DNA of 37,063 bases from Thermodesulfobacteriota bacterium (lineage in GTDB: Bacteria; Desulfobacterota; Desulfomonilia; UBA1062): NCBI GenBank assembly GCA_025454155.1, contig JALOOZ010000005.1:1-37063 (forward strand). Direction: 5' to 3'. A program made the position numbers and the translations under genes. The notes beneath the pieces were generated by a model, which worked only from the letters and a program-made list of their open reading frames with translations, searched no databases and had not been told where the DNA came from. Positions within the stretch are counted from its first letter, which is position 1, and every line of letters begins with the position of its first letter. This document shows positions 1 through 37,063 of the stretch, in pieces.

Positions 1-1386
1 ATCGTCGAAGCCGGTGACATCGTAGCTGATGCTGGCATAGCCTGCGTCAACCATGTAGGTCAGGTTGTCGGAGATCCGGTAGTTCACGCCGAGGTCGATT
101 TCCCAGGCAGTGGCGTCTTCGAACCTGTTCGGTCCCACTGCACCGGCTAACGTGGCCGTGTAGGCATCCTGGTTGGACATGATGTAGGCGAAGGATGCGT
201 CGCAGGTGAGCTTGTCCATGAGCTTGACGTTGTTGATGTAGGGCTTGACCATGGTCATGCCCAGGAGGTCCTCAGCGCCCTGCCATGGGGCAGAACCAAA
301 CCCGATCTCATCGCCGAGGATGACGTTGGACTCGAAGTCGGTCCTGTTGTCAAGGCCGTAGCCTGACCCGACGGGGCCGCCTTCTTCGTCCCAGGAGCAG
401 TAGGTCAGGACGATGCCCGGCCTGCCGAAGTCCATGGGCATCCAGAGATCCATGTATGCACCGTACGTGGTTGCATCATCAGCCAATGCGAATAGAGGTT
501 GAAGCGGGTTGGCAGGGTTCGGGATAGGCGCCAAGGCCGACAGATCCTTGAATTTCGTATCCCTGTAGCTGAATTCACCCTCGAATCCCAGCGGGCCCAG
601 GGTGCCGTCAAGTCCCACCGTGATGTAGAGGTTCTGGATGCCTTCCTTGTCAGCCAAAGGAACGCTTGAACTCCTATCCACGTAGAAGATGAGGGGCTTG
701 ATGAACACGGTGCCGGCCTTGGTTACGCCGAACACGGCATAGGAGTCGTAGTCGTCCTTCTCGGAGTCCTCAACTGTCGGACTACCCAGCTCTGCATCCT
801 TTTCCACCAGGGCGCCGATGACACCCACCTTGGTCTTCTGGACGACCTTCACGCGGTAGCGGGGTTCCTGCCTGTCGCCGAACTTGGTGGCCCACCATCC
901 ACCGCTCATGAGGCCCACATCAAGGGTGGTGTCTGTGGCGAACTTGTGGGAGAGGTATGCACGCTCTATGTTGATGTTGTCGTTGGCCGCTGTGCTGGAA
1001 GTGGAGTACTTGTATGACCATACATCAGGATCGTCGGTGCCGTAGGCCGCCTTGTCGCCCCAGGTCTCGTCCCTCATGTTCACCTTCATGATAATGCTGG
1101 TGTCGCCCACGGAGATCTTGGGGAACAGGGAGACATAGCCCCTGTAGAACGAGTTGGTCACGGTGTCATCAGACAACAATGCATAGTTGTCCCAGTAGAG
1201 GCCTTCTGCACTGAACTCGCCGCTGAGGTCGAAGCTCACGTACGGCTTGCCGCAGACCTCATAACCTCGCTCTCGTTCCGCCCTGGTGGTTGCTTCTGTG
1301 GGGCACGACATCGTCGGATCGTAGGACCCGGCATAGACTGCCGTGGCACAGAGTACAAAAAGCACTGCCAAGATACCCTTCTTCAT
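1..1386 (-). CDS. Outer-membrane beta-barrel porin, 3' end outside the window
   Basis: I translated this frame by hand; it is open for 462 codons from the ATG at 1386 to the window edge with no stop. A strong ribosome site (TAAGGAGG) sits just upstream. The protein opens with a Sec signal peptide (MKKGILAVLFVLCATAVYAG). The rest alternates short polar/aromatic strands with Gly/Asp/Asn-rich turns, typical of a porin barrel, for example the stretches around FDLSGEFSAEGLYWDN and TLDVGLMSGGWWATKFGD. I infer it is an outer-membrane channel of unknown substrate. It stands alone, divergent from the phosphomannomutase gene. The mature N-terminus carries two Cys residues, unusual for a porin. The family could not be named without a search. 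Confidence 0.75.
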   Translation of the reverse strand, partial: MKKGILAVLFVLCATAVYAGSYDPTMSCPTEATTRAERERGYEVCGKPYVSFDLSGEFSAEGLYWDNYALLSDDTVTNSFYRGYVSLFPKISVGDTSIIMKVNMRDETWGDKAAYGTDDPDVWSYKYSTSSTAANDNINIERAYLSHKFATDTTLDVGLMSGGWWATKFGDRQEPRYRVKVVQKTKVGVIGALVEKDAELGSPTVEDSEKDDYDSYAVFGVTKAGTVFIKPLIFYVDRSSSVPLADKEGIQNLYITVGLDGTLGPLGFEGEFSYRDTKFKDLSALAPIPNPANPLQPLFALADDATTYGAYMDLWMPMDFGRPGIVLTYCSWDEEGGPVGSGYGLDNRTDFESNVILGDEIGFGSAPWQGAEDLLGMTMVKPYINNVKLMDKLTCDASFAYIMSNQDAYTATLAGAVGPNRFEDATAWEIDLGVNYRISDNLTYMVDAGYASISYDVTGFDD

Positions 1387-1841
1387 CCTATTCCTCCTTA
1401 TTGGTTTTCTTCCTTTTCGTTTCAGGCCCTGGATCACGCCAACCCTTTTGGCAAGGCCCTTCTCCCTCATTACATAATACCCTGAAATCTTACATACAAC
1501 TTGCATGCCAACTGAAATAACAAACAATAACAATATGATACATGGTAGAGCAGATTCCGTTGTTGAAAATGTACCACAGGGTTAAAACCTTTCCGTTGTA
1601 AAAATAATACAAGAATCATGCATTTGGAGGCGATGCACGTGAGTCGGGAGAGAATGGCTCAATGCACTGGGTGACATCCCGCGACCTGGAGATGAACCCT
1701 GTCTCGAGAGGCCCGAGGCCTGTGCGGGAAGACCTTTCCATTGACGGCTTGTTCCCGGACACATGAGCATGATATGAAAAAAATCAGACGTTTCCTGAGT
1801 GTCAAAAATTCAACACGAGATTTCATCGACAGGAGGAGGAC
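1387..1841. other. 455-base divergent intergenic region between porin and phosphomannomutase genes
   Basis: The region must hold the promoters of both flanking genes. It is AT-rich from about 1470 to 1615, unlike its surroundings. A 9-base direct repeat TTCCGTTGT occurs at 1555-1563 and 1591-1599. On the minus strand a TATTAT box near 1470 could serve the porin, but no well-spaced -35 element accompanies it. I found no correctly spaced sigma-54 motif with a good -12 element and no riboswitch I recognise. A 23-codon reading frame (1774-1845) runs into the start codon of the next gene by an ATGA overlap; its ribosome site is poor. Confidence 0.5.
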
Positions 1842-3209
1842 ATGAATCCTGAGGTGTTCCGGGAATACGACATCCGGGGCGTGGTGGGCACTGACCTGGA
1901 TGACGATTTTGTGGACGGGCTCGCGCGGGCGCTGGCCGTATACTTTCTCGAGCGGGATGTGAGCCGCGTCAGCCTGGGCATGGACGCACGCCTGAGCTCA
2001 CCCGCCTTCCGGGACATCCTGAAGAGGGGCCTGACGGAAAGCGGCGTGCACGTCATCGACCTCGGCATGGTGCCCACGCCGGTCATGTACTTTTCCCTCT
2101 TCCGGCTCCATGTGGGGGGCGGGATAATGGTGACCGGCTCCCACAATCCCCCTGACAACAACGGGTTCAAGATCGCCCTCGGCAGGATGACCATCTACGG
2201 AGAGGAGATCCAGAAGATCCGGGTCATCATGGAGGAGGGCAGGACCGCGACCGGCAAGGCCCGGGGCTCGACGTGCGACATCATGCCGGAATACGTGGAT
2301 GACATCATCTCCCGCATCAGGCCGGGCCACAGGAGGCTCAATGTGGTGGTGGACCCCGGCAACGGTGTCGGCGGCGCCCCGGCCATGGCCGTGTGCAACG
2401 CCCTCGGCATGGAGGTGAGCGGCATCTGCCTCGAACCGGACGGCCTTTTCCCCAACCACCACCCCGACCCCACCACGACCGAAGGCCTTGCCATGCTGAG
2501 GGCGGAGGTCCTGAAGCAGGGCGCCGACCTCGGCATCGGCTACGACGGCGACGCTGACCGCTTGGGCGTCATCGATGCGCGGGGGAACACCGTGTATGGC
2601 GACATGATAACCGCCATCCTCGCACGGGAGATCCTGAGGAACAGGCCCGGGGAGAAGATCATCGGCGAGGTGAAGTGTTCCAAGACCTTCTTTGACGAGG
2701 TCACGAGGGCTGGCGGCATCCCCATCATGGGCAAGGTGGGGCATTCGCCCATGAAGGCGCGCCTCATGCAGGAAAGTGCCGCCCTGGCCGGCGAGATGAG
2801 CGGCCACATATTCTTCCTGGACCGGTGGTACGGATTCGACGACGCCATCTATGCCTCGGCAAGGCTCCTGGAGGTTCTTTCCCGGGAAGCGGAGCCCCAG
2901 GCGGTCTTCGATGCCCTGCCCAGGGTGGAGAACACCCCTGAGATCCGCATCGCATGCCCGGACCGGATCAAGTTCCAGGCCGTCGACCGGTTCAAGGCCT
3001 ATGCACGGACCCGCTACGAGGACTGTGTGGACATCGACGGGGTGCGTTTCACCAGCGGTGACACCTGGGGCCTGGTGAGACCTTCCAATACCCAGCCGGT
3101 GATCGTTCTCCGCTTCGAGGCCCGGGACCGTGAAGCCCTGGCAGGGATCGAGGCCGATACCAGGAACCGCCTCTCAGAGATCATCCGTGAACTCGAATCC
3201 GCCGGGTAA
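1842..3209 (+). CDS. manB: Phosphomannomutase/phosphoglucomutase (AlgC/ManB type)
   Basis: Alpha-D-phosphohexomutase, which interconverts hexose 1- and 6-phosphates to supply nucleotide sugars for surface polysaccharide. All four signature sites are visible: the phosphoserine loop TGSHNP (residues 98-103, Ser100), the magnesium loop DGDADR (235-240), the sugar-binding loop GEMSGH (317-322) and the C-terminal phosphate-binding loop RPSNTQP (413-419). The length of 455 residues matches the family. The GEMSGH loop fits the PMM/PGM group rather than phosphoglucosamine mutase (GlmM), but whether mannose or glucose is preferred cannot be read from sequence. AGGAGGAGGAC lies directly before the ATG. 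The following gene begins 95 bases later; a 6-bp hairpin (3211-3227) after the stop lacks a T-run. Confidence 0.9.
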   Translation: MNPEVFREYDIRGVVGTDLDDDFVDGLARALAVYFLERDVSRVSLGMDARLSSPAFRDILKRGLTESGVHVIDLGMVPTPVMYFSLFRLHVGGGIMVTGSHNPPDNNGFKIALGRMTIYGEEIQKIRVIMEEGRTATGKARGSTCDIMPEYVDDIISRIRPGHRRLNVVVDPGNGVGGAPAMAVCNALGMEVSGICLEPDGLFPNHHPDPTTTEGLAMLRAEVLKQGADLGIGYDGDADRLGVIDARGNTVYGDMITAILAREILRNRPGEKIIGEVKCSKTFFDEVTRAGGIPIMGKVGHSPMKARLMQESAALAGEMSGHIFFLDRWYGFDDAIYASARLLEVLSREAEPQAVFDALPRVENTPEIRIACPDRIKFQAVDRFKAYARTRYEDCVDIDGVRFTSGDTWGLVRPSNTQPVIVLRFEARDREALAGIEADTRNRLSEIIRELESAG

Positions 3210-3304
3210 AACCCTGCCCCCTGCAGGGAATGTGTTGCATGGCAGGGCTTTCTGCGATACCCTATGAACAGATCTCCCCTACAGTGCGGATATGAGGTCC
3301 TGCA

Positions 3305-3958
3305 ATGAGAAGAGGTGGTAAGGTTTTTCTGGCGCTCGTCAGTTTGATCATGATCTTCCCCCCGGGTTCCCTGCATGCCAGGACGATGTACATCAGGGAC
3401 TGGATCGTCGTAACCATGCGGTCCGCTCCCAACGAGGGCTCCCAGGCGGTCGGCTCGGCGAGCACCAGCGACCGGGTGGAGGTGCTGGAGGATTCCGCCG
3501 GCTGGTCGAGGATACAGACCAGGACCGGTGCGGAAGGGTGGGTGCCTGCGCGGTTCCTGAGCGCGCAACCACCGAAGAGCCTCTATGTGAAGCAGCTCGA
3601 GGAGAGGATCAAGGCCCTCCAGGGGGAGAACATGAGGCTCAAGGGGATCAAGATGCCCGAGGCCCCGGTGGGCGGCCCGCCAACCGCCGCCATGGGCACC
3701 CAGGGGGTTCAGGCGCCCCTGGTGGTCTCGGGTGAGGACTATGCCCTGTGCAAGGCCAGGTATGAGAAACTGCTCGCCCAGAGCAAGGAATGCACCCTGA
3801 AGAACAGCGCCCTGGATGCCGAGAACAGCCGGCTGAAGACCTCCGAACGCCTCTTCTTCACGTTCATAGGCGGGATCTTCATCGTGCTCGGGGTGCTCAT
3901 CGGCCTTTTCATCCAGATGGCTAGCGGCAAGCCCAAGAAGCAGGGGTACCGATTCTGA
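3305..3958 (+). CDS. SH3-domain protein with C-terminal membrane anchor (TIGR04211-like)
   Basis: A 217-residue protein with an N-terminal signal sequence (cleavage probably after residue 25), a bacterial SH3 domain (about residues 28-90, with WSRIQTRTGAEGWVPARFL), a helical/coiled segment with Gln/Glu/Lys-rich heptads (about 95-115 and 145-180), and a single hydrophobic segment near the C-terminus (FFTFIGGIFIVLGVLIGLF, about 183-201) followed by a basic tail. This order matches the SH3-and-anchor family found widely in proteobacteria. The SH3 part should face the periplasm. The molecular role is unknown; bacterial SH3 domains commonly bind cell-wall material. The broken dehydratase gene follows after 19 bases and may be in the same transcript. 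Confidence 0.75.
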   Translation: MRRGGKVFLALVSLIMIFPPGSLHARTMYIRDWIVVTMRSAPNEGSQAVGSASTSDRVEVLEDSAGWSRIQTRTGAEGWVPARFLSAQPPKSLYVKQLEERIKALQGENMRLKGIKMPEAPVGGPPTAAMGTQGVQAPLVVSGEDYALCKARYEKLLAQSKECTLKNSALDAENSRLKTSERLFFTFIGGIFIVLGVLIGLFIQMASGKPKKQGYRF

Positions 3959-3977
3959 CAACTCATGAGGTGGTGTT

Positions 3978-4867
3978 ATGCTGAAGAAATATGAACGATT
4001 GAGCACACAGGTGACCATCAAGGGAATCCTCAGGGCACGCTCCGCCATTTCCCACTACATCCACCGGACGAACCTCATCTATTCCTCGGGGCTCAGCAGG
4101 ATCATGGGGTGCGATGCCTTTGTGAAGCATGAGAATCACCTTCCCACCGGCTCCTTCAAGATCCGCGGGGCGCTCAACTTCTTTCAGACCATCCCCAAGG
4201 AGAATGTGGCCAACGGCGTGCTTGTTTCGAGATCAACCGCATCATCGAGAGCTTCGGCGCCGAGCTCATCGTGCACGGCCACGATTTCTACGATGCCCAG
4301 TTCTATTGCGACGAACTGGTGGCCGCCGCCGGTTATTACTACGTGGAGCAGGGCAACGAGCCGGAGATGCTCAACGGCATCGGTACCATGGGCCTGGAGA
4401 TCTTCGAAGATCTGCCGGATGTCGACGTCATCATCTGCCCCATCGGTGGAGGCGGAGGCTGTGCATCGCTGCTGCGGGTCGCCCAGGCACTCAACCCCCA
4501 GGTGCAGATCATCGGCGTACAGGCTGAAAAGGCCCCTGCCTTCTCCAGGTCGCTCCAGCAGGGAGAGTGGGTAGTCCTGGACGATGCGGACACCATCGCG
4601 GACGGCCTGGCAGCACGAAGTGTTTTCCAGCTTCCCTACGTGATCATGAAGGACCATGTCAAGGATGTGGTCCTTCTCACGGAAGACGAGGTGCTGGAAG
4701 GCATCCGTCTTGCGCTCACCACCACGCACAATCTTGCCGAAGGCGCCGGAGCCGCGTCGCTCATGGCAGGCGTCAAGATCAGGGAGAGCCTGAAAGGGAA
4801 AAAGGTGGTGCTGATCATGTCGGGCGGAAACCTCGACAGGACCCACCTGGAGCAGGCGCTTCGCTAG
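3978..4867 (+). pseudogene. Threonine dehydratase-like PLP enzyme, broken by an out-of-frame internal deletion
   Basis: The first frame (from ATG 3978) encodes a fold-type II PLP enzyme N-terminus with the Schiff-base lysine in TGSFKIRGA (Lys61). It stops making sense after GVLVS, at about 4226-4231. From there the frame two bases over continues the same protein: EINRIIESFGAELIVHGHDF, a Gly-rich phosphate loop (PIGGGGG), then TTTHNLAEGAGAASLMAG and MSGGNLD, typical of threonine/serine dehydratases. Family alignment from memory says about 33 residues are missing at the junction, including the PLP-contacting S-x-GNHG motif. The locus is 890 bases; adding about 100 gives the usual 330-codon length. 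No ACT domain follows. Either a true pseudogene or an assembly/consensus error. Its stop shares a CTAG with that of porB. Confidence 0.8.
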
Positions 4868-5781
4868 GCCTCGTCAGTATCCTCGGCCGTTTCGAAGCTG
4901 CCCGACCACCGCCGGTTGATCTGCCCCTGGATTTCCTCGATCTGGGCGGCATCCAGGAGCTTGAACCGGCCCTGGGCATTGAAGTAGTCCACAACCGGAA
5001 CCAGGGCGCGCTTGTCGGCGATCTTCCGGGATGCACCGGTCAGCCTCAGCACGGAATGCTCGACCTCATAGAGCTCGAACAGGCCGGTCTCGACGGCGAG
5101 CTTCCCCACCTTCACGGCCTGGCGCGGCTCAAATCCCCATCCCGGCGGGCAGGGTATCTGGATGTGAAGGTATTTCACCCCCGGCAGGTCCACCGCCTTC
5201 CTCACCTTGTCGTAGAGATCGAGCGGGAATGCAGCGGAGCAGGTGGCCACGTACGAGAGGTTGTGGGCCGCCATGATTGCCGGCACATCCTTCTTCTGCT
5301 GGAACTTGCCCTTGATGGGGGTGTTTGCGGTGATGGCGCCTTTCGGGGTGGTCCCCGAGCGCTGGACCCCGGTATTCATGTAGCCCTCGTTGTCGTAGCA
5401 GATGAAGAGAAAATCATCCCCTCGTTCGGCGGCCCCGGAAAGCGCCTGGAGCCCGATGTCGCTGGTTCCCCCGTCTCCGGCCCACGCCACGACCTTGATA
5501 TCCTGCTTCTTCAGGGCCCGCAGCGCGGCGAGCATGCCTGTCGATGCCGCGGCCGTGGAGGCGAAGGTGACATTCAGGCAGGGGAGTTGTGTCGCTGCAA
5601 TCGGATAGAGCCCCTGCAGCACGGTGAGGCAGCTCGGCGGAACCACGAGGATGGTGTTCCTGCCCAGCGCCTTGAGCGCGATCCGGTATGCAATGCCGAG
5701 GCCGCAACCTGAGCAGGCCCTGGTGCCCGGGTTGACATATTCCTCCGCGGGCAGGCTTAAGATGGTCGTTTTCATGAGCAT
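4864..5781 (-). CDS. porB: Pyruvate:ferredoxin oxidoreductase, beta (TPP-binding) subunit
   Basis: This subunit binds thiamine pyrophosphate and, with PorA, PorC and PorD, converts pyruvate and CoA to acetyl-CoA and CO2 with reduction of ferredoxin. The N-terminal ACSGCG motif supplies cluster cysteines. The TPP/magnesium site is seen as AGDGGTSDIG followed by CYDNEGYMNTGVQRSG. The length of 305 residues is normal. The ATG at 5781 is favoured by AGGGAGAA seven bases upstream; a second ATG lies two codons later. It is the last gene of porCDAB, 13 bases after porA, and converges on the broken dehydratase gene with overlapping stops. Related 2-oxoacid oxidoreductases use branched-chain or 2-oxoglutarate substrates, so pyruvate is likely rather than proven. 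Confidence 0.88.
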   Translation of the reverse strand: MLMKTTILSLPAEEYVNPGTRACSGCGLGIAYRIALKALGRNTILVVPPSCLTVLQGLYPIAATQLPCLNVTFASTAAASTGMLAALRALKKQDIKVVAWAGDGGTSDIGLQALSGAAERGDDFLFICYDNEGYMNTGVQRSGTTPKGAITANTPIKGKFQQKKDVPAIMAAHNLSYVATCSAAFPLDLYDKVRKAVDLPGVKYLHIQIPCPPGWGFEPRQAVKVGKLAVETGLFELYEVEHSVLRLTGASRKIADKRALVPVVDYFNAQGRFKLLDAAQIEEIQGQINRRWSGSFETAEDTDEA

Positions 5782-5794
5782 GTACAGGTTCTCC

Positions 5795-7000
5795 CTAGAT
5801 CTTCAGGCCGATCCACTGCGGGGCCCTCCCGGCGCTGGCCTTCGATGTGCACGAGTTGAGGAGTGCCTCATGGAGATGGGCTGTCTTTATCTCCCTGCCG
5901 CCGAGGCCCAGGATATAGTTGTGGACAAAGGGCCGCTTCTTTTTCGAGCCGTTCACCGGGTACAGCGCCGCCTTGATGTCCGAACACAGGGCGCCTTCGT
6001 ACCCGTAGCTCAGGGCCTTTTCGAAGACGATCACACCCTCGGCGTCAGCAAGCCCCTGAGCTATGGCGTCCGCCGGGAATGGCCGGTAAAGATGAACGCT
6101 CATGATCCCGACCTTGATGCCCTCATCCCTCAGCCGGTCTATGACCTCCCGCAGGTGGTACGAGAGAGATCCCAGGCTCACCGCGATGAACCGGGCGTCC
6201 TCGCACCGGTAGGTCTCGTAGAAGGGGTCGCCACCACGGCCGAAACGCTCCTTGAAGCGCGCCTCAACGGAGCCCATCACATCTACGGCATTCAGGAGGT
6301 CTTCCTGGAGGAGGTAGCGGATCTCCATGTACCCGTGGGCTGTGACGCCCCTGGTGTCCAGCCGGACATCGGGCATGGTCACGGTGTTCAGGTTGGCCGG
6401 GTTGGCCGGGTCCAGGGCATAGGCTGGCTTGTAGGGCGGAAGAAAGGCATCCACCTGATCGGGGGAGGGCACCTCGAACGGCATGTAGGTATGCGAGAGG
6501 AGGTATCCGTCGTAGCAGACCATGATGGGGATCATGACCTCCTCGGCCAGCATGAAGGCCTTGATGACACCGTCGATGATCTGCTGGTGGTCGTTCACAT
6601 AGAGCTGCATCCAGCCGGTGTCCCGCTGGGAGATGGAGTCCTGGTGGTCGTTCCAGATGGTCCAGGGGGCGCCGACGCCCCGGTTCACCACGCACATGAC
6701 CAGGGGCAGCCGTGCGCCTGCAGCCCAGTGGATCTGCTCGTGCATGTAGAGCAGCCCGTTGGCGCTGGTGGCGGTGAACGCCCTGGCGCCGGTGGAGGCG
6801 GCGGCAATACAGACCGCAAGGGCGCTGTGTTCACTCTCCACCGGGACATATTCGGCTGCCATGTCGCCTGATTCTATGAATTCGGAGAGCTTTTCGGTGA
6901 GCGGCGTCTGGGGGGTGATGGGGTATGCGGCAATGACCTGGGCCCGGGAAAGCTTCACGCCGAGTGCGGCAGCGACATTGCCGGAATCTATGATGTGCAT
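5795..7000 (-). CDS. porA: Pyruvate:ferredoxin oxidoreductase, alpha subunit
   Basis: A 401-residue alpha subunit of the four-subunit enzyme. The N-terminal pyrimidine-binding domain shows AYPITPQTPLTEKL and EYVPVESEHSA, followed by the ATSANGLLYMHEQIHWAAG region. The stretch GAPWTIWNDHQDSISQRDTG is typical of PorA-type pyruvate enzymes. The C-terminal part (about 265-395) matches the transketolase-C-like domain. It starts with MHIIDSGNVAAA, two codons' worth of bases after the porD stop, so the genes are tightly coupled. In an anaerobe the complex could run oxidatively or reductively; the sequence does not say which. Confidence 0.88.
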   Translation of the reverse strand: MHIIDSGNVAAALGVKLSRAQVIAAYPITPQTPLTEKLSEFIESGDMAAEYVPVESEHSALAVCIAAASTGARAFTATSANGLLYMHEQIHWAAGARLPLVMCVVNRGVGAPWTIWNDHQDSISQRDTGWMQLYVNDHQQIIDGVIKAFMLAEEVMIPIMVCYDGYLLSHTYMPFEVPSPDQVDAFLPPYKPAYALDPANPANLNTVTMPDVRLDTRGVTAHGYMEIRYLLQEDLLNAVDVMGSVEARFKERFGRGGDPFYETYRCEDARFIAVSLGSLSYHLREVIDRLRDEGIKVGIMSVHLYRPFPADAIAQGLADAEGVIVFEKALSYGYEGALCSDIKAALYPVNGSKKKRPFVHNYILGLGGREIKTAHLHEALLNSCTSKASAGRAPQWIGLKI

Positions 7001-7003
7001 CGC

Positions 7004-7324
7004 TCACTTCTCCCCTTCGTCGGTCTTGATGAAACAGGATTCCTCTATCATGCTGATGGCCTTGGTGGGGCATTCCTCGGCGCAGATGCCGCAACCCTTG
7101 CAGTACTCATAGTCGATCTTCGGCGGCACGGTCCTGCTGATGGTCCCGTCGGGGCAGTAGAGCCAGCAGATGAAGCATGCCGGCGCCCCGCGCTTGACCG
7201 GTATACACGCCTGTTCATCCAGGATGGGACGGGTGACCCTCCACGAACCGGTCCTGCCGCCGTCACCCGGCCCGGGCTCGCTGTGCGATGTCTTCCTGCC
7301 GTATTGGCGCGTACCCACGGTCAT
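7004..7324 (-). CDS. porD: Pyruvate:ferredoxin oxidoreductase, delta (2[4Fe-4S] ferredoxin) subunit
   Basis: A 106-residue ferredoxin-like subunit that relays electrons from the TPP centre. The second cluster motif is canonical: C75-x2-C78-x2-C81-x3-C85-P. The first is unusual: C40 is followed by nine residues before C50, then C50-x2-C53-x3-C57-P (CFICWLYCPDG). Normally the first two cysteines are two residues apart, so the loop is lengthened by about seven. The reading frame starts inside the end of porC through an ATGA overlap, which supports the start. A Gly/Ser-rich N-terminus (1-27) precedes the conserved WRVTRPILD segment. Confidence 0.85.
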   Translation of the reverse strand: MTVGTRQYGRKTSHSEPGPGDGGRTGSWRVTRPILDEQACIPVKRGAPACFICWLYCPDGTISRTVPPKIDYEYCKGCGICAEECPTKAISMIEESCFIKTDEGEK

Positions 7325-7881
7325 CCTCCGATCAAGGTGTTGTCATAGGCCAGCTGTGCCGCCAGTGCGTTCTGCTCCGGCCTCCGATCTCCGAATTCCT
7401 CCTTGATGGCCTCGATCAGGACCTCCATGTCGACGAGTTTCCATACCCTGGCCAGTGCTCCTATTATGCCCGAGTTGATCGTGCCCTCGGGAAGGCCGGC
7501 CTTGATTGCCAGCGAGTTGATGTCACAGATCGCAACGGTACAGCCGTTGTAGTGGTACTCCTCCAGACTGCATGGCGAGTTGACCACAAGGATGCCGCCC
7601 TCCTTCAATCCGTTCGTGATATTCCCTTCTTCCAGGAGCACGTGGTCAAGGACCACGACGATGTCGGGCCGTTCGATGGGAGAGAGGTCATAGATCTTGT
7701 CTTTCGAGATCTTCAGCGACGTGAACACCGGTGCACCTCTCCGTTCGGTACCGAAGGTAGGTACCATGGCGACACCGGGATAGCCGGATTGAAACATGGC
7801 CTTGGCAACGATCTTTGCAGCGGTGATGGCCCCCTGTCCACCGCGGCCGTGCCATCTGATCTGGATGGACTCTTTCATCAT
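7321..7881 (-). CDS. porC: Pyruvate:ferredoxin oxidoreductase, gamma subunit
   Basis: A 186-residue gamma subunit and first gene of the por operon. Signatures are IRWHGRGGQGAITAAKI near the N-terminus, YPGVAMVPTFGTERRGAPV, and the later TINSGIIGALARVW segment. The family domain helps bind CoA. Two ATG codons lie in tandem (7881 and 7878); AGGGAG upstream is better spaced for the second, giving MKESIQIRW. A near-consensus sigma-70-type promoter lies about 90 bases upstream (7979-8007). The order gamma-delta-alpha-beta is a usual por operon arrangement. Confidence 0.87.
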   Translation of the reverse strand: MMKESIQIRWHGRGGQGAITAAKIVAKAMFQSGYPGVAMVPTFGTERRGAPVFTSLKISKDKIYDLSPIERPDIVVVLDHVLLEEGNITNGLKEGGILVVNSPCSLEEYHYNGCTVAICDINSLAIKAGLPEGTINSGIIGALARVWKLVDMEVLIEAIKEEFGDRRPEQNALAAQLAYDNTLIGG

Positions 7882-7978
7882 AGCTCCCTGCAGCCCTTCA
7901 TGGACTTTCTCTGAGCACGGCGGTTGCCCGTCCGGTTCTATCCGTCGGTTCCCGCTTGGTCCGGGTCAGTGTCCGGTC

Positions 7979-8007
7979 ACTATATATCAAGACCGTCCAT
8001 TTATCAA
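7979..8007 (-). promoter_or_regulatory. Sigma-70-type promoter of the por operon
   Basis: On the minus strand TTGATA (8007-8002) and TATAGT (7984-7979) are separated by exactly 17 bases; each hexamer has one mismatch to consensus. The start point would be near 7972, giving a leader of about 90 bases before porC. The -35 box directly touches the -24 element of the divergent sigma-54-type promoter. Confidence 0.65.
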
Positions 8008-8022
8008 GGCACATACTTTGCA
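8007..8022 (+). promoter_or_regulatory. Sigma-54-type promoter of the GGDEF-PilZ operon
   Basis: The 16 bases AGGCACATACTTTGCA match the sigma-54 consensus TGGCACG-N4-TTGCW. The invariant GG (8008-8009) and GC (8020-8021) have the required 12-base offset, and GGCAC and TTGCA are exact. The start point is predicted near 8033, 35 bases before the diguanylate cyclase ATG. An activator is required for this promoter class; two are encoded elsewhere in the window. Confidence 0.7.
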
Positions 8023-8067
8023 TGAACCTGCAGTGTTAGAACAGACCATACGAGGAGAGGACCAGCA

Positions 8068-9051
8068 ATGATCGTACGGGAATCCTTTGAATCTACCATG
8101 AAAAGGAAATCGGTCATTCCGGAATTGGCCCGCAACAGGCCATTGGCCCTTTTCACCGAGAGCATCATGAGCCTGCTGACAAGCCACAACACGTACGGGG
8201 CCTTTGCCGATCTCGTCTCACTCATGGGGCAGACTTTTCCCCTTGCCGCGCCTGCCCTGTACGTCAATACCCAGGGACTGGATCTTCGGGCGTATTCCGT
8301 GCTCGATGCGGGAGACGGGGGTGATTACGATGCCGCCCGGATTCTGGGCTCCAGACGGTATGCCTATACACGGGTTCTGGCCGGCGGGCAGGCCCCGTAC
8401 AGTCCTGCCAGGGTGGACATCAAACTGATGACAAGTCCGTATGCCCAGGTGAACCTGTCCATCAATCCCGGTGTCCATGAAGAGATCTTTGTTGAATGGG
8501 CCAAATATTTGACGCCCACCATTGCCAAGCTCATGGACAACGAACTCCTCATGAACATGGCGTTCAGGGACGGGCTCACAGGCCTCCTCAATTACCGTGC
8601 CTTTTCCGAGATCCTCATGGCCGAATGGGAACGCGCAAGGCGCTACAGGACGACTTTCTCGCTCATGATGATCGATATAGACCACTTCAAGCGTATCAAT
8701 GACGAATACGGCCATCCTGCCGGCGACCAGGTCATCAGCTCCATCGCTTCACGACTCCAGGGCAGGCTGCGCAAGAGCGACCTGGTGTTCCGCTACGGGG
8801 GCGAGGAGTTCATGGCCCTGCTTCCCCAGACAGGGGTCTACAAGGCCAACATGCTGGCCGAGCGTATCCGGAGCAATGTGGAGAAGATGCAGTTCCCGGG
8901 TGACATCAGTGTTACCATCAGCGCCGGTGTCTGCCAGTATCAGGATGGACTCACCTCGTCGGATCTTGTAAAACAGGTGGACATGGGGCTCTATCTTGCA
9001 AAAGGCAAGGGGAGGAACCGCGTTGAGATCTACAAGGATATCTCGCTGTAG
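8068..9051 (+). CDS. Diguanylate cyclase (GGDEF domain) with N-terminal sensory-like region
   Basis: Makes cyclic di-GMP from two GTP. The C-terminal GGDEF domain (about 160-325) has DGLTGLLNYRAF (168-179), the metal-binding DIDHFKRIND (203-212), and an active GGEEF (244-248). An RxxD inhibitory site (RKSD, 235-238) lies five residues before it, so product feedback is expected. The first 150 residues hold no receiver, PAS or membrane segment that I recognise; they may be a GAF-like cytoplasmic domain. GGAGAGGACCAGCA precedes the ATG at 8068, though an ATG at 8098 is possible. A sigma-54-type promoter lies just upstream and a PilZ gene starts 11 bases after the stop, so producer and receptor of the messenger are co-transcribed. 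Confidence 0.88.
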   Translation: MIVRESFESTMKRKSVIPELARNRPLALFTESIMSLLTSHNTYGAFADLVSLMGQTFPLAAPALYVNTQGLDLRAYSVLDAGDGGDYDAARILGSRRYAYTRVLAGGQAPYSPARVDIKLMTSPYAQVNLSINPGVHEEIFVEWAKYLTPTIAKLMDNELLMNMAFRDGLTGLLNYRAFSEILMAEWERARRYRTTFSLMMIDIDHFKRINDEYGHPAGDQVISSIASRLQGRLRKSDLVFRYGGEEFMALLPQTGVYKANMLAERIRSNVEKMQFPGDISVTISAGVCQYQDGLTSSDLVKQVDMGLYLAKGKGRNRVEIYKDISL

Positions 9052-9062
9052 AAGGAAATGGA

Positions 9063-9893
9063 ATGAATATTGACAGTCTCCTCGATCTGACCTCGGGCGT
9101 CGTTGCCTATGGCCCTGATGGACAGCGGGTCAAGGGAAGCGTTTCGGATGTCTCGGAGGAGGATATCTTTGTCCTTGTCCCGGACGCAGTCCTCAATGTC
9201 ACCATAGGCTCCATCGTGAAGGTCACGGACGGGCAGGACTCGGTGCTTGCCAAGGTCATAGAGAAGACGGACACCGCCTTGAAGATGATCATGGAGTGCT
9301 ATCTCTCACCGGGCCATGAGCGCCGGGCCGACGTGAGGATCTATGACAGGGTATACTTCAGTGCGCAATGGCTCTGTCATTCGGGTGAAAAGGCACATGT
9401 GATCCCTCAGGCGCTGGAGCGCATTCAAGCCAACAAACTCATCATCGATTCGTTCCTCAAGGGCAAGTATGGATATCCCGGTTCCGATGATGCAGCGATG
9501 CAGAAGGACGCCCCCATGAGCCAGGGGCTCTGGGAGGTCAATCGGAAGCTCGATCTCCTGATCCACATGTTCCTCGCGGACGATTTCAAGGATCTCATGA
9601 ACACCGCCCCCAGGGATGTGAACATCTCGGCATCAGGCATCCGGTTCATCTCGGAGAGGCCCTATGAAATGGGGGACATCGTCGAGATCCGCCTCATCCT
9701 GCCCATGGTGCCGCTCCTCTTCATAAGGCTCGTGGGCGAGGCGATACGTCAAAAAAATGTCACAAGCACCCCCCAGGCGATCCGGTATGCCGTGGCGGTG
9801 AGGTTTCTCAGGGTGGATGCCGAGATTCGCGAAGACATCATCCGGTACCTCTTCCGGAGACAGCGCGAGGTCCTGAGGAGACGGCAGCCCTGA
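9063..9893 (+). CDS. PilZ-domain cyclic di-GMP receptor with split motifs (tPilZ-like)
   Basis: A 276-residue cytoplasmic protein. The N-terminal 80 residues look like a small beta domain as in YcgR-type proteins. Both c-di-GMP motifs are intact: RRADVR (87-92, giving R88-xxx-R92) and NISASG (187-192, N-x-S-x-x-G). They are about 95 residues apart, where 20-30 is usual; the space is largely helical, with hydrophobic heptads near 115-133 and 158-181. Such a helical insertion recalls tetrameric (tPilZ) proteins, from memory. The C-terminus ends in an Arg-rich helix (RYLFRRQREVLRRRQP). Its pairing with the diguanylate cyclase gene implies that it reads that enzyme's product. The output partner is not evident. 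Confidence 0.8.
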   Translation: MNIDSLLDLTSGVVAYGPDGQRVKGSVSDVSEEDIFVLVPDAVLNVTIGSIVKVTDGQDSVLAKVIEKTDTALKMIMECYLSPGHERRADVRIYDRVYFSAQWLCHSGEKAHVIPQALERIQANKLIIDSFLKGKYGYPGSDDAAMQKDAPMSQGLWEVNRKLDLLIHMFLADDFKDLMNTAPRDVNISASGIRFISERPYEMGDIVEIRLILPMVPLLFIRLVGEAIRQKNVTSTPQAIRYAVAVRFLRVDAEIREDIIRYLFRRQREVLRRRQP

Positions 9894-9951
9894 GGATCCG
9901 AGCCTTTTGTTCTGAGCCTGCCTTTCCTGACTGAAGGAAACCCGCCCGCCA

Positions 9952-12240
9952 TTGACACCGCCATGGACGAATGTCTATAGAGATTGGGCTGTGTCGCGAT
10001 GGAAAAGGTTCATGGTGTGGGGAATCTGTGTCCTCGGGATCGCCGGCATGCTGATCGTGGCCCTCTTCAGCCTGAATGCCTACCGGGAGATCCGGAAGAT
10101 GCAGATCGGCGTCCTTTGGCACCTCCCCTCGCGGATCTACAGCGGCCCCTTCACGATAACCCCGGGTGTCGACATATCCCGGACCGGGCTCGTGGAAAGG
10201 CTTTCTCATCTGAGATACCGCAGGGCCCCTCAGGCGAGGACGCCCGGCCAGTACAGCCTTGCAGCAGACCTCATGACCATATACCTCCACCCCTTCGCGT
10301 ATCCCGATGGGGCCGGGGAGGCCGCTTTGGTGAAGCTGATACTGGGTGGAGGAAGGGTGAAGAGGATCATTTCCGGCCATTCCGGGCAGGTCGTGCCGTC
10401 GGTGCGACTGGAGCCCGAGACCATCGCAACCATCTATGACGCCGGTTTCGAAGACAGGGAGATCATCTCCCTGGAGACCTGCCCGGTCTCTCTCATCGAT
10501 GCGGTGCTGGGCGTGGAGGACCAGAGATTCTACGAGCATGGGGGCATCGACCTGAGGGCCATGCTCAGGGCCTTTCTGGCTGACGTTTTCCAGGCGAAGA
10601 TCATGGAGGGGGGGTCCACCATCACCCAGCAGCTCGTGAAAAATCTCTTCCTGACCCATGAGAGGACCGTCAGCCGCAAGCTCAAGGAAGTCTGGCTCTC
10701 CCTGATCATGGAGAGGGTCTATACCAAGGATGAGATCCTTGCCATGTACCTCAACGAGATCTATCTCGGGCGTTCCGGGTATGCGGGAATCCATGGGTTC
10801 GGGAGGGCTTCCCGGGTCTTCTTCGACAAGGACGTCTCAGCGCTCGAGCTGCACGAGGCGGCCCTGCTGGTGGGGCTCATCCGGTCTCCCAACAGGTACT
10901 CCCCCTACACCCATCCCGTTACCGCCCTGGAGCGCAGGAACACCGTGCTGGGACTCATGCGCGAGCAGGGCAGGATAACATCCCAGCGCTACGAGACCGC
11001 TGTCCACAAGCCCCTGGGCATCGTCCCGTTCAGCCCCTCCATGAAGCAGGCACCCTATTTCATTGACCATGTATTGTCATCTGTCCGCGGACTCTCTCCC
11101 GGGGAAGATTTCCTCTCCGAGGGCGGCCTGCGCATCTTCACGACCCTGGACATGCATGTCCAGCGCACAGCGGAGAAGGCCCTGTCAGGCGGCATTGCAG
11201 GACGATCCGGAACCGTCCAGGCCGCCTGTGTCATCCTCAGGCCCGCCTCCGGGGAGATCCTGGCCATGGTCGGCGGGAGGGATTATCGCACGTCCCAGTT
11301 CAACCGGGCCGTGTCAATGAGGCGCAGCATCGGCTCGCTCATCAAGCCCGTCGTCTACTACACCGCGCTGGTGAACGGCTACACCCTTTCGAGCATGCTG
11401 GATGACAGCCCGCTGACCGTCACGCTTCCGGACAAATCCAGGTGGTCTCCCGCCAACTATGATGGCACAAGCCATGGGGAAGTTCTGCTCATGGACGCCC
11501 TGGTGAACTCCTATAACCAGGCAACGGTCCGGCTTGGTCTCGCCCTGGGGCTCGAACGCGTGGCTGCACAGGTGAAGGCGGTCATGCCGGGAGTCTCCGT
11601 TTCAGCCCAGCCCTCACTCCTCCTGGGCGCGGTGGAATGCTCGCCGCTGGACGTCGCCGCCATGTACGCTGTCTTTGCCAGCGGGGGCACGAGGCAGGAA
11701 CCCCGGTGCCTGGATGCCGTCCTGAACAGGCACGATGCCGTCCTCTGGAAGGCAGACCCCGAGGCCGCTGTGAGGGTCCTCGACGCCGGCCCTGCCTATC
11801 TCATCGATGCAGGGTTGCAGGAGGTGCTCCGGCGGGGGACCGCAAGGAGAGCCAGGGACTATGGCGTTCCTGACGGTGTCTTCGGCAAGACGGGTACCAC
11901 CAACGACCTGAGGGATTCGTGGTTCGCCGCCTATACGCAGGACCTGGCGGCCGTCGTGTGGGTGGGGGATGATGCCTTCAGGGCAACGGGACTCACCGGG
12001 GCTACCGGGGCGCTGCCCGTGGCGGGCAGGATCATGGCCCGGCTCGCCGCCCCGGCACCCAGGGAGGTCCCAGGGGGAGTCACCTTCTGTGAGGTCGACC
12101 CGCTCAACGGTAAGCGCGCCACCATATGGACGGCATCGCCCATGCGGCTCCCGTTTCTCGCGGGAACCGAACCTGCCGAGTCCTCGGAGCAGGGCCTTCC
12201 CGGTCTCTTGAAGGCCCTCAGATCGCTCTGGCCTTTTTAG
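9952..12240 (+). CDS. mrcB: Class A penicillin-binding protein, PBP1b type
   Basis: A bifunctional peptidoglycan glycosyltransferase/transpeptidase anchored in the inner membrane. One transmembrane helix spans about residues 22-42, after a basic Arg/Lys segment. A UB2H-like region (about 60-155) precedes the GT51 domain, which has catalytic Glu189 in EDQRFYEHGGID, GGSTITQQLVKN and the KDEILAMYLNEIYLG motif. The transpeptidase domain has Ser462 in S-L-I-K, SYN (520-522) and KTGT (646-649), so both activities should be intact. The open frame begins at a TTG (9952) with a poorly spaced GAAGGA; GTG 9991 and ATG 10012 are alternatives, and the basic residues before the helix favour one of the two earlier starts. 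Length 762 residues from the TTG. Confidence 0.87.
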   Translation: MTPPWTNVYRDWAVSRWKRFMVWGICVLGIAGMLIVALFSLNAYREIRKMQIGVLWHLPSRIYSGPFTITPGVDISRTGLVERLSHLRYRRAPQARTPGQYSLAADLMTIYLHPFAYPDGAGEAALVKLILGGGRVKRIISGHSGQVVPSVRLEPETIATIYDAGFEDREIISLETCPVSLIDAVLGVEDQRFYEHGGIDLRAMLRAFLADVFQAKIMEGGSTITQQLVKNLFLTHERTVSRKLKEVWLSLIMERVYTKDEILAMYLNEIYLGRSGYAGIHGFGRASRVFFDKDVSALELHEAALLVGLIRSPNRYSPYTHPVTALERRNTVLGLMREQGRITSQRYETAVHKPLGIVPFSPSMKQAPYFIDHVLSSVRGLSPGEDFLSEGGLRIFTTLDMHVQRTAEKALSGGIAGRSGTVQAACVILRPASGEILAMVGGRDYRTSQFNRAVSMRRSIGSLIKPVVYYTALVNGYTLSSMLDDSPLTVTLPDKSRWSPANYDGTSHGEVLLMDALVNSYNQATVRLGLALGLERVAAQVKAVMPGVSVSAQPSLLLGAVECSPLDVAAMYAVFASGGTRQEPRCLDAVLNRHDAVLWKADPEAAVRVLDAGPAYLIDAGLQEVLRRGTARRARDYGVPDGVFGKTGTTNDLRDSWFAAYTQDLAAVVWVGDDAFRATGLTGATGALPVAGRIMARLAAPAPREVPGGVTFCEVDPLNGKRATIWTASPMRLPFLAGTEPAESSEQGLPGLLKALRSLWPF

Positions 12241-12278
12241 AGATTGATTCCCCTTGCCCTTTTGCCCGGTGCCATCGT

Positions 12279-12554
12279 ATGTACTTCCCCATGGATTTCC
12301 GTACCACCCGCTGCGTCTGGTGCGCCATGAGGGTAGGTCCCATCCAGGACTGTTCCGCCTGTCCCAAGTACGGCAAGTACGGGCTCAGGATCGAGCAGGA
12401 GCTCACCATGGCCTCCTTCTGCACCATCTGTGTCCACCGTGAGAGCAGCGATCTCCAGGTATACTGCAGGACCAACCGCCTTTTTCAGGAGGACAGCGGA
12501 GAGGATTTCGAGTGTTACAAGTTCTGCATGGAGACGGAGCACAAAGAGAGGTGA
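12279..12554 (+). CDS. Small cysteine-rich hypothetical protein
   Basis: A 91-residue protein starting 39 bases after mrcB. Nine cysteines fall in pairs: C12-x2-C15, C25-x2-C28, C48-x2-C51, C63, C79-x3-C83. This suggests two metal sites (zinc ribbons or knuckles), but I do not recognise the family. There is no signal peptide or membrane segment. The frame is open further upstream, but those codons overlap mrcB and have unlike composition, so I start at ATG 12279; ATG 12291 is also possible, and neither has a good ribosome site. It may be translationally tied to mrcB. Confidence 0.5.
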   Translation: MYFPMDFRTTRCVWCAMRVGPIQDCSACPKYGKYGLRIEQELTMASFCTICVHRESSDLQVYCRTNRLFQEDSGEDFECYKFCMETEHKER

Positions 12555-12647
12555 AAGACAGCGGCATGCATGAACAGGGATTGACCCTTCATTTTTTTAT
12601 GACAACAGCCCGAAAAGACAGAGAGGACGGTGTTGCGGAGACAACTC

Positions 12648-13256
12648 ATGTGGTGGAAAAAAAAGAAGGCCAACAGTAATTTTTTCGAGCTCCTCCATGA
12701 CCAGGGCAGAAAGACCCTGGAGGGGCTGTGCGCCCTGTGTGAATTCGTTGCCGACAGCACCAGGGAGAACGCCGAGCACGTCAAGGACGTTGAGATGGAG
12801 GCGGACGACCTCCGCCGGATCATCATCGATCACCTCAACCAGACCTTTATCACCCCCATAGACCGGGAAGACATCTTCTCCCTGTCCAGGGCCATCGACG
12901 ATGTCATGGACTATGCATGCACAACGGTATACGAGATGCAGATCTACAAGGTCCAGGCGGACAAACATATCCATGACATGACCGAGACCCTCAAAAAGGA
13001 GTGCAAGGAGCTGAACGCGGCGCTGAAGAACCTCCAGCACTACCCGAACGTCGCCATGGAGCACGCCAGGGAGGCCAAGGCATGCGAGAACAAGATGGAA
13101 AAGGAATACCGCACAGCGCTTGGGGACCTCTTCGAGGGGAGCGATCCGGTATACATGCTCAAGATGCGGGAGATCTACCGGCACCTGAGCAATGCCGCCG
13201 ACAGGGGAGACGAAGCGGCCAACATCATCAGCGACATCATCGTGAAGATGACCTGA
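12648..13256 (+). CDS. DUF47 / PhoU-like protein (TIGR00153-type)
   Basis: About 202 all-helical cytoplasmic residues. The start MWWKKKKANSNFFELLHDQG is characteristic of DUF47 proteins, and acidic helix motifs such as HVKDVEMEADDLRR and TPIDREDIFSLSRAIDDVMD match the PhoU-like metal-binding helices. Family members usually sit next to a low-affinity phosphate (PiT) transporter and control it; no such transporter is within this window. GTG 12630 is an in-frame alternative start, but GGAG seven bases before ATG 12648 and the family's usual N-terminus favour the latter. Confidence 0.85.
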   Translation: MWWKKKKANSNFFELLHDQGRKTLEGLCALCEFVADSTRENAEHVKDVEMEADDLRRIIIDHLNQTFITPIDREDIFSLSRAIDDVMDYACTTVYEMQIYKVQADKHIHDMTETLKKECKELNAALKNLQHYPNVAMEHAREAKACENKMEKEYRTALGDLFEGSDPVYMLKMREIYRHLSNAADRGDEAANIISDIIVKMT

Positions 13257-13319
13257 ACGGGAAACCCGCAGTCATGAATTCTGTTGAATGAGCAAGCTGG
13301 AATGTAGTACTTGGAGAGT

Positions 13320-13335
13320 CGGACCAGGAATTGCT
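13320..13335 (+). promoter_or_regulatory. Candidate sigma-54-type promoter before the acyl-CoA ligase-like gene
   Basis: CGGACCAGGAATTGCT has GG (13321-13322) and GC (13333-13334) at the required 12-base offset and a perfect TTGCT -12 element; the -24 half is weaker (GGACC instead of GGCAC). The start point would be near 13346, 33 bases before the ATG at 13379. The rest of the 122-base gap shows no better promoter and no clear terminator. Confidence 0.4.
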
Positions 13336-13378
13336 CTGTAAGACTTCAGTTTTCCTTGATCTCGTGTAAGGGGGGAGC

Positions 13379-14863
13379 ATGAATCTCTACTCGTGGCTGC
13401 AAGAGCACGCCAAGGAGAGGCCCGGCAAAGTCGCCATCCGTTTCCGGGACCAGTCCATAACCTTTGGAGAACTCTACCGGCTCACCGATTCCCTGGGGAC
13501 TGCGCTCCGCAAGGCAGGCATCGGCAGGGACGACCATGTCACCCTCGTGCTGCCGAACATGCCGGAATTCGTCATCACCTACATGGCCACCATGGGCATC
13601 GGTGCGGTGGTGACCACGGTCAACCCTGCCTATACCTCACGGGAACTCAGGCACATCCTGAGCGATTCCGAGTCGAGGGTACTGATCATGGAGGAGGGCA
13701 ACAGGGACACCTATGATGCCATAGCCTCCGAATGCCCTCAGGATGTTTTCATCACGGTGGGGAAGGAGGGTGATTTCCCCCGGTGGGTCTCGGGCAGCGG
13801 CAGCGGCATCGTGGAAGACCGGGAAAAGGACGATGTCGCGGCCATCATCTATTCATCGGGGCTCACCGGGTACCCCATGGGCGCCCAGCTGACCCAGGCG
13901 AACCTCGACCATAACTCCGACCTCCTGCGGAGCTGCATGGAAGCCGACGACACGGACACCACGCTCACCCTCATCCCCTGTTTCCATTCCTTCAGCGCCA
14001 GCTGTAACATGCTCTCCATGCTCCGCTACGGCGGCACCATCTACCTGATGAAGAAGATCGACTTCAAGGAGCTGAGAACCGCCATTGCCGAAGCGGGGAT
14101 CTCCGCAATATGTGCCGTTCCCACGCTCTTCTTCGGGCTGATTCATCATCCGGAACTGCAGGACATCGACTATACAGGAATGAGGGCGCTCGTTGCCGGG
14201 GGCTCGGCCCTGCCCCTTGAGGTGTACGATGCCTTCAGACAGAAATTTCATGCCGACATCCGGCAGGGCTACGGCATCACCGAGGCCTCGCCGGTCTGCT
14301 CGGTGAACCAGAAACACAGAACCATCAAGCCTGCATCGATAGGGCAGACCGTGCCCGGGGTCACGGCAAGGGTGGAGGACGACGACGGCACCATCCTCGG
14401 GCCCGGGCAAACCGGCGAGCTTCTCTTCAAGGGGCCCAACATCATGAAGGGCTATTACAACCGCCCACGGGAGACCAGCGACATCATAAAGGACGGGTGG
14501 CTCCACACCGGTGATCTCGGGTACATGGACGATGAGGGATACATCTATATCACCGGGTACAAGAAGGATATGGTCATCACCTCGGGCTTCAACGTCTATA
14601 CCCGCGAGGTGACCAATGTGCTCAACTCGCTGCCCGGCATCAGGGATTCCGCCATCATCGGCGAGCCCGACCTCATGAGGGGCGCCATCATCAAGGCCTT
14701 TGTGGTCAGCGATTCTCCGCATCTGACCGAAGACGACGTGAAGAAATTCGCCCGCAAACAGCTCGCGAACTTCAAGACACCCAGGAAGGTTGTCTTTGTC
14801 CCCGAGATTCCCCGGGACGACAAGGGCAAGGTCCTGTTCGACCTCATCAAGGACGCCCCATGA
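13379..14863 (+). CDS. AMP-forming acyl-CoA synthetase / CoA ligase-like protein
   Basis: ANL-superfamily enzyme that should activate a carboxylic acid with ATP and transfer it to CoA. The P-loop is YSSGLTGYPMGA (158-169); the lysine usual in this loop (TGxPKG) is Met167 here. Later motifs are normal: QGYGITEASP, GELLFKGPNIMKGYY, GWLHTGDLGYMDDEGYIYI and GYKKDMVITSGFNV. The C-terminal catalytic lysine is probably Lys484 in DDKGKVLFDL. The 494-residue length fits medium/long-chain fatty or aryl acid ligases; the substrate is unknown. AAGGGGGGAGC precedes the ATG. The next gene starts within its stop (ATGA). Confidence 0.8.
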   Translation: MNLYSWLQEHAKERPGKVAIRFRDQSITFGELYRLTDSLGTALRKAGIGRDDHVTLVLPNMPEFVITYMATMGIGAVVTTVNPAYTSRELRHILSDSESRVLIMEEGNRDTYDAIASECPQDVFITVGKEGDFPRWVSGSGSGIVEDREKDDVAAIIYSSGLTGYPMGAQLTQANLDHNSDLLRSCMEADDTDTTLTLIPCFHSFSASCNMLSMLRYGGTIYLMKKIDFKELRTAIAEAGISAICAVPTLFFGLIHHPELQDIDYTGMRALVAGGSALPLEVYDAFRQKFHADIRQGYGITEASPVCSVNQKHRTIKPASIGQTVPGVTARVEDDDGTILGPGQTGELLFKGPNIMKGYYNRPRETSDIIKDGWLHTGDLGYMDDEGYIYITGYKKDMVITSGFNVYTREVTNVLNSLPGIRDSAIIGEPDLMRGAIIKAFVVSDSPHLTEDDVKKFARKQLANFKTPRKVVFVPEIPRDDKGKVLFDLIKDAP

Positions 14864-15762
14864 GGGGCTGCTTTCTCTGCCCGAGGCTGTGCGGCATCGA
14901 CCGGGCTCGAGCCAGCGGCGCCTGCAGGTCCGGGAGCGAGCTCCGGGTGGGAGCCGTGGTCGTCCACCGCGGGGAGGAGCCGCCCCTGGTTGCAGGATCA
15001 GGCTCGGGTGCCGTCTTCTTCTGTGGCTGTCCCATGCGTTGCAGCTATTGCCAGAACCATCAGATAAGCCAGTCCTGCGAGGGCAGGGCCATGACCCCGG
15101 GTGAACTGGCCCTGGCCATGCTGAGGCTCGAGGGGGAAGGGTGCTCCAACATCAACCTGGTCAGCCCGACCCATTATACACCCTGGATCCTGGAGTCCAT
15201 CGAACAGGCGCGCGCATCGGGGATGAGGCTGCCGGTCCTTGTCAATTCGAGCGGATACGAGACCAGGGAATGCCTTCATCTGTGGAGGGATCATGCACGG
15301 ATCTATCTGATGGACCTCAAGTACGGAGACAACGTCGCGGGGAAGACCTTGAGCGGGGTGAGCGACTACTGGGATGTGGCCCGGGATGCCATCGAATATC
15401 TCTGGGAAACGGCCGGGCCTCTGGTGGAAGACACCGAGGGCAGGGCATCGCATGGCCTCCTGGTGAGGCACCTGGTGCTTCCGGGGATGATCTCCAATCC
15501 CTTCTCGGTGCTCGAGTTCCTCTCCGGACTCTCAACGGAGATCCCGGTGAGCATCATGTCCCAGTACAACCCCGTCTACTACCGGGGCGACATGCCCGAC
15601 ATGCGGCGTCCCCTCGATGCCGGTGAATACGAGGCAGTGCTCCGGAAGGCCTGTGATCTTGGGTTCGAGACGGTGTTCTGTCAGGACATGGGGGCTTCGG
15701 ACACATACAATCCCGATTTCAAGGCCGACCGGCCCTTCGATGACCTCTCCAGGCTTCTCTGA
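14860..15762 (+). CDS. Radical SAM protein, PflX type (COG1313-like)
   Basis: A 300-residue radical SAM protein with cluster motif C57-PMR-C61-SY-C64. The N-terminus carries CFLCPRLCGIDR and GACRSG, extra cysteines typical of the PflX branch of pyruvate-formate-lyase-activase homologues, together with the GSGSGAVFFCGCPMRCSYCQNH region. The substrate of this branch is not established; a glycyl-radical enzyme is one idea, but none is encoded here. It overlaps the CoA ligase-like gene by ATGA, implying translational coupling. It converges on motE, with 68 bases between them and no obvious T-tailed hairpin. Confidence 0.82.
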   Translation: MRGCFLCPRLCGIDRARASGACRSGSELRVGAVVVHRGEEPPLVAGSGSGAVFFCGCPMRCSYCQNHQISQSCEGRAMTPGELALAMLRLEGEGCSNINLVSPTHYTPWILESIEQARASGMRLPVLVNSSGYETRECLHLWRDHARIYLMDLKYGDNVAGKTLSGVSDYWDVARDAIEYLWETAGPLVEDTEGRASHGLLVRHLVLPGMISNPFSVLEFLSGLSTEIPVSIMSQYNPVYYRGDMPDMRRPLDAGEYEAVLRKACDLGFETVFCQDMGASDTYNPDFKADRPFDDLSRLL

Positions 15763-15830
15763 ATGAGCCCCCGGGCATTGCGTGGCTGCAGCCCTTGTAT
15801 CTCCTGTTCTGATGACGGCGTGGAGGGTCC

Positions 15831-16394
15831 TTACTGCTGTGAAGCTGCCGTATTCCCTGCCGGAGCCGCACTGCCGCCCCGGTAGCTCACCAGACGCTGG
15901 GTGATGCCAGCGGCCTTGACGGGCTCCATATAGGACAGGATGCTGCCCGCAATGTCCCCCTTCATGCCCAGAAAGACCTCCACAGCCACATCCGTATCGA
16001 GGTTGTTCATCAGGTTCGCTGCAGCCCCCGGTTTCATGGAGGAGTAGATCTTGACGAGGTGTTTGATCCTTTCGCCGCTCACGAATTTGTAGGAAGCCAG
16101 ATCGCTCTTGATGGCAGCCTCAACGTCTTCGAGGCGCTTGATCTTCCCCTGGACCTGCTGCTCCAGTTCTTTGAGCTCCATCTCGCGGGCCTTGAGACGT
16201 TCTTCCTTTTGGCGGAGGATCTCCAGCTGATCGGAGGTGTTCAGGCCGAAGGGCTGCTGGATCTGCTGCTGGGGCTGTTCCTTTGCCTGAGGCACGTTGT
16301 TGCCCGCCGCCACCGGGGTAGGTCTGACGGCCAGATAGATGCCGATAAAAGCCAGATTGATGATCACTAATCCAAGCAGAATCTTCGCCTTCAT
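15831..16394 (-). CDS. motE: MotE-like flagellar protein (MgtE N-domain, coiled coil)
   Basis: A 187-residue protein with an N-terminal hydrophobic segment (residues 5-23, signal anchor), a Gln/Pro-rich linker (about 30-50), a Lys/Glu coiled coil (about 58-98, LEILRQKEERLKAREMELK) and an MgtE-N-like domain (about 105-170, with HLVKIYSSMKPGAAANLMNNL). MotE homologues act as a periplasmic chaperone for the stator protein MotC/MotB-type, from knowledge of rhizobia. As the last gene of the flagellar operon, overlapping fliJ by ATGA, this assignment is supported by context. Confidence 0.75.
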   Translation of the reverse strand: MKAKILLGLVIINLAFIGIYLAVRPTPVAAGNNVPQAKEQPQQQIQQPFGLNTSDQLEILRQKEERLKAREMELKELEQQVQGKIKRLEDVEAAIKSDLASYKFVSGERIKHLVKIYSSMKPGAAANLMNNLDTDVAVEVFLGMKGDIAGSILSYMEPVKAAGITQRLVSYRGGSAAPAGNTAASQQ

Positions 16395-16831
16395 TTTCCA
16401 CCTCCGGCATTCATGATGGCGATCTCATCGAGGAACTTCATCTCTTTTTTCCTCTCGGCCTCTTCATGCCTGGCCTGATGGATCTCCTTGAGCCTGAGAA
16501 TCGCCTTGTATGCCCTCTTCGCCTTCAGGAGTTCCTCTCTCCTCTCGTCGAGCAGGCGTTGGGCCTTTTCCATGTTCTCATTGATGCGCTCGATACCTCC
16601 ATCCAGGTGATGGAGATAGTCGGAGTAGCTCTTCACCTCGCAAGAACTGAGGCCGCCTTTCATCCTGGTCATCATCTCGGCCCTGAGCACCTCTTTCCTC
16701 GCCATGACCTGCTCCTTCATGGCAGCCAACGCGGCCAGATGTCTCTGGGCATGGGAGAACGCCTGCTGGGCCATGTTTTCCTGGATCTTCCGCACATTCA
16801 GCAGGGTCTCGAACTTGTAATGAAAGGCCAT
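16391..16831 (-). CDS. fliJ: Flagellar export protein FliJ
   Basis: A 146-residue, almost fully helical, highly charged protein with the usual FliJ opening (FHYKFETLLNVRKIQENMAQQ) and a long coiled coil. FliJ is the stalk of the type III export ATPase and contacts FlhA to energise export of rod, hook and filament subunits. Position between fliI and motE is the normal one; its ATG directly follows the fliI stop. Sequence conservation in this family is low, so context carries much of the call. Confidence 0.85.
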   Translation of the reverse strand: MAFHYKFETLLNVRKIQENMAQQAFSHAQRHLAALAAMKEQVMARKEVLRAEMMTRMKGGLSSCEVKSYSDYLHHLDGGIERINENMEKAQRLLDERREELLKAKRAYKAILRLKEIHQARHEEAERKKEMKFLDEIAIMNAGGGK

Positions 16832-18166
16832 TTATGCTTTCCCCGCCGTCTTCTTTGACTCGGCCAGGGCGTTCAGCTGGGCCACCGAATCCTCCATGGT
16901 GGCCTTCTCGTTGATACCCTGCCTGAGGAAACGGTTGATGACATCGTTATGGCGGATGGCCGTATCGATCTCGGGGTTGTTTCCGGTGACGTATGCCCCT
17001 ATGTTGATGAGGTCTCTGGCCTCCTCGTAGACAGCCACCATGGACTGAACAGTCTGTGCCGCCTTGAGGTGCTTTTCCTCGACGATGTCGTTCATGACCC
17101 TGCTGACGCTGCGCAGGATGTCGATGGCAGGGTAGTGTGCCCTGGCGGCGAGATCCCTGGAGAGCACGATGTGGCCGTCCACAATGGAGCGGACCGTGTC
17201 GGCTACGGGTTCGCTCATGTCGTCACCCTCCACCAGAACCGTGTAGAGGCCGGTGATGCTCCCCCTTGACGAGGTGTTCCCGGCCCTTTCCAGGAGCTTG
17301 GGCATCTTGGCGAAGCAGGATGGGGTATATCCCTTGGTGGTGGGAGGTTCTCCCACCGCCAGGCCGACCTCCCGCATGGACATGGCGAAGCGGGTTATGG
17401 AGTCCATCATGAGCAGCACGTCAAGGCCCTGATTGCGGAAGTATTCCGCGATGGTCGTGGCAAGATATGCGCCCCTGATGCGGATGAGCGAAGGCTGGTC
17501 CGAAATGGCGGTCACAACGACGGACCTCTTGAGGCCGTCTTCGCCCAGGTCCCTCTCCAGGAACTCCTTGACCTCTCTGCCGCGCTCCCCGATGAGCGCG
17601 ATCACATTTACATCGGCCTTGGTGTGGCGTGCGATCATGCCGAGCAGCACGCTCTTGCCCACGCCGGAGCCCGACATGATGGCCATGCGCTGGCCCTTGC
17701 CGATGGTCAGGCAGCCGTTGATGGCCCTGATGCCGAGATCCAGGGGGGCATCGATGCGCCTCTTCTTCAAGGGATTGTAGGGGTTGCCGTAGAGCGGCAT
17801 CTCGTAATCCAGCACCAGGGGCCCCCTGCCGTCCAGGGGGTTTCCCATGCCGTCGATGACGCGGCCGAGCATGTCGTTGCCCACCCTGACCGTGGGCTGT
17901 GCTTTTCTGGCGATGATCATGCTGCCGGGGCCGATACCGCTCAGGTCTCCCAGCGGCATGAGCAGGACCCGCTTGTCGCGGAAACCCACAACTTCGGCCA
18001 TGATTGAGTCTTTCCGGGACCTGGAATAGATTTCGCACATGCCGCCCATGGAACTGCCGGGTCCATGGCCCTCCACCACCAGACCCACGATGTTGGTCAC
18101 CTTGCCCCTCACCTGGATGGGATCAAGCTCGCGCAGCGCCAGGATGTGTCTCCTCAGGTCGATCAT
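16832..18166 (-). CDS. fliI: Flagellum-specific export ATPase FliI
   Basis: A 444-residue AAA-type/F1-beta-like ATPase of the flagellar type III export apparatus. It shows Walker A GSGVGKS (166-172), the IGERGREVKEF motif, Walker B-type LDVLLMMDSITRFA, and the export-ATPase stretch GEPPTTKGYTPSCFAKMPKLLERAG. The open frame extends 79 codons upstream, but those overlap fliH in another frame; the ATG at 18166 overlaps the fliH stop (ATGA) and gives MIDLRRHI and a normal length. It assembles with FliH and FliJ at the cytoplasmic face of the basal body. Confidence 0.94.
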   Translation of the reverse strand: MIDLRRHILALRELDPIQVRGKVTNIVGLVVEGHGPGSSMGGMCEIYSRSRKDSIMAEVVGFRDKRVLLMPLGDLSGIGPGSMIIARKAQPTVRVGNDMLGRVIDGMGNPLDGRGPLVLDYEMPLYGNPYNPLKKRRIDAPLDLGIRAINGCLTIGKGQRMAIMSGSGVGKSVLLGMIARHTKADVNVIALIGERGREVKEFLERDLGEDGLKRSVVVTAISDQPSLIRIRGAYLATTIAEYFRNQGLDVLLMMDSITRFAMSMREVGLAVGEPPTTKGYTPSCFAKMPKLLERAGNTSSRGSITGLYTVLVEGDDMSEPVADTVRSIVDGHIVLSRDLAARAHYPAIDILRSVSRVMNDIVEEKHLKAAQTVQSMVAVYEEARDLINIGAYVTGNNPEIDTAIRHNDVINRFLRQGINEKATMEDSVAQLNALAESKKTAGKA

Positions 18167-18807
18167 TTCTCCAGCAGGACCTCTTTCATGTGATCGATCT
18201 GCGACCGTATGCTCGCATCGATTTCGCCGAATTCGGTGTGAATGACGACACCCCCGCGGTCCAGGGAACTGTCCTCGCTGAAGTGGAGATTCCCTTTTCC
18301 CGTCAGGTGCCTGGAAAGGATCCTCTCTATGTCGCGGATGTATTCGAAATCCGAAGGATGCAGCCTGATGCGGATCTCCTCGGTCTCGGCGAGGTGGTTG
18401 CATGCCTGCCTGATGGTGTCCAGGATGGTGTCGGGGGAAATCTGGATTTCCCGGTGGATGATCCTCTCGGCGATGAGGACCAGGATCTCTATGACCTGAT
18501 CCTGGTGCCTTTCCACGATGAGCTGCCGGATCTTCTTGAGCTCTTCAACGGCGTTGTTCAGGGTCCCGAGGAGGGGTTCGATCTTCTTGACCGCCATTTT
18601 CTGGCCCTGGGCCTGCCCCTGCTCAAGTCCCTTACGGTAGGCCTCCATCTCGATGGCTTCCTTCTCCGCCCGTGCCTTCTTCAGTATGGACTCGGCCTGG
18701 GCCTGGGCATCCTTGAGGCTCCCCTTGCCCTGCATCTCCTTGACACAGTACGGGGTGATGGAGCAGTCCCTCGGATCGTCGTCGCGGATGATTCTAGACG
18801 AGGACAT
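18163..18807 (-). CDS. fliH: Flagellar assembly protein FliH
   Basis: About 214 residues. FliH tethers and restrains the export ATPase FliI. The middle (about 35-80) is rich in Ala/Glu/Lys/Gln with the AYRKGLEQGQAQGQK glycine-repeat helix typical of FliH; the C-terminal part (about 110-210) resembles the V/F-type ATPase peripheral stalk subunit E. I choose the ATG at 18807 (MSSSRIIRDDD), which overlaps the fliG end by 14 bases and has AAGGG upstream, rather than a longer frame running deep into fliG. Confidence 0.88.
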   Translation of the reverse strand: MSSSRIIRDDDPRDCSITPYCVKEMQGKGSLKDAQAQAESILKKARAEKEAIEMEAYRKGLEQGQAQGQKMAVKKIEPLLGTLNNAVEELKKIRQLIVERHQDQVIEILVLIAERIIHREIQISPDTILDTIRQACNHLAETEEIRIRLHPSDFEYIRDIERILSRHLTGKGNLHFSEDSSLDRGGVVIHTEFGEIDASIRSQIDHMKEVLLEK

Positions 18808-19810
18808 CCTCTCCACCCTTTCCGCCGATGACGATCTTTCCGGCCGCTTCGAGCTTTCGGGCAACGCGGACGATGTTCTGCTGGGCGTTCTCCACATCCG
18901 AGAGCTTCACCGGGCCCATGGTCTCCATGTCTTCGAGGAGCATCTCCGAAGCGCGTGAAGACATGTTCTTGAGGATATGACCCTTGAGCGTCTCGCTGGA
19001 AGTCTTGAGCGCCAGGGACAGGTCTTCGTTGGTGATCTCCTTGAGGATGGTCTGGATTCCGCGGTTGTCGATGTTGATGAGGTCCTCGAAGACGAACATC
19101 TTCTGGCGGATGTTTTCCGCAAGGTCTGCATCGACCTCTTCCAGCGAAGCGAAGATGTTGTTCTCGGTGTTGTGGTCGAGCTGGTTCATGATCTCGGCGA
19201 CGGTTTCGATGCCGCCGAGCTTCTTGCTCTCCACGCTTCCCATGGCCTCGATCTCATTCTTCAGCACTTCGTCAACGTCCTCTATGACGCCCGAGGGCAC
19301 CATGCCGAGATTCGCGATGCGGAAGATGATCTCGGGCTGGAGCTTTTCGGGCATCTCCTTGATGATCTGTGCGACCTTCTGGTGGTCCAGGTGGGCCAGC
19401 ACCAGGGCGATGGTCTGGGGATGCTCCCCCTTGAGGTAATCCACGAGGATGGTCGGGTCTATGGAACGCAGCGATGAGAAGGCCGCCGTATCCATGGCCA
19501 GGGAGATGGAGTCCAGTATGGGTTTGGCCTTGTCCTGGCCCAGAGCCGAAACCAGGGCATCGCGCAGATACGTGATCCCCTTGCCCGTGACTCCGCTGAC
19601 TTCACCGCTCAGCTGTTCGAACTCATCCATGATGGTCCGAACCGTATCCACCGGGATGGTCACGTCTTCAAGCGTGGCCATGCGCCTTCCCAGGAGCATC
19701 ATCTCATGGTCGGTCAGCCCTTTGAACACGGCCTGGGTGAAGTCGTCGCCCATGGCCATGAGAAAGATCGCGGCCTTCTGGGGGCCGTCCACCTTCTTGA
19801 GTTTTCCCAT
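18794..19810 (-). CDS. fliG: Flagellar motor switch protein FliG
   Basis: A 338-residue rotor protein that links the MS ring (FliF) to the C ring and meets the stator. N-terminal domain starts VDGPQKAAIFLMAMGDD; the middle domain has the EHPQ motif (129-132); the C-terminal torque domain includes FVFEDLINIDNRGIQTIL and the charged ridge helix SSRASEMLLEDME. The start codon overlaps the fliF stop as TAATG. Complete and of normal length. Confidence 0.95.
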   Translation of the reverse strand: MGKLKKVDGPQKAAIFLMAMGDDFTQAVFKGLTDHEMMLLGRRMATLEDVTIPVDTVRTIMDEFEQLSGEVSGVTGKGITYLRDALVSALGQDKAKPILDSISLAMDTAAFSSLRSIDPTILVDYLKGEHPQTIALVLAHLDHQKVAQIIKEMPEKLQPEIIFRIANLGMVPSGVIEDVDEVLKNEIEAMGSVESKKLGGIETVAEIMNQLDHNTENNIFASLEEVDADLAENIRQKMFVFEDLINIDNRGIQTILKEITNEDLSLALKTSSETLKGHILKNMSSRASEMLLEDMETMGPVKLSDVENAQQNIVRVARKLEAAGKIVIGGKGGEDVLV

Positions 19811-21426
19811 TACGCACTCTCCTGCAGCCAGGATTTCACCACCGCCGTGGCGGTGTTCATATCATTCTTCGTAATGTGCTCGATGGTCTTGCGCTTCCCC
19901 TGGACCGCGCGCTTCATCTCATCACTCTTGGCCACCGCCTCGATCTGGGGATATTCCTCACCGCCGTCCAGGAGATCGCGCTCCTCCATGGGGAGGCCCC
20001 TCTCGTGCGTGTGGACGCGTTCCACCACCTTCACCGATTTCGTGAGCCATTTGAGCAGGGGCCTGATGACCAGGAAAAGGACCAGGATCACCATGGCGAA
20101 GAAGAGGGCATATTTCACCAGGGTCATGATCAGCTCCTTGTTTTTCTCCTTGGCGGAGATGGCGGCCAGATCGGTGTCATCCTGGGCAAAGGGCATGCAG
20201 GACACCGAGATCAGGTCTTCGCGGTCTGCGCTGAAGCCGACGGAATTCTTCACGGCATTCTCGATCTCCTTGAGCTCGGAAGCCTGGCGGGCCACGAACA
20301 TCTTGTTTCCGTCCTTGCCGGCCTTGTAGGTACCATCCACCACCACGGAGATCGTCAACTTTTTGACATCTCCCGGGGAATAGACATGCTCGGTCTGGTT
20401 TCTGCCGATCTCGTAGTTCCTGATGACGCTGCCCGCCCCTTTTTCTCCTGCGCCGGCAACGGCTTCGGGGCCCCCTCTGCCGGTGGGAAGGTTCGACGTC
20501 GTACCGGCCGCCCCCTGGGTTTCCTTTTCAGCACCGGCGTACTGGTTCTTGAGTTCTTCCGATCGGACCACATGGATCTCGGGGTCATACATGTCCTGGA
20601 CGCTCTTGACCAGGTCCATGTTCACATCCGCGCTCACCTTCACCACCGCGGCATTCGGGCCCACGATCTTTTCCAGGAGGTCTTGCGCCCTTTCCTGGAG
20701 CTGGTTTTCGATGGACCGCTTGAACTCGAGGCGGTCGCTGGCCATGATCACCGAATCGGAGTCCTTCTTGCCCTCGTAGAGGACCCTGCCTTTGATGTCC
20801 ATGATGGAGATATTCTCGGGGTCGAGCCCGCGTATGCTCTTCTCCACGAGGTACACGATGCCCTGGACCTTGGAGGGGCCCATCTGCATGCCGGGCCTTG
20901 TCTTGATGACGATGGAGGCCTTGGCGGGCTTCTCATCCTCTATGAAGATGCTTTCCTTGGGCATGGCGATGTGGACCCGGGCAAAATCAACCTCTTCCAG
21001 AGACATGATGGTGTTGGCAAGCTCGTTCTGGAGGGCCCTCTGGTAGTTGATCTTCTGCACGAACTCGGAGGTGGAGAAGTCGGTCTCGTCGAAGAGCGCG
21101 AAGCCCTTGCCAACCCCGCCCTTGGGGATGCCCTGGGCTGCCAGCGTCAGGCGTGTCTCGTAGACGTTCTTTTCGGGGATCATGATGGCCGATCCACCCT
21201 TGGTGAGCTTGTAGGGGGTGCGGGCGTCCTTGAGGTGCTGCACGACGAGCGAAGCATCCTGTTCGTTCAGGTCCGTGAAGAGATACTGGTACTTGGGAGC
21301 AGTGGCCCACATGAGGCTCACCACGACGACCGCAACGGCCATGGCGCTCACGGCCAGCAGGCCGAACCGCTGGCTCATGCTCATGGCGGTGAATTTTGCC
21401 GGGAGTTGTGTGAGGAGTTTCATCAT
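19810..21426 (-). CDS. fliF: Flagellar MS-ring protein FliF
   Basis: A 538-residue inner-membrane protein. Two transmembrane helices frame the periplasmic part: residues about 20-42 (FGLLAVSAMAVAVVVVSLMW) and about 448-468 (YALFFAMVILVLFLVIRPLL). Ring-building motifs include KYQYLFTDLNEQDA, TLAAQGIPKGG and FVQKINYQRALQNELANTI. The cytoplasmic tail ends in an acidic, FliG-binding segment. Tandem ATGs at 21426 and 21423 follow fliE by two bases. A Gly-rich insert with GTTSNLPTGRGG lies in the third periplasmic region, as usual for the family. Confidence 0.95.
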   Translation of the reverse strand: MMKLLTQLPAKFTAMSMSQRFGLLAVSAMAVAVVVVSLMWATAPKYQYLFTDLNEQDASLVVQHLKDARTPYKLTKGGSAIMIPEKNVYETRLTLAAQGIPKGGVGKGFALFDETDFSTSEFVQKINYQRALQNELANTIMSLEEVDFARVHIAMPKESIFIEDEKPAKASIVIKTRPGMQMGPSKVQGIVYLVEKSIRGLDPENISIMDIKGRVLYEGKKDSDSVIMASDRLEFKRSIENQLQERAQDLLEKIVGPNAAVVKVSADVNMDLVKSVQDMYDPEIHVVRSEELKNQYAGAEKETQGAAGTTSNLPTGRGGPEAVAGAGEKGAGSVIRNYEIGRNQTEHVYSPGDVKKLTISVVVDGTYKAGKDGNKMFVARQASELKEIENAVKNSVGFSADREDLISVSCMPFAQDDTDLAAISAKEKNKELIMTLVKYALFFAMVILVLFLVIRPLLKWLTKSVKVVERVHTHERGLPMEERDLLDGGEEYPQIEAVAKSDEMKRAVQGKRKTIEHITKNDMNTATAVVKSWLQESA

Positions 21427-21428
21427 GG

Positions 21429-21719
21429 CTATCTCAACCTGTTGAGTTCGTTGTAGCCTTCAATGAGCTTGTTGGTCATGGATACCATGAGCCGCAGCGT
21501 GATGTCAGCCTTCTGCATGGCGATCATGGCTTCGTGGATATTGGGTGCCTTTCCAGAGGAGAGGTCCGCTGCCGCCAGCTCCGATTCCTTGACCAGCTTG
21601 TTGGTGGAATCGATGGCCTCTTTCAGGGTATCCACGAAATCCAGCCCCTTGCCCGTGGTCTTTTCCTTGGCAGGACTCAGGGGATTCGTCAGGGTGAAAT
21701 CAGGCTTGTCGATGCGCAT
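21429..21719 (-). CDS. fliE: Flagellar hook-basal body protein FliE
   Basis: A 96-residue adaptor joining the MS ring to the rod. The C-terminal half has the family pattern APNIHEAMIAMQKADITLRL followed by the MTNKLIEGYNELNRLR tail. It lies two bases after flgC and directly before fliF, the classical order. Confidence 0.92.
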   Translation of the reverse strand: MRIDKPDFTLTNPLSPAKEKTTGKGLDFVDTLKEAIDSTNKLVKESELAAADLSSGKAPNIHEAMIAMQKADITLRLMVSMTNKLIEGYNELNRLR

Positions 21720-21721
21720 GC

Positions 21722-22123
21722 TTACCTCCCGATCTGCAGGGCCTTGAGGGCCATGTCCTTCTGGGACTTCACGGCAATGGTATTGGCCTCAAAGGCCCTT
21801 GTGGCGTTCATCATGTTCACCATCTCCTCCATGAGGTTCACGTTCGGCATGGTGACATAGCCCTGCTCGTCCGCATCGGGGCTGCTGGGGTCATAGATCC
21901 GCTCTCCCGGGGAGGGGTCCGTGGTTATGGCCTCCACGTCCACGCTGGCAAGCTGATCCTCGAAGGAGTTCTCTCGTAAGATCACGTCCCTGCGCAGATA
22001 GGGGCCGCCGTCTGCGGTCCGCGTCGTGCGTGCGTTGGCGATGTTGCTTGAGATGACGTTCATCGTGGTCCGCTGGGCCCGAAGGCCGCTGGCGCTGATG
22101 TCCATGGCGGTGAAAAGGTCCAT
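21722..22123 (-). CDS. flgC: Flagellar basal-body rod protein FlgC
   Basis: A 133-residue proximal rod protein. N-terminal rod motif AMDISASGLRAQRTTMNVIS-SNIAN and C-terminal MNATRAFEANTIAVKSQKDM form the paired helices of axial proteins. It is a little shorter than usual in the middle region. The ATG overlaps the flgB stop (TAATG). Confidence 0.93.
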   Translation of the reverse strand: MDLFTAMDISASGLRAQRTTMNVISSNIANARTTRTADGGPYLRRDVILRENSFEDQLASVDVEAITTDPSPGERIYDPSSPDADEQGYVTMPNVNLMEEMVNMMNATRAFEANTIAVKSQKDMALKALQIGR

Positions 22124-22506
22124 TACCTGATACCTCCTATGACGTTCCTCAGCCCTTCGAGCTTTCTTGTAATGATCTCAGCGGAAGCGCTGTAGAGGAG
22201 CTGATTCTGGTTGAGCTTCATCATTTCCCGGTCGATGTCCACGGTATTTGAGTCGTTGCCGATCCGGGAATAGGGGTCGGCCACGGTCTTGTACAGGCCC
22301 TGGCCGGGGGATTTCCTCAGGTGTCCGGGGGCCGTGGTTGTGAGCTTCAGCCTGGAGTCAAGCTCTTTCTCAAAAAGGGCCTCCTTGGCCTTGTAGCCGG
22401 GGGTGTCCACATTGGCGATGTTGCTGGATATGACCTCCTGTCGGTAGGTCCGGTAGGTCATGTGTTCCGTTGCTTCCTCGATTATTTTGCCGAAGATGTT
22501 GCCCAT
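22123..22506 (-). CDS. flgB: Flagellar basal-body rod protein FlgB
   Basis: A 127-residue proximal rod protein and first gene of the flgBC-fliEFGHIJ-motE operon. It carries QEVISSNIANVDTPGYKAK near the N-terminus and a C-terminal QNQLLYSASAEIITRKL helix. GAGGAGAG lies a few bases before the ATG. A sigma-54-type promoter is positioned so that the start point would fall about 14 bases upstream of the ATG. Confidence 0.94.
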   Translation of the reverse strand: MGNIFGKIIEEATEHMTYRTYRQEVISSNIANVDTPGYKAKEALFEKELDSRLKLTTTAPGHLRKSPGQGLYKTVADPYSRIGNDSNTVDIDREMMKLNQNQLLYSASAEIITRKLEGLRNVIGGIR

Positions 22507-22530
22507 ATGCGCTCTCCTCGAGGCTTAAGA

Positions 22531-22547
22531 AGCAATTGTCATACCAA
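22531..22547 (-). promoter_or_regulatory. Sigma-54-type promoter of the flagellar operon
   Basis: The minus strand reads TTGGTATGACAATTGCT, matching YTGGCACGrN3TTGCW with only two C-to-T changes in the -24 half. GG (22545-22544) and GC (22533-22532) have the exact 12-base offset. The predicted start point is near 22520. The gene just upstream encodes a sigma-54 activator, the expected regulator. Confidence 0.75.
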
Positions 22548-22568
22548 GGGGAAAAGTGCCGGGAAGAG

Positions 22569-23903
22569 CTAGGATTCTTCAGGGTCAGGGCCGTTCGCGA
22601 CCACGGACTCATCGTCAGAAATTTGACCACCTCTGGAGTATTCGTTGAGTTTGTTCCGCAGCGTCCGGATACTGATGCCGAGGAGCGTGGCCGCCCTGGT
22701 CCTGTTTCCCTCGACCTTCCGCAAGGTTGAGAATATAAGGCTCTTTTCCATGTCGTGAATGGTGGTTCCCGTCGGGGGAACCGCGCCGGAGTCCGCTGAA
22801 GCCGTGTTTCCCGCCACGACATGCTCGGACGAGATGGTTTCCCCTTCGTTCAGGATCATGGCGCGTTCGATCACGTTTTCCATCTCCCGCACATTCCCCG
22901 GCCAGTGGTATTTCAACAGGGCATCTTTTGCCCCTGCGCTGAGCACTTTTTCCTGCATGCCTTCGCGGGCCGCGATCTTCGTGATGAAATGGGCCGCCAG
23001 GGGCAGGATGTCTTCCCTTCTCTCCCTCAGGGGAGGGACCTTGACGGGGATCACGTTCAGGCGGTAAAAGAGGTCGTTCCTGAACCGTCCCGCCCTGATC
23101 TCCTCTTCGATGTCCCTGTTGGTGGTGGAGATGACGCGGAAGTCCACCTTGATGGGCGTCTTTCCCCCGACGCGGTCTATCTGCCGTTCCTGCAGGACCC
23201 GCAGGAGCTTTGCCTGGAGGCCTGAGCCGATCTCGGTCACCTCGTCGAGCAGGATGGTGCCGCCGTCGGCCTGTTCGAACCTGCCTACCCTGGTGGCATA
23301 TGCGCCGGTGAATGCGCCCTTCTCGTAGCCGAAGAGCTCGCTCTCCAGGAGGGTCTCGGGGATGGCCGCGAGGTTGATGCCCACGTAGGGCCCGCTTCTC
23401 CTCTTGCTCAGGGCATGGATGTTCCTGGCGATGACCTCCTTGCCGGTCCCCGACTCCCCCATGATGAGTACAGGGGCCTGGGTGGGGGCAACCTTGCGGA
23501 TGATATCCACGATGCGGCCCATTGCGGGATCAGCCACCACGAAGGGGGATCCGTTTTCCTTTCCCGTGCCTGTCTTGGGTGCAGAGAGCGCCCCGATGAC
23601 ACGCACGATCTCCTCGGCCCGGAAGGGCTTCTTCAGATAATGGGCCGCCCCCGCCTTCAGGCATGCCGAGCCGTCCGCAGTACCGATGCCTATGATCTCG
23701 ATGGAGTCGTAGACCTGCTTGGTCCCCTCCACCACGTCCACGAACTCATCGGATATGATGGCAATGGAATGTGATTTCGGGTCTATGACCTCCAGGAACT
23801 TGTCCTTGCTGGTGAAGGGACAGGGGGATTCCCCCGTCTCGGCTATGAGCTCGGCGAGGATGCTGACGATCTCCTTGTCAGTGTCCAGTATGGCGATGCC
23901 CAT
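22569..23903 (-). CDS. Sigma-54-dependent transcriptional activator, FlbD/FleQ type
   Basis: A 444-residue enhancer-binding protein. The N-terminal receiver-like domain (1-105) is atypical: of the acidic pair only Asp7 is clear (LDTD), the strand before the usual phospho-Asp reads IAIISD so Asp52 is offset by one, while the conserved KP (HYLKKPF) remains. The AAA+ domain has GESGTGKE (149-156) and the sigma-54-contacting GAFTGA (196-201), with LLDEV as Walker B. A Fis-type helix-turn-helix ends the protein (NRTRAATLLGISIRTLRNKL). Its position immediately before the sigma-54-driven flagellar operon suggests it activates flgB. It follows the AMIN-TPR-like gene by five bases. Confidence 0.88.
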   Translation of the reverse strand: MGIAILDTDKEIVSILAELIAETGESPCPFTSKDKFLEVIDPKSHSIAIISDEFVDVVEGTKQVYDSIEIIGIGTADGSACLKAGAAHYLKKPFRAEEIVRVIGALSAPKTGTGKENGSPFVVADPAMGRIVDIIRKVAPTQAPVLIMGESGTGKEVIARNIHALSKRRSGPYVGINLAAIPETLLESELFGYEKGAFTGAYATRVGRFEQADGGTILLDEVTEIGSGLQAKLLRVLQERQIDRVGGKTPIKVDFRVISTTNRDIEEEIRAGRFRNDLFYRLNVIPVKVPPLRERREDILPLAAHFITKIAAREGMQEKVLSAGAKDALLKYHWPGNVREMENVIERAMILNEGETISSEHVVAGNTASADSGAVPPTGTTIHDMEKSLIFSTLRKVEGNRTRAATLLGISIRTLRNKLNEYSRGGQISDDESVVANGPDPEES

Positions 23904-23908
23904 CTCCC

Positions 23909-26605
23909 CTACTTCCTCCCCGTGCCCGTTTTCATGGCGTCATAACCCTGCAGATCCCTGTTCAGCTCCATCACATCGGAGGAGACCCGTGCAGCGGATA
24001 CGAGGACCGGGTCCTTGCTGACCCGTATGATGTGGGTGAGGAGCTCCCTTGCCTTCGGGTTGTCCCCCTGGTCGTGGGCTATGTCTGCGAGATAGTACAT
24101 GGCCCATGGGGCATGGGACGACTTGGGGTAGGCATCCAGAAGGGTCTGGAAGAGAGAAGAAGCCCTCGTGAAGTCTCCGGCCTTTTTCGCCTGGCCCGCC
24201 CGAAGATAGAGAGCCTCCTCGATGATGGGAGAGACTCGTTCCGGATGGAATGCAATGATTCTGTCCAGGGCCGTCTGCTCCTGCTGGGGCATGCCAAGCC
24301 TCCGGTAGGCATCCGTAAGGTAAGACAACGAATGAAGTGCCAGTGGGCTTCCGCTGGCGGCCGAGGCTTCGAGATAGGGCAGGGCTGCACTGAGGCTTCC
24401 GAGCCTGTACAGCACCTCGCCACGCCTGTCGTTCATGATCTGGGCATCCTTTCCCTTTGGGTAGGTGCTCAGGTATATGGTGTTCCAGATGAGGGCTTCC
24501 TGGTACTTTCCGCGTTTGACATCGATGGTGAAGAGCAGATAGAAGGCCTGTTCCTTGTAGATGGAATCTCCCCTGGTGGATGATTCCAGCATGGACCGTG
24601 CCTGCTCCACCTGGCCGATGCGGTTCAGGGCGTCGCCCATGATGAAGAGCGTGGCGCTGTCCTGCATTTCTTTTATGAAGTTCGGCTTGTAGCGCGTATA
24701 GATGGCGTAGATACGGTCATAACGGGAATCGCGGTAGAGGATGCGGACCCGTTCGATGATGCTCCTGATGGCCTCAACCTGGGCATAGTGGTGGATCGAG
24801 TCACCCTTGGTCGTATTCTTCCAGACCTCATGGTAGGTTTCCAGCGCCTTCTCCCAGTCACCATGCTTCGCATAGGCCTGAGCTATCCTCACTTTCACCA
24901 GGGAGGCCAGCGATTTGTCCTTGAATTCCTCCGAGGCCTTCAGGGTTTCATAGATATCCATGACCTCGTTGAAAGCCCGGTCAGGAAGTTTTCCCCTCTC
25001 GTCCGTGTTCTTTTCGATGATGATGCGGGCCGTCTTGAGCTTGGCAATGACGAGGCTGTCACCCTTGGCACCCAGGTTCTCCACCTGCGAGAAGACAACG
25101 ATGGCCCTGTCCTTCTCCCCTATCTGGTAGAGGCTGTCTCCCAGCATGAGGAGATATTTCTGTCTGCCGGGAGCACCTGAAAGGTTGAAGGCCATGGTGA
25201 GGTAGTCCCTGGCCTGGGGGAAGTCATTCATCCTGAAGGCCGCGTCGCCCATGCGTGCGAAGATGCCGGGATCCTCCCCGGGATAGTCGGGATCCGCGGC
25301 AAGAACCTGCCGGTACAGATCCAGGGCCTTTGGATGATCGTTCAACCCGAGGTAGGTGTCCGCAAGGGTGGCCGAGTACAGGGCCTTGAGATCTTCCTGC
25401 AGGCCTTTGCCGCCGAGGCCCATCATCAGCCTCTTGGCGGCGGCATAGGCATCCTGATAGGAACCGGCACGGTTCAGGATGTCCATCTCCCGGATGGATG
25501 CCTCTGCCTTTATGTCGTCGTTCCCGGAGGCCTTCAGCCTGCTGATAGTCGAGGAAGCCTCCGCGGGTAAGCCTGCCCGGATAAGCATGGAACAGTACTC
25601 CAGCTGGAGCCGTTCCTGCTCTGGGCTTTCTGGCATTTCCCGGATGGCCTCGTTCATCAGGGACAGGGACTTGTTCGACTGTTCCCCCATCTTGTACGGG
25701 AAGGCAACGGACCAGTAGGACCTTGCCAGGAGGATCTTCTCGCCAGGGCTCAGCGATCGTATCTGCGGCTCCAGGGTCACAATGACCCCTGCCCTGTTCC
25801 CTGCATCAAAGAGGCTTCGTGCAGTGAGTTCCCTCGCCTCCGGTGATTGCTGGCCCGAGGTGCTCATGACAAAGGTGATCCTGCTTTCACCCCTGTCAGC
25901 CCTGGTGCTCTCCAGGATAAAAGGCTCTTTCAGGGATAGGGTGAGGGTAGTACCGTTGGCCATCTTCATGAGGCCGACAAACTGAAGCTGCGGGACACCT
26001 TCGAGGAGCCTCTGAATGTCCGTACAGGGGAACTCAACTGGAAAACGGATGAAGATCCTCCCGCCCTTGGTGGCACGGACTTCCGGCAGGGGGCCCTCTT
26101 TGAGGACCATGGCAACGCTGAAGCGGGCCTTGCCGGGGATGATCTCGAAATGTCTGACGGGACAGGCGTCTTCGGTTTCCCGGGCCGTCTTCCCGGAGAT
26201 GTCGATGACGAAGCGTGACGGGAACTGTTTGAACGAAGCCTTGTAGGTGAAAGGCTGTTTCAGGGCAATGACTGCCTTGATGCCGTCGAAGGAGAGGGAC
26301 TGGATCATGAACCGGTCCTGGATCGTCTGTGGCTCGGCGACAGTGTGGGGAAAATTGACGATGAGTGTCTGGTTTTGTTCTGCCAGATCCGGGCTGATGC
26401 TGTCATCTGCCTTCAGATGGAAGACGACCCGTGTGCCGTCGCCGGAGCCTCCTACTAGGATGTCTCCTGCGCTCGCCGGGCCTGCAGCGACGAGGATCAT
26501 GCACATGGTCTGCAGGGCATACCCGAGTGCATTCCTCAGCATGAACAGTAAGGGTCTGTAATTCTTCACCGCAGCATGGAAATACAACTTCCATGCCACA
26601 TTCAT
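23909..26605 (-). CDS. Large TPR-repeat envelope protein with N-terminal AMIN-like domain
   Basis: Up to 898 residues. A hydrophobic signal segment ends at GPASAG (about residue 47); an internal ATG at 26542 would give a normal-length signal peptide (MLRNALGYALQTMCMILVAA), so either start is possible, and neither has a good ribosome site. The next 220 residues are beta-rich and contain AMIN-like phrases (TRVVFHLKAD; FPSRFVIDISGKT). From about residue 265 onward the protein is a helical TPR array, with clear units such as ALDLYRQVLAADPDYPG and KALETYHEVWKNT. It should be periplasmic. Lying directly before the flagellar activator gene, it may serve motility or polar envelope organisation; that is inference. 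Confidence 0.72.
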   Translation of the reverse strand: MNVAWKLYFHAAVKNYRPLLFMLRNALGYALQTMCMILVAAGPASAGDILVGGSGDGTRVVFHLKADDSISPDLAEQNQTLIVNFPHTVAEPQTIQDRFMIQSLSFDGIKAVIALKQPFTYKASFKQFPSRFVIDISGKTARETEDACPVRHFEIIPGKARFSVAMVLKEGPLPEVRATKGGRIFIRFPVEFPCTDIQRLLEGVPQLQFVGLMKMANGTTLTLSLKEPFILESTRADRGESRITFVMSTSGQQSPEARELTARSLFDAGNRAGVIVTLEPQIRSLSPGEKILLARSYWSVAFPYKMGEQSNKSLSLMNEAIREMPESPEQERLQLEYCSMLIRAGLPAEASSTISRLKASGNDDIKAEASIREMDILNRAGSYQDAYAAAKRLMMGLGGKGLQEDLKALYSATLADTYLGLNDHPKALDLYRQVLAADPDYPGEDPGIFARMGDAAFRMNDFPQARDYLTMAFNLSGAPGRQKYLLMLGDSLYQIGEKDRAIVVFSQVENLGAKGDSLVIAKLKTARIIIEKNTDERGKLPDRAFNEVMDIYETLKASEEFKDKSLASLVKVRIAQAYAKHGDWEKALETYHEVWKNTTKGDSIHHYAQVEAIRSIIERVRILYRDSRYDRIYAIYTRYKPNFIKEMQDSATLFIMGDALNRIGQVEQARSMLESSTRGDSIYKEQAFYLLFTIDVKRGKYQEALIWNTIYLSTYPKGKDAQIMNDRRGEVLYRLGSLSAALPYLEASAASGSPLALHSLSYLTDAYRRLGMPQQEQTALDRIIAFHPERVSPIIEEALYLRAGQAKKAGDFTRASSLFQTLLDAYPKSSHAPWAMYYLADIAHDQGDNPKARELLTHIIRVSKDPVLVSAARVSSDVMELNRDLQGYDAMKTGTGRK

Positions 26606-26627
26606 GAAAAGGGTTAGGCCGAGGGAG

Positions 26628-26643
26628 AAAGGAAGCTTCCTTT
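26628..26643. repeat. Perfect 16-base palindrome between two regulator-linked genes
   Basis: AAAGGAAGCTTCCTTT is perfectly self-complementary and lies in the 47-base gap between the NtrC-type regulator and the TPR-protein gene. Without a loop larger than four bases and with no T-run it is a weak terminator candidate; it could equally be a dimer-binding operator. Confidence 0.4.
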
Positions 26644-26652
26644 TGTGCCCCG

Positions 26653-28053
26653 CTACATGTTGGTTTCGGTGGGCTTTTCGAGCTTCTGCTTCTTGATCTT
26701 CTCCACCAGTGTCGTCCGGTTCACGTGGAGGAGCTTGGCTGCCCGGTTCTTGACCCAGTTGCTCTTGTTCAGTGCCTGGATGATGATGCTGCGTTCGAAT
26801 TCGTTGACCGCAGTGGAAAGGTCAATGCCCGCTTCGGGCAGATCGATGAGCGGAACAGCGGATGCCGTCCCCATAGCCCCGATAAGGACCTTCTCAGGAA
26901 GGTCATCCGCTTCTATGACTGGAGAGTCGCACAAGACCACCATGCGCTCCACCAGATTCTCCAGTTCCCGGACATTGCCCGGCCAGCGGTAATGCATGAG
27001 GGCTGACACGGCCTTCTTGCTGAACTCGGCCTTTTTCGGCGATTTCCCGTTGTTGAATTTATTCAGAAAATGCTTGACCAGGAGCGGAATGTCCTCGATC
27101 CTCTCGCGCAGGGGCGGCAGGTGTAACGGGATGACATTGAGCCGGTAGTAGAGGTCTTCACGGAACCTGCCGTTGGTCACTTCTTCCTCGAGATTCCTGT
27201 TGGTTGCTGCGATGATCCTGAGGTCGGCCCGTATGGACTTGACTCCGCCGACGCGTTCGAATTCGCGCTCCTGGATGACACGGAGCAGCTTGACCTGGAG
27301 GTTCGGGCTCATCTCGGATATCTCATCCAGGAAGATGCTGCCGCTGCTGGCCAGCTCGAACCGGCCTATCCTCGTCCTGAATGCACCGGTGAACGCACCT
27401 TTCTCGTGGCCGAAAAGCTCGCTCTCGAGCAGTTCCTCAGGGATTGCGCCGCAGTTGACCGGGACGAAGGGATTGACCGACCTGGACGAGTTGAAATGCA
27501 GGGCCCGGGCGACGAGCTCCTTGCCTGTCCCGGATTCACCCAGGATCAAGACCGTGGAGTCCGTGGATGCCACCTTGTCGATGAGACTGAAGATCTTCTG
27601 CATCTTTTCAGAGGTACCCACGATATTCTCGAACTTGTACTTGGCCTTGAGCTGCTGCTTGAGGTAGAGGTTCTCCTCCTGCAGCGCGAGGTGGTCCAGG
27701 GCTTTTTTCACCACGACCTTGATCTCGTCCGCCTTGAAGGGCTTGGTGATATAGTCGAAGGCCCCGAGTTTCATGGCATCCACGGCAGTCTTGACGGACC
27801 CGTATCCGGTGTAGAGGATGCCGATGGTGTTGAGCTTGTTGTCTATGAGGTGCTGTATGACGCCCAGCCCGTCGAGCTCCGGCATCTTGAGATCGGTGAG
27901 GACGATGTGAAACGAGTCCTGCGAGAGCCTGGCGACGGCGTCTTTCCCGTTGGCCGCAGTCGCTACGGTATAACCCTCCTCGGAGAGGACCTCAGAGAGG
28001 TATTCCCTGTTCGGGGCCTCGTCGTCTACAATGAGTATGGAGTGGTTTCCCAT
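26653..28053 (-). CDS. NtrC-family sigma-54-dependent response regulator
   Basis: A 466-residue response regulator from ATG 28053. The receiver is canonical: acidic pair in IVDDE (Asp10, Asp11), phospho-acceptor Asp54 in LTDLKMPELDG, and Lys104 in ITKPF. The AAA+ domain has GESGTGKE (172-179) and GAFTGA (219-224), and a C-terminal Fis-type helix-turn-helix (NRAAKLLHVNRTTLVEKIKK). A longer frame begins at GTG 28080, but a consensus promoter overlaps that codon, so the ATG is preferred. No partner histidine kinase is in the window. Together with the nearby flagellar genes a role in motility control is plausible but unproven. Confidence 0.92.
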   Translation of the reverse strand: MGNHSILIVDDEAPNREYLSEVLSEEGYTVATAANGKDAVARLSQDSFHIVLTDLKMPELDGLGVIQHLIDNKLNTIGILYTGYGSVKTAVDAMKLGAFDYITKPFKADEIKVVVKKALDHLALQEENLYLKQQLKAKYKFENIVGTSEKMQKIFSLIDKVASTDSTVLILGESGTGKELVARALHFNSSRSVNPFVPVNCGAIPEELLESELFGHEKGAFTGAFRTRIGRFELASSGSIFLDEISEMSPNLQVKLLRVIQEREFERVGGVKSIRADLRIIAATNRNLEEEVTNGRFREDLYYRLNVIPLHLPPLRERIEDIPLLVKHFLNKFNNGKSPKKAEFSKKAVSALMHYRWPGNVRELENLVERMVVLCDSPVIEADDLPEKVLIGAMGTASAVPLIDLPEAGIDLSTAVNEFERSIIIQALNKSNWVKNRAAKLLHVNRTTLVEKIKKQKLEKPTETNM

Positions 28054-28068
28054 AAATTCTTGAGGTGC

Positions 28069-28097
28069 ATTATACCGCACGATGTCAATTGCGTCAA
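28069..28097 (-). promoter_or_regulatory. Near-consensus sigma-70 promoter of the NtrC-type regulator
   Basis: Minus strand TTGACG (28097-28092), a 17-base spacer, then a perfect TATAAT (28074-28069). The predicted start point (about 28062) lies only about nine bases before the ATG at 28053, so the mRNA would have almost no leader and no Shine-Dalgarno site. Confidence 0.7.
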
Positions 28098-28149
28098 TAT
28101 ATAGACGCTCTCACGTGCAATAAGATTCCGGAACGGCTTCGGGCAGGGG

Positions 28150-28434
28150 TTACTGCTCTTTGTCGTTCACCTGATCTCTCATATCTTTGCCGGATTTGAA
28201 AAAAGGCAGGGTTTTGGAATTGACCTGGATTTTTTCGCCGCTCTTGGGGTTCCGTCCGATGTAGGGCTTGTAATCCCTCATGACAAAGCTGCCGAATCCC
28301 CTGATCTCAACACGGCGCTTGTTCTTCATGGCTGTAATCATTGAATTGAGGATGGAATTCACAAGGGCCTCGGCCTTCTTGGGGTGGAGAGCCATGCGCA
28401 TGGAGAGCTCTTCGATCAATTCGGATTTGTTCAT
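28150..28434 (-). CDS. HU/IHF-family DNA-bending protein, IHF-beta-like
   Basis: A 94-residue histone-like protein. It has the family opening MNKSELIEEL, the DNA-arm motif RRVEIRGFGSFVMRDYKPYIGRNP in its usual position (split here: RGFGSF, then RNPKSGE), and an IHF-beta-like end (LPFFKSGKDMRDQVN). It binds the DNA minor groove and bends it. The ATG at 28434 has a strong AGGAGG site; codons upstream are promoter sequence. IHF-type bending commonly assists sigma-54 promoters, of which this window has several. HU and IHF subunits cannot be firmly separated by eye. Confidence 0.88.
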   Translation of the reverse strand: MNKSELIEELSMRMALHPKKAEALVNSILNSMITAMKNKRRVEIRGFGSFVMRDYKPYIGRNPKSGEKIQVNSKTLPFFKSGKDMRDQVNDKEQ

Positions 28435-28469
28435 GTATCTCCTCCTGTTATGAACTGAATACAGATAAG

Positions 28470-28497
28470 AATATAAAGTGCACCAGGCATATGTCAA
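28470..28497 (-). promoter_or_regulatory. Sigma-70-type promoter of the IHF/HU gene
   Basis: Minus strand TTGACA (28497-28492, perfect), 16-base spacer, TATATT (28475-28470, one mismatch). The start point falls near 28463, about 29 bases before the ATG. The -35 box begins six bases after the stop codon of the pseudouridine synthase gene. Confidence 0.65.
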
Positions 28498-28502
28498 GTT
28501 TT

Positions 28503-29225
28503 TTAATGTTTTTTTAGTATCTTATGGAGCGATCTGACCTCGGAAAGACTCAGTCGGCGTATTTCACCAGGGGACATCCCCTTGAGGGTGAGGGGCCCGA
28601 CACTGATACGCTTGATGGAAACGACCTTCAGCCCAACGGAAGAGGCCATCCTCTTGATCTGGTTCTTGAGCCCTTGTGTCAGGGTGAACCTCAGGAGGGA
28701 AAACTCGGGACCGGTATGAACGGGAGCGATCTGGGCAGGCAGGGTCTTCTTTCCGTCGAGGACGATCCCCTTCTCCATGAGATCCATTGCTTCGGACGTG
28801 GCCTGCGGTGTCACCTTGACGAGATAGGTCTTGGGCACCTGGAACGAGGGGTGGTGGAGTGAATGCGCCAAATCACCGTCATTCGTGAGAATGAGGAGAC
28901 CTTCAGCGTCAAAATCCAGCCTGCCGGCCGGGAATACACCCACGAACTGCCGGGGAATGAGATCGCGGATGCACGGCCTTCCCTGGGGATCGCTCAGGGT
29001 GGTGAGCATGTTCCGTGGTTTGTACAGGGCCAGGATGCATGTTTCCTGCCGGGTCAGGGGCCTGCCGTCGAGGCGGATTTCATCGGAGCCCGGATCTATG
29101 GTGTCGCCCAGGAGGGCCTTTCTCCCGTTGATCTGCACCCGGCCGGCAAGGATGAGTTCGTCCGCCTTCCTCCTGGATATGGCCCCGGTCGATGCAATGA
29201 ACCTGTTGATTCGCATGGCGGTCAT
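28503..29225 (-). CDS. rRNA pseudouridine synthase, RsuA/RluB family
   Basis: A 240-residue enzyme converting a specific rRNA uridine to pseudouridine. The N-terminal S4 RNA-binding domain (RINRFIASTGAISRRKADELI, split: RINRFIAS then SRRKADELI) is followed by the catalytic domain with Asp104 in GRLDFDAEGLLILTNDG and the C-terminal QIKRMASSVGLKVVSIKR motif. Length and domains fit RluB/RsuA; the target base (23S or 16S) cannot be assigned. ATG 29225 gives MTAMRINR; a second ATG three codons later is possible. No clear ribosome site; a TATAAG box at 29238-29233 would place the start point next to the ATG. Confidence 0.87.
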   Translation of the reverse strand: MTAMRINRFIASTGAISRRKADELILAGRVQINGRKALLGDTIDPGSDEIRLDGRPLTRQETCILALYKPRNMLTTLSDPQGRPCIRDLIPRQFVGVFPAGRLDFDAEGLLILTNDGDLAHSLHHPSFQVPKTYLVKVTPQATSEAMDLMEKGIVLDGKKTLPAQIAPVHTGPEFSLLRFTLTQGLKNQIKRMASSVGLKVVSIKRISVGPLTLKGMSPGEIRRLSLSEVRSLHKILKKH

Positions 29226-29273
29226 GGAGATTCTTATAACGGAAATGAACGGGATTGGGGAGGTATCAGGTGG

Positions 29274-29297
29274 GACCCCTCTTCCGAAGGAGGGGTC
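29274..29297 (-). terminator. Strong GC hairpin with UUCG loop after the zinc-ribbon gene
   Basis: GACCCCTC (29274-29281) and GAGGGGTC (29290-29297) are perfectly complementary over 8 bp. Read on the minus strand the loop is CTTCGG, a stable C(UUCG)G tetraloop with an adjacent AA bulge. It lies 18 bases past the stop of the minus-strand gene at 29316. There is no T-run, so it may be a stabiliser or Rho-assisted end rather than a classical terminator. Confidence 0.4.
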
Positions 29298-29315
29298 GTT
29301 CAGTATCAGAACAGC

Positions 29316-29825
29316 CTACCGGTCGGCGGGCTGTTCCGTTTTGTTGAGGGGCATCCTGCAGACATCGCAGTTCTCGCTTCTGTAGGGATCACTGTCGCGG
29401 TAGATGACCATGCTCACCTCGTCGATCAAACCGTGGCGGTGCGTGCAGTCCGAGCAGAACAGACGGCCGATGGTGTCGAGATACCCGAGGACGGGCTTGT
29501 TCATGTCATCTTCGTGAGCAGTGTCGTGCTTGTATTCGCTGATGATCCCCATGGAGCCGCATGCGGGGCACTGAAATCCTCGGGCCGAGTCGAAGAAGGT
29601 GGTAGGGCACCTGCTGTTGGCGCAGTAGTATCTCGTGACCCTCTTCCTGTTCTTGTCCATGAGGGAATGGACGATCTCGGTGTAGATATTCCTCGACGCA
29701 TCCGGCTTCGAGCCTGGCTGGGAATCCTTTCCAGGACCGTTGTCCTCCCCGGCCGGCCGGTCGTCTCGTGTTTTATCTGCATTGAGAATACCTGATGTTT
29801 CATCAGGTTGAGCCTGCTTTTTCAT
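29316..29825 (-). CDS. Hypothetical protein with two zinc-ribbon modules
   Basis: A 169-residue cytoplasmic protein. The first 45 residues are hydrophilic and probably disordered (Asp/Gly/Lys/Pro-rich). Then come C68-x4-C73 with C86-x2-C89, and C124-x2-C127 with C153-x2-C156, which look like two zinc ribbons. I do not recognise the family. ATG 29825 (MKKQAQPDET) has an excellent AAGGGAG six bases before it; an upstream ATG at 29858 lacks one. It lies between sfsA and the pseudouridine synthase gene, all on the minus strand, with its own gaps of about 90-130 bases. Confidence 0.65.
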   Translation of the reverse strand: MKKQAQPDETSGILNADKTRDDRPAGEDNGPGKDSQPGSKPDASRNIYTEIVHSLMDKNRKRVTRYYCANSRCPTTFFDSARGFQCPACGSMGIISEYKHDTAHEDDMNKPVLGYLDTIGRLFCSDCTHRHGLIDEVSMVIYRDSDPYRSENCDVCRMPLNKTEQPADR

Positions 29826-29916
29826 CTTCACTCCCTTCGGTTCCGGCATCACATTCATGCAGGTGATAAACCGTCCTGAGAATCATGTAGTGACGTGGTG
29901 AGGCAATTTCAACAGG

Positions 29917-29946
29917 AAGGATCGACGCCGCCGACAACCGATCCCT
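29917..29946 (-). terminator. Possible terminator of sfsA
   Basis: On the minus strand AGGGATCG (29946-29939) pairs with CGATCCTT (29924-29917), including one G-U pair, across a 14-base GC-rich loop, followed by CCTGTTG. The tail is only mildly T-rich. The rest of the 129-base gap 29826-29954 shows only a weak TTGAAA-17-TACATG promoter-like pair. Confidence 0.3.
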
Positions 29947-29954
29947 GACCCGGG

Positions 29955-30650
29955 TTAGAGAATGCAAGGAATGTTCCTGCCCAAGGCCACCCCCGACAGG
30001 TCGACCGCGGTATCATATACAATGACCTCGAGGCCCTCTTTCCATGCCTTTTGGAGCCCGGCGGTATATGCCGGGTCGATATGGGCGGCAGGGGTAAAGG
30101 AACGGGCATCCATACGCTGGATGATGAAGAGCATGACGCTCCGGTACCCTTGACTGCGCATGTACAGGAGGTCCCGTACGTGCTTCAGACCCCTGTCTGT
30201 GACCGCGTCGGGGAACATGGCCATCCCGTTTTCCACCAGGGTTGAACTCTTGACCTCCACGAGACACGGGCTCACACCCTGTCCAGAAAGCATCAGGTCT
30301 ATGCGCGAATGATCGCTGATCCTCACCTCCGCCCTTTGAGATGAATAGCCGGAAAGCTCCGGTATGAGCCCCCTTTGTATGGCGGCCCCGGCTATCTGGT
30401 TGGCCCGCATGGTGTTGACGATAACCAGGGAATCGGGCATCTCTATGATCTCCCAGGTATAGGGGAATTTCCGTCCCGGCTTTTCGGAGAGGGTCATGAA
30501 CGCCGTCCTGCCCGGTTCGGAGCATGCCAGCATCCGGCCCGAGTTGGGACAGTGAGCCGTGACGACGCTGCCGTCATCGAGCACGATATCGGCCATGAAC
30601 CGTTTGTAACGCCCGAGGAGGGTGCCCCTGGTAAGCGCGGGCCAGTGCAT
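29955..30650 (-). CDS. sfsA: SfsA family protein (sugar fermentation stimulation protein A)
   Basis: About 231 residues. Conserved SfsA motifs are clear: GRYKRFMADIVLDDG, HCPNSGRML, ELSGYSSQRAEV, SRIDLML, CLVEVKSSTLVENG and MFPDAVTDRGLKHVRDL. The D...EVK arrangement resembles a PD-(D/E)XK nuclease core. In E. coli the protein binds DNA and influences sugar fermentation genes; the true biochemical role is not settled. ATG 30650 (MHWPALTRG) aligns with the E. coli N-terminus; ATG 30665 is an alternative, and a still longer frame overlaps the divergent promoter region. Neither start has a strong ribosome site. Confidence 0.88.
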   Translation of the reverse strand: MHWPALTRGTLLGRYKRFMADIVLDDGSVVTAHCPNSGRMLACSEPGRTAFMTLSEKPGRKFPYTWEIIEMPDSLVIVNTMRANQIAGAAIQRGLIPELSGYSSQRAEVRISDHSRIDLMLSGQGVSPCLVEVKSSTLVENGMAMFPDAVTDRGLKHVRDLLYMRSQGYRSVMLFIIQRMDARSFTPAAHIDPAYTAGLQKAWKEGLEVIVYDTAVDLSGVALGRNIPCIL

Positions 30651-30785
30651 GAGGTAATCGACCATAGTGCATTGGTAGCAGTGGGGATGCCCGTATGGCA
30701 AGGCAAGAAGGCGGCTGGTCACGGGATCACCCCCCGGCCCGGGCGGAGCAGGCGGCGAGAAGTAGCCTGGTGCCATGGCTAATTT

Positions 30786-30814
30786 TTGACACCTTTCCGC
30801 CCATCATGTATAAG
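30786..30814 (+). promoter_or_regulatory. Near-consensus sigma-70 promoter of the M50 protease-trpS-scpAB cluster
   Basis: TTGACA (30786-30791, perfect), a 17-base spacer, TATAAG (30809-30814, one mismatch). The start point would be near 30821, three bases before the ATG at 30824, so a leaderless or near-leaderless message is predicted. Confidence 0.6.
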
Positions 30815-30823
30815 GCCTGTGCA

Positions 30824-31444
30824 ATGGACCAGATGAACCAGATCCTCAGCCAGATTGCCCTGCTCATCGTGCCCGTGCTCTTTTCCATCACGGTCCACGA
30901 GGTATGCCATGGCTATGCCGCCTATCTTTTCGGCGATCCCACGGCAAAGATGGCAGGCAGGCTCACCTTCAACCCCATCAAGCACATCGACCCCATCGGC
31001 CTGCTGGTGCTCTTCGTCACACGCATGATCGGCTGGGCCAAGCCGGTACCCGTTGATCCCCGGTACTTCAAGCGGCCGAGGCAGGACATGGTGTGGGTGT
31101 CTCTGGCCGGCCCCGCATCGAACCTCGTGCTGGCGGCCTTGACCGCACTGGTGCTCAGGTTCATCGGACCGGTCCTCGCACCCACGCCGCTCTACCCGCT
31201 GGTGGTCATGGGGCAGATGATGGTGGTCATCAACGTGGGACTGGCGATCTTCAACCTTATACCCATACACCCGCTGGACGGCAGCCACATCATGGAAGGG
31301 CTCCTCCCCGCCGGATTGGCCTACTCCTACTCGAAGCTGCAACCCTACGGATTCATCATCCTGCTTCTGCTCATCTTCACGAAGGTGGTGGATATCGTGA
31401 TCGCACCCATTATCAACGGCATCGTATATGTACTGCTGAGCTAG
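30824..31444 (+). CDS. Site-2-protease-like zinc metalloprotease (M50 family)
   Basis: A 206-residue inner-membrane protein with four to five hydrophobic segments. Zinc ligands are seen in HEVCH (25-29, HExxH) within the first helix, and the third ligand in FNLIPIHPLDG. The AGPASNLVLAALTALVL stretch is typical of the compact M50B group found in many bacteria, often without PDZ domains, whose substrates are unknown. ATG 30833 is an alternative start; ATG 30806 would lie inside the predicted promoter. trpS follows after 12 bases. Confidence 0.85.
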   Translation: MDQMNQILSQIALLIVPVLFSITVHEVCHGYAAYLFGDPTAKMAGRLTFNPIKHIDPIGLLVLFVTRMIGWAKPVPVDPRYFKRPRQDMVWVSLAGPASNLVLAALTALVLRFIGPVLAPTPLYPLVVMGQMMVVINVGLAIFNLIPIHPLDGSHIMEGLLPAGLAYSYSKLQPYGFIILLLLIFTKVVDIVIAPIINGIVYVLLS

Positions 31445-31456
31445 AAGAGGAGAGAT

Positions 31457-32443
31457 ATGGACAAGAGACGCATCGTTTCCGGTATCAGGCCTACCGGAGA
31501 CCTCCACCTGGGGCATTACCTCGGGGTGCTGAAAAACTGGGTGAGCCTCCAGGACGAATACCAGTGCTTCTATTTCGTTGCCGACTGGCACGCGCTGACA
31601 AGCGAGTACAAGGACCCGACCATCATAGCCCAGAGCTCCCGGGACATGGTGATCATCTGGCTGAGCGTGGGTCTGGATCCGGAAAGATCGGTCCTGTTCC
31701 GGCAGTCCGACATCAAGAGCCATGCCGAGCTGTTCACGCTCCTGTCCATGATCACCCCGGTCTCGTGGCTCGAGCGGAACCCCACGTACAAGGAGATGAG
31801 GGAGGAGCTCAAGGAGAAGGACCTGAGCACCTTCGGCTTTCTCGGATACCCGGTTCTCCAGGCGGCCGACATCGTGATCTACCACGCGGACCGGGTTCCC
31901 ATCGGGGAGGACCAGCTCCCCCATCTTGAGCTGACCCGGGAGATCGTCCGCAGGTTCAACCACCTCTATGGCGCCGAGATCCTCAGGGAGCCCAAGGAGA
32001 TCCTCACCGAGGCCCCCAGGGTGCCGGGCCTCGACGGAAGGAAGATGTCCAAGTCATACGGCAATGCCGTATTCATCTCAGAGACGGAAGAGAGCCTGAA
32101 ACCCAAGGTGATGCAGATGCTCACGGACATCAAGCGCATGCGAAGGAGCGATCCCGGGGAGCCCAAGGACTGCAATCTCTACCCCTTCCACGATTTCTTC
32201 ACCGATGAGTCGACCCGGGAAGAGATCCAGGCAGGATGCAGGAGCGCTCAGTGGGGGTGCGTGGACTGCAAGAAGATCCTCATCAAGAACCTCATTGCCG
32301 AGTTCAGGCCGGTGTGGGAGAAGATAGAGTATTTCAGAGGCCACAAGACCCTGGTGGATGACATCCTCAAGGCTGGCTGCGAGAAGGCGACCCGCGAGTC
32401 CGCGCTCACCATGGTTCGCGTCAGGGAGGCCATGAAGCTTTAG
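31457..32443 (+). CDS. trpS: Tryptophanyl-tRNA synthetase
   Basis: A class I aminoacyl-tRNA synthetase charging tRNA-Trp, 328 residues. HIGH-type motif HLGH (17-20) and a perfect KMSKS (196-200) are present, with SGIRPTGDLHLGHYLG at the N-terminus and VGEDQ-like PIGEDQLPHLELTREI. A CRSAQWGCVDCK segment is normal for bacterial enzymes of this type. GAGGAGAG stands directly before the ATG. It is followed after seven bases by scpA, a common neighbour in deltaproteobacteria. Confidence 0.95.
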   Translation: MDKRRIVSGIRPTGDLHLGHYLGVLKNWVSLQDEYQCFYFVADWHALTSEYKDPTIIAQSSRDMVIIWLSVGLDPERSVLFRQSDIKSHAELFTLLSMITPVSWLERNPTYKEMREELKEKDLSTFGFLGYPVLQAADIVIYHADRVPIGEDQLPHLELTREIVRRFNHLYGAEILREPKEILTEAPRVPGLDGRKMSKSYGNAVFISETEESLKPKVMQMLTDIKRMRRSDPGEPKDCNLYPFHDFFTDESTREEIQAGCRSAQWGCVDCKKILIKNLIAEFRPVWEKIEYFRGHKTLVDDILKAGCEKATRESALTMVRVREAMKL

Positions 32444-32450
32444 GATTGCC

Positions 32451-33188
32451 ATGGAGACAGTGGAACATCCTCAACGCATGCAGGCTATGGACAGGGACTT
32501 CGTCCTCCGCCTGCCCATGTTCGAAGGGCCGCTGGACCTGCTGCTTTACCTCATCGAGAAGAACCGGTTCACCCTGCAGGACCTGGAGGTGAGCCCCATC
32601 ATCGACCAGTACCTTGCCTACATCGAACGGGTACGCCTGCTCGATATATCTCTGGCAGGTGAATTCCTCGACATGGCGTCCTACCTCATCTGGCTCAAGT
32701 CGCGCATACTGCTGCCCGAGGCGTTCACCCACAAGGACGAGGAAGGGAAGAACCCCGTTGAGGAACTCAGGGAGATGCTGATGGCCTACCAGGCAATCAA
32801 GGCGGCCTCCAGGGAGCTCGGCATGAGGCCCATGCTCTACTGGGACACCTTCCCCAAGGGGTCTGTCCAGGAGGAGCGTGAGGTCTCCAGGACAAGCCTG
32901 GGTCCTCTGATGGAGGCCGTCGCCGCCATCCGTGTCCGGACCAGGCAGCTCGTCGTGAACATCACGCCCATGCGGTTCAGCATTCAGGAGATCATGGCCC
33001 GTATCCAGGGTCTGTTCGCGAGCCGGAAGAAAATAGCCCTGAGAGAGGCCGCCCCGAGCGGTGAAAAGACGGAACTCATAGGTGCCTTCATGGCGGCCCT
33101 GGAGATGTCGCGGCTCAGCATCTTGAAGCTTGTCCAGAGGGGTCTGTTCTCGACCATCTATCTGCTGAGGAGGACGGACCGGCCATGA
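32451..33188 (+). CDS. scpA: Segregation and condensation protein A
   Basis: A 245-residue kleisin that joins SMC heads and ScpB to compact the chromosome. The family opening FEGPLDLLLYLIEKNRFTLQDLEV is present in two halves (FEGPLDLLLYLIEKN at about 25-39), then DISLAGEFLDMASYLIWLKSR, and a C-terminal winged-helix that ends SILKLVQRGLFSTIYLLR. AGGA lies five bases before the ATG. Several internal Met codons near residue 10-13 could also serve as starts. Confidence 0.93.
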   Translation: METVEHPQRMQAMDRDFVLRLPMFEGPLDLLLYLIEKNRFTLQDLEVSPIIDQYLAYIERVRLLDISLAGEFLDMASYLIWLKSRILLPEAFTHKDEEGKNPVEELREMLMAYQAIKAASRELGMRPMLYWDTFPKGSVQEEREVSRTSLGPLMEAVAAIRVRTRQLVVNITPMRFSIQEIMARIQGLFASRKKIALREAAPSGEKTELIGAFMAALEMSRLSILKLVQRGLFSTIYLLRRTDRP

Positions 33189-33224
33189 GGTTCATCCACC
33201 CATTGACGCGGGAGGTAGGGATCC

Positions 33225-33767
33225 GTGGCTAAAAGGGAGATCCTCGAGGCGCTCATCTTTTCCGCCAGCGGAGCCGTGGCACTCAAGGATATTCTGAGGA
33301 TCCTGCCAGATTCGTCGCCCGAAGAGATTCAAGGATACGTGGAGGAACTGAACGTCCTGTATGAGTCATCCCATCGGAGTTTCAGGATCCACCGGGCCGG
33401 CGGCGGTTACCTTTTCATGACTCAGCCGGAGTATGCCCCCTCCATACGTCAACTCGTGAGCCCGGTGAGATTGACCGGGGCGGCCCTGGAGGTTCTTGCC
33501 GTCGTCGCGTACAAGGGGCCCTGTTCCAAACAGACCATCGACGGCATCCGGGGGGTGGACTCAACCTCAAGCCTCAAGCAGCTCATAAAGCACCAGCTCA
33601 TCGACATCAAGCCAGGCAAACCCATGCTGTACTACACCTCTGATAAATTCCTTGAGGTCTTCGGGCTGACCTCCCTGTCCGAACTGCCCGATATCGCCCA
33701 GTTCGAGGAGGTCTTCGGCATGCCCGAGGTTCCGGCAGTGGCCCCGGGACATGAGGATGGGCTATGA
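33225..33767 (+). CDS. scpB: Segregation and condensation protein B
   Basis: A 180-residue winged-helix dimer and partner of ScpA in the SMC complex. Motifs include EILEALIFSASGAVALKDI and RLTGAALEVLAVVAYKGPCSKQTIDGIRGVDS (the conserved helix-strand block, seen around residues 83-114). It uses a GTG start with GGAGG nine bases upstream. Its stop overlaps by six bases the stop of the convergent PilZ-methyltransferase gene. Confidence 0.92.
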   Translation: MAKREILEALIFSASGAVALKDILRILPDSSPEEIQGYVEELNVLYESSHRSFRIHRAGGGYLFMTQPEYAPSIRQLVSPVRLTGAALEVLAVVAYKGPCSKQTIDGIRGVDSTSSLKQLIKHQLIDIKPGKPMLYYTSDKFLEVFGLTSLSELPDIAQFEEVFGMPEVPAVAPGHEDGL

Positions 33768-35216
33768 TGGCTTTTCGATATTGAGGAAGAGGTTGATACC
33801 CTCGGGTTCCTTTTCCACGATCATGGAGGGTTTGCCCGGCAGGTCTGATGCCAGCCGCTTCATCTCATCCTCGCTGCGGTGTATCAGGAACCACTCGGCA
33901 CCATATTCCATGATGAATCTCTGGGGATTATAGAGCCCGAAGTTGCCTATGGCCAGCAGGCCCCCCGGCTTCAGGAAGCTGTAGAGCTTGTGGATGAGAC
34001 GGTTCGATGCCCTTTCCGACAGGTAGTCGAAGAGCCCCGCAGTGTAAACGAAGTCGGCCTCGAGGTAGAGATTCTTTCCGGCCTCCTTTTCCACGATGAG
34101 CCGTTTGATGTTATCCTGCTCGAAGGATACCCGCACCTGAGGATTGTCCCTTACGAGCGGTTCGATCCGGGAGCGGGCATCATTCAGGGCGAGACTGTCC
34201 TGGTCCATGGCGATGAACTCGATGGTGTAGGGAAGCGTCTTCCCCTCGAATCCCTTGATAAGATCCGAGAATTCGTGGGCCGGACCACAGGCGACGCTTA
34301 TGATCTTGAGGTTCCTGGACACGGTGTTGTTTGTCAGGATTTCACGGAGCTTTCTGCAAAGGTAGGTCCTGCGGTTTCTCACAGCCCGGGCCGCGGTCCC
34401 CTCACAGTCGACCTTGTTCAGGGCCTGGGCGAATAGGGTATCCCCCTCAAAGGCATTGCGGTAAATGATGTTCATCATCTCGTAGTCACCCGCATATCCC
34501 AGGGGCTTGGTTATGCTCCTGTGGAACAGGGCCGACTTGGCCAGGTATTCGTTCAGCCGCTTCTGGAAGAACTCCCGATGTATGAAATGCTGCTTGGGAT
34601 CTGTGAAACGGCTGATGATGGTTGTGAAGTGGTCGTAGTAGCGGTTCAGCTCATCAAAGAGCGCATCGAAGGCGAGTCCCTGCAACGTCTCCAGGAGTGT
34701 CTCCTGGAGCGACTCATCCTCCTGCTTGATGACCTCCAGGTCCTGGGAGAGTCTCTCGGAAAACCCTTCGAGGATGAAGTTGAGGTGCGAGGTGAGGTTG
34801 ACGAACTCGGGGTCGAGGTTCTCCTCGATGGCCATGGACTGTACAAAATCCAGGAAGTCGTTTTGAAGCTTGGTTATCTTGTCAGCCCGCACAACGGAGT
34901 AGACATCCATGTCCTGGTCGTTGTACGAACAGCCGATGCAGGACAGGATCTGGCCGTTCTTCTCCTCGTCCTGTATATGGATGATGGTGGCACTGGACAG
35001 ATGGACTTCACTGTTGAAGAAGAAGAATCTGAGATCACCGATGATGTCGCCTATGTGCAGAAGCAGGCTGCCGTCTTCGAGATAGAATGAGACGCCACTC
35101 CGCGAGTAATCCTTGACCCGGCAGGTATGCTCAATTTTCTGGAAATCATGAAAGCGCACTACCTTGTCGGAGTCGCTTGACTCCACAGAATATCTCAGGT
35201 CACGCTTGAGCCTCAC
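33762..35216 (-). CDS. PilZ-like domain fused to a SAM-dependent methyltransferase (PhcB-like)
   Basis: A 484-residue cytoplasmic fusion. Residues 1-105 resemble PilZ: DYSRSG (36-41) is a canonical D-x-S-x-x-G, while the arginine motif is degenerate (KRDLR at 4-8). A helical linker follows (about 110-205). Residues 230-290 carry KPLGYAGDYEMMN and RAVRNRRTYL, and 305-480 form a class I methyltransferase with motif I SVACGPAHE (307-315), FIAMDQD (334-340) and DFVYTAGLFDYLS. From memory this set resembles proteins annotated as 3-hydroxypalmitate methyl ester (PhcB-like) synthases. GTG start at 35216 with AGGAG six bases upstream. A sigma-28-like promoter precedes it. Inference: a methyltransferase gated by c-di-GMP. 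Confidence 0.75.
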   Translation of the reverse strand: MRLKRDLRYSVESSDSDKVVRFHDFQKIEHTCRVKDYSRSGVSFYLEDGSLLLHIGDIIGDLRFFFFNSEVHLSSATIIHIQDEEKNGQILSCIGCSYNDQDMDVYSVVRADKITKLQNDFLDFVQSMAIEENLDPEFVNLTSHLNFILEGFSERLSQDLEVIKQEDESLQETLLETLQGLAFDALFDELNRYYDHFTTIISRFTDPKQHFIHREFFQKRLNEYLAKSALFHRSITKPLGYAGDYEMMNIIYRNAFEGDTLFAQALNKVDCEGTAARAVRNRRTYLCRKLREILTNNTVSRNLKIISVACGPAHEFSDLIKGFEGKTLPYTIEFIAMDQDSLALNDARSRIEPLVRDNPQVRVSFEQDNIKRLIVEKEAGKNLYLEADFVYTAGLFDYLSERASNRLIHKLYSFLKPGGLLAIGNFGLYNPQRFIMEYGAEWFLIHRSEDEMKRLASDLPGKPSMIVEKEPEGINLFLNIEKPS

Positions 35217-35274
35217 TCACGTCTCCTCTTCACTGCAAGGTTGTCACTGGATTTGATACTCCAGTACGAATAGC

Positions 35275-35302
35275 ATTACGGCATTGGCCCGGGAAAACTT
35301 TA
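35275..35302 (-). promoter_or_regulatory. Candidate sigma-28 (FliA-type flagellar) promoter
   Basis: Minus strand TAAAGTTT (35302-35295) is a perfect match to the flagellar sigma-28 -35 element. GCCGTAAT (35282-35275) matches GCCG of the -10 element GCCGATAA. The spacer is 12 bases, one longer than the usual 11. It stands about 60 bases before the GTG of the PilZ-methyltransferase gene. Confidence 0.45.
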
Positions 35303-35331
35303 CATTCATGGGAATAAAGGACGGATTGAGG

Positions 35332-35730
35332 TCAGGACTGGGCGCAATCGCTCATGTCCCCACCCAGCTTTTCAAGGGCGTGGGGTAGAGCGGGGGCTAT
35401 CGCTTCGAGGCATTCCCTGGCCGCCTTGGGGCTTCCAGGCAGGTTGATGATGAGGGTGCGTTTCCTGGCACCTACGACGGCCCTGGAGATCATGGCATGG
35501 GGTGTCTTTTTCAGGCTCTCGGCGCGCATCACCTCCTCCATGCCCGGTACCCGCCTGTCAATGACCGACAGGGTGGCCTCAGGGGTGACATCCCGGGGCG
35601 AGAGCCCTGTGCCGCCCGTTGTCACGATAAGGTCTAGGCCTCGTTCGTCACACCAACTCGCCAGCCGCTCCTTGATGAGATCGATGTCGTCGGGCTTGTC
35701 GCTCAGGGTGAGGACGCCAGCCTTCATCAT
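35332..35730 (-). CDS. Mog/MoaB-family molybdopterin protein with an internal in-frame gap
   Basis: Mog/MoaB proteins adenylate molybdopterin before metal insertion. The open frame from ATG 35730 gives 132 residues; the family usually has about 160 or more. After [12 protein letters not shown] (1-12) the sequence jumps to [11 protein letters not shown], skipping roughly 33 residues that in relatives hold the first helix, the D(T/K)(S/G)G motif and a beta strand. The remainder is intact, with [18 protein letters not shown] and [18 protein letters not shown]. The start overlaps the upstream stop by ATGA. It may be non-functional, or the gap may be an assembly fault; see the findings. Confidence 0.75.
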
Positions 35731-36164
35731 CGCTTTACAACCTTGAGCCTGCCCTCGGCCGCGATCACAACGGGGCGTGGTACCCCCTTGCTCTTGGCCA
35801 GCAGGCTCAAATCCCTCTGATTGAGGTAGGACACCTGAGCCATCGCTATGGAGAGCGGGGTTTTGGGATTGTTCACGAGTGCGAGCCTGATCTGGTAATT
35901 CCTCAGCCACTCCCGGTTCATGCCGATCTCTTTGAGGACATCCTCGGTCACCTGCCGATTGCTGGCTATGGCGATGATCTCGCTTTCGGTGATCTTCGGC
36001 GAGTTGATCACTGCAAGCTGAACAAGCTTGTTGGCGTCACGGATCAGGATCGAACGGGCCTCCTTGGAGGCCTTGCGTGCAAGATCGAGCTTTTCCGAGA
36101 CCGACATGGTCTGTATCTTCTGGAAGAGGCCCCTGATGGACGCGTCGGAATCGTTATTTTCCAT
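35727..36164 (-). CDS. Conserved-type helical repeat hypothetical protein
   Basis: A 145-residue, mainly helical cytoplasmic protein. Two related units are visible, [20 protein letters not shown] (about 53-72) and [19 protein letters not shown] (about 96-114), suggesting a leucine-rich-variant or HEAT-like repeat fold. I recall similar short repeat proteins in deltaproteobacteria but no function. ATG 36164 lies 11 bases inside the end of the EF-G-like gene and its stop overlaps the Mog start, so the three genes are probably one transcript. Confidence 0.6.
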
Positions 36165-37063
36165 CCTTGGCTGCCTTCGCCTCCTCAATGATCTTGTCCT
36201 GGAGGTTATACGGCACCGGATCGAGATGGGAGTAGCTCAGGGTGAACGTGCCCCTGCCGGAGGTTATGGACGTGAGGCTCGCTGCATAGGTGAGCACCTC
36301 GGCCAGGGGTATCTGGGCCTTGAGCTCCTGGTACTTTCCCCGTGAGTTCATGCCCTCGATCTTGGCCCTGCGGCTGTTGAGGTCGCCCATGACATCGCCC
36401 ATGCACTCCTCGGGTACGGTCACGACGATGTTCATGATGGGCTCGAGCAGGATGGGCCGGCACTGTTCCATGGCCTTCTTGAAGGCCAGCGAGCCTGCGA
36501 TCTTGAAGGCCATCTCCGAGGAGTCCACCTCGTGGTATGAGCCGAAGTATACCGTGACCCTGATATCCACGACCGGGTTTCCTGTCAGCGGACCTGTCTG
36601 CATGGACTCGATCACGCCCTTTTCAACTGCAGGGATGTACTGCCTGGGAATGACCCCCCCCACTATGCCGTTGACGAACTCGAAGCCAGCCCCACGTTCC
36701 TGGGGTTCCACCCTGAGCCAGCAGTCTCCGAACTGGCCGTGGCCGCCCGTCTGTTTCTTGTGCTTGCCCTGTACCTCGGCACTGGCCGTGATGGTCTCCT
36801 TGTAGGGGACCTTGGGTGTCTTGAGCTCCACCTCGACGCCGTACCTCCTCTTGAGCCTGTCCACGGCTATCTCTATGTGGAGCTGGCCCAGGCCGGACAG
36901 GATGAACTCGCCGGTCTGCTCGTCACGGAACACCTTGAGGACAGGGTCTTCGTCCATGATCTTATGGAACGCCGGCATGATCTTCTCGACATCGGCCTTG
37001 GTCTTGGGGGTCACGGCCATGTTCATGATGGGATCGGGGAATACCGGGTTCGGCAGGGTGAAG
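36154..37063 (-). CDS. Elongation factor G-like translational GTPase, 5' part outside the window
   Basis: The frame is open to the window edge, giving the C-terminal 302 residues (domains III-V). It begins FTLPNPVFPDPIMNMAV and contains GLGQLHIEIAVDRLKRRYGV (domain III), GKHKKQTGGHGQFGDCWLRV (domain IV) and SRRAKIEGMNSRGKYQELKA (domain V). Domain IV (KKQTGGHGQFGD) fits the EF-G-like second type seen in many anaerobes rather than the str-operon fusA, and no ribosomal protein genes accompany it. The GTPase domain is not visible, so the subtype remains provisional. Confidence 0.88.
   Translation of the reverse strand, partial: FTLPNPVFPDPIMNMAVTPKTKADVEKIMPAFHKIMDEDPVLKVFRDEQTGEFILSGLGQLHIEIAVDRLKRRYGVEVELKTPKVPYKETITASAEVQGKHKKQTGGHGQFGDCWLRVEPQERGAGFEFVNGIVGGVIPRQYIPAVEKGVIESMQTGPLTGNPVVDIRVTVYFGSYHEVDSSEMAFKIAGSLAFKKAMEQCRPILLEPIMNIVVTVPEECMGDVMGDLNSRRAKIEGMNSRGKYQELKAQIPLAEVLTYAASLTSITSGRGTFTLSYSHLDPVPYNLQDKIIEEAKAAKDGK

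Follow-up and report, generated by a model that had tools for sequence, protein, structure and literature searches.

A PilZ domain and a methyltransferase in one reading frame

Could cyclic di-GMP gate a methyltransferase from within the flagellar regulon? The question is raised by a locus in a Thermodesulfobacteriota genome (G000, about 86% complete), where an initial annotation had read a PilZ domain and a PhcB-like class I methyltransferase in a single frame behind a sigma-28-like box. The stretch of DNA analysed, here called the window, comprises 37,063 nucleotides of contig JALOOZ010000005.1.

The reading frame spans 33762-35216 on the minus strand and, from a GTG start, encodes a protein of 484 amino acids in which PilZ and methyltransferase do occur together; the motifs quoted earlier (DYSRSG, KPLGYAGDYEMMN and SVACGPAHE) were all found in it as given. 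A ribosome-binding site (aagaggagac, 35221-35230, minus strand) can be read in the sequence ahead of the GTG. The start-codon call is supported by the orthologs, which begin at the same residue (VRLKRD, LRLRRD or MRLRRD), and by the aagaggag immediately upstream. A model of the full-length protein (AlphaFold, 13 sequences, mean pLDDT 86.8) places strands at residues 18-98, followed by long helices at about residues 105-201, a helical cap and a Rossmann-type methyltransferase. On the minus strand, the PilZ domain (residues 1-105) occupies 34902-35216, the helices that link it to the methyltransferase 34614-34901, and the methyltransferase core (residues 229-484) 33765-34532. The core contains KPLGYAGD (residues 237-244, 34485-34508), corresponding to the family signature KPxGYxGD, and the SAM-binding motif SVACGPAHE (residues 307-315, 34272-34298). 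This anatomy, as well as the promoter and the family of the PilZ-methyltransferase, is established by computation.

For residues 29-105 of the window protein, the Pfam PilZ score of 22.8 bits only just exceeds the curated cut-off of 22.5. With relatives included the assignment is firm, as Pfam PilZ matches 11/11 N-termini in alignment A3 (best E 2.4e-8). A structure search with the whole model returned a list filled by methyltransferases aligned over residues 229-484, leaving the PilZ part unprobed, and this part was therefore folded separately. Residues 1-135 alone (pLDDT 83) form a six-stranded barrel resembling solved PilZ structures, including MrkH with c-di-GMP (5kgo, Z 13.4) and the PilZ domain of E. 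coli YcgR (5y6g, Z 13.3, rmsd 3.2, 117 residues aligned). A search of solved structures by sequence, using the PilZ alignment, yielded nothing useful. The PilZ fold proposed for residues 1-105 is nonetheless borne out by both the family-wide Pfam matches and the similarity to YcgR.

With YcgR and other PilZ proteins linked to the flagellum, the window protein shares the PilZ fold and a c-di-GMP/motility context. Unlike YcgR, which acts on the motor and carries an N-domain of its own, it has an enzyme as its output. PilZ control of a SAM methyltransferase, as proposed here, has its closest known parallel in the flagellar chemotaxis of Pseudomonas aeruginosa, where MapZ, a PilZ protein, together with c-di-GMP inhibits the methyltransferase CheR1 (PMC6370697). 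However, MapZ acts in trans on a chemoreceptor methyltransferase, while the window PilZ domain is joined in cis, within one chain, to a methyltransferase from a different family.

A fixed locus within one order

The PilZ-methyltransferase is encoded in 17 of the 24 genomes of the order, 16 times at full length and once as two contig fragments. The other 15 full-length orthologs share 50-81% identity with the window protein. Across 297 genomes of the phylum, only the family of the window protein gave full-length matches, all other matches starting at residue 132 or later. Eleven full-length loci are present in genome_contigs, all in MAGs named Deltaproteobacteria or Syntrophaceae. The gene order EF-G, small protein, mogA, methyltransferase and, convergently, scpB, scpA and trpS is the same in 15/15 loci as far as the contig ends allow, which indicates that the gene is inherited as a fixed locus. 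In the window, the upstream neighbour is mogA/moaB-like (MoCF_biosynth; 35332-35781, minus strand), with the convergent scpB at 33225-33767 and scpA at 32451-33188, both on the plus strand.

FliA was detected above the cut-off in 23 of the 24 genomes of the order, G000 included, and flagellin in 21. The gene is absent from seven genomes, six of which have flagellin. With flagellin in nearly every genome of the order, its co-occurrence with the gene is uninformative. A genome of the same family that is 97% complete (G003) has FliA above the cut-off and lacks both a flagellin match and the PilZ-methyltransferase. The window also contains a flagellar cluster (15831-28080, minus strand) with fliJ, fliI, fliH, fliG, fliF, flgC and flgB as identified by Pfam; two sigma-54 activators, one with a receiver domain, are part of this cluster, with a large TPR protein between.

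A sigma-28-type promoter conserved among orthologs

The box noted upstream of the gene is present: a sigma-28 (FliA)-type promoter, TAAAGTTT-N12-GCCGTAAT (TAAA-N16-GCCG), lies at 35275-35302 on the minus strand, 58 nt ahead of the start codon. It is the sole match in the window at up to 3 mismatches, with a chance mean of 0.06 and 6 of 100 shuffles containing such a site. The half-sites are conserved upstream of the 16 orthologs, with column counts of T16 A15 A16 A14 G15 at -35 and C14 C16 G16 A13 T14 at -10. Most spacer columns are kept in 4-10 of the 16 sequences, against 13-16 for the half-sites, and this conservation is, on comparison of the sequences, stronger evidence than the single-site statistic. 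Upstream of the 16 orthologs the first half-site is TAAAG, with TAATG or TAATA in its place in two and TCAAG in another. After 15 bases comes NCCGAT, replaced by GTCGAT in two sequences and by GCCGT in the genus of the window protein.

Flagellin genes within the order have promoters of the type TAAAG-N14-GCCGATAA, from which the -10 half-site of the window copy, GCCGTAAT, deviates. A matrix built solely from eight flagellin sites was run on the methyltransferase upstream regions. In 12 of 16 orthologs no more than 3% of shuffles reached the score of the box, and in 15 of 16 the top site had a spacing of 16. The window copy is borderline (22/400 shuffles, 0/42 control windows), as is L015 (21/400 and 1/42), while L017 and L018 are not significant. 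Genome-wide, TAAAG-N15/16-CCGATA occurs seven times in G000, compared with once for the reversed control. Among the genes preceded by such sites are flgM, flgL, an EAL-HDOD gene and a pilB-type ATPase with MshEN. The flgL site has the same spacing, 16, as that of the PilZ-methyltransferase. The similarity to the flagellin promoters of the order and the like sites before flgM and flgL agree with the flagellar regulon membership suggested at the outset, and FliA-driven expression of the PilZ-methyltransferase is well supported by these sequence comparisons. It was also considered that the gene could be part of the mogA transcript. Read-through is possible, but the conserved box favours a promoter of its own.

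The sigma-28-like sites before the pilB-type ATPase and before the EAL-HDOD gene are found in L102 and L103 (G000:C9 and G000:C19). Their positions suggest that the FliA regulon extends to pili and c-di-GMP turnover.

c-di-GMP motifs of the PilZ domain

The RxxxR motif is a mark of c-di-GMP-binding PilZ domains rather than of the fold. The second motif, [D/N]xSxxG, occurs in all family members (DYSRSG at 35094-35111, minus strand, in the window protein; N replaces D in L018). At the RxxxR position the window protein has KRDLR (35193-35207, minus strand), with Lys for the first Arg, and so departs from the canonical motif. The arginine motif had been called degenerate, which is confirmed for this protein, but 10 of the 16 orthologs have the canonical form (RR-x-x-R). 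Lys occupies the first position in g2 as well as in the window genus, and L018 has Glu there; Arg5, Arg8, Ser38 and Gly41 are invariant across the family. On these motifs, c-di-GMP binding by the family as a whole is plausible, while in the window genus, given the Lys, it may be weak or lost. We count c-di-GMP as available because G000 encodes nine GGDEF proteins, one of them within the window, where it adjoins a second PilZ protein. The two genes lie at 8068-9893 on the plus strand, GGDEF first, and the second PilZ protein has its PilZ domain at residues 186-265, in a YcgR-like layout.

The replacements at the first RxxxR position are what one would expect if the PilZ domain of the window genus no longer bound c-di-GMP and acted as a protein-interaction or dimerisation module, leaving a PhcB-like enzyme controlled only by FliA-dependent expression. 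In a PhcB-like protein of Paraburkholderia graminis (see below), NLQRNS takes the place of DxSxxG, and nucleotide binding may be lost there too. The four invariant residues and the predominance of the canonical motif among the orthologs argue the other way, and we hold this reading to be rather unlikely.

A methyltransferase module with varied input domains

Pfam returned only weak generic methyltransferase matches for residues 306-425 of the window protein. The nearest solved methyltransferase structure is 3ocj (Z 20.4 over 249 residues, range 134-484). Among 38 relatives, KPxGYxGD, R282, G311, D338, D397-Y398, W442 and R447 are invariant. One clade (99/99) carries a cNMP-binding N-terminus, identified by Pfam in L034 and L043 and alike by eye in L035-L042 and L044. 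These proteins, from other members of the phylum, share the module and an N-terminal input of second-messenger type with the window protein, but their domain is a CRP-like cyclic-nucleotide domain instead of PilZ. Such methyltransferases occur in many genomes of the phylum, and we know of no published name or account of them. A second PilZ-methyltransferase fusion is found in L046 and L049, with RxxxR and NxSxxG-type motifs. In L033 (1492-2886, minus strand) an RsbW-type HATPase_c_2 domain is fused to the module, and L045 and L047 have no N-terminal input domain. At L095:9652-12789, on an Enterobacter ludwigii conjugative plasmid, a relative forms the C-terminal domain of a PKS module. The N-termini of L013 and L014 were considered as further PilZ fusions and not counted, having no Pfam match and low hhalign scores.

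The main split of the tree (99/98) separates the cNMP, second PilZ, PKS and two stand-alone forms from the window family, the PhcB-like and HATPase forms, L013/L014 and the cyanobacterial and Deinococcus forms; with its long branches, the order of branching within the PhcB side is uncertain. As the two PilZ groups lie on opposite sides of this split, PilZ thus appears to have been joined to the module at least twice, with the caution that long branches call for. By its domain combinations, the methyltransferase is a module taking varied inputs: cNMP-binding, PilZ, HATPase or none.

Kinship with PhcB

In Ralstonia solanacearum the genes are ordered phcBSRQ, and PhcB is essential for the synthesis of 3-OH PAME/MAME (PMC6989110). 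The best plasmid relative of the window protein is the P. graminis PhcB-like protein (about 31-33% identity, E 7e-34), whose gene stands ahead of one histidine kinase gene and two response regulator genes, as in phcBSRQ. Among relatives whose context is known, this protein is the nearest. The methyltransferase homology extends over about 290 amino acids and includes a shared KPLGYAGDY motif, and the two proteins are of similar length (468 and 484 amino acids). At 31% identity and on the same side of the 99/98 split, this relative upholds the PhcB-like assignment made initially.

The P. graminis protein also has an N-terminal extension of similar size, colinear with the PilZ domain of the window family. 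While the N-terminus of the window protein is clearly PilZ, that of P. graminis has no Pfam match. Aligned with the PilZ profile of the window family, it runs gapless over 63 residues with an hhalign score of 20.6, reached by 0/200 shuffles and 1/120 natural N-termini. The region (L096:5416-5760) looks like a degenerate PilZ barrel, with NLQRNS at the DxSxxG position and Arg22 inside. In PhcB, the R22C substitution, outside the methyltransferase domain, lowers responsiveness to cell density, and R22 is conserved in Ralstonia, Cupriavidus and Paraburkholderia (PMC6989110); the P. graminis protein likewise has Arg at position 22. The alignment weakly suggests that the PhcB N-terminus is a degenerate PilZ barrel, and is not proof of it.

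Where histidine kinase and response regulator genes follow phcB in phcBSRQ, the window locus has none and has a FliA-type promoter instead. No histidine kinase, response regulator, phcS/phcR partner or receptor-candidate gene was found at the loci of the family, the neighbours being mogA and scpB. Among 31 kinase matches in G000, about 86% complete, all were to the kinase part and none was a phcS homologue with an N-terminal sensor region. In Pseudanabaena, too, a relative has one histidine kinase and one response regulator as neighbours.

The putative substrate and signal role of the PilZ-methyltransferase are suggested by kinship. The breadth of the family, one member being a polyketide synthase C-terminal domain, and the absence of phcS/phcR partner genes from the locus would also suit a PilZ-gated small-molecule methyltransferase with a non-fatty-acid substrate, for example a polyketide, a sugar or a cell-envelope building block. 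The PKS member, however, lies across the main split from the window family, and we find such a substrate quite unlikely. A PilZ-switched protein methyltransferase of the flagellar/chemotaxis system, CheR-like in its target, is improbable: the FliA regulon, the MapZ-CheR1 precedent and a weak CheR similarity (Pfam E 4.3e-4 over 39 residues; 5ftw, E 6.7e-8 with the profile) speak for it, but CheR membership was rejected at 20.2 bits against a curated cut-off of 27, many small-molecule methyltransferases were ranked by the structure search, and of the family members one is the C-terminal domain of a PKS and another is encoded in a phc-type operon.

A proposed mechanism and its implications

We favour a FliA-transcribed PhcB-type enzyme with its activity set by its own PilZ domain, and assign this reading a probability of about 0.4. 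FliA would transcribe the PilZ-methyltransferase from the conserved sigma-28 promoter, and the PilZ domain, or a partner recruited by it, would report the c-di-GMP level. The c-di-GMP state could alter how the helical region packs against the SAM pocket, so that methylation would start or stop when the cell changes between swimming and sessile life. Methylation would take place on the carboxylate of a small hydrophobic molecule, for which a 3-hydroxy fatty acid is the most likely candidate, and the product would be a methyl ester able to diffuse. Flagellar expression combined with c-di-GMP gating would limit production to one particular stage of the switch between motility and sessile life. 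As related methyltransferases carry cNMP-binding or HATPase domains, the logic of the input domains favours gating by PilZ. Several observations count against the favoured reading: the Lys (Glu in L018) at the first RxxxR position, the low identity to the PhcB-like protein and the uncertain branching around it, the failure to find in G000 a phcS with its sensor region or, at the locus, any sensor gene, the six flagellin-bearing genomes among the seven that lack the gene, and the divergent -10 half-site of the window copy. A bolder version, which we regard as unlikely, holds that c-di-GMP gates a methyl-ester signal synthase in cis within the flagellar regulon and that PhcB descends from such a PilZ-fused enzyme, keeping a degenerate N-terminal PilZ barrel that holds the activity-lowering R22C site.

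No described system of this layout had been known at the outset, and none was found: the open-access literature on PilZ with methyltransferase or PhcB, subscription papers lying outside this scope, describes no such fusion. If the favoured reading is true, one protein under flagellar control would couple the motile-sessile second messenger to the making of a methylated molecule that may be diffusible. The PhcB-type methyltransferase is, moreover, a module to which various second-messenger domains have been joined (PilZ at least twice, cNMP-binding and HATPase), and a testable idea emerges for the role of the unexplained PhcB N-terminus. The layout thereby makes a direct connection of c-di-GMP with the flagellar regulon and PhcB-type chemistry testable.
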